Below, in pieces: positions 1 through 64,000 of a stretch of 64,000 nucleotides of DNA. Source of the stretch: Gallionella sp. (GTDB lineage Bacteria; Pseudomonadota; Gammaproteobacteria; Burkholderiales; Gallionellaceae); NCBI GenBank assembly GCA_003153155.1, contig PLWV01000017.1, forward strand, positions 37,932 to 101,931, read 5' to 3'. Position 1 is the first letter of the stretch. Each line of letters begins with the position of its first letter. Both the position numbers and the translations under genes were made by a program. The notes under the pieces are model-generated. The model saw only the letters and a list, made by a program, of their open reading frames with translations, was not told the origin of the DNA and did no database searches.

Positions 1-30
1 TTTTATAAATTCGTCATTCCCGAAAAACTC

Positions 31-80
31 GTCATTCCGGCGCATAACCAGCGACTTTGCTGGTTATGCGCCGGAATGAC
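31..80. repeat. Perfect inverted repeat (22-bp stem)
   Basis: Arms of 22 bases starting GTCATTCCGGCGCATAACC pair perfectly around the loop GACTTT. The structure lies just downstream of the minus-strand small membrane gene, so it may end its transcript, although no T-run follows. Its core (AACCAGCGACTTTGCTGGTT) is shared with the dispersed repeat family at 511, 3346, 15193 and 19650. Confidence 0.8.
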
Positions 81-90
81 GGAGTGGTAT

Positions 91-462
91 TTAAGCCCGT
101 GAAATAATAATCACGCCAAGTATTATCACACCCATGCCGACCAGCTTGGTCGGATTGAAGGCTTCGCCAAGCAGATACCACGCAGCGACAGCATTCACCA
201 CATAAGCCATGGACAGCATCGGGAAGGCAATGCTGACGGGCACACGCGACAGCGCGAGCACCCAGATGACCACGCTCAGCGCATAACAAAACAGCGCGAC
301 GACGATGTGCCACTCGGTCGCCAGTTTCAGGCCGATGGGCAGGACGTTCTCCATGCTGAACTCGAAATAGCCGATGCTGTTGGTGCCCGCCTTCATCAGT
401 ATCTGCGCGGCGGCGTTGAGCATCACGCCGGTGAAAATTAAAGCAAAGCTGACGAAGTTCAT
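91..462 (-). CDS. SMR/EamA-like small membrane transporter (ArnE/ArnF-like)
   Basis: A 123-residue, very hydrophobic protein with four predicted membrane helices, the size and layout of the small multidrug resistance/EamA half-transporters. The N-terminal helix carries the family-like stretch LNAAAQILMKAG, and the last helix ends in VIILGVIIISRA. It lies downstream of an ArnT-like glycosyltransferase on the same strand. In the aminoarabinose pathway, proteins of this kind (ArnE/ArnF) flip the undecaprenyl-linked sugar donor, so a flippase role for the substrate of its neighbour is the favoured inference. The ATG at 462 is kept as start. Other possibilities are a cation/drug SMR pump or a general EamA permease; the sequence alone does not decide. 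Confidence 0.75.
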   Translation of the reverse strand: MNFVSFALIFTGVMLNAAAQILMKAGTNSIGYFEFSMENVLPIGLKLATEWHIVVALFCYALSVVIWVLALSRVPVSIAFPMLSMAYVVNAVAAWYLLGEAFNPTKLVGMGVIILGVIIISRA

Positions 463-510
463 GGAAAAACCGCCCTCTCTCCCACCCTGATATAACCTCT
501 AGCCATTCGA

Positions 511-602
511 CTGATGAAACTACTAGCCATCCCACTAAGCAACCAAAAAACGGTTGCCAAGTGGTTGGTTATAAGCCCGCAAGCGGGCAAGTCGCTGGTT
601 AT
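511..602. repeat. Dispersed hairpin repeat, copy 1
   Basis: Begins GATGAAACTACTAGCCAT and ends AAGTCGCTGGTTAT, as do copies at 3346, 15193 and (inverted) 19650. Outer arms (TAGCCA.../...TGGTTA) and an inner stem make a nested hairpin. This copy carries extra palindromic DNA (GCCCGCAAGCGGGC) between the arms. Confidence 0.7.
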
Positions 603-637
603 CTCCCGGCGGGAGAGGTGGATTATTTTTTTTGTAT

Positions 638-2305
638 TCATGGTTTGCTCACCACGATGTATTGAGGATCCTCATAAATGATTTTCATCGCAAAATCCAG
701 TTGCTTGAGTTGCTTGTAAGTATCCACCGGCATGATCGCCAGCGCCGCCGTTTGCGCCTGCCAGACCTTCGCGAAGCTGGCGTAGTCCGGTATCCAGCGC
801 TGCGGTTCCTGCATGATACCGAATGCCATCTCATCCTGATACTGCACCAGAGTAAAGGTGCGCTTCAGATAGAACGGCAAGGTCTGTTCGTAGGTGTCCA
901 CCGAATAGAACGGTTCGTCAGCCTTGACGTAAGGACGTATCGCGTTGGCAATGTAGTAAGCGGAGCGCTCCTTCGCGATGGTGTTGTAGCCGGACGTGCC
1001 GAGCTGTGCGGCAAGCAAGGAACTGAACGCCAACACCAGCACCGCCACCAGCTTGGACTCTTTGGCAACTTGCGGGCGACGCAGCAAAATCAGCGCAGCG
1101 ATCACACCCAGCGACCAGATCAGCGCTGCGGCCACCAACCAGTAGGCATAATCACCGTATCCCTGCAGTTGCAACGGCGTATCCGCAAGCCTTGCGGTAA
1201 AAGGAGCCAGGCCCAGACCCAGCAATGTCAGCGGCAAAATCGGGGCGATCAGCCAGAACAATCTGCGCGTATCCATTTCGACCAGTTGTCTGCCCATCAA
1301 CAGGGCCAGCGCCGGGAACATCGGCAGCAGATAAGACGGCAGCTTGGAACCGGAGACGGTGAAGAACAGGTAGATGAATACAGCCCAGACCAACAGAAAA
1401 TTCGCGGCATTGAATGCGTTGCCCGTCAGCTTGCTTCCGCGCCATGTATTGATCAAGGTGTCGAACATCAACAGCGTCCAGGGCAACATGCCGGCCAGCA
1501 AGATCGGGACGAAGTAATACCAGGGCTGATAGCGCCCCAGGTCTTTGGTGGTGAAACGCGTGTAGTGTTCGTAAATGAAAAAGCGCTGGAAGAATTCCGG
1601 ATTGGCTTTCATCACCAGATAAAACCACGGCGCGGTAATCAGCAGGAACACCGCCAAACCGAGCAACCAGTGCATACGTTTGAACACGGAAAAATCGCGC
1701 TGTGCCACGGCATAAATGAACAGCGCGGCACCCGGCAACACCAGGCCCATCAGGCCCTTACTCAACACGGCCAAGCCCAGAGCAGCCCAGGCCAGCAACA
1801 TCCAATTACGGCGTTTCGTTGTGTCTGTCTGTGTTTGTCCGAGCAACAGACCTGCGATGCCCAGGGTAAGGAAAAAAGTGACGCCCATGTCCAGAGTGTT
1901 GATGTGTCCCATCAACGCATACAGCATGCTGCTGCCCAGCAATATCGCGGCATAGCCCGCCGCCTCGCGCCCGAATAAACGCAACCCGGTAAACCACACC
2001 AGCAGAATACCGGCAAAGCCGGTCAGCCCCATCCACAGGCGCGAAGTCCATTGATGCTCGCCGAACACGGTGTAAGCGGTGGCCGTCGCCCAGTATTGCA
2101 GCGGCGGCTTCTCGAAATATTTGAGGCCGTTCAGGCGCGGCGTGGTCCAGTCGCCGCTGACCACCATCTCGCGCGGGATCTCGGCATAGCGGCCTTCGTC
2201 CGGTTTGATCAATTTGCGGTATTCGAGATTGGCGAACCAGATCACCGCGACGGCAATGACCAGCCACCAAAACCGTCTGTTAGATATATTCTTCATCACC
2301 GACAT
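638..2305 (-). CDS. ArnT-like lipid-linked sugar:lipid A glycosyltransferase (PMT/GT83 family)
   Basis: Integral inner-membrane glycosyltransferase of about 555 residues. The N-terminal helix is followed by the family motif KPDEGRYAEIPREM, whose acidic pair in the first periplasmic loop is the catalytic signature of ArnT/PMT enzymes, then by EKPPLQYW. Roughly a dozen hydrophobic segments follow, with a soluble C-terminal periplasmic domain of about 120 residues. Enzymes of this family move a sugar, classically 4-amino-4-deoxy-L-arabinose, from undecaprenyl phosphate to lipid A. The ORF track starts at 2356, but the ATG at 2305 has an AGAGG ribosome site about nine bases upstream and avoids a non-membrane extension. 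The arn biosynthesis genes are not in the window, so the donor sugar is unproven. Confidence 0.82.
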   Translation of the reverse strand: MSVMKNISNRRFWWLVIAVAVIWFANLEYRKLIKPDEGRYAEIPREMVVSGDWTTPRLNGLKYFEKPPLQYWATATAYTVFGEHQWTSRLWMGLTGFAGILLVWFTGLRLFGREAAGYAAILLGSSMLYALMGHINTLDMGVTFFLTLGIAGLLLGQTQTDTTKRRNWMLLAWAALGLAVLSKGLMGLVLPGAALFIYAVAQRDFSVFKRMHWLLGLAVFLLITAPWFYLVMKANPEFFQRFFIYEHYTRFTTKDLGRYQPWYYFVPILLAGMLPWTLLMFDTLINTWRGSKLTGNAFNAANFLLVWAVFIYLFFTVSGSKLPSYLLPMFPALALLMGRQLVEMDTRRLFWLIAPILPLTLLGLGLAPFTARLADTPLQLQGYGDYAYWLVAAALIWSLGVIAALILLRRPQVAKESKLVAVLVLAFSSLLAAQLGTSGYNTIAKERSAYYIANAIRPYVKADEPFYSVDTYEQTLPFYLKRTFTLVQYQDEMAFGIMQEPQRWIPDYASFAKVWQAQTAALAIMPVDTYKQLKQLDFAMKIIYEDPQYIVVSKP

Positions 2306-2450
2306 TAGGGAACCTCTAGAAATTCGTTTTGCGGGATGAAGCGCAAGGAGCCGCACAGCGAACGACGAGACATATCAGATTGATAGGCGAGGAGTGAGCG
2401 AGCACGCGACGCCGCGATTCGCCCGGAAAATGAATTTATAGAGATTCCCA
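2306..2450. other. Intergenic gap between tyrA and the ArnT-like gene
   Basis: No ORF. It contains GC-rich DNA (GAGTGAGCGAGCACGCGACG) that resembles an intergenic repeat, but no second copy was seen in this window. Confidence 0.3.
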
Positions 2451-3323
2451 TTATTTTTCTGTCCAACCGGCACGTAATTCTCGCGCCGTGCGAAAGGTCT
2501 GTTCGAGTTGTGCCGCATCACCCGCCGCAAGTGCCGTGCTCATCTGATTCAATTCCGCGATGTAGATTTGCAATTCTTTTAATAGGGCTTCGCGATTCGC
2601 CAGGCAGATATCGCGCCACATTTCCGGCGAACTGGCGGCGATGCGGGTGAAATCGCGGAAGCCGCTGGCGGCGAAAGACAATAGCAACTCGCGGTTGTCG
2701 CGTTGCGCCAAGTCATGCGCCAGCGCGAACGACAACAAATGCGGCAAGTGGCTGACGGCGGCGAATACTTGATCATGCTCGCCATGCGTAAGCTGATGAA
2801 TGTTTGCGCCGCAGGCTTGCCAGGCGGCTTGCACACGTGCCACCGCTTGCGGCGTATTTTCCGGCAACGGAGTCAGCACCACCTTCTTGCCCAGATACAA
2901 ACCGGCACGTGCCGCTGCCGGTCCGCTCTGCTCGTCTCCGGCGATAGGGTGTGCGGGTACGAACTGTGCCACCTTGCTGCCCAGTTGCGCGTAAGCCTCG
3001 CGCACCACATCGCTCTTGGTGCTGCCGCCGTCAGTGATCAGGGTGTGTGTGCCCAGATGCGGCGCGATGCGTGCCATCAGTTCCGCCATTTGCCCGACCG
3101 GTGTGGCCAGCAACACCAGATCGGCGTCACCAACTTCGGCAGCCACATCCTGCCCGATGCGATCGATGATGCCGAGTTGTTGAGCTTGTTGCAGTGTCGC
3201 CGCACTGCGCCCGAAACCCACCACCGAATCCACCGCATGTGCTTTTCGCAATGCCAGCGCAAACGAACCACCGATCAACCCGACGCCGAAGATGACGATT
3301 TTTTTGAATAGTGGTTGTGTCAT
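2451..3323 (-). CDS. tyrA: Prephenate dehydrogenase
   Basis: NAD(P)-dependent prephenate dehydrogenase of about 290 residues, which decarboxylates prephenate to 4-hydroxyphenylpyruvate for tyrosine synthesis. The N-terminal Rossmann motif is IFGVGLIGGSFALALR. The signature stretches VPAHPIAGDEQSG and FAAVSHLPHLLSFAL, which carry the catalytic and substrate-binding histidines, are both present. The protein is the single-function type with no chorismate mutase fusion. The GTG at 3335 is a possible start, but the ATG at 3323 is preferred because a GGGGGA site lies a few bases upstream. It is the last biosynthetic gene in the minus-strand run; a dispersed repeat separates it from the DAHP synthase gene upstream. 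Confidence 0.93.
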   Translation of the reverse strand: MTQPLFKKIVIFGVGLIGGSFALALRKAHAVDSVVGFGRSAATLQQAQQLGIIDRIGQDVAAEVGDADLVLLATPVGQMAELMARIAPHLGTHTLITDGGSTKSDVVREAYAQLGSKVAQFVPAHPIAGDEQSGPAAARAGLYLGKKVVLTPLPENTPQAVARVQAAWQACGANIHQLTHGEHDQVFAAVSHLPHLLSFALAHDLAQRDNRELLLSFAASGFRDFTRIAASSPEMWRDICLANREALLKELQIYIAELNQMSTALAAGDAAQLEQTFRTARELRAGWTEK

Positions 3324-3345
3324 GGTTTCCCCCACCCTAACCCTC

Positions 3346-3405
3346 TGATGAAACTACTAGCCATTCGACTAAGCTGGCAAACTACGCCAGTCAAGTCGCT
3401 GGTTA
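3346..3405. repeat. Dispersed hairpin repeat, copy 2
   Basis: GATGAAACTACTAGCCATTC, then an inner stem CTGGC/GCCAG, then AAGTCGCTGGTTA. It lies between tyrA and the DAHP synthase gene. Confidence 0.75.
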
Positions 3406-3423
3406 CCCCAGAGGGAGAGGGAA

Positions 3424-4440
3424 TTAAAGTGTGCGCCCGATCGCTTTGGCAATACCGCCCAGCGTGCCCATCAAATTTTTCAGCTCTTGCGGCGTTAATG
3501 CCTGATCGGCATCACACCATGCTTCGCAGGGATTCGGATGCATCTCGATCAACAGACCGTCCGCACCTGCGGCAATCGCCGCTTGCGACAACGCGGGCAC
3601 CATCCACGCCTTACCGCCCGCATGCGATGGATCGACGATCACCGGCAAATGGGTTTCTTTTTTCAGCACCGGAATCGCCGTCACGTCCAGCACGTTCCGA
3701 TAGTAAGTCTCGAAGGTGCGGATGCCGCGTTCGCAGAAAATGATATTGTGATTGCCGCCCGCCGCGATGTATTCCGCCGCCATCAGCCATTCGGAAATGG
3801 TCGCCGACATGCCGCGCTTCAAAATCACCGGCTTGTTGATGCGCCCGACTTCCTTGAGCAGATCGAAATTCTGCATGTTGCGTGTGCCGATCTGGATTAC
3901 GTCCACGTCGTATTCGAGGAAGGTATCCAGCATGCGGATGTCCATCAACTCGGTGACGATAGGCAGCTTGTATTTACCCGCCGCTTTGCGGAAGATGTCC
4001 AGTCCCTCCACGCCCTTGCCCTGAAAGGTGTAAGGACTGGTGCGCGGCTTGAACGCCCCGCCGCGCATCAAGCGGCAACCCGCCTCATGCACGAACTTTG
4101 CCGACAAATCCATCTGCTCTTGTGTCTCCACCGAACACGGTCCGGCGATGATCTGAATCTGATTGCCGCCCAACTGGATGCCGGCAATATCGATCACGCT
4201 GTTGTTGCGATGCGATTCGCGCGACACGATCTTGTATTGCTTGGCAATGTGCATCGCCGACTCCACACCGGGCAACGGCGTGAACATTTCCTCGGTCAGG
4301 GGACTTTCATTACCAATCGCGCCGATCACGGTGCGCTCGATGCCGCGCGAGATGTTGGCCTTCAATCCGGCTGCTTCAAGTCTGTTAACCACTGCGCCGA
4401 TTTGCTCGTCAGTGACGTCTTTTCCCATTACGATAATCAT
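3424..4440 (-). CDS. aroF: 3-deoxy-7-phosphoheptulonate (DAHP) synthase, type I-beta with N-terminal regulatory domain
   Basis: Condenses phosphoenolpyruvate and erythrose 4-phosphate, the first step of the shikimate pathway. The 338-residue protein has an N-terminal ferredoxin-like/ACT-like domain of about 70 residues (MIIVMGKDVTDEQIGAV) followed by the KDO8P/DAHP synthase barrel. Visible barrel motifs are IAGPCSVE, MRGGAFKPRTSPY (phosphate and PEP binding), GTRNMQNFDLL, LKRGM, and the C-terminal DPSHAGG and LIEMHPNP metal-binding stretches. This is the domain order of the Thermotoga/Bacillus-like type, in which the N-terminal domain mediates feedback inhibition. It begins three bases after hisC ends, so the two genes are very probably cotranscribed. 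The symbol follows common annotation of this family. Confidence 0.93.
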   Translation of the reverse strand: MIIVMGKDVTDEQIGAVVNRLEAAGLKANISRGIERTVIGAIGNESPLTEEMFTPLPGVESAMHIAKQYKIVSRESHRNNSVIDIAGIQLGGNQIQIIAGPCSVETQEQMDLSAKFVHEAGCRLMRGGAFKPRTSPYTFQGKGVEGLDIFRKAAGKYKLPIVTELMDIRMLDTFLEYDVDVIQIGTRNMQNFDLLKEVGRINKPVILKRGMSATISEWLMAAEYIAAGGNHNIIFCERGIRTFETYYRNVLDVTAIPVLKKETHLPVIVDPSHAGGKAWMVPALSQAAIAAGADGLLIEMHPNPCEAWCDADQALTPQELKNLMGTLGGIAKAIGRTL

Positions 4441-4443
4441 TAC

Positions 4444-5541
4444 TTATTCTCCAAGTATCTGCTGCAACGCAGACAAAAATTTCTCATTCTCTGTTTCCAG
4501 ACCGATGCTCACGCGCAAATAATCCGGCATGTCATAACTGGCGATAGGTCGGACGATTACGCCCAACTCCAGCAAACGGCGGTAGATGCGCGCCGCTCCG
4601 GCGATTTTAAAACTGACGAAGTTGGCCAGGGACGGAATAAATTCCAGCCCCAGCTTGCCCAAGCCATGGGTGATCTGTTCCATGCCGCGCTGATTCAATT
4701 CGTGGGTCTGCCTGACGAAAGCCTCGTCCCGCAAGGCCGCCACGGCTGCGGCCTGCGCCACGCTGTTGACGTTGAACGGCTGGCGCACGCGGTTCATCAT
4801 GTCGGCCACCTGCGGATTCGCCAGCGCATAACCCACGCGCAAACCGGCCAGGCCATACGCCTTGGAAAAGGTGCGCGAGATGATCAGGTTAGGGAAATCC
4901 TTCAGCCAACTCACGCTATCGTAATGATTCTCTTCCGGCAGGTATTCGTTGTAAGCCTCATCCAGCATCACCAGAATCTGCTGCGGCAGCGCGCGCAGGA
5001 AAACCAGCAAATCCGCCGCACTCAGGAAGGTGCCGGTCGGGTTGTTCGGGTTGGCGATGAACAACAGCTTGGCCTGTTGCTCCACGGCGGCCTTGAGCAT
5101 CGCGTTCAGGTCGTGGCCGAAATTGATCGCGGGCACGCTGATGCCGGTCGCCCCCACCGCCTGCGTCGCCAGCGGATACATCGCGAAGGCATGGGCTGAA
5201 TACACTGCCTTGTCGCCCACGGTGAGGAAGGCGCGCGCGGCCAGTTCCAGCATGTCGTTGGAGCCGTTGCCCAACACGATGCACGCATGTTCGACGCCAT
5301 AGCGCCTGGACAGCGCGTCCTTCAACTCGAAGCCGTTGCCGTCCGGATACAGCGCAATGGTCTTGATCGCCTCGTGCATGGCGGCCACGGCCAGCGGGCT
5401 GCAACCGAGCGGGTTCTCGTTGGAGGCCAGCTTGACGATGCCGCTGACGCCCAACTCGCGCTCCAACTCGGCAATCGGTTTGCCGGGCTGGTAAGGCGCA
5501 ATGGCGCGGATGTGGGGTGGAGCTAAATCGCTGTAATTCAT
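4444..5541 (-). CDS. hisC: Histidinol-phosphate aminotransferase
   Basis: PLP-dependent class I/II aminotransferase of 365 residues. It converts imidazole acetol phosphate to histidinol phosphate and, in this aromatic-gene context, may also transaminate phenylpyruvate or hydroxyphenylpyruvate. [13 protein letters not shown] near residues 37-49, IANPNNPTG near 162-170, DEAYNEY near 194-200 and the PLP lysine in [14 protein letters not shown] (K227) are all present. Placement between pheA and the DAHP synthase gene, outside any his operon, matches the hisC2 copy found in many betaproteobacteria. It starts with ATG at 5541. The upstream gap holds hairpin repeats, and downstream spacing to aroF is three bases. 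Confidence 0.92.
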
Positions 5542-5581
5542 TGTCTCAATCTACTAAAACTGGATGCTGCAAATAAACCGT

Positions 5582-5600
5582 GAGCCGCCCGAGGCGGCTC
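5582..5600. terminator. Hairpin between pheA and hisC
   Basis: GAGCCGCC CGA GGCGGCTC forms a perfect 8-bp stem. There is no clear T-run on either strand, so it may be a processing or attenuation hairpin rather than a true terminator. Confidence 0.4.
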
Positions 5601-5608
5601 GATTTCCA

Positions 5609-5725
5609 CCCCTTCCCCCTTGCAGAGGGGGAGAGCGTAGCGAGGGGGCAACTGGGATGGGGGTAGAACTGTGGGTAAGCCAAGCTTCTACCCCCTCCCT
5701 AGCCCTCCCCCTGCAAGGGGGAGGG
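5609..5725. repeat. C/G-rich palindromic repeat pair
   Basis: Two related hairpins (CCTTCCCCCTTGCAGAGGGG at about 5611 and CCCTCCCCCTGCAAGGGGG at 5703) bracket GGATGGGGGTAGAA...TTCTACCCCCTCCC, so the whole block can fold. The same type of unit recurs at 19843. Confidence 0.7.
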
Positions 5726-5734
5726 AACTTTAAA

Positions 5735-6799
5735 TTAAACGGCCACCGGGTATGAGCCCAGCACCTTCACAAACGCGGCAACCTGTTTCAGTTCGTCCAA
5801 TGCAGCAGCCACCCTGGCATCGTCCTGATGACCTTCGATGTCCATGTAGAACACATATTCCCAAAGCCCTGAACGCGCCGGGCGCGATTCCAGCTTGGTC
5901 ATGCTGACACCGTGTTTGGCCAGTGGTACCAGCAAATCATGCACCGCGCCCGGACGGTTTGCTGCGGACATTACCAGCGAAGTCTTGTCATTGCCGGAAA
6001 GGGCGACTTGCTGATTGCCCAACACCAGAAAGCGCGTGGTGTTGTTGGCATCATCCTCGATGTTTTCCACGCACACACTCAAGCCGAAATGCACGGCGGC
6101 CTGACTGCCTGCGATAGCCGCGCTATTGGAATTTTCCGCTGCCAGCCGCGCCGCTTCGGCGTTGCTGGCGACGGGGATGCGCGACGCGCGCGGCAGATTG
6201 GCATTCAACCAACCCTGACATTGACCCAACGACTGCGGATGCGAATAGATGGTTTTGATCGTGCCCGAGTCGCAATGCTGTGCCAGCAAACATTGATGGA
6301 TAGCCAGCATCACTTCGCCGCAAACTTGCAGCGGGCTTTGCATCAACAAATCCAGCGTGCGTCCGATCGCGCCTTCGCTGGAATTTTCCACCGGCACCAT
6401 ACCGTAATGCACCGCGCCGCTCTCGACCGCATGAAACACATCATCAATGTTTGCACACGGCTTGCCCTGCACCGCACTGCCAAAACGCTTGAGCACGGCG
6501 GCCTCGCTGAACGTGCCTTGCGGCCCGAGATAGGCCACCGTGAGCGGGGCTTCCAGCGCGCGGCATTGCGACATCACTTCGGTGAACATCTGGGCAACAG
6601 CGGCATTGCTCAACGGTCCGCTGTTTTTTTTCTGCAACCGTTGCAACACCTGAGCCTCGCGCTCGGGGCGCAGAACCACACCATCCTCTTTGAGATGGCC
6701 GATCTGTTGCGCCAGCGCAGCACGCTGATTGGCGAGTTTCAACAACTCGTCATCCAGCCTGTCGATCTGCTCGCGGAGCTGTTTTAATTTCTCGCTCAT
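5735..6799 (-). CDS. pheA: Bifunctional chorismate mutase/prephenate dehydratase (P-protein)
   Basis: Cytoplasmic enzyme of 354 residues that converts chorismate to prephenate and then phenylpyruvate. Domains in order: an N-terminal AroQ helical chorismate mutase (about 1-90; LREQIDRLDDELLKLANQRA), a prephenate dehydratase domain (about 92-270) beginning AYLGPQGTFSEAAV and containing the NTTRFLVLG signature, and a C-terminal ACT domain (about 280-354) with the regulatory stretch KLESRPARSGLWEY. All catalytic signatures are intact and the length is normal for the family. It lies 12 bases downstream of serA on the same strand, which points to a serC-serA-pheA transcript. Confidence 0.95.
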   Translation of the reverse strand: MSEKLKQLREQIDRLDDELLKLANQRAALAQQIGHLKEDGVVLRPEREAQVLQRLQKKNSGPLSNAAVAQMFTEVMSQCRALEAPLTVAYLGPQGTFSEAAVLKRFGSAVQGKPCANIDDVFHAVESGAVHYGMVPVENSSEGAIGRTLDLLMQSPLQVCGEVMLAIHQCLLAQHCDSGTIKTIYSHPQSLGQCQGWLNANLPRASRIPVASNAEAARLAAENSNSAAIAGSQAAVHFGLSVCVENIEDDANNTTRFLVLGNQQVALSGNDKTSLVMSAANRPGAVHDLLVPLAKHGVSMTKLESRPARSGLWEYVFYMDIEGHQDDARVAAALDELKQVAAFVKVLGSYPVAV

Positions 6800-6811
6800 G
6801 CCGGCTTTCGT

Positions 6812-8002
6812 TTATGTCGCCTGGGGTAAAGGTAAATCGCGCACCATCAGCACGCCCGGAATGGCGGCGATTTGCGCGATCAGTTTAGCGGGAATCGCGC
6901 TGTCGGTGTCCACCAGGGTGTAAGCCATTTCACCGCGCGACTTGTTCATCATATTGTGAATGTTGATGCCCGCAGCGGCCAGCGTGGTGGAAATCTGCCC
7001 CAGCATGTTCGGCACGTTGCTATTGGCAATCGCCAGACGGAAAGCCGATTCGCGCGGCATCACCAATGTCGGGAAATTCACCGTGTTGGTGATATTGCCG
7101 TGTTCCAGATATTCCCGCACCTGATCCACCACCATCACCGCGCAGTTCTCTTCCGCCTCTTCGGTGGATGCGCCGAGATGCGGCAAGGTCACCACGTTGG
7201 CCTGCCCCTGTAATTTTTGCGCCGGAAAATCGCACACGTAACAGCGCAGATGTTTGCTCGCCAGACTCGCCAACACCGCATCGCTATCCACGATCGCATC
7301 GCGCGAGAAATTCATCAGCACACTGCCGGGCTTCATCACCTGCACACGCTGCGCGTTGATCAAACCGCGTGTCGCATCCAGCAGCGGCACATGCAGCGTG
7401 ACGAAGTCGCTGTGCTTGAGCAGATCTTCCACGCTGTGCGCCTTCTTCACTTGTGACGACAGACTCCATGCCGCATCCACGGTGAGTTCCGGATCAAAGC
7501 CGTACACATGCATACCCAGACTCAGCGCGGTGTCCGCCACCAGGCGGCCGATCGCCCCGAGGCCGATGATGCCGAGCGTGCGCCCTCGCAACTCGATGCC
7601 CGCATAGTGTTTCTTGCCATCCTCGACCAGTTTGTGCAGCGTCGCATCGTCGCCGTGCAAGCTTGCGGTGAATTGCAGCGCGGGCACGATGTTGCGCGCC
7701 GCCAGCAACATGCCAGCCAGAACCAGTTCCTTCACCGCATTGGCATTCGCGCCCGCCGCATTGAACACCGGCACGCCGCGCTCGCTCATCTTTTTCACCG
7801 GCACATTGTTGGTTCCCGCACCGGCGCGGGCAATGGCTTTCACGCTGGCGGGAATATGCATATCCAGCATGTGATGCGAACGCACCAGAATCGCATCCGG
7901 TTCTGCAATCTCGGTACCGACGACGTAACGCGCGGCGGGCAGGCGTTGCAGCCCCTGCGCGGAAATCTTGTTCAATGTCAGTATCTGGAATGTCTTAGCC
8001 AT
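6812..8002 (-). CDS. serA: D-3-phosphoglycerate dehydrogenase
   Basis: Catalyses the first committed step of serine synthesis, oxidising 3-phosphoglycerate. The 396-residue protein has the D-isomer 2-hydroxyacid dehydrogenase fold: substrate-domain motif [15 protein letters not shown]-binding motif [20 protein letters not shown], the later NFSRDAIVD arginine region and the catalytic histidine in [16 protein letters not shown]-terminal ACT domain (about 320-396) provides probable serine feedback. This is the shorter type of about 400 residues without the intervening ASB domain. Its ATG at 8002 overlaps the last eight bases of serC, so translation of the two is probably coupled. Confidence 0.93.
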
Positions 8003-9077
8003 GATTTTTAGCGAACTCGTTCATGAAGTTGATCAAAGTCTGCACGCCTTCCAGCGGCATCGCATTGTAAATCGAGGCACGCATACCGCCCACCGAACGA
8101 TGTCCCTTGAGTTGCAGCAGCCCGCGCGCATCGGCCTGTTTGACGAAATCGCCATCCAGATTCGCGTCTTTCAACGTGAACGGCACGTTCATACGCGAGC
8201 GGTCCGATGTCGCCACCGGGCAATTGTAGAAACCGTTGCTGGCATCGATCGTGGCATACAGCAGCTTGGCCTTCGCGATGTTGGTCTTTTCCATCTGGGC
8301 AATGCCGCCCTTGCGCTTCAACATCTGGAACACCAGCCCTGCGATGTAGATGCCGTAAGTCGGCGGTGTGTTGTACATGGAATCATTCTCGGCGTGGGTC
8401 TTGTAATCCAGCATGGTCGGCGTGCCGGGCAGCACTTCGCCGATCAGGTCTTCGCGCACGATAACGATGGTGAGTCCCGCCGGGCCGACATTCTTTTGCG
8501 CGCCGGCGTAGATCAGCCCGAATTTGGACACATCGACCGGACGCGACAAGATGCACGACGACATGTCCGCCACCAGCGGCACCGTGCCAACATCCGGCAG
8601 CCAGTTGAATTCCACCCCGCCTATGGTTTCGTTCGGCGTGTAATGCAGGTAGGCGGCGTTGGCATCGCGCTGCCAGGTATTGAACGCCGGAATATAAGAA
8701 AAATTCCTGTCAGCACCAGTCGCCACCACATTCACCGCGCCGAATTTCTTGGCTTCACTGATAGCCTTCTTCGACCACTCTCCGGTATTGAGGTAATCCG
8801 CCGACTTCTTGCCGCGCAACAGATTCATCGGAATCATGGCGAACTGCTGACTTGCGCCGCCTTGCAGGAACAACACCTTGTAGCTGGTTGGAATGCCCAT
8901 CAGCTCGCGCAGATCCGCTTCGGCCTGCGCCTGTATGCCCATGTATTCCTTGCCGCGATGCGACATTTCCATCACCGACATGCCGCTGCCATGCCAGTCG
9001 AGCAATTCCGCCTGCGCCTGTTGCAACACTTCTTTCGGCAACACTGCCGGACCCGCGCTAAAATTGTAAATCGTCAT
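7995..9077 (-). CDS. serC: Phosphoserine aminotransferase
   Basis: PLP enzyme of 360 residues that makes phosphoserine from 3-phosphohydroxypyruvate and can also act in pyridoxal phosphate synthesis. The characteristic N-terminus [15 protein letters not shown] is present, together with [18 protein letters not shown] and the PLP lysine in [12 protein letters not shown]. The C-terminal [13 protein letters not shown] binds substrate phosphate. The length is standard and the ATG at 9077 begins the family N-terminus exactly. It is the first gene of the serC-serA-pheA unit, downstream of gyrA, an arrangement common in betaproteobacteria. Confidence 0.95.
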
Positions 9078-9198
9078 CGTGCATTACTCCAAGTTTTCAA
9101 AAAATATTTGATCAGAATCAAGGATACGGGATTCGGAATTCAAGAACGAAACCCGCTGCCCTGCTTTTAGCTTGATCCTGAATCCTGCATCCCGAATC
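9078..9198. other. gyrA-serC intergenic region with imperfect inverted repeat
   Basis: ATCAAGGATACGGGATTCGG and, about 45 bases on, TTGATCCTGAATCC/ATCCCGAATCCT are related in both direct and inverted senses, suggesting a hairpin repeat between gyrA and serC. No clean T-tailed terminator was seen. Confidence 0.35.
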
Positions 9199-11760
9199 CT
9201 AGCTTTCCTCTTCTTCCGGCTCGGCGATGCGGCTCAAACCGGCCAGCTTTTCGCCCTTCTCCACATTCATCAGCGTGACGCCTTGAGCGGTGCGCCCCAT
9301 CTCGCGAATTTCCTTGACGCGGGTGCGGATCAACACGCCGCTGGTGCCGATCAGCATGATCTCGTCTTCGACATTCACCAGCGTCGCGGCGACCACCTTG
9401 CCGTTGCGCGGTGAAGTCTTGATCGCGATCATGCCCTGTGTGCCGCGCCCGTGACGGGTGTACTCGACGATAGGGCTGCGTTTTCCATAACCGTTCTCAG
9501 TCGCGGTCAACACGCTTTGCTGCTCATTCTCGGCCACCAGCAACGAGATCACTTTCTGCTTGGCGGCCAGCTTCATGCCGCGCACGCCGCGCGACGCGCG
9601 TCCGGTCGGGCGCACGTCGTTCTCATCAAATCGCACGGCCTTGCCGCCGTTCGAGAACAGCATCACATCGTGCTTGCCGTCGGTGACGGCGACCCCGATC
9701 AGGCGATCGTCCTCGTCCAGATTGATCGCAATGATGCCGCGCTTCATCGGGCGGGAGAAATCATTCAGGGTAGTCTTCTTCACCGTGCCATTGGCGGTGG
9801 CGAAGAACACATATTTATCTTCGACGAACTCGCTCACCGGCAACACCGCGTTGATTTTCTCGCCGTCTTCCAGCGGCAACAGATTCACGATCGGCTTGCC
9901 GCGCGAAATACGGCTGCCCTGCGGCACTTCATAGACCTTGAGCCAATACACGCGGCCGCGATTGGAGAAACACAAAATGTAATTATGGGTATTGGCGATG
10001 AACAGGTTGTCGATGAAATCGTCTTCCTTGGTCGCAGTAGCCTGTTTTCCGCGACCGCCGCGCTTCTGCGCGTGATATTCGTCGAGACGCTGCGCCTTCA
10101 TGTAGCCGCCATGCGACAGCGTGACCACCACGTCTTCCGGCGCGATCAGGTCTTCCATGCTCATGTCCTGGGTGTGCGTGATGATCTCGCTGCGGCGCTT
10201 GTCGCCGAACTGCGCTTTCACCGCGACCAACTCGTCGTTGATGATTTGCGTCACACGCTCCGGCTTGGCGAGAATGTCGAGCAGGTCGGTAATCTTGTCC
10301 ATCACTTCGCGATATTCGCCGACGATCTTGTCCTGTTCCAGGCCGGTCAGGCGTTGCAGGCGCAATTCCAGGATCGCTTGCGCTTGCGCATCCGATAAAT
10401 GATAGCCGCGCGTCTTGCCCTTCCCTACTAGGCCAAACTCCGGCGCCAAACCTTCGGGACGCGACGCATTGCTGACGCGGCTCAACATGTCTTCGACCAG
10501 CGACGAACGCCACGTCCGCGCCATCAGCTCACGCTTCGCGTCGGCGGGTGTCGCCGCGGCTTTGATCAAGGCGATGATCTCATCCACATTGGACAACGCC
10601 ACCGCCAAACCTTCCAGAATATGGCCGCGTTCCCGCGCCTTGCGCAATTCGAAAAGGTTGCGACGCGTGACCACTTCGCGGCGATGACGCAGGAACGCAT
10701 CGATCACTTGTTTAAGGTTGAGCAGCCTGGGTTGACCGTCAACGATGGCGACCATGTTGATGCCGAAGGTGTCCTGCAACTGGGTATCTTTATACAGCTT
10801 GTTGAGGATCACATCGGCATTTTCGCCGCGCTTCAGCTCGATCACCGCGCGCATTCCGGACTTGTCCGATTCGTCGCGGATTTCGGAGATGCCTTCAAGG
10901 CGCTTCTCGCGCACCATCTCGCCGATCTTGATCAGCAGGTTGGCCTTATTCACCTGGTAGGGCAACTCGTCGATGATAATGGCCTGACGACCACCGCCCT
11001 TATCCAAATCCTCGAAGTGGGTACGCGCGCGCATCACCACGCGGCCGCGCCCGGTGCGATAGCCTTCCTTTACGCCGGCCAAACCGTAGATGAAACCTGC
11101 GGTCGGAAAATCCGGCGCGGGAACGTATTCGATCAGCTGCTCGATATCCATGTCGGGATTCTTCAGCAGCGCGAGACAGGCATCCACCACCTCGTTCAAA
11201 TTGTGCGGCGGGATGTTGGTCGCCATGCCCACCGCGATACCGGAAGAACCGTTCACCAGCAGGTTGGGGAAGCGTGACGGGAACACCAGCGGCTCGTGCT
11301 CGGAGCCGTCGTAGTTCGGCCCGAAGTCGACCGTTTCCTTGTCCAGATCAGCGAGCAGCTCGTGAGCGATCTTGGACATGCGGATTTCGGTATAACGCAT
11401 TGCCGCCGCGTTATCGCCGTCCACCGATCCGAAGTTACCCTGCCCGTCCACCAGCGTGTAGCGCAGCGAAAAATCCTGCGCCATGCGCACGATGGTGTCA
11501 TACACCGCCGTATCGCCGTGCGGATGATACTTACCGATCACATCGCCGACGATACGCGCCGACTTTTTATAGGCTTTATTCCAATCGTTGGACAGTTCGT
11601 GCATGGCGAACAGCACGCGGCGGTGTACCGGCTTCAAGCCGTCGCGCACATCCGGTAGTGCGCGTCCGACAATGACGCTCATCGCATAGTCCAGATAGGA
11701 CTTGCGCATTTCTTCTTCGAGGCTGACGGGGAGTGTTTCTTTGGCGAATTGCTGTTCCAT
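9199..11760 (-). CDS. gyrA: DNA gyrase subunit A
   Basis: Subunit A (853 residues) of DNA gyrase, which introduces negative supercoils with GyrB. The N-terminal breakage-reunion domain starts [20 protein letters not shown]. The quinolone-resistance region reads [20 protein letters not shown], with threonine at the position of E. coli Ser83 and aspartate retained at 87. The catalytic tyrosine is in [12 protein letters not shown]. The C-terminal beta-pinwheel contains the GyrA-box-like QKRGGRGK. The C-terminus is acidic (EPEEEES). Threonine at position 83 is natural in many species and is not in itself evidence of acquired resistance. The gene has no overlap with its neighbours. Confidence 0.97.
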
Positions 11761-11922
11761 GAATGACCCTGATAGCTAAGCTGCTGACGCAATAATTAAA
11801 GCGCACATTTTAGCACAGCGACGCTGCTCTAAACCACCTGTATGCTTAGCTGTATTAATCAGATTTGGCTGAAACAGCGAGTTTTGTTAAAGTCAGGCCT
11901 TCAGCACTCAGGCACACATATC

Positions 11923-12621
11923 ATGACCAACGCCGACCCCATCGAACTGGAAAAATTCTCGCAGCTTGCCCACAAGTGGTGGGATCCGAACAGCGAGTTC
12001 AAACCACTGCACGACATCAACCCGCTGCGCCTGGGTTACATCGACCGCCACGCCGGCCTGGCCGGGAAAACCGTGCTGGATGTCGGCTGCGGCGGCGGCA
12101 TTTTGTCGGAAAGCATGGCGGGACTAAACGCCAATGTCACCGGCATAGACCTGTCCGACAAAGCCCTGCAGGTCGCCAGACTGCATCTGCTGGAAAGCGG
12201 CAAGCAGGTTGAATACCGCAAGATCGCCGTGGAAGACCTCGCCGCCGAGCAGCCCGCTCATTACGATGTGGTCACCTGTTTGGAAATGCTCGAGCACGTG
12301 CCCAATCCGCAAAGCGTGATTGCGGCTTGCGCCAAGCTGGTCAAGACTGGCGGCTGGATATTCTTCTCCACGCTTAACCGCAATCCGAAATCCTATTTGT
12401 TAGCCATCATCGGCGCGGAATATGTGCTGAACCTGCTGCCACGCGGCACACATGATTACGCCAGATTCATCAAGCCGTCCGAACTGGCGCAGTCCTGCCG
12501 CAATGCGGGGCTGAACATGGCCGATCTGATCGGCATGAGCTACAACCCGCTCAGCCGGGTTTATTCATTGGGTAGCAATACCGATGTGAACTACATGATC
12601 GCCTGTCGTCGTGATTATTGA
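11923..12621 (+). CDS. ubiG: Ubiquinone biosynthesis O-methyltransferase (bifunctional 2-polyprenyl-6-hydroxyphenol methylase/3-demethylubiquinol methyltransferase)
   Basis: Class I SAM methyltransferase of 232 residues that catalyses both O-methylation steps of ubiquinone synthesis. It begins with the UbiG signature [13 protein letters not shown], followed by SAM motif [14 protein letters not shown], and ends with the region [10 protein letters not shown]. The ORF track starts at 11842, but the ATG at 11923 begins the conserved N-terminus and gives the normal family length of about 230-240. gph and then ssrA follow on the same strand. The ubiG-gph order is common in gammaproteobacteria and betaproteobacteria and supports both assignments. 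Confidence 0.94.
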
Positions 12622-12681
12622 GATTTACATCATTGAAGACAACGTTCGAAGCAAGTGCCACAGTAGGCGAAATCCACCACT

Positions 12682-12795
12682 CCGTCATTCCGGCGCAGGC
12701 CGGAATCCAGCTTGTCAAATAACTCCGCGCAGCGGACAAAGCCGTATTTGGGGTATTGTCAATTTTCTGGATTCCGGCCTTCGCCGGAATGACGG
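12682..12795. repeat. Inverted-repeat element between ubiG and gph
   Basis: Arms of 29 bases (CCGTCATTCCGGCGCAGGCC... and its complement at 12767-12795) differ at one position. Each arm is itself palindromic (TTCCGGC/GCCGGAA). This is the widespread GTCATTCC...GGAATGAC type of intergenic repeat, and its core also appears at 31-80 and 19632. Confidence 0.85.
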
Positions 12796-12816
12796 CTGCT
12801 GTATAAGGTATCTGTC

Positions 12817-13500
12817 ATGAATTACGTAAAACTTAATAAGTCTGCTGTGGTTAAAGCTGTCCTGTTTGACCTGGACGGCACCTTCGCCGACACTGCGGCC
12901 GATCTTGCCGCCGCACTTAACCACGCCCGCGCCGCGCGCCACCTGCCGCCGCTGCCAATCGAAGTGCTGCGCCCGCAAGCCTCGCACGGCTCACGCGGCC
13001 TGCTCAAGACGGGTTTCGACATCGAGCCGGAACACCCCGACTACGACACTCTGCGCGACATCTTTCTCGACTACTACGCAAGAAACATCTGCGTGCATAC
13101 GCAACTGTTCGGCGACACGGCAGAGCTGGTCGCCGAACTGGAACAGCGAGGCATCAAGTGGGGCATCGTCACCAACAAACCGCACCGCTTTACCGTGCCT
13201 CTGATGCAAGCCCTGGGCTATGCCGATCGCGCCGCCTGCCTGATCAGCGGCGACACCTGCGCTCACGCCAAGCCGCATCCCGAACCGATGCTCAAAGCCT
13301 GCGAGATCATCGGCGTTTCCCCGGCACAGTGCATCTATCTCGGCGACGACCTGCGCGACATGCAAGCCGCCAACGCCAGTGGCATGCGCGGCATCATCGC
13401 CAACTACGGCTACATCAGCGGCGACGCATCCGTCGAAAACTGGAACGCGCACGGCAGCGTGAATAAACCGACGGAACTTCTGGACTTAATCGCCCTCTGA
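12817..13500 (+). CDS. gph: Phosphoglycolate phosphatase-type HAD hydrolase
   Basis: HAD-superfamily phosphatase of 227 residues. Motif I is LFDLDGTFADTAADL (nucleophile and acid/base aspartates), motif II is GIVTNKP, motif III the lysine in AHAKPHPEP, and motif IV is YLGDDLRDMQAA. The cap domain between motifs I and II has the size usual for Gph, which removes 2-phosphoglycolate arising from DNA repair or oxygenation reactions. Position directly after ubiG supports Gph rather than another HAD enzyme. The ATG at 12817 has an AAGG site upstream; a shorter start near the VVKAVLFDLDG stretch is possible. Confidence 0.88.
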   Translation: MNYVKLNKSAVVKAVLFDLDGTFADTAADLAAALNHARAARHLPPLPIEVLRPQASHGSRGLLKTGFDIEPEHPDYDTLRDIFLDYYARNICVHTQLFGDTAELVAELEQRGIKWGIVTNKPHRFTVPLMQALGYADRAACLISGDTCAHAKPHPEPMLKACEIIGVSPAQCIYLGDDLRDMQAANASGMRGIIANYGYISGDASVENWNAHGSVNKPTELLDLIAL

Positions 13501-13507
13501 AACCTGC

Positions 13508-13513
13508 TACAAT
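13508..13513 (+). promoter_or_regulatory. Possible -10 element for ssrA
   Basis: TACAAT lies about 28 bases before the mature 5' end of the tmRNA and just after the gph stop codon. No strong -35 element is seen at the right spacing. Confidence 0.35.
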
Positions 13514-13541
13514 CCGCACCGTTTTGTAGCATTACCTTATC

Positions 13542-13909
13542 GGGGACGACTTGGCTTCGACGTGGGTTACAAAGCAGCGTAGGGCATACCGAGGACCCGC
13601 CACCTCGTAAATCAGCTGGAAAAAACTAGTCGCAAACGACGAAAAGTACGCTTTAGCTGCTTAGTCAGCTAGACCTCACACCCTGCTGTCTGTGGAGGGG
13701 CTCAAAGCCGCAAGGCTGAGATGAGTGAGGTAACACCACAGAATCGTGTCGAGCAGGGTCACTTTGCTCGAAGCTAAAACCAAGGTGACTCGTCCTTTAC
13801 CAGCCCGCCGGTTGGCGTGTACGGGATTAAATTAAATAGCATGGCTAAGTATGTAGAACTATCTGTAGAGGACTTGCGGACGCGGGTTCAATTCCCGCCG
13901 TCTCCACCA
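13542..13909 (+). ncRNA. ssrA: tmRNA (transfer-messenger RNA)
   Basis: A one-piece tmRNA of 368 bases that rescues stalled ribosomes and tags the nascent peptide. The 5' end GGGGAC pairs with the 3' end GTCTCC ahead of ACCA, forming an alanine-type acceptor stem with the G3-U pair read by alanyl-tRNA synthetase. The T-arm CGGGTTCAATTCCCG is intact. The tag frame runs from 13632 to a TAG at 13662-13664 and encodes ANDEKYALAA, close to the E. coli tag ANDENYALAA. The CCA end is genome-encoded. It lies between gph and a strong terminator. Confidence 0.97.
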
Positions 13910-13950
13910 ACAAATAAAAACGACACCCTCGCGGTGTCGTTTTTATTTGT
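13910..13950 (+). terminator. Rho-independent terminator of ssrA
   Basis: ACAAATAAAAACGACACC pairs with GGTGTCGTTTTTATTTGT around CTCGC, giving an 18-bp stem with a T-rich right arm directly after the CCA end. Confidence 0.92.
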
Positions 13951-13959
13951 TGGATTGTG

Positions 13960-13990
13960 ACTGCACGGGAATCGAATCCGCGTCCGGCAT
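13960..13990 (-). other. Degenerate inverted copy of a tmRNA/tRNA T-arm
   Basis: CGGGAATCGAATCCGCGTCC closely matches the reverse complement of the tmRNA 3' region (GGGAATTGAACCCGCGTCCG). The acceptor strand and CCA end are not convincingly present, so this is a relic. It is probably left by an element that used ssrA as its attachment site. Confidence 0.4.
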
Positions 13991-14200
13991 GGACGCGGGA
14001 TGAGCGGGGAATTCGAGCAGCACCGCTGCGAGCCCACGAATGACAACGCGCATGCAGGCGCGTTGGCTGGCCAGGATGGCCAATTCCCACATCTAAGCGA
14101 GCGAAGCTCGCCAAAACAATTAGGCTTCTTTACCTTTGGTTAACTGCAAAAAGAAAAACGAAGCTGACCCCTTTAGCTCGATACTTGTATAAAGGACACA
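13991..14200. other. Gene-free region with short palindromes
   Basis: No ORF has a convincing ribosome site or known motif. Short palindromes (AACGCGCATGCAGGCGCGTT; TGGCTGGCCAGGATGGCCAA) are visible. Nothing further is recognised. Confidence 0.3.
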
Positions 14201-14830
14201 TTACATCGCTTCCTTTTTTCCCTTCAGTTGAATCATTTCAGGGAGCGTAAACAGATACATAAGTACGAGCTGAGTGAAGGCATGCATTTCTTCTGCCTCT
14301 GGCTTGGAAAATGCGACCTCGTCGTGGCTTGCATCATTTCCGTCGAGTCTGATTCCATGCGCCCATTCCTTTAGGCTTGGTGTTAGCTTGTTTTGAGATG
14401 CCAGAGTCTCAATGCGAGAGTAAAGCGTCCCCTTCAGGTCTGGTGCAATAGCTTTGAGGCCAACGTCCAAAGATTTTCTGTACATAGCACCAGCGGCGTC
14501 ATAATGGCCTGCTACTCTCGATTCAACTGCCTGCTTAAAAGGTGAAGCGACAGTTTTAGGGACATGCTCTGGTACTATCGTCCCTTCAAGTTTTGGATAC
14601 ACCATGGGTACCACAAATGCTGACGATTTCATCAAATCACCTTGGTACAGGTCGGGATTAGCTCCACTGTGCGAAATGATTTGCATGCAAATTGGAGCAT
14701 GACAGCCACTGCACACAGCAAAACCAGCAAAAAGCCTTTGATTGTTAGGATCTTGCGCACAATTAATAAGCGGGAAATTCATTTCCTTAGCACCGCAATG
14801 AGGACACTGAAAAGTTATAAGTGCAGGCAT
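14201..14830 (-). CDS. DUF4145-like protein with N-terminal zinc ribbon
   Basis: A 209-residue soluble protein. Residues 1-55 form a probable zinc ribbon with CPHC and CSGC pairs and a further cysteine (INCAQD) between them. The rest resembles DUF4145, a helical domain often fused to or beside restriction and other nucleic-acid enzymes; AVESRVAGHYDAAGAMYRKS and WAHGIRLDGNDASHDE are the typical stretches, the second with the conserved D..SH pattern. No catalytic site is evident. The gene is isolated on the minus strand between the tmRNA relic and an EAL pseudogene, in a segment whose base composition differs from the flanking core genes, so it was probably acquired. The function is unknown. 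Confidence 0.7.
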   Translation of the reverse strand: MPALITFQCPHCGAKEMNFPLINCAQDPNNQRLFAGFAVCSGCHAPICMQIISHSGANPDLYQGDLMKSSAFVVPMVYPKLEGTIVPEHVPKTVASPFKQAVESRVAGHYDAAGAMYRKSLDVGLKAIAPDLKGTLYSRIETLASQNKLTPSLKEWAHGIRLDGNDASHDEVAFSKPEAEEMHAFTQLVLMYLFTLPEMIQLKGKKEAM

Positions 14831-14928
14831 AAACCCCCCATATTGTTTTCATTTGAGTAAAGTTAATTCTGGGTATTTCTTGGTGGTAACCAACCCGCAA
14901 TCTAGCAGCAAATACCCTTCATGGATAA

Positions 14929-15045
14929 CTATAAAAACATCGCCCGCCTCTCCTCCCATCTCTCCAGCAACGCCTCAAACTGTTCCACCGGTATCGCTTC
15001 GCCGAACAAATGACCCTGAAAAGCAGGACAGCCGCATCGCTGGAG
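14929..15045 (-). pseudogene. C-terminal remnant of an EAL-domain (c-di-GMP phosphodiesterase) gene
   Basis: Translating the minus strand gives about 39 residues including CPAFQGHLFGEAIPVEQFEA, ending in a TAG at 14929. This is the usual C-terminal tail of EAL domains and matches the tail of the intact GGDEF-EAL gene at 60723 (YQGYLFSKPVPIEQFEALL). Everything upstream of the CGCPAF region is missing, so it is a deletion scar. Confidence 0.75.
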
Positions 15046-15192
15046 TCCGTGCTGATGTCGAGCACGAACGAGAAGTATATGCTCAACTTCTCTCTATCAA
15101 CAAAAAATATCCAGGCTCCCAGAAACCACAAACAAAAAGGCCAACCTCGCGGTTGGCCTTTTCTTCGAGTCAACTAACTCCTTCTCCTCAAT

Positions 15193-15258
15193 CCTCTGAT
15201 AAGACTACTAGCCATTCGACTAGGCTGGCAAAAACTGCCATCCAAGTCGCTGGTTATC
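15193..15258. repeat. Dispersed hairpin repeat, copy 3
   Basis: GATAAGACTACTAGCCATTC followed by GGCTGGCAAAAACTGCC and AAGTCGCTGGTTAT. It has the same architecture as copies 1, 2 and 4 and lies downstream of efp. Confidence 0.75.
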
Positions 15259-15319
15259 CCTTAAAAGGGCGAGGAAGCAATCGTACATTCTCCCAAAGGA
15301 GAATGTGAACTAAATAAAT

Positions 15320-15874
15320 TTAGGCGCGTTTCCTGAATTCGTTGCTGCGGGTGTCGATCTCGATCTTGTCGCCGATCTCGATGAAGGCGGCAACAGGCAG
15401 CTCAAAACCGGTGTTGATCTTGGCAGGCTTCATCACCTTGCCGGAAGTGTCGCCGCGCACCGCGGGTTCGGTATAGATCACTTCGCGCACGATGGTGTTA
15501 GGCAGCTCGACCGAGATGGCTTTGTCGTTGTAGAACACCACTTCGCAAGCCATGTTGTCTTCGATGTAGTTGATCGCATCGCCCATGCTTTCGGCTTCAA
15601 TTTCGTACTGATTGTATTCGCCGTCCATGAACACATACATCGGATCGGCGAAGTAAGAGTAAGTCACTTCCTTGCGATCCAGCATGATCTGTTCGAATTT
15701 GTCGTCGGCGCGGTACACGGTTTCCTGTGCGGAGTCGGTCAGCAGATTCTTCATCTTCATCTTGACCACGGAGCCGTTACGGCCTGAGCGGCTGTAATCT
15801 GCCTTGAGCACGACCATCGGCTCGGTGCCAACCAAAATGACGTTACCTACGCGAACTTCTTGTGCTGTTTTCAT
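15320..15874 (-). CDS. efp: Elongation factor P (Arg32 type)
   Basis: EF-P, 184 residues, which binds between the P and E sites of the ribosome and relieves stalling at polyproline stretches. It has the three beta-barrel domains: an N-terminal KOW-like domain starting [16 protein letters not shown], then two OB folds ending [14 protein letters not shown]. The modification loop reads SRSGRNGS with arginine at residue 32, the residue rhamnosylated by EarP, rather than the lysine used by EpmA or deoxyhypusine-type systems. The ORF track begins at 15889; the ATG at 15874 has a GAGGG site eight bases upstream and gives the family start. The partner earP lies immediately upstream and overlaps. Confidence 0.96.
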
Positions 15875-17126
15875 GTTTACTGCCCTCAATTTTCAAGGCG
15901 CGCATTGTACCGATTTCCCGGCAAAAATCCAGCAAATTCAAAGCCAGATTATTTTCGGCCAATTGCCGCGCCCAGTCTTGCGCGCACCGGTTCAGCTCGC
16001 TGAGTTCGGCTGCAAAGGCTGGCCATGCCTGTCCTGAGCTTGTCGAAGTGGCCTGTCCTGACCCTTCGACTGCGCTCAGGACTAAAGGCTTCGTCGAAGC
16101 GGCCGGCCCTGCCCCGCTTTCCATGTTCCAAGCCTGCCACAAGCCTTCTATTGCCTGGCTTGCAGACTGGCTGAGTTGCCCGCTATACAACATCAGGAAG
16201 GCTTGCAGCTTTTTCAAGTGCACCGCGTCGTGCTGAGGATAGATTTGCCAAACGAACGGGCGCCCCGCCCATAGTGCGCGCACGCAGGAATCCTCGCCGC
16301 GCACGAAGTTGATGTCGCACGCCCACAACAGCGGGTCAAAGCGTTCCTGCTCGACGAACGGCAGCACGCGCACATGCAGGTTGCCGCGCGCATAATCGCT
16401 GCCCGCGTGCGGCGCATTGTCACCGAAGTATTGCCCGACTTGCGGCAAGATGCGGCCTTCCGGCACCAGGCACAATAGGGGTTGTGCACTGACCGTCCAC
16501 GCATCGAACAAGCCGTGCAGCGTGGCATTTTCATAACCAAACAGCGAAATTTTCAGCGTCTCCGCTGCTGGCATATCCATGCCGATGGATTGCCAGAATG
16601 CCTGCTGCTGCACGGCATCGTTCTGGAACGCATCGCGCCGCACCAGCAGATCGCGCTCCAGCAACAAGCCGCCGGTCTGCCTGGTGAAACCCGGAAAGAA
16701 AAAATATTTCACCAGCGGCAAGCTCGGATGCGGCGAAGGCAGCTTATGGCAGCCATGCACCCAGTCCTCACCGCTCAGGTATTCGAGGTTGATCCAGACA
16801 GGCTGCTGCGCTTGCGCCGCCATCGCGGCGATGTATGACTCCGGCAGCACGCAGGCAAAGGCCTCGATCACCACATCGGCGGGCTGTACTTCAGCAAAGT
16901 TTTTACTCCACAGGCGCACTTCCACGCCCCGGCAATGCTGGCTCGCCAGCGTGGCATCGGCTTCCGGACACAACTTTACCAGGCTGCTCAAATCATCCAC
17001 CCACAACCTGACTGCGAGGCCGTGTTCATTCGCCAACTGCCGCGCCAACCGCCAGCACACGCCGATGTCGCCATAATTGTCGATGACGTTGCAGAAGATG
17101 TCGCAATGGGTTTTTATTTTTTTCAT
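15843..17126 (-). CDS. earP: EF-P arginine-32 rhamnosyltransferase
   Basis: GT-B fold enzyme that attaches rhamnose from TDP-rhamnose to Arg32 of EF-P. The N-terminal [20 protein letters not shown] contains the aspartate (D20) known as catalytic in EarP. The C-terminal donor-site stretch [20 protein letters not shown] is also intact. At 427 residues it is somewhat long. The excess is an in-frame block ([17 protein letters not shown]) near residues 345-365, encoded by an intergenic-type inverted repeat at about 16029-16105 that has entered the gene. The 3' end overlaps the efp start by 32 bases, so the two are coupled. Enzyme and substrate loop agree. Confidence 0.93.
16029..16105. repeat. Inverted repeat inserted in frame within earP
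   Basis: TGTCCTGAGCTTGTCGAAG...CCTTCGACTGCGCTCAGGAC...CTTCGTCGAAG is the common CTGAGC-TTCGAC type of intergenic repeat. Here it lies inside a coding region and is read as low-complexity residues. Confidence 0.8.
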
Positions 17127-17231
17127 TCCAAATCGTACCGTTAATTCAACATCAATGTAGGAGCGGGCCCTGCGTGTGTTGTTGGGGCTTCAGCGCCAAC
17201 AACACACGCAGGGCCCGCTCCTACAAGTCGT
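17051..17231. repeat. Direct duplication, copy 1 (earP start plus hairpin)
   Basis: The first ~25 codons of earP, its leader (CGTACCGTTAATTCAACATC) and a hairpin ending CTCCTACAAGTCGT recur at 18209-18430 in the same orientation. Confidence 0.85.
17156..17225. repeat. 30-bp-stem hairpin of the GTAGGAGCGGGCC family
   Basis: TGTAGGAGCGGGCCCTGCGT... pairs perfectly over 30 bases with ...ACGCAGGGCCCGCTCCTACA around GGCTTCAGCG. Relatives occur at 18311 and 23015. Confidence 0.9.
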
Positions 17232-17266
17232 GAACAATAGGGGACTGAACAATAGTGAACAATAGA

Positions 17267-17398
17267 GGACAGACCACGGTTTCTGCGAGATTGGCACGCT
17301 GTGGAATGTTTGAGTGGGATGTCGTTGCTTGCATCGTCGTTTGTTCAGTTCATCGTTCGTTGTGTTGTAGGGGTTGCTCAATAAATCGTGGTCTGTCC
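17267..17398. repeat. MITE-like element with terminal inverted repeats
   Basis: GGACAGACCACG at the left and CGTGGTCTGTCC at the right are exact inverse copies enclosing about 108 bases without an ORF. The GGACAGACCACG motif commonly borders REP-associated tyrosine transposase genes, so this could be a non-autonomous or deleted relative (inference). Confidence 0.65.
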
Positions 17399-17410
17399 CC
17401 AATGCTGTTC

Positions 17411-17510
17411 AATGCTGTTCACTTAATACCAAACCGTTCGCCCTGAGGTATCGAAGGGCATGCATCAAGTGGTTCGATACCTCACCACGAACGTTTAAGT
17501 GAACAGCATT
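17411..17510. repeat. 100-bp hairpin
   Basis: AATGCTGTTCACTTAA is matched in inverse by TTAAGTGAACAGCATT. Inside, CGTTCGCCCTGAGGTATCGAA pairs approximately with TTCGATACCTCACCACGAACG. Confidence 0.75.
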
Positions 17511-17980
17511 GGGTCTGTCCCATATTACCTGAGAGTTTGCCAGGTTTCAGGACTGGTTCGACAAATCCTGGCCGCTACGCGCATTCTCACCGCCGACTAC
17601 AGCTTTTTTCAGGACTCGAAGATGAAAATGGGCGTTTGACAGAGGCACTTACGCCGAGGATACTTTGGCTCGTGCAGTTGAATTTCCTATCCTTAAAAAG
17701 GCAAAATCTCAGACACCTCCCAGGCCTTGGCCCTTTTCGCCCGGCTAATTTCACCGTGCTGCGAGAGTAAAAAATCTTTTGCCGGATGTGCGGAAGCGCA
17801 CAGTGTGTACGGGCTGCGAAGTAGAAAACAGGGGCAACGGCCGATGGCGCCAGAACCTCTTGCAATGTCATATTGGGGTGAGGTCATTAGCGCTGAATGA
17901 TCGTCAAACCATCTCGCGGGACACGCCCGCGCAGTGGGCGTAACCTGGCTGAATGTAATTCTATGGATTGGAGAAATGTC
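17511..17980. other. Intergenic stretch without a supported gene
   Basis: Short ORFs exist on both strands (for example 17537-17770), but none has a clear ribosome site, known motif or continuation. The sequence looks like decayed coding DNA. Confidence 0.35.
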
Positions 17981-18178
17981 ATGCCACTAAGAAAAGGGAC
18001 AAGCCCGGCAGTCGTCAGCAGTAATATCAAGACGCTGGTGAATGAGTGGGAAAAACAAGGATCAATAGGCAGCAGCCATCCCGCGACCAAACAAAAAGCG
18101 GTCAAGCAGGCCGTTGCAATCTCGTTGAAAAAAGCCGGGAAAAGCCGCAACACCCAGCCTCGCGGACGCAAAAAGTGA
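17981..18178 (+). CDS. Small basic protein (DUF6496-like)
   Basis: A 65-residue, lysine-rich protein beginning MPLRKGTSPAVVSSNIKTL and ending in a basic tail (QPRGRKK). The central stretch KQKAVKQAVAISLKKAGKS is typical of small, widely distributed bacterial proteins of the type annotated DUF6496. The ORF track start at 17897 is rejected because the ATG at 17981 has a GGAG site seven bases upstream. The charge suggests nucleic acid binding, but no function is established. It lies inside the segment bracketed by the direct earP-start duplication, so it may have arrived with that rearrangement. Confidence 0.6.
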   Translation: MPLRKGTSPAVVSSNIKTLVNEWEKQGSIGSSHPATKQKAVKQAVAISLKKAGKSRNTQPRGRKK

Positions 18179-18208
18179 CTTCCGGATACTCAATTTACTA
18201 TCGTCCGC

Positions 18209-18282
18209 AGCACTCGCCGATGCCGCCATAATTGTCGATGACGTTGCAGAAAATATCGCAATGGGTTTTTAATTTTTTCATT
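18209..18282 (-). pseudogene. earP 5' fragment
   Basis: About 25 codons match the earP N-terminus (ATG at 18282; [15 protein letters not shown]). The catalytic aspartate of DNYGD is replaced by glycine here and the reading frame is cut off, so it is a duplication relic. Confidence 0.8.
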
Positions 18283-18430
18283 CCAAATCGTACCGTTAAT
18301 TCAACATCAATGTAGGAGCGGGCCATGCCCGCGAATAGATGTTTGCGGGCATGGCCCGCAAGAGGTACGCCGTGGTTGTAAAGGGCTGAAGCCCCAACAA
18401 CACACGCAGGGCCCGCTCCTACAAGTCGTC
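18209..18430. repeat. Direct duplication, copy 2 (with second REP inserted)
   Basis: Matches 17051-17231 from GCCGCCATAATTGTCGATGA to CTCCTACAAGTCGT. It differs by an additional hairpin (GGCCATGCCCGC...GCGGGCATGGCC, 18321-18356) inserted between the hairpin arms. Confidence 0.85.
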
Positions 18431-18431
18431 A

Positions 18432-19631
18432 TCATTCCGCATGCAAAGCCTCCACCGGATCCAGCCTCGCCGCACGCCGTGCCGGTGCAACACCAGCCAC
18501 CAGACCAATAGTGACTGCACTGAATTCGGCGAGCACGGCAAACAGCCACGGCGTATGCACCGGCAAAGCCGGGAACAGCAGATGCAACGCCTGTGCGATG
18601 CCGACCCCAAGAGCCAGCCCCGCTAATCCACCCAGCGCGGACAGCAGCATCGCCTCGCCCAGAAACAGCGTCAACACTTGCCGTTCGCGTGCCCCCAAGG
18701 CACGCAGCAAGCCGATCTCGGAGGTGCGCTCGGTGACGGCCATGGTCATGATGGTCAGGATACCGACCCCACCCACCAGCAGGGAGATCCCGCCCAGCGC
18801 GCCCACCGCGAAGGTGATCACATCCAGCACCGAGCCGAGCACTTCGAGCGCTTTTTCTTGCGGAGTTATCGTGAAGTCTTCGCGTCCGTGCCGCTCCTTG
18901 AGCAGTTCGGTGATGGAACGCACCACGCCATCCAGATCGGCGTTAGGTTTGTAGCTCAACTGAATTTCCATCAGCCCCGGACGATTGAATAATTCCAGCG
19001 CTCGTGCGGCGGGAATGAACACGGTATCGTCGAGATCGAAACCGAGCATCTGACCCTTGGTCTCCATCACGCCGACCACCCGGTAGCGTTGCCCTCCGAC
19101 GCTCAAATAGCTGCCAAGCGGATTTTGTCCGAAGAACAATTCCTGACGCACTTTTGAGCCAAGCACGACCAGCGCGCGTGCCTGGGTCGGATCATCATCC
19201 GGCAAAAAACTGCCGGTCTGCACATTGCTTGCCATGACCTTGGTGAGATCATGCCCCGCTCCGAACACCGTGGTGCGGCGCGTCTTGCCATTGGCGCGCA
19301 CCTCGGCATTACCCGTCACGCTGGGATTGACGTACTCGACATTCGCCAAATGGCGCAAGGCCTGCGCATCCTCGATGGATAGCTGCCTGACCGAGCCGAA
19401 AATACCCACGTTGCCACCCTGTGTCTGCGTCTTGCCGGGCTGGATGGCGATCAGATTGGTGCCGAACTGGTTGAATTCAGCCAGCACGAATTGATGCAAA
19501 CCTTCGCCGATGGAGGTGAGCAGAATCACCGCCGTGATGCCGATGGCGATGCCCAGGCCGGTGAGAAAACTGCGCAGCCGATAGGCCAGGAAGCTGGAGG
19601 TGGTCAGACGAATGAGATCTGGGAATAACAT
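18432..19631 (-). CDS. MacB-like ABC transporter permease (FtsX family), second permease
   Basis: Inner-membrane permease of 399 residues. It has an N-terminal helix (SFLTGLGIAIGITAVILLTSIG), a large periplasmic MacB_PCD domain of about 200 residues and three C-terminal helices of the FtsX domain ending RRAARLDPVEALHAE. It is a paralogue of the permease encoded upstream (19920), and together they would form a heterodimeric permease served by the ATPase at 21125. The ORF track start at 19709 lies inside a dispersed repeat; the ATG at 19631 gives the expected N-terminus. The likely role is MacAB-type export or lipoprotein/peptide transport; the substrate is unknown. Confidence 0.88.
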   Translation of the reverse strand: MLFPDLIRLTTSSFLAYRLRSFLTGLGIAIGITAVILLTSIGEGLHQFVLAEFNQFGTNLIAIQPGKTQTQGGNVGIFGSVRQLSIEDAQALRHLANVEYVNPSVTGNAEVRANGKTRRTTVFGAGHDLTKVMASNVQTGSFLPDDDPTQARALVVLGSKVRQELFFGQNPLGSYLSVGGQRYRVVGVMETKGQMLGFDLDDTVFIPAARALELFNRPGLMEIQLSYKPNADLDGVVRSITELLKERHGREDFTITPQEKALEVLGSVLDVITFAVGALGGISLLVGGVGILTIMTMAVTERTSEIGLLRALGARERQVLTLFLGEAMLLSALGGLAGLALGVGIAQALHLLFPALPVHTPWLFAVLAEFSAVTIGLVAGVAPARRAARLDPVEALHAE

Positions 19632-19649
19632 AAGCCCGTCATTCCGGCG

Positions 19650-19712
19650 GATAACCAGCGACTTTGCTGGCGTTTTTTGCCAGCTTAGTCGAATGGCTAG
19701 TTGTTTCATCAG
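19650..19712. repeat. Dispersed hairpin repeat, copy 4 (inverted)
   Basis: ATAACCAGCGACTTTGCTGG, the inner stem CTGGCGTTTTTTGCCAG and CTTAGTCGAATGGCTAGTTG: the reverse complement of copies 1-3. It creates the artificial N-terminal extension of the neighbouring ORF. Confidence 0.75.
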
Positions 19713-19842
19713 GCCGGAATCCAGTCAATAAGAAACTTCCCGCGACGCGGGACAAAAACCAAAGACTTGTTGGATAAAACCGCAGGATTCCGACAGCCCT
19801 CACCTCAATCCTCTCCCGCTTGCGGGAGAGGAGGCAATCGTC

Positions 19843-19865
19843 CCTTCCCCCTCGCAGGGGGAAGG
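19843..19865. repeat. C/G-rich hairpin
   Basis: CCTTCCCCCT CGC AGGGGGAAGG is a perfect 10-bp stem, the same type as 5609-5725. Confidence 0.75.
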
Positions 19866-19919
19866 TTAGGATGGGGGTTTCAGCCGGAATGACGAAACTA
19901 AAATTTACCGAGACATCCA

Positions 19920-21128
19920 TCATGACCTCGCCAAAGCCATCACCGGATCGAGCCGTGCCGCACGCCGTGCCGGCCACACGCTGAACAGAATCCCTGTGCC
20001 CAGCGATGTGCCAATCGCCGCCAGCACTGCCCACCAGGGTGCGGACACCGGCAATGACGGATAGATTTGCGCGATCACCTGCACGCCTGCTTGACCCAGC
20101 AACAACCCAACCACGCTGCCGATGCTGGACAGCAATATCGCCTCGGCAAAAAACAAATTTCTGATTTGTGCGGCAGGCGCCCCCAAGGCTTTGAGCAGGC
20201 CGATTTCTTTGACGCGTTGTGAAACGGCGATCAGCATCACGTTCATGATCAGGATGCCCGCCACCGCCAGACTGATCGCGGCGATGCCGCCGACCGCCAG
20301 CGTCAAGGCGCGCAGGATGCGGTCAAAGGTCGCCAGCACAGCATCCTGGGTGATGACGGTTACATCGCGCTCGCCGTTGTGGCGGCGCAATAAAATTTCT
20401 TCGGCATCGCGCTTGGCTTGCTCAATGGTGTCGCGACTTTTGGCTTCAACCAAAATGCGAAACAAACCGGAGGTGTTGAACAGCATGTGTGCCGAGGCGA
20501 CCGGCACGATGACGATCTCATCGGTATTGAAGCCCATCGATTCGCCCTGACTGGCCATCACGCCGACCACGCGAAAACGCCGGTCTCCCAAGCGCACCCA
20601 GGCACCAATGGCCTGCTCTTGACCGAATAATTCGCGTCTGATCTTTGCCCCCAGCACACACACCGACTCGCTGGAATGCACATTACCGGATGGCAGAAAT
20701 TGTCCTTGCGCCAGACTCATGTGACGCACTTCGAGCAAATCGGCAGTCGAACCCAACACCACCACTTCGCGGTTGAGCGCCCCCTGGGAAATCTGCGACG
20801 AGCCTAAAGTCAGCGGCGCAATGCGCCCGACAGCACGGCTGCGCAACAAGGCTTGCGCATCGTCCAGACTCAGTTCGCGCGGAATTTGCCCGAGCAACAT
20901 GCCCGGCCCGATGCCCGCCGTTTCGGTGCGTCCGGGTAACACGATGACCAGATTGGTACCCAGCGAAGAAAATTGATTGATGACATAACGGCGCGCGCCT
21001 TCGCCCAATCCGGTCAGCACCACCACCGATGCGACACCAATAGACATTGCGAGGATCATCAGCAAGGTGCGTGCGCGGCTGCCGCGCAGGCTGCCTGAGG
21101 CGAACTGTATGACATCAATCAGTTTCAT
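19920..21128 (-). CDS. MacB-like ABC transporter permease (FtsX family), first permease
   Basis: Permease of 402 residues with a first helix (TLLMILAMSIGVASVVVLTGLG), a periplasmic domain with the alternating strands seen in MacB, and C-terminal helices ending WPARRAARLDPVMALARS. The domain order and end motif (AARLDP) match the paralogue at 18432. Its ATG at 21128 overlaps the end of the ATPase gene by four bases, showing operon structure adaptor-ATPase-permease-permease. No ATPase domain is fused, unlike E. coli MacB. Confidence 0.9.
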   Translation of the reverse strand: MKLIDVIQFASGSLRGSRARTLLMILAMSIGVASVVVLTGLGEGARRYVINQFSSLGTNLVIVLPGRTETAGIGPGMLLGQIPRELSLDDAQALLRSRAVGRIAPLTLGSSQISQGALNREVVVLGSTADLLEVRHMSLAQGQFLPSGNVHSSESVCVLGAKIRRELFGQEQAIGAWVRLGDRRFRVVGVMASQGESMGFNTDEIVIVPVASAHMLFNTSGLFRILVEAKSRDTIEQAKRDAEEILLRRHNGERDVTVITQDAVLATFDRILRALTLAVGGIAAISLAVAGILIMNVMLIAVSQRVKEIGLLKALGAPAAQIRNLFFAEAILLSSIGSVVGLLLGQAGVQVIAQIYPSLPVSAPWWAVLAAIGTSLGTGILFSVWPARRAARLDPVMALARS

Positions 21129-21805
21129 ATAGTACGCCCGGTCTCGCCGGTGATCTGCCCATCCACCATATGCAACTGCCGCGTCGCGCGTCCGCCGATC
21201 ACCGGATCGTGGGTGACGACGATCAAGGCCACTTGCTGCGCGACCATTTGTTCGAGCAGGTTCATCACCTCTTTGCCGGTGGTTTGATCGAGATTGCCGG
21301 TCGGCTCGTCGGCCAGCAACACGGCGGGGTGCATACTGGTGGCGCGGGCAATCGCCACGCGTTGCCGCTGTCCGCCGGAAAGCTGATCGGGTCTGTGATC
21401 GGCGCGATCCGTCAAGCCATAGTTTTCCAGCAACTGCGCCACGCGCGCTTTGCGTTCAGCAACGGAGATGCCCGCCAGGATCAGCGGCAACTCGATATTC
21501 ATGGCTGCAGTCAGGCGCGGCACCAGATGAAACGCCTGGAACACGAAGCCGATCTTTTCGCTGCGCACTCTGGCCTGTTGCTCGTCATTCAAATCGGTGA
21601 CGTTCCCGCCATCCAGCTTGTATGTGCCGGAACTCGGGCGATCCAGCAGACCGATCAAATTGAGCAAGGTGGATTTGCCGGAGCCGGACGGCCCCATGAT
21701 GGAGACATAATCGCCCGCCGCGATGTTCAGGTCGATGCCGCGCAAGGCGGCAACTTCCTGATCACCGACCATGAAACTGCGACTGACTTTATCTAGCCGA
21801 ATCAT
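21125..21805 (-). CDS. ABC transporter ATP-binding protein (MacB/LolD type)
   Basis: Cytoplasmic ATPase of 226 residues. Walker A is GPSGSGKST, the signature [14 protein letters not shown], Walker [13 protein letters not shown], with a Q-loop in [12 protein letters not shown] and the switch histidine in VTHDP. The DEPTGNLD form and length place it in the MacB/LolD/FtsE group that energises FtsX-like permeases. Start and stop codons overlap both neighbours by four bases (ATGA-type), so the four genes are translationally coupled. Confidence 0.94.
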
Positions 21806-22980
21806 TTAACAGATTTATTTTCTTCAGGCTGCACCCGCACTCCGGCCTTCACCCCTGCTTGATCGAGCGACATCACAATCTGGTCGCCTTCGTTCAATCC
21901 GGAGATGATTTCGGTGTGATCCCAGTTTGCCAAACCCGTCGCCACGGTGCGTTCTTCGAGTATGCCGTCAGGCCTGTAGAACAATACGCGCTTGCCTTCC
22001 AGCAAAGTTTGCGTGGGAATGCGCAGCACATTTTCATGCGTTGTGTGGACGATTTCCACATCGGCGCTATAGCCAACCAATAAATTTTCTGCGGTTGGCG
22101 GTTCGTCGAAGGCCACTTCCACTTCAACGGTGCGCGCCTGCTTCTCAAGTTCCAGCACATAGGGCGCGACACGTTTGACCTTGCCTGCAAAAGATTTGCC
22201 CTTGATCGCGTCCAGTGTGATGCGACTGACCTGCCCCGCCTTGATGTCAGCCGCGTCCACTTCATCGATTGGCGCGCTGACGAACATGCAGCTATCATCG
22301 ATCAAGTCGATCGCCGGCGGAGTCGGAATGCCGGGCGGTGAAGGAGTCGCGTATTCGCCCAACTCACCGCTGATGTCCGCCACGATGCCGTCGAACGGCG
22401 CGCGCAGCACCATGCGTCTCAGGCTGGCATGTGCCGCGTCTATGCGCGAACGGCTTTGCTCGATTTCACTGCGCGCGGCCTCACACCCGGCGCGGCTCAC
22501 CTTGGCGGCCGATACTTTTTGATCGACGCCTTCGGCAGAAATGAATCCCTTCTCTTTCAACTGGCGCGCGCGCTCGGCTTCCTTCTCAGCCAGGTCAGCC
22601 TGCATACAGGCCTGTTGCGCCTGCGTCTGTGCCGTGCCGAGTTGCTCATGCGCCAATTGCGCCTGCGCCTGCAAATCGTCGTTCCACAACTCCAGCAATA
22701 TCTGGTTCTCTTTTACGCGCTGCCCCTTTTTCACCAGCAAATGCGCGATCTGGCCTCCCGCCGGAGGGGCCAGCTTGGCGCGACGACACGCCTTGACCGT
22801 CCCCGCGCGGGTGTTGCTCACGGTCGCTTCCACCAGCCCGCGTTCTGCCTTGACCAGTTGCACATGTAGCGGCGCGGGGCGCGTGAAGTACCAGGCCGCA
22901 ATAGCCAGCAGCACCAATCCCGCCAGCCACGGCAGGTAGCGAATAAGAGTATTACGTTTGTCGTGCGTAGAAACAGTCAT
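21802..22980 (-). CDS. Periplasmic adaptor (membrane fusion) protein, MacA/HlyD-like
   Basis: Adaptor of 392 residues that would link the inner-membrane ABC transporter to an outer-membrane TolC-like channel. There is one N-terminal membrane segment (LPWLAGLVLLAIAAWYF), then the lipoyl half-motif VKACRRAKLAPPAGGQI, an alpha-helical hairpin of about 100 residues (AQLAHEQLGTAQTQAQQA), the second lipoyl half RAPFDGIVADISGELGEY, and a beta-barrel and membrane-proximal domain. The TTG at 22995 is an alternative start, but the ATG at 22980 has an AAGGGG site directly upstream. It is the first gene of the operon. No TolC homologue is in the window. Confidence 0.9.
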   Translation of the reverse strand: MTVSTHDKRNTLIRYLPWLAGLVLLAIAAWYFTRPAPLHVQLVKAERGLVEATVSNTRAGTVKACRRAKLAPPAGGQIAHLLVKKGQRVKENQILLELWNDDLQAQAQLAHEQLGTAQTQAQQACMQADLAEKEAERARQLKEKGFISAEGVDQKVSAAKVSRAGCEAARSEIEQSRSRIDAAHASLRRMVLRAPFDGIVADISGELGEYATPSPPGIPTPPAIDLIDDSCMFVSAPIDEVDAADIKAGQVSRITLDAIKGKSFAGKVKRVAPYVLELEKQARTVEVEVAFDEPPTAENLLVGYSADVEIVHTTHENVLRIPTQTLLEGKRVLFYRPDGILEERTVATGLANWDHTEIISGLNEGDQIVMSLDQAGVKAGVRVQPEENKSVK

Positions 22981-23014
22981 ACCGGCCCCTTGCAAAATTC
23001 AACTTTGAAAACTT

Positions 23015-23069
23015 GTAGGAGCGGGCCATGCCCGCGAGCCGCTTGATCGCGGGCATGGCCCGCTCCTAC
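23015..23069. repeat. 23-bp-stem hairpin of the GTAGGAGCGGGCC family
   Basis: GTAGGAGCGGGCCATGCCCG... pairs perfectly with its inverse ending CGCTCCTAC. It lies between the DmeF-like gene and the ABC operon. Confidence 0.9.
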
Positions 23070-23232
23070 GGGTGCCAGGCTATAAGTTTCACAAACGGAC
23101 GGCTCACTCAAAAGATGAGTTGCATCAAAGACACAAGAGTCAATCATCACGCAAACTTTCATGGAAATATAAATGGTCAACTGCGATTTTCAAGTTGAAT
23201 CCTGTGGGATGCGGTTCCTTCATCGCCGCATC
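23070..23232. other. Gap downstream of the metal exporter
   Basis: No ORF has support. CCTGTGGGATGCGG.../...CCGCATCCTACGG near 23201-23240 can form a hairpin at the 3' end of the exporter gene. Confidence 0.35.
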
Positions 23233-24174
23233 CTACGGACTAACCTTGTTTATCTCAACACTGATATGCACCAGCTCTTCGTGGATGCTTAATTGTTTCT
23301 TGAAGTATTCCGGCGACACATCATTATCCGTCGCGAGGCTGAGAATGCAAGCAAACTTGCCTTTCCCCACTCGCCACACATGCAAGTCGCAAATTTGCGC
23401 TTTGACCGGTGAGGCGGCAATGACTTCGCGTATCTCGTCCACCACGGGAACATTCATCTCGGCATCCAACAGCACACGCCCGGTGTCACGCAGCAAACCA
23501 TAGGCCCATACGGAAACCAATACCGCACCGACCAGGCCCATCACCGGGTCCAACCAACTTGCCCCCCACAACTTGCCGCCAAATAACGCGATGATGGCCA
23601 ACACCGATGTCGCCGCATCGGCCAGCACATGCATATAGGCCGAGCGCAAGTTCAAGTCATGATGGCCTTGGTGAGCATGGTCGTCATGCCCATGCGCATG
23701 ATCGTGATGATGGTGATGCCCATCCTTGAGCAGCCACGCGGAAACAAGGTTGACCAGCAGGCCAACGATTGCAATCACAATCGCTTGGTCATAGTGAATC
23801 GGGCTTGGTGCGATCAGCCTTTCGACGGATTGAAAAATCATCAATCCGGCCACCATCACCAGAAAAATCGCACTGGTATAGCCGCCCAACACCTCGATCT
23901 TCCAGGTGCCGAAAGAAAAACGCGGATCGTGGGCGAATCTTCTGGCGCAAACATAAGCCAACAGAGACAGCCCCAAGGCGACCGTATGCGAACTCATATG
24001 CCAGCCATCGGCCAGCAGAGCCATCGAGTTGTAATACCAGCCGCCAGTGATCTCGACCACCATCATCACTGCGGTAAGAATGGCTACGCGTAGCGTACTT
24101 TTCTCGGCGAGCGGGTTCCCCTCATCAAATCGGTGCGAGTGTTTCAGGCTATCGGGGGCAAGAGATTGTGTCAT
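23233..24174 (-). CDS. dmeF: Cation diffusion facilitator metal exporter (DmeF-like)
   Basis: Inner-membrane proton-coupled exporter of 313 residues with six predicted helices. The TM2 metal site is in SMALLADGWHMSSHTVALG, where HMSSH replaces the HMLTD-type motif of zinc exporters and resembles the DmeF Co/Ni group. TM5 carries YMHVLADAATS. The cytosolic loop is strikingly histidine-rich (DGHHHHHDHAHGHDD and following). A C-terminal metal-sensing domain (about 230-313) follows. A DmeR-type regulator is not seen nearby. It is the last core gene before the tRNA scar. Metal specificity is inferred from motif type only. Confidence 0.85.
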   Translation of the reverse strand: MTQSLAPDSLKHSHRFDEGNPLAEKSTLRVAILTAVMMVVEITGGWYYNSMALLADGWHMSSHTVALGLSLLAYVCARRFAHDPRFSFGTWKIEVLGGYTSAIFLVMVAGLMIFQSVERLIAPSPIHYDQAIVIAIVGLLVNLVSAWLLKDGHHHHHDHAHGHDDHAHQGHHDLNLRSAYMHVLADAATSVLAIIALFGGKLWGASWLDPVMGLVGAVLVSVWAYGLLRDTGRVLLDAEMNVPVVDEIREVIAASPVKAQICDLHVWRVGKGKFACILSLATDNDVSPEYFKKQLSIHEELVHISVEINKVSP

Positions 24175-24218
24175 GGGAGAATTCAGTATTATGAAGTGGA
24201 GAACCAGCCGGAATTTTA

Positions 24219-24266
24219 TGGTGCTGGAGAGAGGAATCGAACCTCCGACCTACGCGTTACGAGAGT
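24219..24266 (-). other. 3' half of tRNA-Thr(CGT): attachment-site scar
   Basis: On the minus strand this reads anticodon loop CTCGTAA, the 3' anticodon stem, variable loop AGGTC, T-arm GGAGGTTCGATTCCTCT, acceptor strand CTCCAGC and ACCA. The bases 5' of the loop cannot pair with CGCGT and no D-arm exists, so only the 3' half is present. Such halves are left at the distal end of elements that integrate into a tRNA gene. The complete tRNA-Thr should lie at the other end, to the right, probably outside the window. Confidence 0.85.
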
Positions 24267-24435
24267 TAGACTCCAGCGTATTCCCTCGCATATTCAGCAG
24301 CGTGTAGCACCGCCAATTAATAGTGATATCATTTTTGATGGCACTCTCTATCGAAAAGTTGATACCACTCTGATGCCGCAATTATACAGGCTATGGTGAA
24401 CGGCAGCTTTCTGGACAGGCAAAGTTTTTTTGTTT

Positions 24436-24464
24436 TTGTTGACCAAAATGATTTGGCCTATAAT
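24436..24464 (+). promoter_or_regulatory. Promoter with palindromic spacer upstream of the repeat protein gene
   Basis: TTGTTG, 17 bases, then TATAAT. The spacer holds CCAAAATGATTTGG (24443-24456), an inverted repeat that could be an operator. The next ATG is at 24497 with AGG upstream. Confidence 0.55.
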
Positions 24465-24496
24465 GTACTATTACTGTGCTATGCGAGTAGGTTACG

Positions 24497-25093
24497 ATGA
24501 ATGGCTTAATTAAAAATGACCCCATGAAAAAGGCGCTGGATGAAATTAACAACAGCCCCTTGAAAAGGGCATTGGATGCAATTAACAACGACCCCTTTAG
24601 AAAGATGATGGATGAATTCAATAATAGTCCCATGAAAAAGGCGCTGGATGAGATGAATAAAATCAATGAAACGATTAACGCTATTAAGCTTCCGAAAATT
24701 ACTATGCCAACCTTCGACATGCCTAATATGGAAGCACTCCAGCTTCATAATATCCATATCCCAACGCAGAAAGAAGTGAATGAATATCAATCGGCTGGAA
24801 TCCTCATGCGTCGATTGGCAGATGCAATACTTCAGTGGCGAGAGCAACTTCCAGAAACTCAGCAACCTGCCATATTGGCGCTCCTGTATGGCGGAATTCA
24901 AATTAATGTCGAACGGCTTGCTCAGGAAAGTTTTCATGGCATCCGTATCGAAGGCAAGATGAACGGTGTGCCCTGCATGATATTGGCGCACCAATCAACG
25001 GTGCAGCTTTTATGTTATGTCGAAAATGTCGAAAAGGTAGAATCCCGGCGACAGATTGGTTTTATTATTGACGGTGAAGAAACAAATATCTAA
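24497..25093 (+). CDS. Hypothetical protein with four N-terminal 12-residue repeats
   Basis: A 198-residue protein of unknown family. Residues 7-54 are four tandem degenerate units: NDPMKKALDEIN, NSPLKRALDAIN, NDPFRKMMDEFN and NSPMKKALDEMN, each predicted as a short amphipathic helix capped by N-[DS]-P. A linker follows (KLPKITMPTFDMPNME), then a globular C-terminal domain of about 105 residues (EVNEYQSAGILMRRLAD...) of unknown fold. There is no signal peptide or membrane segment. A good promoter precedes it, and it is the first gene inside the island next to the attachment scar. The reading frame is intact and repeat spacing is regular, so it is very likely expressed. Confidence 0.7.
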   Translation: MNGLIKNDPMKKALDEINNSPLKRALDAINNDPFRKMMDEFNNSPMKKALDEMNKINETINAIKLPKITMPTFDMPNMEALQLHNIHIPTQKEVNEYQSAGILMRRLADAILQWREQLPETQQPAILALLYGGIQINVERLAQESFHGIRIEGKMNGVPCMILAHQSTVQLLCYVENVEKVESRRQIGFIIDGEETNI

Positions 25094-25134
25094 GACATAC
25101 ACCCGCACCAATTACCGTTATCGGGTACTCCACT

Positions 25135-25203
25135 CTAATATTCATCAGGAAGCAGCAAACATGTCGATGACATGTGAGCTTCCGTAATAATCCACAGCTT
25201 GTC
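25135..25203 (-). pseudogene. Remnant 1 of the ITEADRS-type small gene
   Basis: The last 22 codons (KLWIITEAHMSSTCLLLPDE then Y, stop) of the gene family intact at 32009. It directly abuts the stop codon of the NTPase gene, suggesting that a deletion fused them. Confidence 0.75.
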
Positions 25204-27206
25204 TAGGTATTACTGATCAAGCAGTCATTCAGCCAATTTAAACTTACTAATGCAATAACAAAATCATCTTCATTTATGTCTTTTGCATGAGCATCACTAC
25301 GATGCTTGTTAATATTATCCATATACGATGAGAATTTTTGCTTGTCTGATTTGAAGATATTTTCAAATATTTTCCAATTGCCTTCGACTGCCCGCTTTAA
25401 GTCAACCAAGTAAATTTCATGATCAAATATTTCATCATATGCGAATGACTGAGCTCTATTTTTCTGGTTGGGTTTACTCATGGCTTCAATAATTGCAGCT
25501 TTCGCTTTATTGGCTGTTAGACTAATCTTCAATAGCTTTCTCACGTTCAATCTAAGTTCTTTCTCAAAAGAGTTTCTCTTTTTTGAAAGTTGTGCCCAAC
25601 GTTCTTCAAGTGAATCAGGCAATAACTTAGCCTTTGCCTTTAATCTAATGAAATCACGAACCACATTCATTCTAAAGTGATAAATGTCATTTTCTTCAGT
25701 TATTAATCCATATCCTTCAAGATGGATAATCCATTCCTTCGATTGCTTTGCAAATTCCAAAAAAGTCTTCTGATCGTCCTTTGCCAGATACAAAAGTAAT
25801 TCATATTCACTTGGGTATTTATCAATAAGAATCTGGAGAATTAATTCTATATATTCGCTAATATTTTGCGAAAATTTGTTTATGTGGCTTCTGTAGTATT
25901 CTTTTGAAATAACCACAGGACGCCTGATGTTATCAGCAACTATAGATTTATGGATTTGACTACAAATTTGGCGAATCAGAAATGGATGTCCTCCAAAATC
26001 ATCAGTCAAATAAGTCTCAACCTCCTTCGCAAATGCCAACCCCATGTATTTGCCAATGTAAGTGACCATTTGAGCAACTTGTTCAACATTAAAAAAGCCA
26101 AGGTAATTTGGAGTTATAAACCGATATATTGGATTATCATTTTTTTCATGGACTTTGGGAACCTCTAAGGCATGGGGATTGACACCTGAAATTATGAAGC
26201 TAAACAATCCACTGTTTTGTTGAAATACAGACCGGATAGTTTGCCAGAAATAGACATAATCGAGTCCTTCTGACCAGTGTTCCGATGCAGACAAATCAAA
26301 GGTAAGACTTTCTATTTCATCAAATATAAGCAGAATTGGTTTTTTTTGATTATGAGCACTTAACTTTGTTAAATCATTTACAAAATTACTTGAAGCATTA
26401 CCTTCTGTGTATTCGTGCTCTTTGTACCCATCTGAATTAGTTAGTCCATTTTGCGAAAAAAGAGCATTTTTAATATGAAATAGTGCCGTGTTCCATCTAT
26501 TTCTATGAAACTTAGTATCTGAACAATCAATATAGACAACAGGACAGTTACGTCCTCTCAACTCGCGTTCAACGGCTAATAAAACAGATGTTTTTCCTAT
26601 TCGCCTTAGTCCAAAAATGCAACCATTTTCCCCATTGGAATATTTCCCAACTAATGTTTGGACATCTGCCTTGCGACCAAAAAAATATTTATCAGTCCTC
26701 AGCGGAGAATCGAAAGCAAACAAGTCCTTCGTGTAAAGTTGCTCCTCCAAACGACGAACGATCAAAGCACTTTCTTTACCTTTACTTTCAGTAATCTCAC
26801 CAAAATTAAAGGGGATATATATTCTAGATTCTTTATCAGCAGATAGCTTCTCAATCTCTTTAAAGATATTTCCTGCCTTTGATATTACTAAAACACAAAG
26901 CTTATCGAGTCTATTGTTGAATTCAAACAGCGTCTTGTCTACAAAGTCTAGTGCGCGTGCGTCGAAGGTGTCGTAAGAATGGAATATACAAAGCACTTCC
27001 GTGTAGAGATTAAATCGATCAGACAATACTGGAGATGGCCTTAAGAATATGTATGGATAACGGCTACCTTTAAAATTATGGATTTTTACAAAGGAAACAA
27101 ACCAAACAGCGGAAAGTCTGTTAACAATTTCTAATTCATCAGGTTGAAAATCACGGAACTCAAGTGATGACAAAATTCCTGTGCTTTTTCCTTTGAAGGT
27201 AAACAT
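25203..27206 (-). CDS. P-loop NTPase (STAND/AAA-like) with C-terminal HEPN-like domain, candidate defence protein
   Basis: A 667-residue protein. Residues ~1-150 form an uncharacterised alpha/beta domain. FFGRKADVQTLV then GLRRIGKTSVLLAV (Walker A, about residue 195) begin an ATPase domain with Walker B LLIFDEIESLTFD and sensor stretch FSFIISGVNP; a winged-helix-like segment follows (HFLIRQICSQIHKS type). The C-terminal ~120 residues resemble Swt1-type HEPN domains, with NKHRSDAHAKDI containing the R..(x3)H pattern of HEPN ribonucleases. Proteins built this way act as abortive-infection NTPases (family knowledge); the specific function here is inferred. It is strongly AT-rich compared with the core genes. 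It stands alone on its strand, with family remnants on its 3' side. Confidence 0.7.
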   Translation of the reverse strand: MFTFKGKSTGILSSLEFRDFQPDELEIVNRLSAVWFVSFVKIHNFKGSRYPYIFLRPSPVLSDRFNLYTEVLCIFHSYDTFDARALDFVDKTLFEFNNRLDKLCVLVISKAGNIFKEIEKLSADKESRIYIPFNFGEITESKGKESALIVRRLEEQLYTKDLFAFDSPLRTDKYFFGRKADVQTLVGKYSNGENGCIFGLRRIGKTSVLLAVERELRGRNCPVVYIDCSDTKFHRNRWNTALFHIKNALFSQNGLTNSDGYKEHEYTEGNASSNFVNDLTKLSAHNQKKPILLIFDEIESLTFDLSASEHWSEGLDYVYFWQTIRSVFQQNSGLFSFIISGVNPHALEVPKVHEKNDNPIYRFITPNYLGFFNVEQVAQMVTYIGKYMGLAFAKEVETYLTDDFGGHPFLIRQICSQIHKSIVADNIRRPVVISKEYYRSHINKFSQNISEYIELILQILIDKYPSEYELLLYLAKDDQKTFLEFAKQSKEWIIHLEGYGLITEENDIYHFRMNVVRDFIRLKAKAKLLPDSLEERWAQLSKKRNSFEKELRLNVRKLLKISLTANKAKAAIIEAMSKPNQKNRAQSFAYDEIFDHEIYLVDLKRAVEGNWKIFENIFKSDKQKFSSYMDNINKHRSDAHAKDINEDDFVIALVSLNWLNDCLISNT

Positions 27207-27571
27207 TTATAGAATTCCTAAGTATTAATGGCCAAAATAATTCATGTAAGGCACCACCCCCGTTTAAAAGCGGCTTTCTATCTCCGCCGTTCAAGTAACG
27301 CGGGGGGCTTACTGTACTGTACTGCAATGTACCGTTACTGAGGTTAGGTGAGTTATTTCCTCTTGAATTCGTCTCTTACTTCACTACCCATTAGCCTTGT
27401 CACATTCAGTATACCTTCCCGACGGGGGGAGAGTACGTTCGACAATCATCTTCGATAATCAGGGTTCGAATGCTGAGCTTGGCGAATGACCGGCTTCGGG
27501 AAGCGTAAAATCAAAGCCGACTGGCCGGATTGGACGGCACTTCGTCAAGTTCCGCTATCGGGTACTCCACA
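27207..27571. other. Gene-free interval
   Basis: No supported ORF. TACTGTACTGTACTGCAATG shows a short direct repetition (TACTG). Nothing else is recognised. Confidence 0.3.
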
Positions 27572-27688
27572 CTAATATTCCTCCGGCAGCAGCAAACAGG
27601 TCGATGATCGATCTGCTTCCGTAATGACCCACAGTTTTTCACCACGCTCATTCAGCGGATAGCTGGACATCACTCTATTACCGTTTTC
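27572..27688 (-). pseudogene. Remnant 2 of the ITEADRS-type small gene
   Basis: In-frame ENGNRVMSSYPLNERGEKLW then VITEADRSSTCLLLPEEY and a stop. This is the C-terminal 38 codons of the family at 32009. It is joined directly to the 3' end of the next gene. Confidence 0.8.
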
Positions 27689-27965
27689 AATGCCTCTCCT
27701 GCCCGATCCCCGAAACAACAGTTCCTAACACTCCAACAAGAATCTCCATTCCATCTGTCATTAGCTGTATCTGCTCTTCATTGGGTTTGGTCATGCCGAA
27801 CATGGCGAGTTTCTCATCAAGTGGTAGTTCGCCATATTTCGATTGATAATGCGCTACATTCATGGCCAGCAGCCTTGCGCATTCTGCAATGTCTTCCTTG
27901 CTTACTTGCTCAATAAGAAGATCGGCAAGTTTGTTATATTGGTCAAACGTCGATAAATCAGACAT
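27687..27965 (-). CDS. Small conserved hypothetical protein
   Basis: A 92-residue acidic, helical protein (YNKLADLLIEQVSKEDIAEC...) with no membrane segment and no recognised domain. Its last codons run into remnant 2 of the ITEADRS family in another frame, so the C-terminus (GIGQERH) may be new sequence created by a deletion. The start ATG at 27965 faces the start of the next gene only 15 bases away, and a GGAG-type site lies in that gap. The function is unknown. Confidence 0.6.
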   Translation of the reverse strand: MSDLSTFDQYNKLADLLIEQVSKEDIAECARLLAMNVAHYQSKYGELPLDEKLAMFGMTKPNEEQIQLMTDGMEILVGVLGTVVSGIGQERH

Positions 27966-27980
27966 GGAGATTCTCCGAAA

Positions 27981-28496
27981 ATGAAGTTCTACTGTACTCG
28001 ATTCCTTGTACTGCCAGCCAGTCTTGCACTGGTGCTTTCATTCCCTGCATGGGCTTCAGACATGCCCGATCCGTCGCTTACCCCCGGCGCAATCAATCCA
28101 GAAGTAACACAAGCAAATATTCAGCAGACTGTGTGCGTGAAGGGATATACCAAAACGATTCGACCCCCCGCTCACTTCACCAACAAGCTTAAGAAGCGGC
28201 AGATACGCGAATATGGCTATGCTGACAGAAACCCCAAGCATTATGAAGAAGATCACCTGATTGCCCTTTCTATTGGGGGCGCACCTGATGATCCGCGCAA
28301 CCTTTGGCCAGAACCCCGAATCAGCGAGTGGGATGCCAAGAAGAAGGATCGGTTAGAGTTTGTGCTTTATAAGATGGTATGCAGGCAAGAAATACCGCTT
28401 GCAGAAGCTCAGCACGAGATGGCGACAAACTGGATAGAAGCTTGGAAACGGTATGTGCCAAGTCACCAGCATTATCGGTTTAAGAGGGTTGATTGA
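27981..28496 (+). CDS. Exported HNH-like nuclease
   Basis: A 171-residue protein with a clear signal peptide (basic start, hydrophobic core LVLPASLALVLSF, cleavage after AWA). The mature part contains EEDHLIALSIGGAPDDPRNL, which fits the beta-beta-alpha metal pattern DH-x-hydrophobic-GG-x-NL of HNH-family nucleases, followed by WPEP. If exported, it would act in the periplasm or outside the cell, perhaps degrading incoming DNA. It stops four bases into the frame before the YedK-like gene (ORFs overlap by track), so it may be cotranscribed with the SOS genes. Export and nuclease activity are both inferred. Confidence 0.72.
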   Translation: MKFYCTRFLVLPASLALVLSFPAWASDMPDPSLTPGAINPEVTQANIQQTVCVKGYTKTIRPPAHFTNKLKKRQIREYGYADRNPKHYEEDHLIALSIGGAPDDPRNLWPEPRISEWDAKKKDRLEFVLYKMVCRQEIPLAEAQHEMATNWIEAWKRYVPSHQHYRFKRVD

Positions 28497-28501
28497 CTGA
28501 T

Positions 28502-29182
28502 ATGTGTGGACGCTTTGCATTGAACGAAAATCCCCTCAAGTTTGCCGAATACTTTTACCTATCCGGCAATCCGGAATTCTCGCCTTCCTGGAACATCGCC
28601 CCTTCGACTCGGATATGCACCATCACTTCGGATAAGGAAGGACGCAGACATCTCCACAAGATGAAATGGGGACTCATCCCGTCGTGGGCAAAGGATGCAA
28701 CGATAGGCAACAAGCTCGCCAATGCACGAGGTGAAACTGTTGCCGAGAAGCCATCATTCAGGTCAGCTTTCAAGTCTCGACGCTGCCTCATACCTGCTTC
28801 CGGCTTCTATGAATGGAAGAATGAGAAAGGTGTTAAACAGCCGTGGTATATCAGACTGAAATCAGGCGTTCCGATGGCGTTCGCAGGGCTTTGGGAGGCG
28901 TGGCATCCGGAAGAAGGTGAAACCATCGAGAGCTGCTGCATCATCACTACCGACGCTAACAAGCTCATGGAACCGATCCACGACCGGATGCCTGTTATCC
29001 TTGATCCAGACCAGTGGGCTACTTGGCTGTCCCCGCAAGAGCACCTCGCTGACAAGTTGTTACCCCTGATTCGTCCGCATGATCCCGAATCGATGCAAGC
29101 TTGGCCTGTCACCCGTGAAGTTAACCGTGTCGGGTTGAGGGATGATGCTGGGCTGGTTAAGCCAATTCCTGTGCAAACCTGA
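28502..29182 (+). CDS. yedK: SOS response-associated peptidase / HMCES-type abasic-site protein
   Basis: SRAP-domain protein of 226 residues. It begins MCGRFAL, so Cys2 is available after methionine removal; this cysteine forms the covalent crosslink to abasic sites in single-stranded DNA. NARGET (Asn), SGFYEWK (Glu) and the HDRMPVIL histidine complete the active site. The ORF track start at 28493 would bury Cys2, so the ATG at 28502 is chosen. SRAP genes often lie beside umuDC, as here, and act in DNA damage tolerance. Confidence 0.93.
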   Translation: MCGRFALNENPLKFAEYFYLSGNPEFSPSWNIAPSTRICTITSDKEGRRHLHKMKWGLIPSWAKDATIGNKLANARGETVAEKPSFRSAFKSRRCLIPASGFYEWKNEKGVKQPWYIRLKSGVPMAFAGLWEAWHPEEGETIESCCIITTDANKLMEPIHDRMPVILDPDQWATWLSPQEHLADKLLPLIRPHDPESMQAWPVTREVNRVGLRDDAGLVKPIPVQT

Positions 29183-29187
29183 TTTGT

Positions 29188-29216
29188 TTGACAACAGAAC
29201 GTTCGTTCTCTATGAT
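29188..29216 (+). promoter_or_regulatory. umuDC promoter with GAAC-N4-GTTC palindrome
   Basis: TTGACA, a 17-base spacer, then TATGAT form a near-ideal sigma-70 promoter. The spacer contains AGAACGTTCGTTCT (29196-29209), an AGAAC-N4-GTTCT palindrome resembling the GAAC-N4-GTTC SOS box of Gram-positive LexA rather than the CTGT-N8-ACAG box usual in betaproteobacteria. Confidence 0.7.
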
Positions 29217-29248
29217 GTGTCAAACGCTCATCCTGTTCGTTGACCATC

Positions 29249-29692
29249 ATGATTCGCACCTTGCAGCAAATTTTCTTCAAGCTACCGGCGATAGGCATAC
29301 GGCCCATCCTAATTCCTCTGTTTGGCCACAATGTTCCTGCCGGATTTCCTTCTCCAGCCGATGATTACATCGAAGGCAGGTTGAGCCTGGACGAGCATCT
29401 GGTTCCACATAAAGATTCAACATTCTTCGTGCGTGCCAAGGGAAACAGCATGATGGGCGCAGGCATATTTGATGGCAATCTTCTGGTGGTCGACAAATCA
29501 CTCACCCCGTCGTCCGGTGACATCGTGATCGCCGTGGTCGATGGTGAGCTAACGGTTAAACGCTTCATCAAGCGTGGCGAGAAAGTCATCCTCAGACCCG
29601 AGAACCCTCGCTACAAGGAAATCGAACTCAAAGAGGGTCAAGAGTTGCAAGTGTGGGGTGTGGTGACCTCCACGGTAAAGACGTTCGTTTAA
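29249..29692 (+). CDS. umuD: UmuD-like translesion polymerase accessory protein
   Basis: LexA/UmuD-type S24 self-cleaving protein of about 147 residues. The cleavage site is the Ala-Gly in [11 protein letters not shown], the nucleophile serine is in GNSMMGAGI, and the general-base lysine is in ELTVKRF. RecA-stimulated removal of the N-terminus would give UmuD', the partner of UmuC in DNA polymerase V. The track start is a TTG at 29240; the ATG at 29249 is preferred. A strong promoter with an SOS-like palindrome lies about 35 bases upstream. umuC follows after 11 bases. Confidence 0.93.
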
Positions 29693-29703
29693 CGTCCACT
29701 GCC

Positions 29704-30978
29704 ATGCCGCTCGCGCTCGTTGATTGCAACAATTTCTATGTGTCCTGTGAACGGGTCTTCAACCCCAAGCTGGAGGGTAAGCCAGTCGTCGTGCTATCCA
29801 ATAATGATGGCTGTGCCGTCTCCCGATCCAGTGAAGTAAAGGCGCTCGGCCTCAAGATGGGCGAGCCATGGTTCAAGATGGAAAAACTGGCGAAGCAGCA
29901 TGGCATCATTGCGCTCTCCAGCAACTACAGCCTTTACGGAGACCTGTCCGCAAGGGTGATGTCGATCCTTTCCGACTTCTCTCCAAAGCAAGAAATCTAT
30001 TCCATCGACGAATGTTTTCTTGACCTCGATGGTTTCGAGCCGCAATCACTGATGGCTTACGGCCAGAGGATTCGACAAACCGTGAAGCGCAATGTCGGTA
30101 TTCCTGTTTGTGTTGGCATTGCTGATACCAAGACGCTTGCCAAGCTGGCCAATCACTGTGCAAAGAAAGGACTGGCTGGTGAGAATGGTGTGTGCGATTT
30201 TGGACGGCTGGATGAGCAAGAGCGCAGCGCACTATTTGCGAGCATTCCGGTGGGTGAGGTGTGGGGAGTTGGAAGACGCTTAACCGAAAAACTACTCAAC
30301 ATGAACATCGAAACTATTGAAGACTTGAGAACTGCCAACCAAAAAGCAATTCGAGACCATTTCTCAGTGGTGCTGGAACGCACGGTGCAAGAGCTAAACG
30401 GCATTCCATGTATCGAGTTGGAAGATGCAGGAACACCCCGGCAACAGATCATGGTGTCCCGTTCATTCGGGTCAATGGTGACAGAATTCGATGACCTAGC
30501 TGAATCAGTATCTTACTTTGCCACCAAAGCAGCAGAAAAACTTAGACATGATGGATCCGTTGCAGCCAGTGTATGCGTCTACATCCGCACCAATCCATTC
30601 AAGGAAGACGAGCCACAATACCAGCGCTCAATGATCGTTCCATTGTGTCAGCCAAGCGACGATACGATGGCGTTAATCAATGCAGGGCTCAAAGGACTCA
30701 AGAAAATATTTCGAAGTGGTTTCCGTTACAAAAAGTCGGGCGTGTTGTTGATGGGATTGCAGAATAAAGGTACTGTACAAGCTACGTTATTCGATGACAT
30801 ATCCAAGCAGGGAAAATCAGCCAGCATGATGAGTGTCATGGACACGATCAACCGGAAAATGGGGCAAGGAAGTATGACGATAGCGGCATCGGGTATTAAT
30901 CACCGCTGGGCGATGCGTCGGGACAGAATGTCGCAGAATTACACCACGGATTGGAATGATTTGCCGGAGGCGGATTAG
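29704..30978 (+). CDS. umuC: UmuC-like Y-family translesion DNA polymerase
   Basis: A 424-residue catalytic subunit of a polymerase V-type enzyme. The palm motifs are intact: [16 protein letters not shown] with the first metal-binding aspartate, and [12 protein letters not shown] with the catalytic DE pair. The C-terminal DUF4113-like region ([20 protein letters not shown]) is present. The length matches full UmuC. The ATG at 29704 is chosen because it begins the conserved N-terminus; the track start lies inside umuD. With umuD it forms an SOS mutagenesis operon of the kind common on plasmids and integrative elements. Confidence 0.95.
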
Positions 30979-30995
30979 TGCTCGGGTACTCCACG

Positions 30996-31094
30996 CTAAT
31001 ACTCCTCCGGCAACAGTAAACATGTCGATGATCGATCTGCTTCCGTAATAATCCATAGCTTGTCGCAACAATCATTTAGCGGATAATTTAGAAT
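30996..31094 (-). pseudogene. Remnant 3 of the ITEADRS-type small gene
   Basis: ILNYPLNDCCDKLWIITEAD then RSSTCLLLPEEY and a stop: about 33 C-terminal codons of the 32009 family, placed just after umuC. Confidence 0.75.
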
Positions 31095-31127
31095 GCAAGC
31101 GTCCGGTTAACAACTATTAGGCCCAGC

Positions 31128-31646
31128 ATGCCAAACGTTTTTTATCTTGCCTACGGTTCAAACCTCCACCCGGTCAGGCTCAACGAGAGAGTCCCCTCGG
31201 CTCTACCTATCGGCGTTGTGGAACTGCATGGCTATTCATTGGCGTTTCATAAGCGGAGCGACGACGATTCAGGTAAGTGCCTTCTCTATACGGCACAGGG
31301 TGATTCCGACAAGACTTATGGTGTTCTATACGAATTTGATGTAAGCCATAAGCCAGCACTAGACGATGCCGAAGGCAAAGGGAAAGGCTACTTCGAACAA
31401 CAGGTGAGTATTCCGCTTAACGGACAGAACTACACCGCTTTTTTATACATGGCCTCATCGACGCACATAGACTCGGCTCGCGTTCCATACCATTGGTACA
31501 AGAATCTTGTCCTCGCCGGGGCACAATTCCATGACCTTCCTCCCGACTACATCGCATCCATTAAATCCGTTCCTTCAAAGGAAGACTTTAACAAGCAGAG
31601 GAAGGAACGTTATGAGGCTCTCCTCCGAAGAATGGGATGGGTCTAG
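31128..31646 (+). CDS. Gamma-glutamylcyclotransferase-like protein
   Basis: GGCT-fold protein of 172 residues. It opens with FYLAYGSNLHPVRL, the YGSNL substrate loop of the family, and has GYFEQQVSI, where the glutamate is a plausible catalytic acid. The C-terminal basic helical tail (FNKQRKERYEALLRR) is extra. Family members release 5-oxoproline from gamma-glutamyl amines; the substrate here is unknown. The DUF413-like gene starts three bases downstream, so the two form one unit. Confidence 0.85.
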   Translation: MPNVFYLAYGSNLHPVRLNERVPSALPIGVVELHGYSLAFHKRSDDDSGKCLLYTAQGDSDKTYGVLYEFDVSHKPALDDAEGKGKGYFEQQVSIPLNGQNYTAFLYMASSTHIDSARVPYHWYKNLVLAGAQFHDLPPDYIASIKSVPSKEDFNKQRKERYEALLRRMGWV

Positions 31647-31649
31647 CGT

Positions 31650-31997
31650 ATGCCATCAGCTAAACATCTAAATTATAGAAGGTTGAGATTCGAACCGGAT
31701 GTCCCAAGCGAACTGTTCGATGAGGAAGAAACTGAAATACTTCGTACCTATGGATATTGGCTGGCGGCACTGATGCGCGGAAGAATTGAGCCAGAAACGC
31801 TAGCCCAAGAACACTTTGTAGAGGTCTGCAAAGGCAAGGTCGAGCCTCACACCCAAATCGAACGAGTCTGGGTTCGCTACATAAAGAGAAAACTTTGGGA
31901 GGCAGAGAATCCAAACTATGTTGGACTCGAAAATGCAGTCTTCGCGGATTTAGGAATAACGGGAAAGGGATGGGGAATTTACGGGCACTTTCGGTAA
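31650..31997 (+). CDS. DUF413 (MaoP-like) protein
   Basis: A 115-residue protein resembling DUF413, the family of E. coli MaoP. Diagnostic stretches are ILRTYGYWLAALMRGRIEP and HFVEVCKGKVEPHTQIERVW, the paired LxxYGxxL...G.I.P and FV.VC.G...P...E..W patterns. MaoP works in organisation of the Ori macrodomain; DUF413 proteins on mobile elements have no established role. The gene directly follows the cyclotransferase-like gene. Confidence 0.75.
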   Translation: MPSAKHLNYRRLRFEPDVPSELFDEEETEILRTYGYWLAALMRGRIEPETLAQEHFVEVCKGKVEPHTQIERVWVRYIKRKLWEAENPNYVGLENAVFADLGITGKGWGIYGHFR

Positions 31998-32008
31998 GCT
32001 ACACCACG

Positions 32009-32281
32009 CTAATACTCCTCTGGCAACAGCAAACACGTCGATGACCGATCCGCTTCCGTGATGATCCACAACTTGTCACCGCGATCATTCAGAGCATAGC
32101 TCGACATCACTCTATACCCTTCCTCAACGCTACGCTGATTCTCCAGCCGGTCTTCCTCAGGAACGCATCCCCAATCACCGTTAGCATGGCGAGACAATAA
32201 GCTCCACGCTTCAATACCGTTTTCCTTCATCGCCTGAATCGCTCCTGGCGTTGCAACAATCTGACCTAACTTAAACAGCAT
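32009..32281 (-). CDS. Small accessory protein, intact member of the ITEADRS family
   Basis: A 90-residue protein beginning MLFKLGQIVATPGAIQAMKE and ending WIITEADRSSTCLLLPEEY. The track start at 32308 is replaced by the ATG at 32281, which has GGAG seven bases upstream. Four C-terminal fragments of the same family lie at 25135, 27572, 30996 and 34312, so this is the only complete copy in the window. Proteins of this type are seen on plasmids and islands, without known function. The conserved acidic tail and GDWG motif suggest a compact fold. Confidence 0.75.
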   Translation of the reverse strand: MLFKLGQIVATPGAIQAMKENGIEAWSLLSRHANGDWGCVPEEDRLENQRSVEEGYRVMSSYALNDRGDKLWIITEADRSSTCLLLPEEY

Positions 32282-32430
32282 TTTGTTCTCCGGAAATGAT
32301 GCCGACATGGCGCTGCATCTTCCGGTCGATCACTGCCGCTTTAGCAACTGAAAAATATTTACCTTATAGCCGTTGCCCTACCCTTGGTTCGGTTGGATGG
32401 TGTCCGTGTGGTTAAGACAAAGGAGCACAC

Positions 32431-32625
32431 ATGAAATCGCTAACAACCGAGCAGAAGCAAGAAATGGTGGAAATCATTAAAGAAGAGTACGGCAACGCGC
32501 TAGATTTTGATGAGTTCACCAATGCCCTGCTCGGCTTGCTGGAAGACGTGCCCGGATTCGAAACTGCAAAGGAAAGCACTATCAACAATCTCACTCAAAC
32601 TTTATGGAGCCAATATCATGACTAA
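32431..32625 (+). CDS. Small acidic hypothetical protein
   Basis: A 64-residue acidic helical protein (EQKQEMVEIIKEEYGNALDF...). An AAGGAG site six bases upstream of the ATG and a four-base-type overlap with the next gene's start (ATGACTAA) support it as real. It could regulate or neutralise its basic neighbour; this is inference from charge and coupling only. Confidence 0.65.
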   Translation: MKSLTTEQKQEMVEIIKEEYGNALDFDEFTNALLGLLEDVPGFETAKESTINNLTQTLWSQYHD

Positions 32626-33007
32626 GAAAATCACAGTACCAGCAGCTAAATCAGCAACCACAAAAGCACCAGCAGCTAAAGCAGCACCAACCGCAGTAAA
32701 GAAAACTGCACCAGCGGCAGCAACTCCTGCTACTGCAACCAAACCAGCACCTGCTGTCGTCGAACCAAAAAAGATCGATATGAACAAACAGTCGATCAAG
32801 GATGCCATCGCGAAAGGTAAGGAATTGCTCAAGGAAGGCAAGACCAAGGCCGATGTGGCAATGGTTATTTTCAGCGCCCTCAAGGACGAGGACAAAGATA
32901 CCGTCATCGCCGCGTTTGTCCAAGGTGCAAGCCTTACCGAAAAAGGCTCGGTTACGTACTGGTACAACTGCAAACGCAAGGCCAGGAAAGTATCTCCGAA
33001 AGCTTAA
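32618..33007 (+). CDS. Lys/Ala/Pro-rich tail protein with C-terminal conserved domain
   Basis: A 129-residue basic protein. Residues 1-55 are a histone H1-like low-complexity tail (APAAKAAPTAVKKTAPAA). Residues 58-129 form a folded helical domain (KQSIKDAIAKGKELLKEGK... ending YWYNCKRKARKVSPKA). The track start at 32507 is rejected for the ATG at 32618. A duplicate of the last ~18 codons occurs at 34488-34542. The tail suggests DNA or RNA binding; the function is unknown. Confidence 0.7.
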   Translation: MTKKITVPAAKSATTKAPAAKAAPTAVKKTAPAAATPATATKPAPAVVEPKKIDMNKQSIKDAIAKGKELLKEGKTKADVAMVIFSALKDEDKDTVIAAFVQGASLTEKGSVTYWYNCKRKARKVSPKA

Positions 33008-33229
33008 TCTTTTGAGTGGGCATCCGAGTTGATCTTGGATGCCCAATTCTGAATGAGCTACTGTTTGAGGTCATTGGAATAATTTGTAATCAGAAGCGCA
33101 TCTCCAATATTGACAACGCTTCCTTACTATCAAGCCTTCAACTAGCCCCCATATGGTCTGAGGAAAAGGACAAAGCTATTGAGCTGGTGAAGCGGTTGTT
33201 AACTGGCTGATTCACACCGCTGGAAACAC

Positions 33230-33721
33230 TTACAATCTTGCTTGGTCGATAAGTCCTGCGTCAATTAATTCGTCTTGAGCTGAAAGAATATCGCCGGTTC
33301 CAACGTATTTGTTGAAGATTTTGTCAATTGGTCCACCATTGTCAATACTAATATGTACTACTCCTTTTATCAACAACAGTCCTAATAAATGTGTTACAGC
33401 TGCATTACACATAAACACTCCATCCATTTCTTTTATTATCTTGTCGACACCTGAAAGTGATTTTATTTTTGTCTGAGAGCAAAAAACACCACCACCAACA
33501 ACCGAATAAGGAGCACCTTTAAGTGATATCAGGTTTGTGTTAGCACAACGAAAATAGCCAGTCACCCTTCCAAATTGAACAGGAATAGAGGATTCGGCAA
33601 CGTTACGCAGAATAAGATTACCGTCCACATCAACAATACCATCAGGTCTAATGGTATAAGTTGTGATATTGTGATCATCAAGCCAAACTTTGATTTCTTC
33701 GTGTGTGTGTAGCATGCTCAT
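33230..33721 (-). CDS. Phage-type repeat protein with shared C-terminal tail
   Basis: A 163-residue protein. Its middle (LISLKGAPYSVVGGGVFCSQ...KIKSLSGV) has the leucine-rich-like pattern SL-x-GAP-xx-V-xx-x-F-x-C common in T4-like and jumbo phage proteins. The last ~31 residues (KIFNKYVGTGDILSAQDELI...) are nearly identical to the tail of the upstream protein. Its ATG overlaps the upstream stop (TAATG), so translation is coupled. The function is unknown. Confidence 0.65.
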   Translation of the reverse strand: MSMLHTHEEIKVWLDDHNITTYTIRPDGIVDVDGNLILRNVAESSIPVQFGRVTGYFRCANTNLISLKGAPYSVVGGGVFCSQTKIKSLSGVDKIIKEMDGVFMCNAAVTHLLGLLLIKGVVHISIDNGGPIDKIFNKYVGTGDILSAQDELIDAGLIDQARL

Positions 33722-34242
33722 TACAATCTTGCTTGGTCAATAAAACCTGCATCAATCAATTCATCTTGAGCTGATAATATATCGCCAGTTCCAACGTATT
33801 TGTTAAAGATATCGCCAAGAGTTTCTACATTGCCAGTCTGTCCTGGTACCATAACACCCTTAATGCCCATAATACCTATGTGGGTTATTCCTGAAATTTC
33901 AAACAATCTAAGAAGGTGTGTGGCATTTTGAAAAACCCGTACACTCCCCACATAATTTGCTTGCTTGAGACCCTTACACACTTTTGACATATTGTAAGGA
34001 GCTGCCGTCTCTAGTAATTTAATCTGTTCAGATTCTGGTAGTTTCTTGGAAAGGTCCATCATACCGTGAACCAAAGGGTCCAACTCATGGGGGAACACAA
34101 ACAATATTTTTTCCAAAGCAACATAGACAGAACTAAGCTCGTCAAGGGCTTCCTTTAAAAGAGGAGTGGAGGTCATTAATCCTTCCATATAGTCTTTTCC
34201 TTGTTGAGTAATCTGCTGTTTTTTTAATTTAGCTTGTCCCAT
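33721..34242 (-). CDS. Hypothetical protein with the same C-terminal tail
   Basis: A 173-residue protein starting MGQAKLKKQQITQQGKDYME; the ATG at 34242 is preferred over 34254 because GGAG lies seven bases upstream. The body is helical then alpha/beta, without known motifs. The last ~31 residues (DIFNKYVGTGDILSAQDELI...) match those of the downstream protein at about 85-90 percent (by eye), while the bodies are unrelated. This is a swap of one tail onto two different bodies. Confidence 0.65.
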   Translation of the reverse strand: MGQAKLKKQQITQQGKDYMEGLMTSTPLLKEALDELSSVYVALEKILFVFPHELDPLVHGMMDLSKKLPESEQIKLLETAAPYNMSKVCKGLKQANYVGSVRVFQNATHLLRLFEISGITHIGIMGIKGVMVPGQTGNVETLGDIFNKYVGTGDILSAQDELIDAGFIDQARL

Positions 34243-34311
34243 TTGCGTCTCCATTTGTTGATTTACAATAGAAACACTATCTCACAATCCTCCTAACAAA
34301 GGGGTCTAACC

Positions 34312-34494
34312 TCAGTAGTCTTCCGGTAATAAGAAGGTCGTGTATGAACGGTCTGCTTCCGTGATAATCCATATACGGCCTTCCGGAAGATTATAAGACC
34401 TCAACAACCGTGTTCCTTCGTTTAACGCTTCGTTGTTAGCTTGCCAGTCTTCTTTACATACGTCACCCCAATCGTGTTTTATGTGGCGGCCTAC
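34312..34494 (-). pseudogene. Remnant 4 of the ITEADRS-type small gene (diverged)
   Basis: About 60 C-terminal codons (HDWGDVCKEDWQANNEALNE ... WIITEADRSYTTFLLPEDY, stop), the longest and most diverged fragment. The N-terminal third is missing. Confidence 0.8.
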
Positions 34495-34542
34495 TGGTAC
34501 AACACGCGACGCAAGGCCAAGAAATCATCTTCGAAAGCTTAA
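34488..34542 (+). pseudogene. 3' fragment of the Lys/Ala-rich gene family
   Basis: AAYWYNTRRKAKKSSSKA then stop, matching YWYNCKRKARKVSPKA at the end of 32618-33007. It abuts remnant 4 tail to head, marking a recombination junction. Confidence 0.75.
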
Positions 34543-34649
34543 CCAACCGCCTTGGTATCCACGTCAAACCGGGATGCCAACCTTTTTCCGGATAGACCTC
34601 AGTAAAAGTTGTATATGGGTGGAGAGGAGAAACATTTACTGAGGATGAT

Positions 34650-37364
34650 TTAATAGCATTTCCTTATAAATGGGCAATCGTAACTTGATCTAAGCGTTAC
34701 CGCATCCGCCGAACGATCTGTATAAAGGAATAAATCGATATCAAGGTCTGGAACGGTTTGTTTTAACGCCTTCAACCTTGCCAGAACCTCATTGGTGGGC
34801 GGGCATGAATGAGGAACGAAGGGTCGCCTATTTGCATTTTCTACATCGGATCTCTTGCAAGGTATATCGTGATTGATTAATAGGTCTGCAAATCTCTGTG
34901 CCGATACACCATTCACTTGGCGTGACAGTCCGGCCTTTGATTCTCTCCAAGCCGAACACAACAGCTGCCGCAATCGTTGAATGTCAGGGTTAATTTTCTT
35001 GAGGTATTTGCCATGCTCCTTCGTCAGGAAGGAGTGGGCCTCGACCGATGATGCAAAGGCCTCATAGTCGCCCGGTGTTTTCAGGCACACATGCTTGTCC
35101 TGCGTGTAGTCATCCCACGCTTCCCGAATTTCGACAAATTGCTCTAAAGAATGCCACGGGCGCGTACTGAATATGAGGTGCTGGTGCTTCTGCGAAAAGC
35201 CCACGCCCAATGGCTGGCGCTTCCAGTCGTATTCCATGTTCAGCTTCTTGGAAATAACCTTTTCCACCAGATCGGCATCATGTTCCACCATATCGCGAAT
35301 GCCTGTCATGGCCTCCACCCTAATCAATGAATCAGGGGTACGGCTGAAAAACATACGGATGATTTCGTTGTTCTGGTCTTCCGTTGACTCGCATTCTGGC
35401 GGCGTGAATATGCCTCCCTTGGCCAATACGGTTATTTTGTCCTCATCGTCTGGACTGGTAGCCACTCCCGGCATCAATGTCGCTTGGCCTCGGGTTCGCC
35501 AGCCTAATGGCTTGCGCAAGAAGTGCTTGGTTTCAAGAACCGATGGCAGGCCCGTCAGTAGCTCCCGCGATTGCAGGAACAGCTTGGATAATTCCCCTTC
35601 CTGTGCCCGTTTGATTTCGTCCTTGCCGGCATTGGAAATGAACCCGTCAGTCGTGCAACTGAAAACGCAGGTGTCACGGTCAAGGTTGTTGATGATCTCG
35701 CCCATAATGGCGCGAGTAAATGACGTGATGTACGATGCGAAAAACGGGTTGGTGATGGCACTCGGTGGAAGTATTTTCGTAGCACGGTCACGCATGTCAT
35801 ACACCCGCTTGGGCCTCAGCCCTTGTGCTGTCTTGCCATAGGTGGAATTGCTGATTTCCTTCCAGAACAGGCTCTCAAGCTTTTTCGTTCCTGCATTCTT
35901 ACGCCGTTCCAGGCAATCCTTTATAAACAAGCCAAATATTTTAATGTCGGGGTCGGACGGGACGATGACTCCCTTGTTTATCTTGATTGTGGCACCGAGC
36001 TTGCGCGCAACGAATAGCTCCGGGGCTGAACAATAGCTCTTGCCGGTGAGCGGAAAGATCAAACCGTGATTGGTACGGACAGGCAGTGTCGGATACCTTG
36101 TCTCAGCTGGAAACTCAAAATCTACGTTGGCAAACCCCAGTGTCGTCGGCGTAAACAATTCGATGCCAGGATCATCATGAACCTCATGCCATTTCGGCAT
36201 GCCGATGAGTGACATCGCGGTTGGATAGGCGCTGGATAAGTCGTAGTCCGTCCAGTCATCCTCGAAGCATGGCCCAAACCAGAATTGCTCGTTGCGGCCG
36301 CCGTGGTAGCTCTCGGTTATGAAGTCGATATACCACGCCACCTCCTCCATATCGACGACCTTTTTATTCTTGACGAAGTATCCCTTTTTCTTGTCGAAGT
36401 ACCGTTCAGTGACCTCCTCCTTGCCGAGAATAGTGAGTGCATCTTCTGCCAAATTTTCCTTCCAGCTTTTCTGAAGCAGATCGACACCGATGGAAGTCAG
36501 GGTAACGGGCACTTTCTTCTTGCCGGTGATCTGCTCGAATTGGTCGATGATCTTTTCGATGTAGCGAACACAGATCGTTGCATCGTTTAGCGCATACCGT
36601 TTGAACAAGTCCCAATGCTCGACCCGAACCTTATCCATGTTGCGGATCATGTCCTTGTGCTTGGCCTCGTCGGGGTCTAATTGCATCTTCTCCTGGCCGA
36701 CCAGCTTGCCTATTTCCTTGAGGCTTTTTGAAGCCTGCGGAGTGAGCAGCATCGTGTCCCTGAATAATAGGTTCAGCGATGTGCTGGCACTGCCATCCGG
36801 ATAATCAACCCTCAGGTGAGCGCCGCTGTCGATCGAGATGAAAGTATTGCGAACACTGGACAGCAAATGAGTCAGGTCTTGAAAGTCGGCGAATGCCGGT
36901 ACATCAGCCCGAGTGAAATGGCCTACGAGGTAAATCTTGGTTGGTATATTTTTAATTTGATGGTCACGAGCACCAAGGCCAAGAGCAAACACGACGAATT
37001 CACCAAGGGTCATGCGCTCATCACCATCAGGACAGCAAATGCCTTGCCACTCATGACCATCGCTGGTCTTGGCATGAAACTGGTAGGATAAAACCCGGTA
37101 CTTCGCCTCACCAGCTACAATTTGCTCGCGACTGACATGGTATTCAGGCGTTTTAAACTCAGTGTCAAAGCCGATAATCAGGTAGGGTTCAGAAGCAACG
37201 GCAACGGCTTCGGCTGCTTTCTTGCGTGTGCGTTTGGTTTTGGCTTTTGCAGGGATGAAATCTGTACTGGCTACTTCAGTTTCTTGCGGCGTTTTATTGC
37301 CTATCAGTTCGGTTGGCTCTGCAAAGTACTTAACCTTGTTGGAGCTTTTTAGTTCATCCGCCAT
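34650..37364 (-). CDS. Family B DNA polymerase of mobile-element type (piPolB-like candidate)
   Basis: A 904-residue polymerase. After a lysine-rich N-terminus of ~60 residues comes a 3'-5' exonuclease domain: Exo I IGFDTEF (D67, E69), Exo II VGHFTRADVPAF (~147-158), Exo III YALNDATICVRY (~257). The palm follows: motif A YDLSSAYPTAM (D375), motif B KEISNSTYGKTA (~502-513), motif C TTDGF (D573), here TTD rather than the usual DTD. A C-terminal ~300 residues has no known motif. Size, complete proofreading domain and position beside a tyrosine recombinase in a tRNA-integrated element resemble the primer-independent PolBs of pipolins; a protein-primed polymerase is the alternative. All catalytic residues visible are intact. 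Confidence 0.88.
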   Translation of the reverse strand: MADELKSSNKVKYFAEPTELIGNKTPQETEVASTDFIPAKAKTKRTRKKAAEAVAVASEPYLIIGFDTEFKTPEYHVSREQIVAGEAKYRVLSYQFHAKTSDGHEWQGICCPDGDERMTLGEFVVFALGLGARDHQIKNIPTKIYLVGHFTRADVPAFADFQDLTHLLSSVRNTFISIDSGAHLRVDYPDGSASTSLNLLFRDTMLLTPQASKSLKEIGKLVGQEKMQLDPDEAKHKDMIRNMDKVRVEHWDLFKRYALNDATICVRYIEKIIDQFEQITGKKKVPVTLTSIGVDLLQKSWKENLAEDALTILGKEEVTERYFDKKKGYFVKNKKVVDMEEVAWYIDFITESYHGGRNEQFWFGPCFEDDWTDYDLSSAYPTAMSLIGMPKWHEVHDDPGIELFTPTTLGFANVDFEFPAETRYPTLPVRTNHGLIFPLTGKSYCSAPELFVARKLGATIKINKGVIVPSDPDIKIFGLFIKDCLERRKNAGTKKLESLFWKEISNSTYGKTAQGLRPKRVYDMRDRATKILPPSAITNPFFASYITSFTRAIMGEIINNLDRDTCVFSCTTDGFISNAGKDEIKRAQEGELSKLFLQSRELLTGLPSVLETKHFLRKPLGWRTRGQATLMPGVATSPDDEDKITVLAKGGIFTPPECESTEDQNNEIIRMFFSRTPDSLIRVEAMTGIRDMVEHDADLVEKVISKKLNMEYDWKRQPLGVGFSQKHQHLIFSTRPWHSLEQFVEIREAWDDYTQDKHVCLKTPGDYEAFASSVEAHSFLTKEHGKYLKKINPDIQRLRQLLCSAWRESKAGLSRQVNGVSAQRFADLLINHDIPCKRSDVENANRRPFVPHSCPPTNEVLARLKALKQTVPDLDIDLFLYTDRSADAVTLRSSYDCPFIRKCY

Positions 37365-38223
37365 TGCCTCTCACCCTTTGATATATGGTTGCACTGACTA
37401 GCACGCTGGTCTTCCAGTTTGTATCGTATCAGGCGGTAGCTCCCATCATACTGAAAATTCAAAACTGGAATTCCACCATTTAAAGCGGTGACGGGTTCAT
37501 TGTGTTGGGGTCAAGAGTAATGACATAAATACATCTGTCCAATAATTGATTCACCGTCTCGCGTCGGGACAAGCACGAACACAAGCCAATATGACGAATA
37601 ACCAGACATACCCTAACTGCTGGTGAGAGTAGTACGGAACAGATTGCGTCGAGCCGCAATTTCAAGCCAGCCGGATGATGCCGGTCAAAGTTTTGATGAC
37701 TTAGTTGTGGATGCGTCGTTGATGTCGCCAGCTTGGGAATTACGCTTCTTTTACCTTCCACAAAATTGTAACAAACCGTCAGTAATGACAGCGCAGCGAA
37801 CCCGATTTGAGTTGTGCGTGGATGGAAAATCCACTACGGGGCTGGTCATTCTTTTATAGTTTGAATGTGGTTCGAAATAAGATTGAATTGTGTGGTTGAC
37901 CACGAGCGCAGTGAGTGAGGCAACTGCACAATTCACGTGCGCAGCACGAACCGGATGTGCCTGAAGCAAATATTCAACATGGAATTTCGTCTGCGAATTG
38001 CGTGTTAGCCCCATTGGAACAAACCCACCGATCTCGCTCCAATTCAAGTGACATGCAGTCGCCTTCGGCTCCTGGTTGAACGCGCAAATTGCACTTCCGC
38101 TGCGCGTCGTTTATTTGCACCTTCAACGTGTCCTTTACCAATTCATCTCGGGATGCACCCCAACCCCCGAATACCATAGCCTATGCGGCCTAATTCAGTT
38201 GTCCTGATTGGTTTACGTCCACC
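37365..38223. other. Gene-free region between PolB and the recombinase
   Basis: About 860 bases with only short unsupported ORFs on both strands. GAATTGTGTGGTTG and CAACTGCACAATTC (about 37889-37935) form an imperfect inverted repeat. This could hold the control region or an origin for the polymerase, but no iterons or clear origin motifs were seen. Confidence 0.35.
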
Positions 38224-39369
38224 CTACTCCACCACCGCTGTCGCATGTAGCCGATTCAGCACATCAACTGCCAAGCGCGACGCATCGCTGGGTGCCAAGT
38301 CGGCGTAATAGCTGGCCGTAATGTCCACGGTTGCATGACCCAATATCTTGGACACGTAGTGAATTGGCACGTTGTTCTGTACCAGCCGCGATGCACAGGT
38401 CTTTCTAAGGTTATGGAATGAAATGCCGTCAATGCCAGCCCGATCGCATGCACTACGGAACGCTTTCGGTGAATATTTGCGCGGCCCGCCTGACTTGCAT
38501 TCGAAGATGTAAACCTGGCTTGTCGTCTTGCCATCGAACCTGCGCTGCAATACCTCACGGGCACGGTGGGTCAGCTGCAACATCGACTGGTTGCCAACCT
38601 TGGGGCGATACAGCTGAACCTCGTTGCGATCCAGCCGCACATCTTTCCATTGCAACTTGGACAACTCGCTGTGGCGGCATCCGAGGTCGAGCAGCAGTAC
38701 CGCGAAGTCGTAGGCGTCATGTTTCATCCGGCGCATTTCATCAGTCTGGTTTCCTACGCTGGCAAGACCACGAGCAATCCTATCCGGATGCAGTTCTTCC
38801 AGCAGCCGTGCTTCTTCCTCAATGGACAGGAACCGGATGCGCTTGCGGTCTGGCTTGATTGCATTGTCTCGCTTGATTTCGGCCAGGTTGAGCTCTGGTA
38901 CTTCGTACCCCAATTTCCGGCAAAGCTTGATGATGCTGTTCAGCGTCAGCAGTTCATACAGGATCGTGCCGTTGGCGTTCTGCTCTTTCCGGCGTTCAAG
39001 GACAAGGCGCTGTATGTCCTTGGTTTTGAGCTCGTGCAAATAAGTGCTGCCATCAAAACCGAAGCAAGCCACACGGGTCTGAGTGCCGGGTTGATTCTTT
39101 GACCCCAACAGCTTGTTTGCTCGCGCCTTGATGTTGCCGTATTCGCTGTTACCTCGCTTACTGTCGAGGAATTGTTGTATGGCCGCTTTTAACGTGATCG
39201 GCTCGGCCTTGTCGCTAAGCGATGCCTCTATCGCCTTCCTGCGTTCACCATCCTCCACCTTCTTGGCAACCGTCTTGTTGCCGGTGCCGGTTGAACCGAA
39301 ATGTTTCTTTCCTTTTAATTGGAAAGAGTAATACCAATTGGGACTTGATGCGTGTCTGACTATGCTCAT
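38224..39369 (-). CDS. Tyrosine recombinase (phage-type integrase)
   Basis: Integrase of 381 residues, complete. An N-terminal arm-binding-like domain (YYSFQLKGKKHFGSTGT) is followed by a SAM-like core-binding domain and a catalytic domain with Arg I in LGCRHSELSKLQW, a lysine in the beta-hairpin region, HNLRKTCASRL (HxxR), LGHATVDITASYY (second His and the nucleophile Tyr). It would integrate and excise the element, presumably at the tRNA-Thr end found at 24219. The ATG at 39369 is kept. It is encoded on the polymerase strand, 860 bases upstream of it. Confidence 0.93.
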   Translation of the reverse strand: MSIVRHASSPNWYYSFQLKGKKHFGSTGTGNKTVAKKVEDGERRKAIEASLSDKAEPITLKAAIQQFLDSKRGNSEYGNIKARANKLLGSKNQPGTQTRVACFGFDGSTYLHELKTKDIQRLVLERRKEQNANGTILYELLTLNSIIKLCRKLGYEVPELNLAEIKRDNAIKPDRKRIRFLSIEEEARLLEELHPDRIARGLASVGNQTDEMRRMKHDAYDFAVLLLDLGCRHSELSKLQWKDVRLDRNEVQLYRPKVGNQSMLQLTHRAREVLQRRFDGKTTSQVYIFECKSGGPRKYSPKAFRSACDRAGIDGISFHNLRKTCASRLVQNNVPIHYVSKILGHATVDITASYYADLAPSDASRLAVDVLNRLHATAVVE

Positions 39370-40033
39370 GTTTTTCTCCTAATTTAACGATGCCACTTGA
39401 TGTGGCCTCATATCTATTTATGGGAGTTGCGAGCATGCGTGTTCAATTCGGAAAGACAACGCTGGATTCACCATTGGCGCGGAGTCTGGGCTGGTCAGGC
39501 TTGACCCGATTAGTGGCTGGAATGAAGATTTGGTGTAAAAGAATTGGCTGTTTAAGGATTATGACGTCCCAGTTTGGGGGCCGGATCATTTTCAGGCCAT
39601 CGTTCCCCAAATGTCCGGCGACATTACCAAGAACCGTATCGAATCGTAGAAACACGGTATGGCCACGGTTATTGCGCCAACAAACCATGAGACGGAGCAA
39701 AACGGAGCCTATCGGTTTACTCTTATATATCTATCGGATTACTGTTATATATAAGGACAGATACTAAACAGCTATCCTCATAAAAGGCGCATTGGGTGCC
39801 GGTAGAAGGCGATTCGAGGCAGGGTTGGCTCGAATAATGTTAGCCCGTTGATGGTTTGGATTGTTTTTGACGCTTGGCGGTTGATGGAGATGACGGCAAC
39901 ATCGTTATATCAAAGTTACACGGTGTAAAAACGCCCGTAGTCTCTGAGTTATCTTGTGAAGGACTGTTGCCATGGCCGGGAGATAATTAAATTGGTTTAG
40001 ATGTGTAGCAGAAAAAAACTTAATTTGGTAACT
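39370..40033. other. Intergenic region with AT-rich inverted repeat
   Basis: Contains a possible pseudogene (39455-39649) and the inverted repeat CTTATATAT...ATATATAAG (39722-39755) in an AT-rich patch; a recombination site, origin or promoter are all possible. No intact gene is supported. Confidence 0.4.
39455..39649 (+). pseudogene. Degraded ORF with in-frame stop
   Basis: Reads DNAGFTIGAESGLVRLDPIS ... TAA ... KNWLFKDYDVPVWGPDHFQA ... ending RIES and TAG. Residue composition on both sides of the TAA is protein-like, and the frame continues, which suggests a gene fragment broken by one stop. The family is not recognised. Confidence 0.35.
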
Positions 40034-41563
40034 TCACTTAGGTGGTAGGGGCAAGCGTTTATTTGATAACTGGCTCTCAATTAGCCTAAGGTCAGAAATC
40101 ACTTCGGCAGCTGATTGCTCTAGTGCTTTTCGCCCCCTTTGCTCGTCTGCATCAAGCCACGCGCGAACATTGTCTAAAAGTTGTTGCTTAGCTTTTCTGC
40201 GAGCTTGCTTATCGGCATGAACAAAAACTTCTTTTGTTTGTTCCGCAAATTCGGCTGGATAGTATTGCTCGAATTGCGCTTTGCTAAAGCAGCCAAATCT
40301 ATCTGACTTCCACGACGGATAGCGACCCTGAAGTCGTGTGATTATTTCAGAACCAGCACTATCGCCATCAACTCGCACCCAAGCCGCATCTCGATACGCT
40401 TCTTCCAAATGTGTGAAAAGTACTAAACGGTGAAAGTCATCGAAAGTTGGTCCAACTTGACTCACTCCACCTACAGCAAGGGTTCGAACACGTGCTAGTT
40501 TTGGAGCAAACCAAGGAATAAGGTAGTCACGAATAATGCGCTCGGCTGATGACTCTTCAAGAATCAACCAGCCATCCCAAAGATCAAAGTCAGAAAAAGA
40601 GTAACCGAGTTCCCGTAGCACCTCAAGCCGAGCATCAACAGTTGGTTCAACAGCTCGAATTGTCGCAATAGGCGGCAACTTTCCAAATACAGAGGTAATG
40701 TTGTAAAGCCTACTATTTACTGCTGCTGCGAGGTGACGCACTACAATGTTTGAATGTGTCGAGACTACAAATTGGTTTGACTTGGAACTCTCTACAATTA
40801 AATCAAGCAATGCCTTGAGGGCTTGTGGATGAAGATCGTTTTCAGGTTCTTCAATCAGAATGAGCTTCCCTTCCGAGAGCGCCAAATCGGCCAAAAGTGC
40901 CACGATATTTGGTACGCCTTCACCCATTTGGTCGATAGGGATGGTCTGACGATCCGGCAAATAAACACCAGGACGCAGCCCATTGAGAGATGGTATGGCT
41001 GTCACCACGAACCCGAGAATTTCCTTGCAAGTATTGCTATAGCGTTCGTACTCAGGAAACCCTGGGTTTGCGAGCCTGGAAAGCCTTGCAGCAAGATTCG
41101 ACATATCTGCGTTGACTCGTAGCGCCATTTCATTTCTAACGTCTTCTTGATAGTTAGAAGTTTTGCGCTTTGATAGATAAGGTACTACAAAATGGAGCGG
41201 TTCAACATTTTTCAGAGCTTTAGTTCTATGGGGGGTCGAGTCGTCAGGCCTCTGAATAGTGATGGCAATTTCACCGCTACTTCTATCTTGTGATTTCATA
41301 TCAACCCCGAGAACTCCCGATCCCGTATAGCCAAATTCTCCTTTCATATCACCCAAACCAATCATGATCTGAGCGGCACCTGTGCTAACACGTACGTCAG
41401 GATAAGGGTTTCCGTAACTTTCCTGAATAAGTAGCAATGCCCTAAGGATAGAAGATTTACCCGCATTGTTTGGGCCAATAAGGACGTTGATTTGGTCAAG
41501 CTCTATTAGCTCCATAATCTCGAAGGAGCGGAAGTTTTTGAGTTCAAGAGAAGTAACACGCAT
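40034..41563 (-). CDS. OLD-like ATPase with TOPRIM-type nuclease domain
   Basis: A 509-residue protein of the RecF/OLD type. The N-terminal ABC-like ATPase half has Walker A IGPNNAGKSS (~30), a signature-like MGEGVPNIVALLADL and Walker B LILIEEPENDLHPQA, with an H-loop histidine in VVSTHSNIV. The C-terminal half has a TOPRIM-like pattern: LILEESSAERIIRDYL then WVRVDGDSAGSEI (DxD). OLD-family nucleases defend against phage, alone or with partners (Gabija GajA pairs with a UvrD-like helicase, which is absent here). It is divergent from the methyltransferase gene with an 80-base shared upstream region. Confidence 0.85.
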   Translation of the reverse strand: MRVTSLELKNFRSFEIMELIELDQINVLIGPNNAGKSSILRALLLIQESYGNPYPDVRVSTGAAQIMIGLGDMKGEFGYTGSGVLGVDMKSQDRSSGEIAITIQRPDDSTPHRTKALKNVEPLHFVVPYLSKRKTSNYQEDVRNEMALRVNADMSNLAARLSRLANPGFPEYERYSNTCKEILGFVVTAIPSLNGLRPGVYLPDRQTIPIDQMGEGVPNIVALLADLALSEGKLILIEEPENDLHPQALKALLDLIVESSKSNQFVVSTHSNIVVRHLAAAVNSRLYNITSVFGKLPPIATIRAVEPTVDARLEVLRELGYSFSDFDLWDGWLILEESSAERIIRDYLIPWFAPKLARVRTLAVGGVSQVGPTFDDFHRLVLFTHLEEAYRDAAWVRVDGDSAGSEIITRLQGRYPSWKSDRFGCFSKAQFEQYYPAEFAEQTKEVFVHADKQARRKAKQQLLDNVRAWLDADEQRGRKALEQSAAEVISDLRLIESQLSNKRLPLPPK

Positions 41564-41643
41564 AAATTAATTGTACTACTAATTGTCAGACCACCTTGCC
41601 TGCCGAAATGACCTGTTGTTGAACCTCTAAGTTTGAACGTAGA

Positions 41644-43422
41644 ATGGCGCTCATGAATAGTCTAATTGAACTTGACATCCCCCAAGCCCAACGGCCTCGG
41701 TATAGCCAGGTTGATCTACAGAAACATTCTGGGGCCACTTATACCCCAGAAGTTTTCGCAGTATTTGTTGCCAATCAAATGATACAACTTGCCAAGCTGC
41801 CCAAGAGAGGGAAAATCCGCATTCTTGATCCAGCTGTAGGTGATGGCGCTTTACTGGATGCGCTGATTAAGCGCTTGCCTGCGGCTGATCGTAAGCGTGT
41901 TGAAGTAATTGGCTACGATACTGATCTAAACGCTATCAAGGTCGCATCGCAACGCCTTGGTGAGGACTTTCCTGGTCTAGATATTCGCCTTGAACAGAAG
42001 GATTTTCTCGAACACGTCCTAAGCTTAGGAGAGCGCGATGATTTGTTCTCTTCGAAGGATTGCCAAGAGCCATTCCATTTAGTGATCGCCAATCCGCCTT
42101 ATGTTCGCACGCAGATTATGGGTACTCAACAAGCCCAGCAGTTGGCGCTACGCTTTGGCCTAACTGGCCGCGTAGATTTGTATTACCCTTTTCTTTTGGC
42201 GATTTCCCAAGTTCTGGTCGCTGGTGGTATTTCAGGTGTGATTACCTCGAACAGGTTCATGACTACAAAATCTGGTCAGGCTGTGCGACGCGCATTGCTG
42301 TCCCGCTTTCAGATTGTGCATGCGTGGGATTTGGGTGATACGAAACTTTTTGATGCTGCTGTTCTGCCTTCGGTTCTGCTGGCTCGGGGAATAACAGACT
42401 GCCAACATCCAAGCGTCGATGGCATAGCGTTTTCCACAATTTACGAAACCCAAGATTCCTTCCAAGAGATTGCTCATGATCCTCTGGCAGCCTTGGTCGT
42501 TGAGGACAATACAGTTGTAGAAATATCCGATGGCCGACGATTCCGAATTCGACATGGTATATTGGACAACGGAGGTAGCCCAGATGGTCTTTGGCGCGTC
42601 GGGACTCAATCCACTGATCAATGGCTGGCAACGGTAGAAGCCAATACTTGGGATACCTTCAGGCGCATAGGCAAAATTCGTGTGGGCGTTAAATCTACCG
42701 CTGATAAAGTTTTTATTCGTAATGATTGGGCTGATTTGCCTGAAGGCGAGCCTGAATTGTTACGTCCACTGATAACGCGCCATCACGCACGTCGTTTCAA
42801 GGCTCTATTTCCTGCGAAGGCCAAACATGTCAAAGCTATTCTTTACCCGCATGAGATGACAGAAAGCGGACGAGGCGCTGTGGATTTGAGTCATTACCCA
42901 AAAGCTAAACGTTACCTTGAGCGGCATCGAGATGTGTTGGAGTCTCGAACCTATGTTATTGAAGCTGGACGTCAATGGTACGAGTTGTGGGTTCCACAGG
43001 ATCCCTCAGCGTGGTCATCTCCCAAATTGGTGTTTCCCGATATTTCTGAAAAACCGATTTTCTGGATCGATACCGAAGGTGGTGTAGTTAACGGTGAGTG
43101 CTATTGGATGCGATGCGAAAAAGATGGTGATGAGGATTTGTTATGGCTGGCTCTTGCTGTTGCCAATTCGACGTTTATTGAAGCGTTCTACGACCACCGA
43201 TTTAATAACAAGCTATACGCTGGACGCCGTCGTTTTATCACTCAATATGTGGAGAAATTCCCATTGCCTGACCCAGCTCGAGAGGATACTCAAGTCCTTA
43301 TTGCGATGGTAAAATCTATCTACGCAAAAATTCCATCCAGAGAAGCTGATGATTTGGCTGCAACTCTGGACGAGCGAGTGTGGCGAGTGTTCGGCTTAGA
43401 GTTCGAAAAAATCTCGGGGTAA
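41644..43422 (+). CDS. N6-adenine DNA methyltransferase of a type II restriction-modification system
   Basis: A 592-residue Eco57I/PaqCI-like methyltransferase. SAM motif I is ILDPAVGDGALLDALI, motif IV (catalytic) is IANPPYVRTQI, placing it in the gamma class of adenine methylases; VITSNRFMTTKSG is motif VI-like. The C-terminal ~250 residues form the target recognition region. No nuclease domain is fused, so it is a stand-alone modification enzyme. Its 3' end overlaps that of the convergent nuclease gene by 27 bases. It protects host DNA from that nuclease; the recognition sequence cannot be read from the protein. Confidence 0.92.
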   Translation: MALMNSLIELDIPQAQRPRYSQVDLQKHSGATYTPEVFAVFVANQMIQLAKLPKRGKIRILDPAVGDGALLDALIKRLPAADRKRVEVIGYDTDLNAIKVASQRLGEDFPGLDIRLEQKDFLEHVLSLGERDDLFSSKDCQEPFHLVIANPPYVRTQIMGTQQAQQLALRFGLTGRVDLYYPFLLAISQVLVAGGISGVITSNRFMTTKSGQAVRRALLSRFQIVHAWDLGDTKLFDAAVLPSVLLARGITDCQHPSVDGIAFSTIYETQDSFQEIAHDPLAALVVEDNTVVEISDGRRFRIRHGILDNGGSPDGLWRVGTQSTDQWLATVEANTWDTFRRIGKIRVGVKSTADKVFIRNDWADLPEGEPELLRPLITRHHARRFKALFPAKAKHVKAILYPHEMTESGRGAVDLSHYPKAKRYLERHRDVLESRTYVIEAGRQWYELWVPQDPSAWSSPKLVFPDISEKPIFWIDTEGGVVNGECYWMRCEKDGDEDLLWLALAVANSTFIEAFYDHRFNNKLYAGRRRFITQYVEKFPLPDPAREDTQVLIAMVKSIYAKIPSREADDLAATLDERVWRVFGLEFEKISG

Positions 43423-44442
43423 CGGAATCTGGATTTTGCCGTTGATGACTTTACCCTCGAAGCGTCTAAATCTACTAAAGAAATCTGCTCCGGTAGTGAC
43501 AAAAAGATGAGTCAAGGTCACAGTCACTCCGTCCGTTGCCGCATAAAACATAGCGTACCGAGTGTCACAATGGCGCGGGTGGATGTTTCCTATCTGTTGA
43601 ATATCCAATTGCTCTTCGCTGCTTGGCTGAACGAGTCCTAAATCAATAGTGGGCGATGTTTGTAACTTCACTTCCAACAGCTGATGTCGTACATCGGGGA
43701 ATTGTCCTTTGTCTTCGTAACGGTTGTATCCCAGCCGTTCACAAACTAAGCGATGGAGTGATGCTCCACGATTGCGTTCTTGATCCATGCCAGGGTCAGC
43801 AAACGTCTGCCCGACGAGATGAGAAAGTCTCTCAAATATTTCCCTGATCGGAAGTAACGTACCGCTTTCAGGTTCTTGAATTGGGCTGGTTTGGGGATTG
43901 AATATTGCGTTGGCTTTAACGTACGGCATCATGGCATCAGTGTCTTGCGGCGATATCAACTCGTGCGTGGTGGTGCCGGTTTCAAGTCGTGCTTGATACT
44001 TGGTGGTGATTGTTCCAGTTGTATCTAACAACGCAAGTTGTTGACCATTTACGACTTTCACTCTGCCAATTACATCGTCTTCTGAAACTTCAATAATTGC
44101 GTAACGGCGCGTTGGTGAAAGCTCTTCATTCCAGATTTGTAGGTTTAGTGACTTTTGCGCGTAGGTGTCAAGTTGTTGGCCTAAAAAGCGAGGCTGTGTC
44201 TTTTTAAATGACCTTGGAATTGGATAGCCAAGTGCCTCGCACACTGCTGTTTTGACGACTTTTGATCGTGTACGCAACGCAAGGCCCGAAAGGGACAGAC
44301 CTCGCAATCCCTCATTTAGCAACGTCTCCAAGTGCTGCATAGGAATCCAATAGTCAGGGTCGCCGACTTCAATATTGGCGTAGATGTCTTTGCCGGATGA
44401 TGCTATGGCTTGCTTGTAATCGGAGGTTTTTTTCTCGGTCAT
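43396..44442 (-). CDS. Type II restriction endonuclease (PD-(D/E)XK type)
   Basis: A 348-residue protein. QFPDVRHQLLEVKLQTSP contains the PD...E-x-K nuclease motif (about residues 240-257). The N-terminal half (NLQIWNEELSPTRRYAIIEV...) is probably the DNA-recognition part. It lies convergent to, and overlapping with, the methyltransferase gene, the usual close pairing of a type II system. The name of its isoschizomer family is not recognised. It begins with ATG at 44442. Confidence 0.82.
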   Translation of the reverse strand: MTEKKTSDYKQAIASSGKDIYANIEVGDPDYWIPMQHLETLLNEGLRGLSLSGLALRTRSKVVKTAVCEALGYPIPRSFKKTQPRFLGQQLDTYAQKSLNLQIWNEELSPTRRYAIIEVSEDDVIGRVKVVNGQQLALLDTTGTITTKYQARLETGTTTHELISPQDTDAMMPYVKANAIFNPQTSPIQEPESGTLLPIREIFERLSHLVGQTFADPGMDQERNRGASLHRLVCERLGYNRYEDKGQFPDVRHQLLEVKLQTSPTIDLGLVQPSSEEQLDIQQIGNIHPRHCDTRYAMFYAATDGVTVTLTHLFVTTGADFFSRFRRFEGKVINGKIQIPLPRDFFEL

Positions 44443-44785
44443 GCTCGCTATTGTGGTCAGCAGTTAAATAACGCTGACCACAAGATTACCAGCAAGTTCT
44501 AAAGGCGTGTTAAAGAAATGATTCTCTCTTCACTCCCCCTGGTTACGATGTAAATGTGGTGAAGTTCTCGGAGTTTGGTTAGGCCAAACATCCTATGTAA
44601 TTTTCACATGGCCGATCACAGGGTTGAGGCTGTGTGAAAACACCCAGCGAAATGGGATAGGCCAAATAATCTAGGCCAAAATATCGCTTGCTTAACTTCT
44701 TCGTAGTACTACAATTAGTGTCCACGATTTAAAAAATCACTATATGTAGTGGTTTCGTGAACCCTCAACCCAATTAGGAGTTGAT
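44443..44785. other. Gap upstream of the restriction enzyme and DUF2188-like genes
   Basis: No gene is seen. The motif AGGCCAAA occurs three times (about 44581, 44659, 44682), possibly operator-like, and TAGTACTACAATTAGTG at 44704 resembles, in inverse, the sequence just upstream of the OLD-like gene (ACAATTAGTAGTAC). Confidence 0.35.
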
Positions 44786-44992
44786 ATGAGTGACAAAAAG
44801 ATATTTGTGGAACGGCGACCCGAAGGTGACTTCGCGATTAGGAAACCTAACTCAGAAAGAGCTAGTGCTGTTTTGCCCACACAGGCCGAAGCAATAGAAC
44901 GAGCGCGGGAATTAAATCATGGTGTGGCGCCCTTGGTTGAGCGCGTTCGCCATACTACAGGTGGGAAACCTGATAAGTGGCGCAAGCCATAG
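44786..44992 (+). CDS. DUF2188-like small protein
   Basis: A 68-residue basic protein. GDFAIRKPNSERASAVLPTQ then AEAIERARELN matches the pattern of DUF2188 (a short beta-sheet followed by a helix with the phrase TQ-x-EA-x-x-x-A). The C-terminal tail (TTGGKPDKWRKP) is basic. An AGGAG site lies upstream of the ATG. DUF2188 proteins are common near mobile DNA and have no firm function. Confidence 0.78.
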   Translation: MSDKKIFVERRPEGDFAIRKPNSERASAVLPTQAEAIERARELNHGVAPLVERVRHTTGGKPDKWRKP

Positions 44993-45510
44993 CGTCATTC
45001 GCTTGCTGATACCCTCGCCAACCATGCATCTGGCTGGCTTGTACTTTTTTCGCCTAAATTCAAGGGGCTGATTTCAACGTCCCGGATTTTCACCAGCAAA
45101 ACCTTCTCCATTGTTGGGACTATCCATCAATCTTGAGCACTGTACAACGGGATCGTTGCCTGTTGACCTCTTTTCGAAATTGTTGGATTGTGGCCATACT
45201 GGAAAATCTGTTAGCCTTGCCAGCCTTGGTGTAGGTCGTCAGATGGGGTATATATACGGCACTGTTACACCATCGGTTATGCCGCACCCTTCTGAGTGCC
45301 ATTGACCGCAATTTGCGTGAAGCGGACGGTCAGCATTCGAGTTGTTGTCCGACATGGATTCTAACCAGAGAGCAGGTCCTCCAGAATGCTTAGATATATC
45401 TTGCCATGATGCCAATAGTGAATTGTGTCTATAATCGGCACCTTGTAACCGTAGCCCTCCGTGTTACCTGAAAAGGGGAATTGGCGCATTTAAGCAAATG
45501 GAACTCACTA
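44993..45510. other. Gene-free interval with dispersed repeat R1
   Basis: Contains the R1 repeat (45122-45272) and otherwise no supported ORF before the ParA-like gene. Confidence 0.5.
45122..45272 (-). repeat. Dispersed gene-fragment repeat R1
   Basis: On the minus strand it reads GCCGTATATATACCCC... then CCAAGGCTGGCAAGGCTAAC, encoding TTYTKAGKANRFSSMATIQQ. It matches R3 at 59847 (same words) and, in part, R2 at 49655. It is probably the 5' part of one lost gene left in several places. Confidence 0.75.
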
Positions 45511-46530
45511 ATGATTAAATACTCTTTCTGGAACAACAAGGGCGGAACAGGCAAAACTAGTCTTGCCTTTCAATCGATATCAATATTTGCGGAACTCCAT
45601 CCAGATAAAAAGATTCTTGTTGTTGATCTTTGTCCCCAAGCTAATTTATCTGAACTCCTATTGGGCGGATTGACTGGTTCAGGTAGCCATAATCTCAATG
45701 CGTTACATAGCAATACACCGAGACGGAGTATTGGAGGCTATTTTCAAGATCGCCTGCCTTCTCCGTTTCTCATGCCGACCCTAACTGTTGCTAACTACAT
45801 ATCGAAACCCCATTCGTATAACGAAAATATTCCTGCCAATATAGATTTGGTGGCTGGTGACGCACTTGTTGAATTGCAGTCCAATGCAATCTCGACACTT
45901 GCAAATACCCAAATTCCTGGAACAAATACTTGGCTAAAAATTATAGACTGGCTAAACGATTTCGTCGCTCAGGTCCAGAATGAGTATGATTACCTCTTTG
46001 TTGATGCAAACCCAAGTTTTTCCATTTATACGCAGATAGCGATCGCAGCAACCGATTCGATGATTCTTCCAGTTATGGCCGATGATTCGTCTCGTCGAGC
46101 CGTTCAAAATGCAATTGCGCTAGTTCAGGGATTAAATTTGCCGTCTCCAATATACAAACAGCACAACTTTGCTTCACAGTTGAATGCCGCAGGACGGCTG
46201 CCACCACGATTCCATTTGTTTCCAAAAAACAGACTAACGCAATACATGGGGCCCGCATCTGCTTATCATGCAGTCCTAACTGAAATCGACACAATGATTC
46301 AAGCTGTTCAGCAAACGAACCCGAACGTATTTACCTTTGCAAACCTTGCTGATGGAGTGACAGAAATTAGAGATTTTCAGACCACAGGAGTTGTGGCTTT
46401 TGCTTGTGGCCTTCCATTTACGCGTATGCATGCAGGAAGGTATCGTATGCCGGGAAGAGTGGTGCAGGTCAAAGCTGAATATCTGCAAAACTGTATTGAT
46501 GCCATGAATGCGATGGTTGCCAAGCTCTAA
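45511..46530 (+). CDS. ParA/MinD-like ATPase
   Basis: A 339-residue P-loop ATPase with the deviant Walker A motif WNNKGGTGKTSLAF, switch I VVDLCPQANLS and Walker B-like DYLFVDANPSFSIY. The C-terminal ~100 residues (GRYRMPGRVVQVKAEYLQN) are specific to this subfamily. There is no ParB gene nearby; the next gene encodes a DUF6119/TIGR04141-type protein, so this is probably not a plasmid partition system but an ATPase partner in an accessory module. The track start at 45481 is replaced by the ATG at 45511, which begins the conserved region. Confidence 0.85.
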   Translation: MIKYSFWNNKGGTGKTSLAFQSISIFAELHPDKKILVVDLCPQANLSELLLGGLTGSGSHNLNALHSNTPRRSIGGYFQDRLPSPFLMPTLTVANYISKPHSYNENIPANIDLVAGDALVELQSNAISTLANTQIPGTNTWLKIIDWLNDFVAQVQNEYDYLFVDANPSFSIYTQIAIAATDSMILPVMADDSSRRAVQNAIALVQGLNLPSPIYKQHNFASQLNAAGRLPPRFHLFPKNRLTQYMGPASAYHAVLTEIDTMIQAVQQTNPNVFTFANLADGVTEIRDFQTTGVVAFACGLPFTRMHAGRYRMPGRVVQVKAEYLQNCIDAMNAMVAKL

Positions 46531-46603
46531 GCTGAACACCTCGTCTGTTTGATGTCAGATTTTCTGTCTTGGTGCGCAAATTGTTTGATTTCTTGATAGT
46601 GAC

Positions 46604-48208
46604 GTGGCCGATAAATCCTCAAAAGCCGATCTCAATATTTACCTCGCCAAAGCGGAGGTTAAGAACGCCTCCGATATTGTTAAAAACCTTAGTGAGTTGA
46701 AATCTTTCGATCTTGAAATTAGCGGGATAAGTCCTTGTACCTTATTCATTAAGAATAACTATTCAAACACTCCTCGCTGGGCCCGGTTTCTTGCTCCAAT
46801 TGTTGTCGCTACGGAATTCGGGCGAAATTCTTCAACCGGCGCGCTGCTTTACGCAAAAGTTGGGGATGCGATATTTATTTTGACCTTTGGGCAAGGCCAT
46901 CAATTAGTCGATTCAGCAAAAATCGAAATGAATTTTGGCTTAAAAGTCGCCTTAAATCTCCTTGATGTAGCAAGCCTCCGCAGCATAGATAAGTCGTCTT
47001 TCGAGCAACACCCTACACAAACTCGTGAGCAAACCGGCGTCGCTACTGAGCTTCAGTACTTCGGCTTGAATATTGAACGTGACCTTCTGCGCGCTATTAC
47101 AGGAAAACCCAATGATGAAAAATATGGTACGCGCATATCAGGAAAGGATGCTTTAAAGCTAAGTGTCGAAGTCAAGCTAAAGAACCTTGCCGATTTACTA
47201 AAGCACATTTTAGCTACCTATAACGACAATGCTTATAAACATGGGGCATTCGCATGGGTTGATCATATCGGCGAAGTAAGGGACAAAGCTCTTCATGAAA
47301 TACTAGACGTCGAACTTTTGAATCGAATCAACTCTGAAAATTTTGAGCGTGTCTGGTTGTCTGTTCCTGAAATAATCGATTGGGATCGGGTAGTAGGCTT
47401 CAAGTACACCGGCGCCGCATCATCTCCCCGATATTACGATATTCGCATATCGGAGTTTCTTGAAACCTTTAAAGGCAAAACCCCAGATGCTCAAAGCCTG
47501 AGACAGCGAAAAATACTTTGTGTCGATTCAGACGATCTTGTCGTCTATGAGTGGCCTGCGTATCGCTTCATCTATGCTGAAGTTAACTATCAATTCGACG
47601 TGTACGTATTGAACAATGGGAAATGGTACAAAGTAAACCACAAATTCGCAGAACAAGTGAACAGCTTTTTCACGAACGCTCCTAAATATGAAAAGTCGCT
47701 CCCGATTTATGATGATGAAACTGAAGGCGACTATAATGAACGGGCAGCAAAAAGCGATCCAGACTCATTTGTACTGTTAGATAAGAAGAATATCCTTGTG
47801 ACAGGAGCAGCCGCGCCAGTAGAGCCATGTGATTTACTGAGAAACGGAAATGAATTTATCCATGTTAAGCGTTACGGTGGTTCCAGCGTTCTAAGCCATC
47901 TATTCAACCAAGGCCTTGTGTCCGGCGAACTGTTTCAGATGGAGCCTGAATTTCGCAAACTCCTAAATTCCAAATTGCCCGCCAAGTTTAAGCTAATAAA
48001 CCCAAACAATAGACCTAATGTAAATGAATATCATGTGGTTTTCGCTATTATCAGTGAATCCGATAAAAAGGATTTGACGGTACCTTTCTTTTCAAAGATC
48101 AGTCTCAGACATGTAATGACTCGACTACAAGCTATTGGGTTCGTTGTGACGGTAGCAAAAATTCCCGTGGATGAAATGAAAAAGAAAACAAAGAAATATG
48201 CTCCTTAA
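46604..48208 (+). CDS. TIGR04141/DUF6119-type sporadically distributed protein
   Basis: A 534-residue soluble protein starting with GTG. It resembles the family described as TIGR04141 (DUF6119): the N-terminal LNIYLAKAEVKNASDIVKNL and later KFAEQVNSFFTNAPKYEKSL and FIHVKRYGGSSVLSHLFNQG are the typical segments. No enzymatic signature is obvious. Family members occur patchily in bacteria, often within defence-rich islands; their activity is not established to my knowledge. It lies 73 bases after the ParA-like gene on the same strand. Confidence 0.8.
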   Translation: MADKSSKADLNIYLAKAEVKNASDIVKNLSELKSFDLEISGISPCTLFIKNNYSNTPRWARFLAPIVVATEFGRNSSTGALLYAKVGDAIFILTFGQGHQLVDSAKIEMNFGLKVALNLLDVASLRSIDKSSFEQHPTQTREQTGVATELQYFGLNIERDLLRAITGKPNDEKYGTRISGKDALKLSVEVKLKNLADLLKHILATYNDNAYKHGAFAWVDHIGEVRDKALHEILDVELLNRINSENFERVWLSVPEIIDWDRVVGFKYTGAASSPRYYDIRISEFLETFKGKTPDAQSLRQRKILCVDSDDLVVYEWPAYRFIYAEVNYQFDVYVLNNGKWYKVNHKFAEQVNSFFTNAPKYEKSLPIYDDETEGDYNERAAKSDPDSFVLLDKKNILVTGAAAPVEPCDLLRNGNEFIHVKRYGGSSVLSHLFNQGLVSGELFQMEPEFRKLLNSKLPAKFKLINPNNRPNVNEYHVVFAIISESDKKDLTVPFFSKISLRHVMTRLQAIGFVVTVAKIPVDEMKKKTKKYAP

Positions 48209-48783
48209 AAAAGGAAAAAATCTAACAAGCCTATCAACCTGGACGCCAAACAGCGGCGCTCCTTAGTCGTGCCCTTATTTGTCACCGGTTAACGCCCACG
48301 GGAGTATTCGTGAGCTGTGACAATTCCTAACACGACGTATTGGTCTGATCACAACGGTGTTAATGCTGAACTGTCATTTTCGTAGCTACAAAGAGATGAA
48401 CCAACACTGTAATCTCCAACGACCTGACATAAAAACTAGCCCAGTTTTGAAACAGTCTGACTAACCGCTTGGTTATCGTGAGAAACGATAGGTACGTCAT
48501 AAACCCATACAGCTTCAGCCCTAGGTCTAACCATGGTAAAAAAAGAGAGGACGCACATTGGCGTCCTCGATTAGGTTCCAGCTTTGTCAGTTTATTGACC
48601 CGCACAATGCTGGCAAACAGTCTTAAAATTATCTCATGACTGTCTTTCATGCCAAGCTTTGTTGGCAACAATTATCAGCTTGCATAAACCCAGCCCCAGC
48701 AGACCACTGTATGTCGTAGAATTGGTGGCGACACTGTTTGGTTAGTGCAATACAACAAACTATTTTTTAGCGGCTAAATCCAT
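48209..48783. other. Gene-free interval
   Basis: About 575 bases. A minus-strand ORF (48360-48671) lacks a ribosome site and known motifs and is not accepted. The interval contains the minus-strand terminator at 48536. Confidence 0.4.
48536..48568 (-). terminator. Intrinsic terminator on the minus strand
   Basis: On the minus strand GAGGACGC CAATGT GCGTCCTC is followed by TCTTTTTTT. No minus-strand gene ends here, so it may close a small RNA transcribed from 48569-48780. Confidence 0.65.
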
Positions 48784-49557
48784 ATGACAGACCTTGACCA
48801 CATGAGCATGCAGAACGTCGCGCTATTCTCTGGGCTAATTGGAGCATTAATCTCTTCTGGCCTAAGTTATGTGATTCGAGCCAATCTAGATCGACGCAAT
48901 CTAAAAGAAGCAGAGTCACGCATTACTTACGTGCATTTTGTCAAAATATCAGAGATTGTCGCGATAGATTCAGTAGCAAAGATACTTATTAAGGCATACC
49001 TAACTGATGAATTAAAAGCAGCATTAAAAATCGAAGGCGGTTTGTTTGAGCCATCACACGCGATCAGCGTTCTCCTTGCGGAGGAAATTAAGAAGCAAAC
49101 GCCAAAGAAAATCAAAGCTATCCCCGGGATATCATTTGTCTCGCTGTACCTAAAGTCGCTACTGGAATCAGTTAACGAGTCAAAATTATCAACGGAGCAA
49201 TTGTCAAAATTGCCGAAAGAAACTGTGCTGAACTACTCCAGCTTTTTGAGCTACTTATCCCACATACAGGCCATTATTTTAATCTGGAGTAATTTTTTTG
49301 AAGAACCAAATACTGCGTGGGTAACGGCGGAAGCAATTCATGACCAGTGGCTTTCAATAACAAAGTTCTTTGAGCACGCACGCATACTCCACTCAGCCTT
49401 GCAACGAGCAGGATCAATAACTAACAATGAGGCAAATGCTCTTATACGAAAGCAGTCCGCCATAATGACAGAAAGATATTTTAGTAAACTCAAACACAAG
49501 CCTAAGCTGGAAGCCGCCTTGGCAGATTTTAACAAAGCAGCGACTGATGCCAAGTAG
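48784..49557 (+). CDS. Membrane-anchored hypothetical protein
   Basis: A 257-residue protein with one N-terminal membrane segment (ALFSGLIGALISSGLSYVI) followed by a basic, helical cytoplasmic part. No domain is recognised. The anchor near the N-terminus and long helical remainder resemble accessory proteins of the DUF-type found with defence genes, but nothing specific can be claimed. It stands alone, followed by the R2 repeat. Confidence 0.65.
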   Translation: MTDLDHMSMQNVALFSGLIGALISSGLSYVIRANLDRRNLKEAESRITYVHFVKISEIVAIDSVAKILIKAYLTDELKAALKIEGGLFEPSHAISVLLAEEIKKQTPKKIKAIPGISFVSLYLKSLLESVNESKLSTEQLSKLPKETVLNYSSFLSYLSHIQAIILIWSNFFEEPNTAWVTAEAIHDQWLSITKFFEHARILHSALQRAGSITNNEANALIRKQSAIMTERYFSKLKHKPKLEAALADFNKAATDAK

Positions 49558-49654
49558 CTGTAATTAAAATACTAGCTCTCCTTGCGAACTTCAAATGACT
49601 GCTTTGGGTTAATAGCCGTATTCACGAACGTCGGCCTTCTTTCAACGTAACAAA

Positions 49655-49772
49655 CTCTTCTCCACTATCTGCACCATCCAGCAAAATGGTAAACAGGTCA
49701 ACAGCAATTACCCGTTGCCTTGTTGCCGAATTTATAGGATCGTGACCACAGTGGAAAAACTGTTGATCACAA
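49655..49772 (+). repeat. Dispersed gene-fragment repeat R2 (diverged)
   Basis: NKLFSTICTIQQNGKQVNSN is read on the plus strand, corresponding to NRFSSMATIQQFRKEVNRQ in R1. It continues past the point where R3 stops. Confidence 0.55.
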
Positions 49773-50045
49773 TCACCGGCGCTTTAACCTGTTAGACCGA
49801 GCGATGAGATCATTCATCACCGACCGTTCCTTTTCGTTGGCTGCCTGCCCCAACACCTTCGGGTCAGTTTTAGCATCAGATTGTGTTGGTTGATTGTTTC
49901 GAACCCTGACACGGTACTCAAGCCAAATTACATGCTCGTTGGTTTGATTGTCATAGCCTTGCCATAATTTCTTCACCTTGGATGAAGCCTTGGTGGATTG
50001 AAATCCAAACTGTGCATCCAGCAATGCCAATATTTTATTCCACAT
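49773..50045 (-). CDS. Small hypothetical protein
   Basis: A 90-residue basic protein (FQSTKASSKVKKLWQGYDNQ ... EKERSVMNDLIARSNRLKRR). A strong AAGGAGGT site about ten bases before the ATG supports translation. No family is recognised. It is divergent from the following small gene, with a 91-base shared upstream region. Confidence 0.6.
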   Translation of the reverse strand: MWNKILALLDAQFGFQSTKASSKVKKLWQGYDNQTNEHVIWLEYRVRVRNNQPTQSDAKTDPKVLGQAANEKERSVMNDLIARSNRLKRR

Positions 50046-50136
50046 CGTCTTGATGACCTCCTTGAGAGGTATTTATCAGGACGACCAACACAGCCATCAG
50101 CATAAATATCTGTACACCAAACAGGAGGTAGCGGAT

Positions 50137-50343
50137 ATGAAACTATCAGAAGTCGCAAATGACTTGGAACAACGCAGAATCGAATTACTGAAAAGCAATA
50201 CCGAGATCGCCAAGCAGCAAGCTGCCTATTCGAAGTCGGCACAAGCATGGTTCGAGTTGCAAAAGGCTGAAGCTAACGAACAGAAAGCACGGCAGAGATT
50301 TATTCAAGCCGCCCTAGCTTTTTCAAGCAGCTCTCATCCTTAG
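50137..50343 (+). CDS. Small coiled-coil protein, paralogue A
   Basis: A 68-residue, probably all-helical protein starting MKLSEVANDLEQRRIELLKS. An AGGAGGT site seven bases upstream decides the ATG at 50137 over the track start. It shares its first ~20 residues and helical character with the next gene (50376). The function is unknown. Confidence 0.65.
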   Translation: MKLSEVANDLEQRRIELLKSNTEIAKQQAAYSKSAQAWFELQKAEANEQKARQRFIQAALAFSSSSHP

Positions 50344-50375
50344 ATACCGTCAACGATCAACAGGAGACCACGAAA

Positions 50376-50558
50376 ATGAAACTAGCAGAAATCGCCAATG
50401 ATTTAGAACAACGCAGAATTGAAATACTGAAGAACAATGCCCAACGTGCGAAGCAGCAGGTCATAGATGCTCAGGCTAGAGCTAAGATGAGGAAGGCTCA
50501 GGAGGAATTGCGGAAATCACGAGAGGCGTCAGCTTCAAGTTTGTCGTTGGTTGGATAG
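50376..50558 (+). CDS. Small coiled-coil protein, paralogue B
   Basis: A 60-residue helical protein (MKLAEIANDLEQRRIEILKN ... SASSLSLVG) with AGGAGA upstream. It is a tandem duplicate of the preceding gene with a different second half. A further copy of its C-terminal half is found at 60487-60600, fused to an integrase fragment. Confidence 0.65.
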   Translation: MKLAEIANDLEQRRIEILKNNAQRAKQQVIDAQARAKMRKAQEELRKSREASASSLSLVG

Positions 50559-50656
50559 CTCCACATAAATTGCCTTAACCCACGATCCTAGAGTTGATTT
50601 AATCACAGCGATACCTGGCACAGTTGTAGCGCGTTCTGGCTGCTGCACAGTAGTGA

Positions 50657-51169
50657 TTATGACGGGCGTTTGAATTTGCTTCTATCCGTACCTTTGCCCT
50701 CAACCGCTTTCCCGAGTGAAACCAAACGGTTGCAAGCTACCAGAACAGCCCATGGCACCTCACCAAGGTGATCAGCTATTCTCGCGTAAGATATGAATTT
50801 TGGCCCCAACATTTTGTGTACTCGATCCTCGAGGGCCATGTCATTCCCTTCCAGTACATCGTCCTCCCAATCGCACCAATAGATACGCGATCGCCAAACG
50901 ATGAAATGGCTGCGGCAACCGTTGTCACGCCACACAGAGGGGAACAATGACGCCCCACGTCGATCGTTGTAGAAGCGCCAAGCAGAACCCGCACGTTCGT
51001 CAAGATTGATAGTCAAGGTATCGCCGCATCCATCCGGACATGCAATGACCAGAGATCGCTGAACTCCACGGTTCACCAAGACCGCCGTACCTGGCCCTCT
51101 AAGAAGCTCATCCGCTTCGTGTCGGTGGGCTACTTCACCAGTGAGTGTCAGTCGATTAGCCCGTCTCAT
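50657..51169 (-). CDS. DUF6527-like protein of the ubiquitin-like operon
   Basis: A 170-residue protein, fifth gene of the operon. ACPDGCGDTLTINLDE and, later, CRSHFIVW and YWCDWE supply cysteines for a probable zinc site; this matches my recollection of DUF6527, a family found beside E1/E2/JAB genes. The C-terminal ~50 residues add a helical domain (KFISYARIADHLGEVPWAVL). The track start at 51211 is replaced by the ATG at 51169, whose ATGA overlaps the kinase-like gene's stop exactly. The role is unknown; it could be a substrate adaptor, a scaffold or a target. Confidence 0.72.
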   Translation of the reverse strand: MRRANRLTLTGEVAHRHEADELLRGPGTAVLVNRGVQRSLVIACPDGCGDTLTINLDERAGSAWRFYNDRRGASLFPSVWRDNGCRSHFIVWRSRIYWCDWEDDVLEGNDMALEDRVHKMLGPKFISYARIADHLGEVPWAVLVACNRLVSLGKAVEGKGTDRSKFKRPS

Positions 51170-52668
51170 GCAGACGCGCTCCCAGAAGCAGAGGACTTGG
51201 TTGTCAGCCATTCGACGAGTTGGGATCCAAGAAAGTACGCATAGCCGCGACGATAAGCGTCTTCCTCATTCTCAGTTGTGTACTGCGAACGTCTGAGCAG
51301 ATGCAGTGCAATTGCGGTTGGATATTCCGTGTCGCACTCACATATAGCACCGGCAATCATACGGGTTTGCCGAATACAGCCACGCAGCCAATCCAAGCCT
51401 ACGTCGGTACTCGCAAGTCTAGGAGGCCTATTCACCTCGGTCGGGGAGAATAATTCTTTTGCGACCTGCGTCCAAACCTTTCGGTCAGGAATCTGTTTAT
51501 TGGAGTTTGGCACCTGAAAAGTTAGCCAGACCTCCAAGCTTGCCACGTCCGCACAAAGAGGCCCATTACTCGCATTTGCCAAGTCGATAATAATTGCGTC
51601 GTTGTTGCGTACGCGTACATTTTCAGCATGCATGTCGCCGTGCATTGGAGCGTAGCGCAATTGCTGTTCGGGCAAGTTGAGCAACTGCTCCCACAATTCC
51701 TGAGGTGATCGCACCGACCCATGCTGTTTGGCCTGTTCAACAGTCTGCACCGGCACCCTTTTCCATTTAAAAACATCTTTCAGACTACTAGCCATACTGC
51801 ATTTCATTGGTGGACGGCTATAGGCTTGGCTTCGCCAACCCATCAATGTATCTTCGAATAGAGCATGGATGTAGCGCGGCCCTTTGCCGTTAAGAACGGC
51901 CTGCCACAATGATTCTGATTGCTCGACGAAACTACCTACAAGGATTCCACGTTCCACCCCTTGTATACAGCGAGAAGGATCTAGGTTGGGACGGAGGTAC
52001 CATGGTATATGATGGGTGGCGAAAAGCTGATAGTTGGTTACTTCGGTGAAAATCTTGTGCGCTTCATCAAGTTTGACGAAGAACGGTAATGGCCGCGGCC
52101 CAACTTCAGACGCCGTTAGCGTAGCCTGAGCGAAGAAGGCCGTGGCAGAAAGTCCGCCACTTAGCGGCTCGAGCGAAACAGCCATACAGTCGCTGAAAGC
52201 ACGACATACAATAAACTCCTGATCTGCGTCGAGATGCACATCCGGCGGAAGCTGAATCTGCAAATTAATATTGGCATGTCGGCCAGCATCGTGGCGTGCA
52301 ATATTTTCCGCACATTCAAAAGATGGTACGCTGCCCGTGCGTGACCTCACCAGCATCGCAAGGTGTCCCTTACGTACGGCATCAGGCACCTCTCTCAATA
52401 AATGCGCCTGAATCGCGTCATCCGCAGCAAGCAGATAAACCATGAGGCCATGTTCGAGAGCGGTCAGCAAACTTCCAATTTGAGCTGATACCACTGGCAC
52501 ATATGGGGGGCTCGCGTTGTATACAACGGCCCGTGCTACGTTGAAGTCGATGACTGTGCCTTCAGTTAGAGTACGAATGACCAGATTGCGACGCTCGAAC
52601 TCGAGTCGTTCTTCAATGGTTGGTGGAGAGCCAATCCAGTAGACGACACTTCGACTAATCGCTGACAT
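51166..52668 (-). CDS. Kinase-like (APH/choline-kinase fold) protein of the ubiquitin-like operon
   Basis: About 500 residues. The N-terminal ~110 residues (RSVVYWIGSPPTIEERLEFE...) look like a receiver-type alpha/beta domain. Then comes a two-lobe kinase fold: a lysine in LPFFVKLDEAHK (~199), catalytic loop MHGDMHAENVRV (343-350) and the metal-binding aspartate in IIIDLANAS (~362), with the HGDxHxxN form of aminoglycoside/choline kinases. The residues needed for phosphotransfer are present. Starts: GTG at 52713 or ATG at 52668; neither has a strong ribosome site, and both overlap the E1 gene. Coupling to the E1 suggests a role in the same pathway. Substrate unknown. Confidence 0.75.
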   Translation of the reverse strand: MSAISRSVVYWIGSPPTIEERLEFERRNLVIRTLTEGTVIDFNVARAVVYNASPPYVPVVSAQIGSLLTALEHGLMVYLLAADDAIQAHLLREVPDAVRKGHLAMLVRSRTGSVPSFECAENIARHDAGRHANINLQIQLPPDVHLDADQEFIVCRAFSDCMAVSLEPLSGGLSATAFFAQATLTASEVGPRPLPFFVKLDEAHKIFTEVTNYQLFATHHIPWYLRPNLDPSRCIQGVERGILVGSFVEQSESLWQAVLNGKGPRYIHALFEDTLMGWRSQAYSRPPMKCSMASSLKDVFKWKRVPVQTVEQAKQHGSVRSPQELWEQLLNLPEQQLRYAPMHGDMHAENVRVRNNDAIIIDLANASNGPLCADVASLEVWLTFQVPNSNKQIPDRKVWTQVAKELFSPTEVNRPPRLASTDVGLDWLRGCIRQTRMIAGAICECDTEYPTAIALHLLRRSQYTTENEEDAYRRGYAYFLGSQLVEWLTTKSSASGSASA

Positions 52669-54004
52669 GGAGGCGTGTCGGCAAAGACCAAGTATTCCCT
52701 CTCCCAAGTGCACCAGCGGGAGAACAGACTATACACTCAGGGTGGGGCGTCATCACTGTGGGTCGCATTGCTCCCCGAATCGCGTCATATAAAACAAATC
52801 GCGCTTGCGAAGGAATTGCCGTCACAGCTGATAAAAAAGTCGTAACTGCAATAGAAGAAACGGCACCATTGAGTGAGATTACTGCCGGCTGGGGCACCCC
52901 TTCACCCTTGAAATAAGGATCCGCTGCGCGCTGCTCCGGCCTCATCATTTCAATGCGCACTTGGTTAGGGTCGATCCAACCGGAACACAGAAGGCATGGT
53001 AACCCGCTCGATATCATCTGAGTACGGCCTACTATATGCTTGACGACCCCATTAGTAGCGTGAATCGCTACACCCATGTCTATGGTAGGTATAAGGTATT
53101 GATATGCAACTTGATTGACGACAGCTCGGCTAGCATGCGAGTCAGTACACAAAAAAATGAAGTCCACGTCCAATAAATGTTTGGCAATATCATCTTCAAC
53201 AATATCTGCATTGCACTCGACACAAGTTGCCTCTGGATTAATGGTCTTAATCCACCTTCCCATTTGTTCGACTTTGAATTTTCCGATATCAACGCGAGTG
53301 GCTCCCAGCAGTCTGTTCAAATTTGTTTCGTCTACCACATCGGGATCAATAAGAAGGAAGTCTGCTAAGCCGAGGTATGCAAGCTCTGTGGCGATAAATG
53401 AACCAGTGCCGCCTGCTCCCACGATTGCAACTCGCAAGTTGCCAAATATTTTCTGGACATCCGATCCAAAGGCGAGTACTTGTCGGGCAAAACGTGGATG
53501 CTGCTCGGCGTTAGCAACGTGGTCTGAGTGCAGCCAACAAATATCCCGTCCAACAACCTGCATTCCAATGAGTTTTTTTGATCCGAGTTGTCTACACTGT
53601 CCGCTGCTCTGTGTGAACAAGGCCGCAATGTGAAAACTATTTGGGACGCGACGTTCGAAATATTCCTTCAAACATTCTTCCCCAGCATCATCAATTGACG
53701 AAAATGATCGCATTGGCCGATCGCCCGGGTGGGTATGCGCAAGCACGATGCCAAGCCCTGCTTTGCGCGCACGGTTAGCAAGATCAATGCAATAACCGGG
53801 AGACAAAACCGCGTTGACCGGGCTTCGTGATTGATAAGCTGATTCAGGTACAGGTAGCATCTCTCTTACCACATATCGGGGTTTCCCATTGCGCATACCT
53901 GCAGGCGCGATGAGGCCGCTGGCACAAGTTTCCAGCAGATCAGACGCTGCACGCGATTGCAGTTCCTCTACAGCTGCCTGCTCAAAAGTAACGATCTGAC
54001 TCAT
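52655..54004 (-). CDS. JAB-peptidase/ThiF-type E1 fusion
   Basis: A 449-residue fusion. Residues ~20-160 are a JAB/JAMM metallopeptidase domain with the motif AHTHPGDRPMRSFSSIDD (HxHP then S..D). Residues ~185-449 are a ThiF/E1 adenylation domain: AIVGAGGTGSFIATELAYLG, LIDPDVVDETNLNRLLG (arginine finger NLNRL) and the zinc cysteine pairs PCLLC and ECIVC. It would activate the C-terminal glycine of the Ubl at 54384 and could also cleave conjugates with its JAB half. The ORF track start adds 64 residues; the ATG at 54004 overlaps the E2-like stop (ATGA). Confidence 0.9.
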   Translation of the reverse strand: MSQIVTFEQAAVEELQSRAASDLLETCASGLIAPAGMRNGKPRYVVREMLPVPESAYQSRSPVNAVLSPGYCIDLANRARKAGLGIVLAHTHPGDRPMRSFSSIDDAGEECLKEYFERRVPNSFHIAALFTQSSGQCRQLGSKKLIGMQVVGRDICWLHSDHVANAEQHPRFARQVLAFGSDVQKIFGNLRVAIVGAGGTGSFIATELAYLGLADFLLIDPDVVDETNLNRLLGATRVDIGKFKVEQMGRWIKTINPEATCVECNADIVEDDIAKHLLDVDFIFLCTDSHASRAVVNQVAYQYLIPTIDMGVAIHATNGVVKHIVGRTQMISSGLPCLLCSGWIDPNQVRIEMMRPEQRAADPYFKGEGVPQPAVISLNGAVSSIAVTTFLSAVTAIPSQARFVLYDAIRGAMRPTVMTPHPECIVCSPAGALGRGNTWSLPTRLHVSD

Positions 54005-54381
54005 TGGGGTTTGCTCAATCGCTGCTTGATAAGTGTGAACCATGTAACTAAATCGTCGCGATTCGGGTTCCAAGGATCGACATGCCAAGAGAACCACAGC
54101 ATGGCGTCGGGCACTCCCGGTATTGGATTGTTGATCTGCGTGTTCTGCGGGATGTTGCCGTTGGCTAGTCTCAAGTCCAGGTCGGCCCAGAAGCAATCCG
54201 GCTTTGCAAAAGGATAGCCTTGTGGCGCGACAAGGGAAATATGAGTACTCTTCTTGTTCCAGCCTGTAGGCAAGGTAACTGCGGAAATTCGAATCACCCA
54301 GCCGGTTCCGGCGACTTCCTGAACAGTGACGTCACCAATGCGAGCGCGAAGTCGCTCTAAATGCAAATCGATTGGGCCCAT
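54001..54381 (-). CDS. Prokaryotic E2-like protein (Prok-E2_E type)
   Basis: A 126-residue single-domain protein matching the pattern of the prokaryotic E2 family E: VTLPTGWNKKSTHISLVAPQ then GYPFAKPDCFW, and the C-terminal WFSWHVDPWNPNRDDLVTW. There is a single cysteine (C63, in PDCFW). Whether it is the thioester cysteine or the family uses a different residue cannot be decided here; the invariant-looking histidine is in WHVDPWNP. It starts two bases after the Ubl gene ends and overlaps the E1 gene, as expected for a conjugation cassette. Confidence 0.82.
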   Translation of the reverse strand: MGPIDLHLERLRARIGDVTVQEVAGTGWVIRISAVTLPTGWNKKSTHISLVAPQGYPFAKPDCFWADLDLRLANGNIPQNTQINNPIPGVPDAMLWFSWHVDPWNPNRDDLVTWFTLIKQRLSKPQ

Positions 54382-54383
54382 TA

Positions 54384-54641
54384 TTACCCAAAGGTAGCTG
54401 GTGGAACAATGGTAAACCGTGCAGGGCCGTGTCCGGTATCCAGATGTACCACTTCGTCGTCCCCAATTAGACGGTCTGGTTCATTTCCGTGACCTTCTAG
54501 GGACAAGCCTGTACCTGGTTCAAGGTTTGGGATTCTAGCCTTGATCTGCGCACCCGTGAGTGTCGGCTGATCAGTATCGTAGCGGATGTTATTGACAAAG
54601 TAGTGGTAGGTCTGCGGTTTGTGTGGTTGCTGATCGCTCAT
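54384..54641 (-). CDS. Ubiquitin-like protein (multiubiquitin-domain type)
   Basis: An 85-residue protein, first gene of the operon. A single beta-grasp domain of the multiubiquitin kind: YHYFVNNIRYDTDQPTLTGA, IKARIPNLEPGTGLSLEGHG and HLDTGHGPARFTIVPPATFG. The protein ends at a single free C-terminal glycine, so no protease processing is required before adenylation by the E1. There is a GGGAGA ribosome site upstream of the ATG at 54641. The lack of a second Ubl repeat or any fused domain is the simplest version of the family. Confidence 0.85.
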   Translation of the reverse strand: MSDQQPHKPQTYHYFVNNIRYDTDQPTLTGAQIKARIPNLEPGTGLSLEGHGNEPDRLIGDDEVVHLDTGHGPARFTIVPPATFG

Positions 54642-54792
54642 GCTAATTTCTCCCTAGGCCGTTGGTGCATCAAAATAAGATACATAGTGTTAATTATAGA
54701 CTGTGCCTGCTAAATGTTTAATTTCGACAGTAAATTGAATGACTCCTTCTAGCCGATTTCTGCCAGTCATGCAGCCAGACTCACTGTCGATT
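54642..54792. other. Leader region of the ubiquitin-like operon
   Basis: Gap holding the operon promoter and the downstream flank of the integrase fragment. No ORF. Confidence 0.4.
54693..54698 (-). promoter_or_regulatory. -10 element of the ubiquitin-like operon promoter
   Basis: Minus strand TATAAT (in AGTCTATAATTAAC), 52 bases upstream of the Ubl ATG. The position 17 bases further up reads TTAAAC, a weak -35. Confidence 0.5.
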
Positions 54793-55070
54793 CTACGTCG
54801 GCTTCTGAACTAATACCAGCCGATCACTGTTCCGATTCAGTCTATTGATTACATCGCGAGCCTTTGACGTGACCTGCCGCTGTTCTAAATGCGCATATCG
54901 AAGAGTGGTCTTAATATCTGTATGTCCAAGAATTTCCTTAACCTCATACACGCTCATACCGTTCTGCACCAACCGTGAAGCATGCGTGTGCCTCAATGTA
55001 TGAATCCGGCAATCACACAAGCCAGCCCGCTGAATGGCCTTCCGAATCGACATCGCAGAGTATCCACGCG
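54766..55070. repeat. Direct repeat D, copy 1 (integrase 3' end and flank)
   Basis: From GTCATGCAGCCAGACTCAC to GACATCGCAGAGTA, about 300 bases, recurring at 60187-60486 in the same orientation with scattered substitutions. Confidence 0.85.
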
Positions 55071-55332
55071 CATCACCATTCCGATTGCAAAACACATAGC
55101 GGCTTGCCTTGTTCGCATCTCTGCGTGACAACACCTCAAACACTCTATCCGTCATAAACAAAACCGTCTCGTTTTGCACCTTCTGCCGCCACAAGTGAAC
55201 TGTCCGGCTGGCAAGGTCGATGCGCGACCACTCGATGTTCGCTATCTCTGAGTATCGCGCACCTGTATCGAGCAACAAGATCACCAAATGCAGTCTCGCC
55301 CTGCCAGTTACGGCCCAACCATACCTTCCCAC
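54793..55332 (-). pseudogene. Tyrosine recombinase, C-terminal part only
   Basis: About 170 codons of the catalytic domain: Arg I region LLDTGARYSEIANIEW, HTLRHTHASRL (HxxR), LGHTDIKTTLRYAH (second His and nucleophile Tyr). The N-terminal DNA-binding domains are absent; upstream the sequence is fused at about 55320 to the 3' end of a lipoprotein gene. Catalytic residues are all there but the protein is too short to integrate DNA unaided. Confidence 0.85.
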
Positions 55333-56396
55333 TGGTAAATCTTGTCCTGAACTTTACGTGAATCGGGGGCATCAGGTACCAATAGCAAATAGCGCTTCAT
55401 TTCGCGTATTGCGTCCCGATAAATTTTTGTTTCACCCAGTATCAGAGCCCGGTTGTAGTGTCCCTCTGGCCACCAAGGGGCGATTTCTAGTGCCTTGCCA
55501 TAAAGCTCAACACCCTTGTCGAATTGTTTTTCCTGCACCGCAAATTCGGCTTGCACCCTGAACTTGCGCGCCTCTTCGGGCAATCGAGGCTTGGGGTTAG
55601 AGGCTCGATAGTCCATCGCACTATTAACAAATAGCTGGTCATCCCAAGCTTGTCGCTCCTCCGAAGTAGCCATTTTCCATCTCAGAAGAGCCGTGGCGAC
55701 AAGTTGAGCTTCTGCATTTTTATCTGCCGGAAACGCTAACCGATAATGGCACTGCGAACCAAAATCGACTATATTTTTACCCTTTTCCTCGTAGATGATT
55801 GGGTCCATATCTTCATAGCGACAGGAAACTATGGTAGGGTCAGATCCGATCATGATCTCACTGGGAAGAAAATCAACCACACTATTGTTTTTGACAATAA
55901 TGGATGCCTCTCTCAACGACATTTTTAGTGCTTGTGCGGAGTCTTCATCAAAATCATCGGCTCCTGAATCAGAGAGTTCTGATTGATGATTCTTTATGAC
56001 AGCGAGCGCATCAGCTAACTGAATAGCATCATTAGCTGTAGGAAGATTTACCCAGTTAAAATTTATCATCCCATTGGTTCTGACCGTAAAATCCTCGGTA
56101 ACAACTGGATTCAGATTTGTAATGTCTAAAACTAAATTTTCATGGCCTGCGCTAACCAATTCAATTTGCTTCTTTGAAATGATGACCTTGTCCACTTTTG
56201 TGATGGAATGACCTCCACAACAGCTTGCCGCATGTTTGAGTATGTGTTTCACTGTCCCTTTTGCTTGAAACAGCGTCATCTTAGAGCCTGCGGCTTTCGT
56301 CGGCGTGTAACTGGCACAACTAACGAGTGAAAGTAAAATTGCCAGACACGAAGCTTTCTTGATGATAACTGCCAACCATGGCTGAATGTGTTTCAT
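55308..56396 (-). CDS. TPR-containing lipoprotein, truncated at its 3' end
   Basis: A 362-residue protein with a lipoprotein signal (SLVSCA, Cys near residue 27). The mid-region is unique; the C-terminal ~85 residues (KFRVQAEFAVQEKQFDKGVE ... NRALILGETKIYRDAIREMK) are tetratricopeptide-like and closely match the protein at 58801. The homologue ends YDWERKAGTPN, whereas here KIYQWEG is followed by MVGP, read from the integrase fragment. A rearrangement has therefore replaced the last few codons. It is probably anchored to the inner or outer membrane; function unknown. It may remain functional since the TPR part is complete. Confidence 0.75.
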   Translation of the reverse strand: MKHIQPWLAVIIKKASCLAILLSLVSCASYTPTKAAGSKMTLFQAKGTVKHILKHAASCCGGHSITKVDKVIISKKQIELVSAGHENLVLDITNLNPVVTEDFTVRTNGMINFNWVNLPTANDAIQLADALAVIKNHQSELSDSGADDFDEDSAQALKMSLREASIIVKNNSVVDFLPSEIMIGSDPTIVSCRYEDMDPIIYEEKGKNIVDFGSQCHYRLAFPADKNAEAQLVATALLRWKMATSEERQAWDDQLFVNSAMDYRASNPKPRLPEEARKFRVQAEFAVQEKQFDKGVELYGKALEIAPWWPEGHYNRALILGETKIYRDAIREMKRYLLLVPDAPDSRKVQDKIYQWEGMVGP

Positions 56397-56572
56397 GTCT
56401 ATTCCCTAATATGTCATTAGAAATTTCATTGGGTTATTTTGCGGCCTTGTAACGGATCTGTGGCTCGAATGAAGCGAAAATCCAGAAAGCAGTGTATATC
56501 TGAGATCACCCCCGGATTTCGGTGCATTTCATCCGGGCTACGCTCGCAACTTGAAAATTTTTAGTTTGCTCA
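56397..56572. other. Gap in the secreted-protein cluster
   Basis: No ORF and no clear terminator. TTCATCCGGGCTACGCTCGC is repeat-like but single in this window. Confidence 0.3.
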
Positions 56573-57673
56573 TCATGCAGCACAATTTCCAGACTGGTGT
56601 GGTTTCACCAGATTACTAGCGTCGCGGTCGTTAAGTTTCGCCATAGCTACTTCGGCATCGTATTTTTTCAGAAGGTGTATCTCAGTAACACACTTGAGAC
56701 TTTTCAGGGCTCTGAGCTGAGCAGCGGTAAGATCGTTTAGTGCCTTTACTTGGCTAACTGCCACATATTGAGCACTCGCATCGTACACGGCCCAGACTGC
56801 AACTTCACCTGCCTTTACACCGTTGAAAAAACCCTCAAGTGATTCTGGCGCAATGAATTCAATCAGTTTCGCAGTGCCTTCGAGCGTATTACCTGAATCG
56901 AATTTCTCCTTCATTTCTAAGGTGCCTTTAATATCATGGAACAGTTGCTTAGCAATGACATTGGCGGCTTGATGATTTAACAACATGTCTTGAGCCGGCG
57001 TGTTGCCATATCCATACTTGACTAGCATTGCGACTACTTCATCTGGTGGCACATGCCCAAGCTGGTAAATGGCTTTCTCAACAAACTTCTCCTGCCCGTA
57101 ATCAATAAGCTTACCTGAGAGTGACTCCCACAGCTTGCGATGTCCCTCCTCAGATAATTTATCCCATTCCTGAAAGTCCTCCGCTCGGTGATGAAAACCA
57201 AGATTGTTTACTGCTGTTGCGTCTCGTTGCAAAGCGAGATTCATCTCATCGATGATTTTTTGGAGACGAAGATTCTCTGATCCTATAGCTTCGGACACCG
57301 AGTAGTTGTAATGTTTGGCGTCTGTAATATAAGTCTGCTTAGCATCACCAAGTTCTTTGGTCATTCCAGTACAAATCTTTGCCAATTCCGAGTTTGCATC
57401 ATAGATGTGGCAATTTTTATCATGCCACGCTATGCGCTGCCGGAGATCATCGCGGCGCGTGACAAGCGCTAATCGATCATGTTCTAGATTGTCTCGCACA
57501 ACATCGGGTAAACCAGTTGGTGCCTTGATCATGGCGGGCACCTTTTCATTGTCAGAGGGCCCCGACGTTATTATCGTTACCGCTGATGACTCGTCCAAAC
57601 ACGCAATCACTATCAAAAGCAAGATCGTCCACTGAAGCAGTCCGTTACCAAAGATTCGCGCTATTCCGTGCAT
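56573..57673 (-). CDS. Exported hypothetical protein
   Basis: A 366-residue protein with an N-terminal hydrophobic signal (LLQWTILLLIVIACLDESSA) and an AGAGGATT ribosome site. The mature part is largely helical, with coiled-coil-like stretches (LRLQKIIDEMNLALQRDATA) and a C-terminal conserved-looking block (AQYVAVSQVKALNDLTAAQL). No known domain. It follows the next gene upstream by 12 bases, so it is cotranscribed with it. The role is unknown; association with the TPR lipoproteins is likely from context. Confidence 0.65.
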   Translation of the reverse strand: MHGIARIFGNGLLQWTILLLIVIACLDESSAVTIITSGPSDNEKVPAMIKAPTGLPDVVRDNLEHDRLALVTRRDDLRQRIAWHDKNCHIYDANSELAKICTGMTKELGDAKQTYITDAKHYNYSVSEAIGSENLRLQKIIDEMNLALQRDATAVNNLGFHHRAEDFQEWDKLSEEGHRKLWESLSGKLIDYGQEKFVEKAIYQLGHVPPDEVVAMLVKYGYGNTPAQDMLLNHQAANVIAKQLFHDIKGTLEMKEKFDSGNTLEGTAKLIEFIAPESLEGFFNGVKAGEVAVWAVYDASAQYVAVSQVKALNDLTAAQLRALKSLKCVTEIHLLKKYDAEVAMAKLNDRDASNLVKPHQSGNCAA

Positions 57674-57685
57674 GACAATCCTCTG

Positions 57686-58777
57686 TTATCGTGACGGCGA
57701 TACGGCTGGAGCAGTGTTGTCGCCTGGTCCTTTTTCTTCATCAAAGCCGATATTGGTTTCTCCAGCAGTGACCTTTTCGATATTCTGAGTTAGTTGGGTG
57801 TTGGTCGTAGTGACCTCGTTCAGCTTGCTTTGCACTTGGCCTATTGCTACCGGATCGGGAGTAGGAGACTGCTGAAGTTGCGCAAGCTGATCTTTGAGCG
57901 ACTGCTCTTTAGCTTCATTCTCCTTGAGTTTGGAATTGAGGGCATTCAGCAGTTGTGTTTTCTTGGCCTGAGGTGTGCTGTCGCTGGTTGGCGTTGGCGG
58001 AGGGGGCGGGAGATTACTACCCATTATCTTGCCACTGGTATCGAATCCTTGTTGGGCTTGCATGCTGCGTTGGACTTGTATGCTGCTGTCCGCATCGTCG
58101 CCCAGCTTTAGCTGGAGTCCTTGATCGGTTGGAGGTGAGTTAATTCCGGCGGGGGTTAACACGGTACTGCCAAACGCCCCCCGTGTTTCAGTAACCGTCA
58201 GAGGCGAATCCTCACCGCCCGTTTTAAGCGACAAGTCAGAGGATTGCTCAGTCCCTTTGAGCATGCCGAGAATTCTCTGTTTGGCTATTTCCTGCTGACG
58301 CAGATCATCGGCTCTACGCTGTTCATCCGCCCTTCTTTGCTGCTCGGCGGCTTGAGCAGCTTCTTGGCTCCTGCGCGCATCTTCAGCAGGGTCGCTCTGC
58401 ATGCCCTGAATAAGCATTGACATGCCAATCCCCATCATTCCTGTACCTGTTTCTTGTGAATTGCCATTCATTATGCCCTTCACTATGAGCTTTGATGACT
58501 CCGTAACAAGATCCCCACTGCTACCTGCGCTCGCCGCATCACCTCCTTGTTCTGTGCAAGCACTAAAGGTCGTAGAAGTGCCAGTACTTCGCTTCACTTC
58601 GGCCACTCTGCTTTCACACGATCCTTTATCACCAAAGCATTCTGTACCGCCCGATCCAAAGCCATGACTGGCGCACGCCGGGCAATTCGACGTTACACAC
58701 CACTGACCAGCTTCAGCATACTCAATGGGCTGCGCAAGGATAATTAGCTCGACCACGAGAAATATCAGCTTTTTCAT
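57686..58777 (-). CDS. Exported low-complexity protein with cysteine-rich N-terminus
   Basis: A 363-residue protein. A signal peptide (KKLIFLVVELIILAQPIEY) precedes a cysteine-rich segment (QWCVTSNCPACASHGFG ... CFGDKGSCE ... ACTEQGG) with several probable disulfides. A Gln/Ala/Arg-rich helix follows (RRADEQRRADDLRQQEIAKQ), then Pro-rich and Ser/Thr-rich linkers (LPPPPPTPTSDSTPQ) and a final coiled-coil. The ATG at 58777 is chosen for its strong AAGGAGG site. No enzymatic motif. Composition suggests a surface or periplasmic structural protein. Confidence 0.65.
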   Translation of the reverse strand: MKKLIFLVVELIILAQPIEYAEAGQWCVTSNCPACASHGFGSGGTECFGDKGSCESRVAEVKRSTGTSTTFSACTEQGGDAASAGSSGDLVTESSKLIVKGIMNGNSQETGTGMMGIGMSMLIQGMQSDPAEDARRSQEAAQAAEQQRRADEQRRADDLRQQEIAKQRILGMLKGTEQSSDLSLKTGGEDSPLTVTETRGAFGSTVLTPAGINSPPTDQGLQLKLGDDADSSIQVQRSMQAQQGFDTSGKIMGSNLPPPPPTPTSDSTPQAKKTQLLNALNSKLKENEAKEQSLKDQLAQLQQSPTPDPVAIGQVQSKLNEVTTTNTQLTQNIEKVTAGETNIGFDEEKGPGDNTAPAVSPSR

Positions 58778-58800
58778 CGGTAACCTCCTTACTTGTTCAG

Positions 58801-59619
58801 TCAGTTTGGCGTGCCGGCCTTGCGTTCCCAATCATAAATTTTGTCCTGTGCCGCACGCGCATCGGGCGCGTCAGGGACAAGCGCAAGGTAACGCTTCATC
58901 TCAGCAATTGCGTCAAGAAACTCACCAGTTTCCGAGAGCAACAAGGCGCGGTTGAAATGTCCCTCAGGCCACCAGGGTGCAGCCTCCAGCGCCTGCTCGT
59001 ATAAATCAGCGGCGTCGTTGAATTTCTTATCGTGAACTGCACCTTCAGCTTGAACCTTGAATCGGCGAGCTTCTTCAGATAGTGTTGGTTTTGTTGTCGC
59101 CTGCTTATATGTCTTTGCGATCTCCTCGAAGCGTGCAGAGTTTTCCGTTTCATTCAAATCTCGGTTCAACGCTGTTTGCTTGATTACCAATATTGCATCA
59201 GCAATCCGTTTAACCCGGTTTAGCCCCTCTTCATCGGGCGGTATACCCCATAGCCTCCAATTATCATTCAAATCTACTACAGCCCATGTCCCCAAGCAGC
59301 AAGTTCCCGCACTTACAGTGAGATTGCTTAGTGAAAGAGAATACGTTCCCCCATTCTTTGCGTGAAGTACAAGATTTTTGTGGGCATCTACTTTAATGCT
59401 TGTGATGGAAATCCCTTCTTCGAACGCTGTTCTACTTAGAAGGATATGTGTGTTTTGAAGTACCCCACGCGCCTCGATTGGCTTCATTCTCTGAAGGACT
59501 TCTGCATCTGGGACATCCTTTGGCTGATTAGACGCACAACCTGAAACTCCAAGCACAAGTGCAATGACAAAGTTCAGGAAAGAATATTTAGCGAACCATC
59601 GATTAACTAAGATTTTCAT
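58801..59619 (-). CDS. TPR-containing lipoprotein
   Basis: A 272-residue lipoprotein (signal with GVSGCAS, Cys near 28). The C-terminal ~90 residues carry TPR-like helices (FKVQAEGAVHDKKFNDAADL, NRALLLSETGEFLDAIAEMK) nearly identical in layout to the protein at 55308, while the N-terminal domains differ. First gene of a four-gene minus-strand cluster of exported proteins. The function is unknown; such TPR lipoproteins usually serve in assembly of envelope complexes. Confidence 0.78.
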   Translation of the reverse strand: MKILVNRWFAKYSFLNFVIALVLGVSGCASNQPKDVPDAEVLQRMKPIEARGVLQNTHILLSRTAFEEGISITSIKVDAHKNLVLHAKNGGTYSLSLSNLTVSAGTCCLGTWAVVDLNDNWRLWGIPPDEEGLNRVKRIADAILVIKQTALNRDLNETENSARFEEIAKTYKQATTKPTLSEEARRFKVQAEGAVHDKKFNDAADLYEQALEAAPWWPEGHFNRALLLSETGEFLDAIAEMKRYLALVPDAPDARAAQDKIYDWERKAGTPN

Positions 59620-60186
59620 TGTTCTGTCCCCCCCTTATAGGATGAGTCTATTCTCAATATGGAAAGCATTCAACAAATGAAGGTCTGCATTTCTTTGGCC
59701 ATTCTCAAGCGACAGCTTCTGGCACAAGCTGTACTAAGAGCTTGATATTATCCTTCCCGATTGTGGATGCTCGCAAAAGGCAGTAATTGGCCGATAAAGG
59801 CCAATCTCTCTCATATACCCATAAGCCTCTATCCATTACAAGAGCTTGGTGTAACAGTGCCGTAAATATACCCCTATCAACGACCTACACCAAGGCTGGC
59901 AAGGCTAACAGATTTTCCAGTATAGCCACCATCCAACAATTTCTTCAACAGGTCAACAGCGATATAGCTTGAATTTCGCCCATGAATATATTTTCATATA
60001 GGTGAATCATTTTTGGACTAGAGCAACAGAGAATTTTCGACACACATTCTCCAGACAATCGTGCCATTACGCTGCCCGAAACCGGACGCTCGTGAACTTC
60101 GGCAAATGGCACACACCAGCAGGTCATGACATGAAATATGCCGCCGTAAAGCGGTCGTTCACCTCAGCCTACTTGGCACTGTTCTA
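59620..60186. other. Gene-free interval with repeat R3
   Basis: Contains R3 (59847-59962) and no supported ORF. It leads into direct repeat D copy 2. Confidence 0.5.
59847..59962 (+). repeat. Dispersed gene-fragment repeat R3
   Basis: TGGTGTAACAGTGCCGTAAA...CCAAGGCTGGCAAGGCTAAC, encoding TTYTKAGKANRFSSIATIQQ, inverse to R1 with high identity. Confidence 0.8.
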
Positions 60187-60486
60187 CTGTCATGCAGCCA
60201 GACTCACAGCCGATTCTACGTCTGCTTCTGAACTAATACCAGCCGATCACTGTTCCTATTCAACCGATTAATTACATCCCGTGCCTTGGAAGTCACTTGC
60301 CGCTGTTCTAAATGCGCATACCTTAACGTGGTTTTAATATCGGTATGCCCAAGGATTTCCTTAACCTCGTAAACCGACATTCCATTCTGGACCAAACGCG
60401 ACGCATGAGTATGGCGCAAAGTATGAATCCTGCAATCACGCAAGCCAGCCCGCTGAATCGCCTTGCGGATTGACATCGCAGAGTAA
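60187..60486. repeat. Direct repeat D, copy 2
   Basis: Second copy of the integrase 3' end and flank (see 54766). It ends abruptly at GACATCGCAGAGTAAG, where another gene fragment begins. Confidence 0.85.
60216..60486 (-). pseudogene. Tyrosine recombinase C-terminal fragment
   Basis: About 90 codons including IHTLRHTHASRL and LGHTDIKTTLRYAH, nearly identical to the tail of 54793-55332. The Arg I region and everything N-terminal are missing. Confidence 0.88.
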
Positions 60487-60600
60487 GCGAGCAAAACAGC
60501 AGGTCAAGGATGCTCAGGCTCGAGCGAAGATGAAAAAGGCCCAAGAGGATTTGCTGAAATCGCGAGAGGTTGCATCTTCGAGTTTGTCGCTGATAGGTTA
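60487..60600 (+). pseudogene. 3' fragment of the coiled-coil paralogue B gene
   Basis: Reads AKQQVKDAQARAKMKKAQED then LLKSREVASSSLSLIG and a stop; matches 50440-50558. It is joined head-on to the integrase fragment, a clear recombination junction. Confidence 0.8.
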
Positions 60601-60722
60601 GTGCTTAGAAAATTGACTGCCCGAAACCGGTCGTTCGCCAAGTGGCGCTTTCGACACTAAGCCGAACTTCGGCTTACTCCGAAGCAGCCGTTCGGTTTCC
60701 GACACAACACCATCAAAGACGA
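60601..60722. other. Gap before the GGDEF-EAL gene
   Basis: TGCCCGAAACCGGTCGTTCG-type repeat-like DNA; similar CCCGAAACCGGACGCTCG occurs at 60077. No gene. Confidence 0.4.
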
Positions 60723-62975
60723 TCAACCCTGCTTTAGTAACGCCTCAAACTGCTCAATCGGTACCGGCTTGCTAAATAGATACCCTTGGTAATGAGTGCA
60801 GCCTTCGTCCAGGAGGAATTGTCGTTGCTCTTCCGTCTCCACCCCTTCGGCAATGACGTCCATGTCCAAGCTTTGTGCCATGGCAATGATGGTGCGTACA
60901 ATCGCTTTATCGCTGCTATCGATGGCAATATCGCGTACGAACGACTGGTCAATCTTGAGCTGATCGAGCGGCAGCCGTTTGAGGTATTGCAGGGATGAAT
61001 AGCCGGTGCCGAAGTCGTCCAGTGAGAACTGGACACCGATTTCCTTCAATGCGTTCATGGTTGCAATGGTATCCTCGATGTTCTCCAGCAACATGCCTTC
61101 AGTCAGTTCCAGTTTGAGCAATATCGGATTGATGGCATGGTGTTGCACGGCAGCTTGCACTTGAGCCACGAAATCAGCCTGGCGGAATTGTTTGGCACTT
61201 ACGTTCACCGCCAGAACGAGATCGCGGGTTAGCGCATCTTGCTGCCAAGCCTTGAGCTGGGCGCAGGCCGTCTCCAGCACCCATAGCCCGATGGGCAGGA
61301 TCAGCCCGGTTTCTTCCGCCAGCGGAATGAATTGAGCAGGTGATACCATTCCGCGTAAGGGATGTATCCAGCGGATCAATGCCTCTGCTCCCAATGGACG
61401 GTGCGAACTATCCACCTGAATTTGGTAATGCAAATGAAATTGCTGGTTCTCAAGTGCTTTGCGTAATTCGCTTTCCAGTGAGACACGGGCAGTAATGCTT
61501 ACCTGCATCTGCGGGTCGAAGAAGCGCAGGGTGTTGCGGCCGGCTTTCTTGGCCTGATACATGGCGATGTCGGCTTGTTTCAGCAGGTCTCCCCCAGACT
61601 GGCCGTGATCGCTGAAAATGGTCGCACCGATACTAGAGGTGCTGTGGTATTCGTGCGTGGCAAGCTGGTAAGGCTGGCCGAGCGTAGCGAGAATTTTCTC
61701 GCCGACAGTTTTCGTCTGTGCTGCCGCTTCAAGAGCATGTTCGCTCAGGCCTTCCAGCACCACTACGAACTCGTCACCACCCAGACGGGACACGGTGTCA
61801 ACTTCGCGCAGACAGGACTCCAGGCGTTGCGCTGTCTGTTGTAGCAGTAAGTCCCCGATGTCATGGCCGAGGGTGTCGTTGATGTCCTTGAAATTGTCCA
61901 GGTCAATGAACAGCAGCGCACCTTTCCGGCCGCTGCGCGCACTGGAAGCCAACGACTGCTGGAGCCGGTCCATGAGAAGCCGCCGGTTGGGCAGGCCAGT
62001 GAGCGGGTCGTAGAACGCCAGATTCTCGATCGATTCCTCCGCTGCCTTTCGTTCCGTCATGTCGCTAAGTGCCCCAATATAATGTGTGACGACCCCGTCG
62101 CCCCCCTTGACGGCCGAGATGCTGCGCCATCCGGGATATACCTCCCCATTTTTGCGTCGATTCCAGACTTCCCCCTGCCATGCTCCAGTGCGCTGTAGGG
62201 TCTCCCACATCGCGCGATAGAAGTCCGCGTTGTGGCGGCCAGACTTGAGCAGGCGCGGTGTTTGGCCCACGGCTTCCTCGGACGTATAGCCGTTGATCTT
62301 GGTAAATGGCTGGTTGACCCGCAGGATCACACCGTCGGCATCGGTGATCATCATGCTTTCTTGCGACTCGAAGGCGACTGCGGCGATGCGAAGTTCGGCC
62401 TCCGTCCGCTTGCGATCGGTGATGTCACGGGCAATGCCAAGTACGCCAATCAACTGTCCTGATTCATCGTGCACCGGTGTTTTGACAACCTCTACTGCGG
62501 CAAGGTGACCGTCATCGGCGAAGGTCACCCATTCCTCATTGACGCTGAGGCCACCATTGGCAAGGGCGGTGCGGTCGCGTTCACGAAATAAATCGGCTCG
62601 TTTCTTGTCCATGAAATCGTAATCGGTCTTGCCGACGATCTCTGCCTCTTTCGCGCCGAAGGAACGCTCGAACATTGGATTGCAGGTCAGATAGACACCA
62701 TCTGGGCTCTTGAGCCAGACCAAGTCCTGTATTGTTTCAAATAGCGTACGCAGACGCGCGTAGGAAGACTTCTGATTTTGATATAGGGCATGCATCTCTT
62801 CCGATGAAATGGCAAGAGAACGCTCCAAGGTATACCGTTCCTGATCGGCGTCGCGATAGGCTTGGTCAATGACAGACAACAAGTTCGACCAAATTGCAGC
62901 ATCGGGAGGAAGCTGTTCATCCAAGCCGTGTTTACGTAGTTGCCGAGCAAGGAGAGGATTCAGGCCTTTGTTCAT
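60723..62975 (-). CDS. PAS-PAS-GGDEF-EAL cyclic-di-GMP signalling protein
   Basis: A 750-residue soluble protein. An N-terminal helical part (~1-75), two PAS domains (~75-190 and ~200-315; LFETIQDLVWLKSPDGVYLT and ESQESMMITDADGVILRVNQ types), a GGDEF domain with intact RLGGDEFVVVLEG and an upstream RxxD product-inhibition site (LREVD), then an EAL domain with GAEALIRWIHP and SLDDFGTGYSSL. Both active sites are intact, so it may make and hydrolyse c-di-GMP. The ATG at 62975 overlaps the FIST gene's stop (ATGA), so the sensor and this protein are coupled. A scrap of a similar gene lies at 14929. Confidence 0.93.
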   Translation of the reverse strand: MNKGLNPLLARQLRKHGLDEQLPPDAAIWSNLLSVIDQAYRDADQERYTLERSLAISSEEMHALYQNQKSSYARLRTLFETIQDLVWLKSPDGVYLTCNPMFERSFGAKEAEIVGKTDYDFMDKKRADLFRERDRTALANGGLSVNEEWVTFADDGHLAAVEVVKTPVHDESGQLIGVLGIARDITDRKRTEAELRIAAVAFESQESMMITDADGVILRVNQPFTKINGYTSEEAVGQTPRLLKSGRHNADFYRAMWETLQRTGAWQGEVWNRRKNGEVYPGWRSISAVKGGDGVVTHYIGALSDMTERKAAEESIENLAFYDPLTGLPNRRLLMDRLQQSLASSARSGRKGALLFIDLDNFKDINDTLGHDIGDLLLQQTAQRLESCLREVDTVSRLGGDEFVVVLEGLSEHALEAAAQTKTVGEKILATLGQPYQLATHEYHSTSSIGATIFSDHGQSGGDLLKQADIAMYQAKKAGRNTLRFFDPQMQVSITARVSLESELRKALENQQFHLHYQIQVDSSHRPLGAEALIRWIHPLRGMVSPAQFIPLAEETGLILPIGLWVLETACAQLKAWQQDALTRDLVLAVNVSAKQFRQADFVAQVQAAVQHHAINPILLKLELTEGMLLENIEDTIATMNALKEIGVQFSLDDFGTGYSSLQYLKRLPLDQLKIDQSFVRDIAIDSSDKAIVRTIIAMAQSLDMDVIAEGVETEEQRQFLLDEGCTHYQGYLFSKPVPIEQFEALLKQG

Positions 62976-64000
62976 TTTTCCCAAAATGAGGTCAGTGTCA
63001 TGGTTTGATTGTGCAGATCGCAGCGTCCGCTCGCCAGGGGAGACAATTCGCCGTAGGAGTAATAACCGATCAGATCGCATCTTGGCGGCAAGCCATCAAG
63101 CACAGCTTCAATCTCTTCTTCTATGCGCTGGGTCAGTACGAGCCGACGTCCAACACAACTGATAGCCACCGTAAGTAGTGGACCGCCAGGGTAATCTTCG
63201 AACGCGAGCTGGCCCACAGCATCGGAAGCCCCATCTATCAGACGTTCAAAATTGGCTCGCATCAGGCGCACAAAGCTACCCTGTGGGATATCACCCGCGA
63301 AGGTGATGGAATTGTCGGCTTCGTTCACGGAAAGGATGGTGCGGACGGTCAATCCATCTTGCTCGAGATCATTGCGTATCGCAAGCGGAAACAACAGCCC
63401 GGTAGCTGGCAAACCCGCCGAGCGCTCACCGAGATATTTCTTGTATAGGGCCAGTGCAGGTTGCCCATCCAAGTTATAGAGCACATTGCCTTCGGAGTGC
63501 GTAACCTCGCGTTCCGGCCCCAAAACGTCCCATCCTCCTCGGGAGCCGTGGGCGATACCCACATGTTCGCCGTATAGCCCCACCGCTACGACATGGTTAG
63601 ATCGTGGCGCTTTGTCCACCAACACCCATGTTTTCTTAAAACGATCTCCATCACCAGCCAGCCCACCTGTCACCACAACGTCCTGCGGCAGATTCTGCGA
63701 CAATCCCTTGGCCAGTTCCGACCCGTTGACCGAAAGGCCATCGGATAATACGAATATTCCTCTAAGGTCGGGTGCATGGAGAGTGCTTGCCAAGTACGAA
63801 CCAACTTGAAAGGAAATATTGGGGTCAATGATTTCGCTGGCAGTCAAGCGCAGAATCGTATGGGTGAATTTCATCACGGCCACTGCCAGCGTATTATCTT
63901 CAAGCGAATGGCCATATATCTCGCCAGCGGTTGAACAGCCAGTCCAGATCGAGCGGGGGAAAATCCTGCGAAGATCGGCGATCCCTGATATCAGAGCGTC
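62972..64000 (-). CDS. FIST-domain sensor protein, 5' end outside the window
   Basis: A FIST protein, predicted small-ligand sensor. The ORF track starts at 63883, but the frame continues open to the window edge and reads GCSTAGEIYGHSLEDNTLAV, the conserved beginning of FIST_N, so the start lies beyond 64000. FIST_N (to about 63400) is followed by FIST_C ending PRCDLIGYYSYGELSP. FIST proteins commonly feed signals to adjacent GGDEF/EAL proteins, as the ATGA overlap with the next gene suggests. Ligand unknown. Confidence 0.9.
   Translation of the reverse strand, partial: DALISGIADLRRIFPRSIWTGCSTAGEIYGHSLEDNTLAVAVMKFTHTILRLTASEIIDPNISFQVGSYLASTLHAPDLRGIFVLSDGLSVNGSELAKGLSQNLPQDVVVTGGLAGDGDRFKKTWVLVDKAPRSNHVVAVGLYGEHVGIAHGSRGGWDVLGPEREVTHSEGNVLYNLDGQPALALYKKYLGERSAGLPATGLLFPLAIRNDLEQDGLTVRTILSVNEADNSITFAGDIPQGSFVRLMRANFERLIDGASDAVGQLAFEDYPGGPLLTVAISCVGRRLVLTQRIEEEIEAVLDGLPPRCDLIGYYSYGELSPLASGRCDLHNQTMTLTSFWEK

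Follow-up and report, generated by a model that had tools for sequence, protein, structure and literature searches.

A five-gene operon in Gallionella sp. as a probable kinase-bearing branch of the Bub (type 6e) ubiquitin-like conjugation family

The window analysed is a stretch of 64,000 nucleotides from Gallionella sp. Inspection of open reading frames (ORFs) combined with a Pfam search identified five intact ORFs between positions 50657 and 54641, all on the minus strand. They form an operon of about 4 kb that encodes a ubiquitin-like protein (Ubl), an E2-fold protein, a JAB-E1 fusion, a kinase-like protein, and a DUF6527 protein (Table 1). The preliminary description of this DNA had proposed such a five-gene operon, and the intact frames and matching Pfam families bear it out. 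The Ubl and E2 genes are separated by a 2-base gap, the E2 and E1 genes share an ATGA overlap, and the E1 and kinase genes overlap by 14 bases. Taken at its greatest length, the DUF6527 ORF runs 46 bases into the kinase gene. Its homologues begin at residue 15 of this ORF, so the true start is likely the ATG at 51169, which would yield a protein of 170 aa and an ATGA overlap with the kinase gene. With this start the junctions are those described previously, ATGA coupling throughout apart from the 2-bp gap and the 14-bp overlap. No attachment-site repeats or tRNA were found adjoining the operon, and promoter and terminator scans of the locus returned site numbers not above chance. The surrounding region is mobile and holds many defence-like genes; a DNA methylase and an OLD/AriA-like ATPase are encoded near the operon.

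Table 1. Features of the operon and its upstream flank (positions in the window).
Feature	Position	Strand	Basis or remark
Ubl (Multi_ubiq family, 85 aa)	54384..54641	-	single beta-grasp domain; Pfam
E2/RWD-fold protein (Prok-E2_E, BubB-like, 126 aa)	54001..54381	-	Pfam and BubB match
JAB-E1 fusion (BubCD-like, 449 aa)	52655..54004	-	Pfam and Citrobacter BubCD match
Kinase-like protein (APH/TCAD9 superfamily, 500 aa)	51166..52668	-	profile matches and catalytic motifs
DUF6527 protein (ORF 184 aa)	50657..51211	-	Pfam and metal-binding signature
Tyrosine recombinase fragment, upstream of operon	54793..55332	-	mobile-element context; outside the system

The Ubl scored 24.1 bits against Multi_ubiq (PF14452; E 4e-5), 0.4 bits below the cut-off of 24.5, and the same profile was matched by all ten Ubl family members (best E 2e-12); solved structures exist for relatives (9cd2, 9d59). 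As noted earlier, it ends in a free glycine (C-terminus PPATFG, glycine codon 54387-54389). The E2-like protein matched Prok-E2_E (PF14462) with 46 bits and BubB with E 6.6e-9. In the sequence alignment Trp96 occupies the position of the canonical catalytic cysteine. An invariant Cys63 (codon 54193-54195), which corresponds to Met in canonical Bub, lies outside the usual catalytic position; Ser98 is invariant as well. The JAB-E1 fusion matched Citrobacter BubCD with E 6e-62. Its C-terminal half is a ThiF/MoeB-type adenylation domain with CxxC...CxxC (ThiF, 129 bits). The N-terminal JAB domain gave a weak match to Prok-JAB (13.9 bits, under the cut-off), with an intact E-HxH-S-D motif whose residues E25, H90, H92, S102, and D105 are invariant in 11 relatives. 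The E1-E2 models of PADLOC cover only the E1 part, the E2 being a separate gene. No E1 relatives were found among viral contigs, and no DNA-level E1 match was found in E. coli genomes.

The DUF6527 protein (58 bits to its profile) carries the metal-binding signature C58-x3-C62-x36-C99-x2-H102 and a C-terminal helical extension. The signature fits the metal-binding partner of Bub/type 6e operons, C-x3-C-x(35-38) followed by two ligands, the last two being printed as H-x2-C in Iyer 2006. As the counterpart of that partner the protein belongs to the core described before, so the kinase is the only extra component. A Foldseek search of the PDB with a two-sequence model (pLDDT 59) returned no match with E <0.06, and the papers searched contain no mention of DUF6527.

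The kinase-like protein scored 37.6 bits against APH (PF01636; cut-off 23.2) and 38.2 bits against TCAD9 (PF19974; cut-off 40). TCAD9 was matched by 12/12 members of the kinase family, and above the curated cut-off in eight of the ten relatives listed. The catalytic loop HGDMHAEN, which had been read from the sequence before, lies at 51619-51642, with K199 at 52072-52074 and D362 at 51583-51585; the catalytic K/E/HGDxHxxN/ID residues are invariant in 12/12 members from two phyla. An hhalign comparison with APH proteins of the same genome gave a probability of 90% over the catalytic segment. By profile match and catalytic residues the protein is thus assigned to the APH/TCAD9 superfamily, with which it shares the HGDxHxxN loop, the ID(F/L) motif, and family-wide profile matches. 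Unlike other TCAD9/APH kinases, it has an N-terminal domain of about 140 residues of its own, and in the collections searched it occurs only with Bub-type genes. TCAD9 takes its name from conflict systems, and it probably represents the APH-like kinase domain of those in PMC7159879. An AlphaFold single-sequence model reached a pLDDT of 35, too low to show a kinase fold, and no relatives of the kinase were found among phages. The N-terminus had been called receiver-like, and this did not hold: compared by hhalign with 18 receiver domains encoded in the same genome, it gave a probability of 0.1%, which speaks against a receiver domain, and there is no conserved phospho-acceptor Asp. The sole feature fitting a receiver is an alternating strand/helix pattern predicted with low confidence (pLDDT 44-62).

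A neighbourhood survey found the kinase as an operon member at 13 distinct loci from Pseudomonadota and Deinococcus, arranged as Ubl-E2-JAB/E1-kinase-DUF6527 or rearranged as Ubl-E2-JAB/E1-DUF6527-Ubl2-kinase. In loci L032 and L042 the kinase gene follows immediately after a second Ubl gene, and a Ubl-E2 fusion is absent from all 13. Recurrence of the same gene order in independent genomes is far above chance. The objection raised in the preliminary description, that kinase and DUF6527 genes might not be conserved next to Ubl and E1 elsewhere, therefore failed. The JAB-E1s of the kinase-bearing loci form a single, long branch (support 100/100), and 21 kinase-less Bub-type operons lie outside it in the E1 tree. 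When the same 398 genomes of one order were searched separately for E1 and kinase, both searches selected the same three genomes; the kinase accompanied 3/3 kinase-branch E1s and 0/14 canonical ones. All plasmid and genome hits to the kinase family in the collections searched lay beside Bub-type genes. Pairwise distances of E1 and kinase were correlated (r 0.91, permutation p 0.0002), much of which shared descent alone yields. No other gene takes the place of the kinase within the branch; a decayed, IS21-flanked Roseomonas locus (L019) has E1 and DUF6527 without it. Divergent HTH and M78 peptidase genes are present at L007, L031, and L042, and an upstream WYL protein at L036.

Judged from these comparisons, the operon appears to be a branch of the known Bub/type 6e family, the Bub pathway probably being what Iyer 2006 classed as operon type 6e. 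With Citrobacter BubA/BubB/BubCD it shares a Multi_ubiq Ubl, an E2 without the canonical cysteine, an N-terminal JAB fused to E1, a DUF6527-type metal-binding protein, the gene order, and, in relatives, HTH-M78 or WYL regulators. It differs from canonical Bub in the conserved kinase, the separate E1 branch, the Ubl terminus (P-x-x-x-F-G instead of TTEG), the invariant E2 Cys63, the usually longer DUF6527 protein with its C-terminal extension, and the missing Ubl-E2 fusion. Residues invariant specifically in this branch are the Phe before the terminal Gly of the Ubl, W41, C63, W65, F97, and S98 of the E2, and S292, Q298, Q302, and R402 of the E1. An E1 in the kinase-less group and a TTEG end are typical, not defining, Bub features, and neither is present; the fully supported E1 branch and the PxxxFG terminus make this a subtype and not a typical Bub member. 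Bil systems (BilABCD), which have an anti-phage function, share the set of Ubl, E1, E2, and JAB. Unlike in Bil, JAB and E1 are fused here instead of separate, a kinase is present, and the E2-like protein lacks the catalytic cysteine position, which in the Bil E2 is a CEHH motif (PMC11354881), so the operon is not a Bil member. Type II CBASS (Cap2/Cap3) and 6A-MBL have ubiquitin-like E1 chemistry, a JAB peptidase, and defence-island settings in common with it. Unlike them, the operon has its own Ubl and no E2-E1 fusion, CD-NTase, or metallo-beta-lactamase partner; with E2 as a separate gene and no CD-NTase among its genes it falls outside type II CBASS. According to PMC13373217, Bub operons are not known to protect against phage. 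A literature search, which lacked the main Bub papers (Gong 2025, Ye 2026) and Burroughs 2011, found no kinase described with Bub. The Ubl, E2-like, JAB-E1, and metal-binding proteins are already known, and the kinase is the unusual part, provisionally a new one. The incompletely described system suggested earlier is this branch of a known family.

The operon is very probably a Bub (type 6e) subtype with the kinase as an obligate member, which would be a core component and not a swappable add-on. Homology to BubA/BubB/BubCD and the conserved motifs predict both conjugation and deconjugation: the adenylation half of JAB-E1 would activate the Ubl at its C-terminal glycine, the E2-fold protein would position or carry the Ubl so that it can be attached to a target, and the JAB half would trim C-terminal tails where present and remove the tag. 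The DUF6527 protein would bind metal and is probably an adaptor. We hypothesize that the kinase most likely phosphorylates a pathway protein (E2-like, E1, Ubl, or tagged target) and has a regulatory role, conjugation and phosphorylation acting as one switch. Co-adaptation of the machinery with the kinase would be expected to leave branch-specific invariant residues such as those in Ubl, E2, and E1. This full explanation, in which a kinase-bearing Bub subtype has its kinase act on the pathway, is put forward tentatively, as plausible rather than probable. A stricter version appears rather unlikely; here a kinase step on a cascade component (Ubl, E2-like, E1, or tagged target) would be obligatory, the kinase being a bacterial counterpart of PINK1-type kinases and the E2-like active site being rebuilt specifically in this branch around the invariant Cys63/Ser98. 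Comparison of the alignments showed no Ser, Thr, or Tyr of the Ubl that is both invariant in the kinase branch and absent from canonical Bub, and thus no sign of a fixed, PINK1-like phosphosite on this protein.

Alternatively, the kinase may be an effector that responds to infection or DNA damage by phosphorylating a target of host or phage and halting growth. Conjugation by the Ubl machinery would then activate, restrain, or target the kinase, by analogy with type II CBASS, in which conjugation primes the nucleotidyltransferase. The TCAD9 matches throughout the family speak for this, as active APH-like kinases occur among conflict-system effectors (PMC7159879), and so do the HTH-M78 and WYL genes, which look like the DNA-damage regulators known from CBASS and Bub (PMC13373217), and the methylase and ATPase near the operon. 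Against it, related systems typically exchange their effectors, yet no fifth partner other than the kinase was seen in the branch. Nor does any comparable effector gene fill the kinase's place at canonical Bub loci. We regard this reading as possible but doubtful. APH-superfamily enzymes often act on small molecules, and the kinase could be a phosphotransferase whose substrate is a nucleotide, a sugar, or an antibiotic-like compound and which makes or destroys a signal that works together with the Ubl system. Its remote PDB profile matches include methylthioribose kinase, maltokinase, and amicoumacin kinase (weak, E ~1e-3 to 1e-1), but they span little beyond the catalytic loop and also include the protein kinases YihE and Rio2, so they do not discriminate; a gene so strictly tied to protein-conjugation genes is more likely to act on a protein, and we consider a small-molecule substrate unlikely. 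A scaffold or target-selecting adaptor that needs no catalysis would suit the position of the gene beside E1, the large N-terminal domain, and the inactivity of most conflict-system protein kinases (PMC7159879), but is improbable given catalytic residues invariant in every member across two phyla. That kinase and DUF6527 are unrelated island genes, as a mobile region rich in defence-like genes might suggest, is refuted by the neighbourhood survey, the conserved linkage, overlapping genes, and single branch leaving it virtually no credence.

Protein conjugation by bacterial ubiquitin-like pathways has been shown only recently. The kinase-bearing Bub subtype offers a small natural five-gene system for asking whether phosphorylation controls bacterial ubiquitin-like tagging, and its branch-specific E2 cysteine suggests a concrete hypothesis for how an E2 may work without the usual one. 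The operon hints that tagging and phosphorylation may be coupled in bacterial immunity or stress response.

The preliminary description of a tightly coupled five-gene operon was borne out: from Ubl (ubiquitin-like protein) to DUF6527 the junctions are +2, -4, -14 and -4 bases, the last counted from the DUF6527 start that homologues use. The kinase-like protein (hereafter the kinase) and the JAB-E1 fusion are each present in one copy in the genome, where two more E1-like matches are confined to the adenylation domain. A Thiobacillaceae MAG contig (L002) carries the same five genes with 69-78% amino-acid identity to those of the window. Saturation of synonymous sites, with non-synonymous differences about one quarter as frequent, suggests that all five genes are under purifying selection; the kinase has changed no faster than E1.

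Coordinates of the window operon, its surroundings and related loci
Feature	Position	Strand	Size and transcription order
Window: operon of five genes	54641-50657	minus	
Window: Ubl		minus	85 residues; 1st
Window: E2-fold protein		minus	126 residues; 2nd
Window: JAB-E1 fusion		minus	449 residues; 3rd
Window: kinase-like protein		minus	500 residues; 4th
Window: DUF6527 protein	start 51169	minus	5th
Window: DNA_pol_B_2 polymerase	34650-37364		
Window: full-length integrase	38224-39369		
Window: ATPase, methylase, convergent protein	40034-44442		
Window: ParA-like ATPase, DUF6119 protein	45508-48208		
Window: duplicated small ORFs	50050-50558		
Window: tyrosine-recombinase fragment	54793-55332		
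L019 (Roseomonas mucosa plasmid): truncated E1, DUF6527	4603-6230		
L032 (G890): second-Ubl variant operon	5996-7733		
L042 (G957): second-Ubl variant operon	5570-7317		
L036: tandem DUF6527 pair	8722-9822		
L037: tandem DUF6527 pair	4827-5941		

The conjugation core and DUF6527 are already known. Operon type 6e combines a protein of 1-3 Ub-like domains, an inactive RWD-like E2, an E1-like domain with JAB at its N-terminus, and a metal-binding protein with the signature C-x3-C-x(35-38) (Iyer et al. 2006, PMC1779556). C-x3-C-x36-C-x2-H in the DUF6527 protein agrees with this signature, although PMC1779556 gives the last two ligands in opposite order. As our family profiles match Citrobacter BubCD (E 6e-62), BubB (E 6.6e-9) and multi-ubiquitin proteins of solved structure, the system belongs to the Bub group, and we infer that type 6e is Bub. 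A 2026 paper that counted 544 Bub operons found DNA-damage-responsive regulators in many of them and states that phage protection by Bub had not been demonstrated (PMC13373217).

All 12 kinase members matched both APH (PF01636) and TCAD9 (PF19974), the TCAD9 cut-off being exceeded by eight of the ten relatives listed, and K199, E209, H343-G-D345-x-H347-x-x-N350 and I361-D362 (window numbering) were invariant in 12/12. Remote PDB matches (YihE, Rio2, maltokinase, methylthioribose kinase) span little beyond the catalytic loop, and comparison with the window genome's own APH proteins gave 90% over the catalytic-loop segment (hhalign). These domain matches, invariant residues and catalytic-segment matches make an active phosphotransferase a well-supported prediction; a single-sequence AlphaFold model was uninformative. 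The proposed receiver-like N-terminus was not recovered, the first 140 residues showing no detectable relation to receiver domains.

The kinase was also expected to be conserved alongside Ubl and E1, and it is present in 13 distinct loci: the window, L002, G130, G461, G621, G890, G957, and plasmids of Rhizobium C104 (JAB-E1 frame broken), Rhizobium 007, Mesorhizobium, Deinococcus and two Bradyrhizobium types, the second with six more matches of equal identity. L009 is an additional remnant. The kinase is absent from a further 21 loci of the Bub type (ten on plasmids, three in genomes and eight in additional genomes) with Ubl, E2-like, JAB-E1 and DUF6527 genes, among which Ubl-E2 fusion is frequent. 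Among 26 JAB-E1s analysed by maximum likelihood, those from kinase-bearing loci group in a single long-stemmed branch (100/100 support), which also takes in one kinase-less, IS21-flanked Roseomonas locus. In this locus the E1 is truncated beside IS21 with DUF6527 directly behind; it is the branch's sole kinase-less member, and apparently decayed. Running E1 and kinase profiles separately over 398 genomes of one order avoided the bias of kinase-based locus finding. Three E1 scores exceeded 550 bits, all others being 271 bits or less, and the kinase was found in exactly those three genomes (3/3 vs. 0/14), a coincidence of 1 in 680 if E1 type and kinase were independent. No description of the kinase as an obligate member was found in the literature searched, which left out the three most relevant papers, and its novelty is provisional.

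The branch differs from kinase-less (canonical) Bub in other respects. All 14 of its Ubls carry P-[PK]-[AT]-x-F-G at the C-terminus, the glycine being followed by 0-7 extra residues, whereas canonical Ubls end in T-T-E-G or have the glycine within a Ubl-E2 fusion. Its E2-like proteins share with other Bub E2s a Trp at the canonical Cys position, but have an invariant Cys63 where canonical Bub has Met; Ser98 is likewise invariant. A C-terminal helical extension is usual in its DUF6527. In G890 and G957, whose kinases group together (99% SH-aLRT), the order is Ubl-E2-JAB/E1-DUF6527-Ubl2-kinase, Ubl2 overlaps the kinase gene, and the two Ubls encoded at each locus share the ending P-P-T-x-F-G. 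G130 and G461 each have two DUF6527 copies. The tandem pairs of L036 and L037 combine one CPCGCG and one CPDGCG knuckle, suggesting a division of labour.

Divergent HTH and M78-peptidase genes at L007, L031 and L042, and a WYL protein gene upstream at L036, are similar to CapH+CapP and CapW, which have been described as regulators in CBASS and Bub (PMC13373217); neither type adjoins the window operon. The window operon has the setting of a defence or mobile island, which does not establish a function. Upstream of it is a tyrosine-recombinase fragment that shares 41% identity with the C-terminal half of the integrase 15 kb off; neither an att-like repeat nor a tRNA was detected. The region also holds an OLD/AriA-like ATPase and an Eco57I-type adenine methylase, and in the same stretch as these a convergent 348-aa protein with no Pfam match, a possible restriction partner. 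A ParA-like ATPase and the adjoining DUF6119/TIGR04141 'sporadically distributed' protein form a candidate uncharacterised conflict pair there. Two small ORFs arose by tandem duplication (100 nt, 78% identical, MKL(S/A)E(V/I)ANDLEQRRIE). An organellar/viral type B polymerase points to a phage- or plasmid-derived element in this region.

By homology, E1 would adenylate the Ubl glycine and the E2-fold protein would position Ubl for transfer. JAB would mature Ubl and take it off again; such trimming or deconjugation is plausible because E25/H90/H92/S102/D105 are invariant. The main rival for the kinase is a role as effector. Its co-variation with E1 (r 0.91, p 0.0002) is inflated by shared descent and Ubl showed no conserved phosphosite, so that a core role is put forward as a hypothesis. 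We nevertheless favour that core role, in which the kinase would phosphorylate a pathway protein or conjugate, on three grounds: its restriction to a single branch, the lack of swapping and its co-variation with E1.
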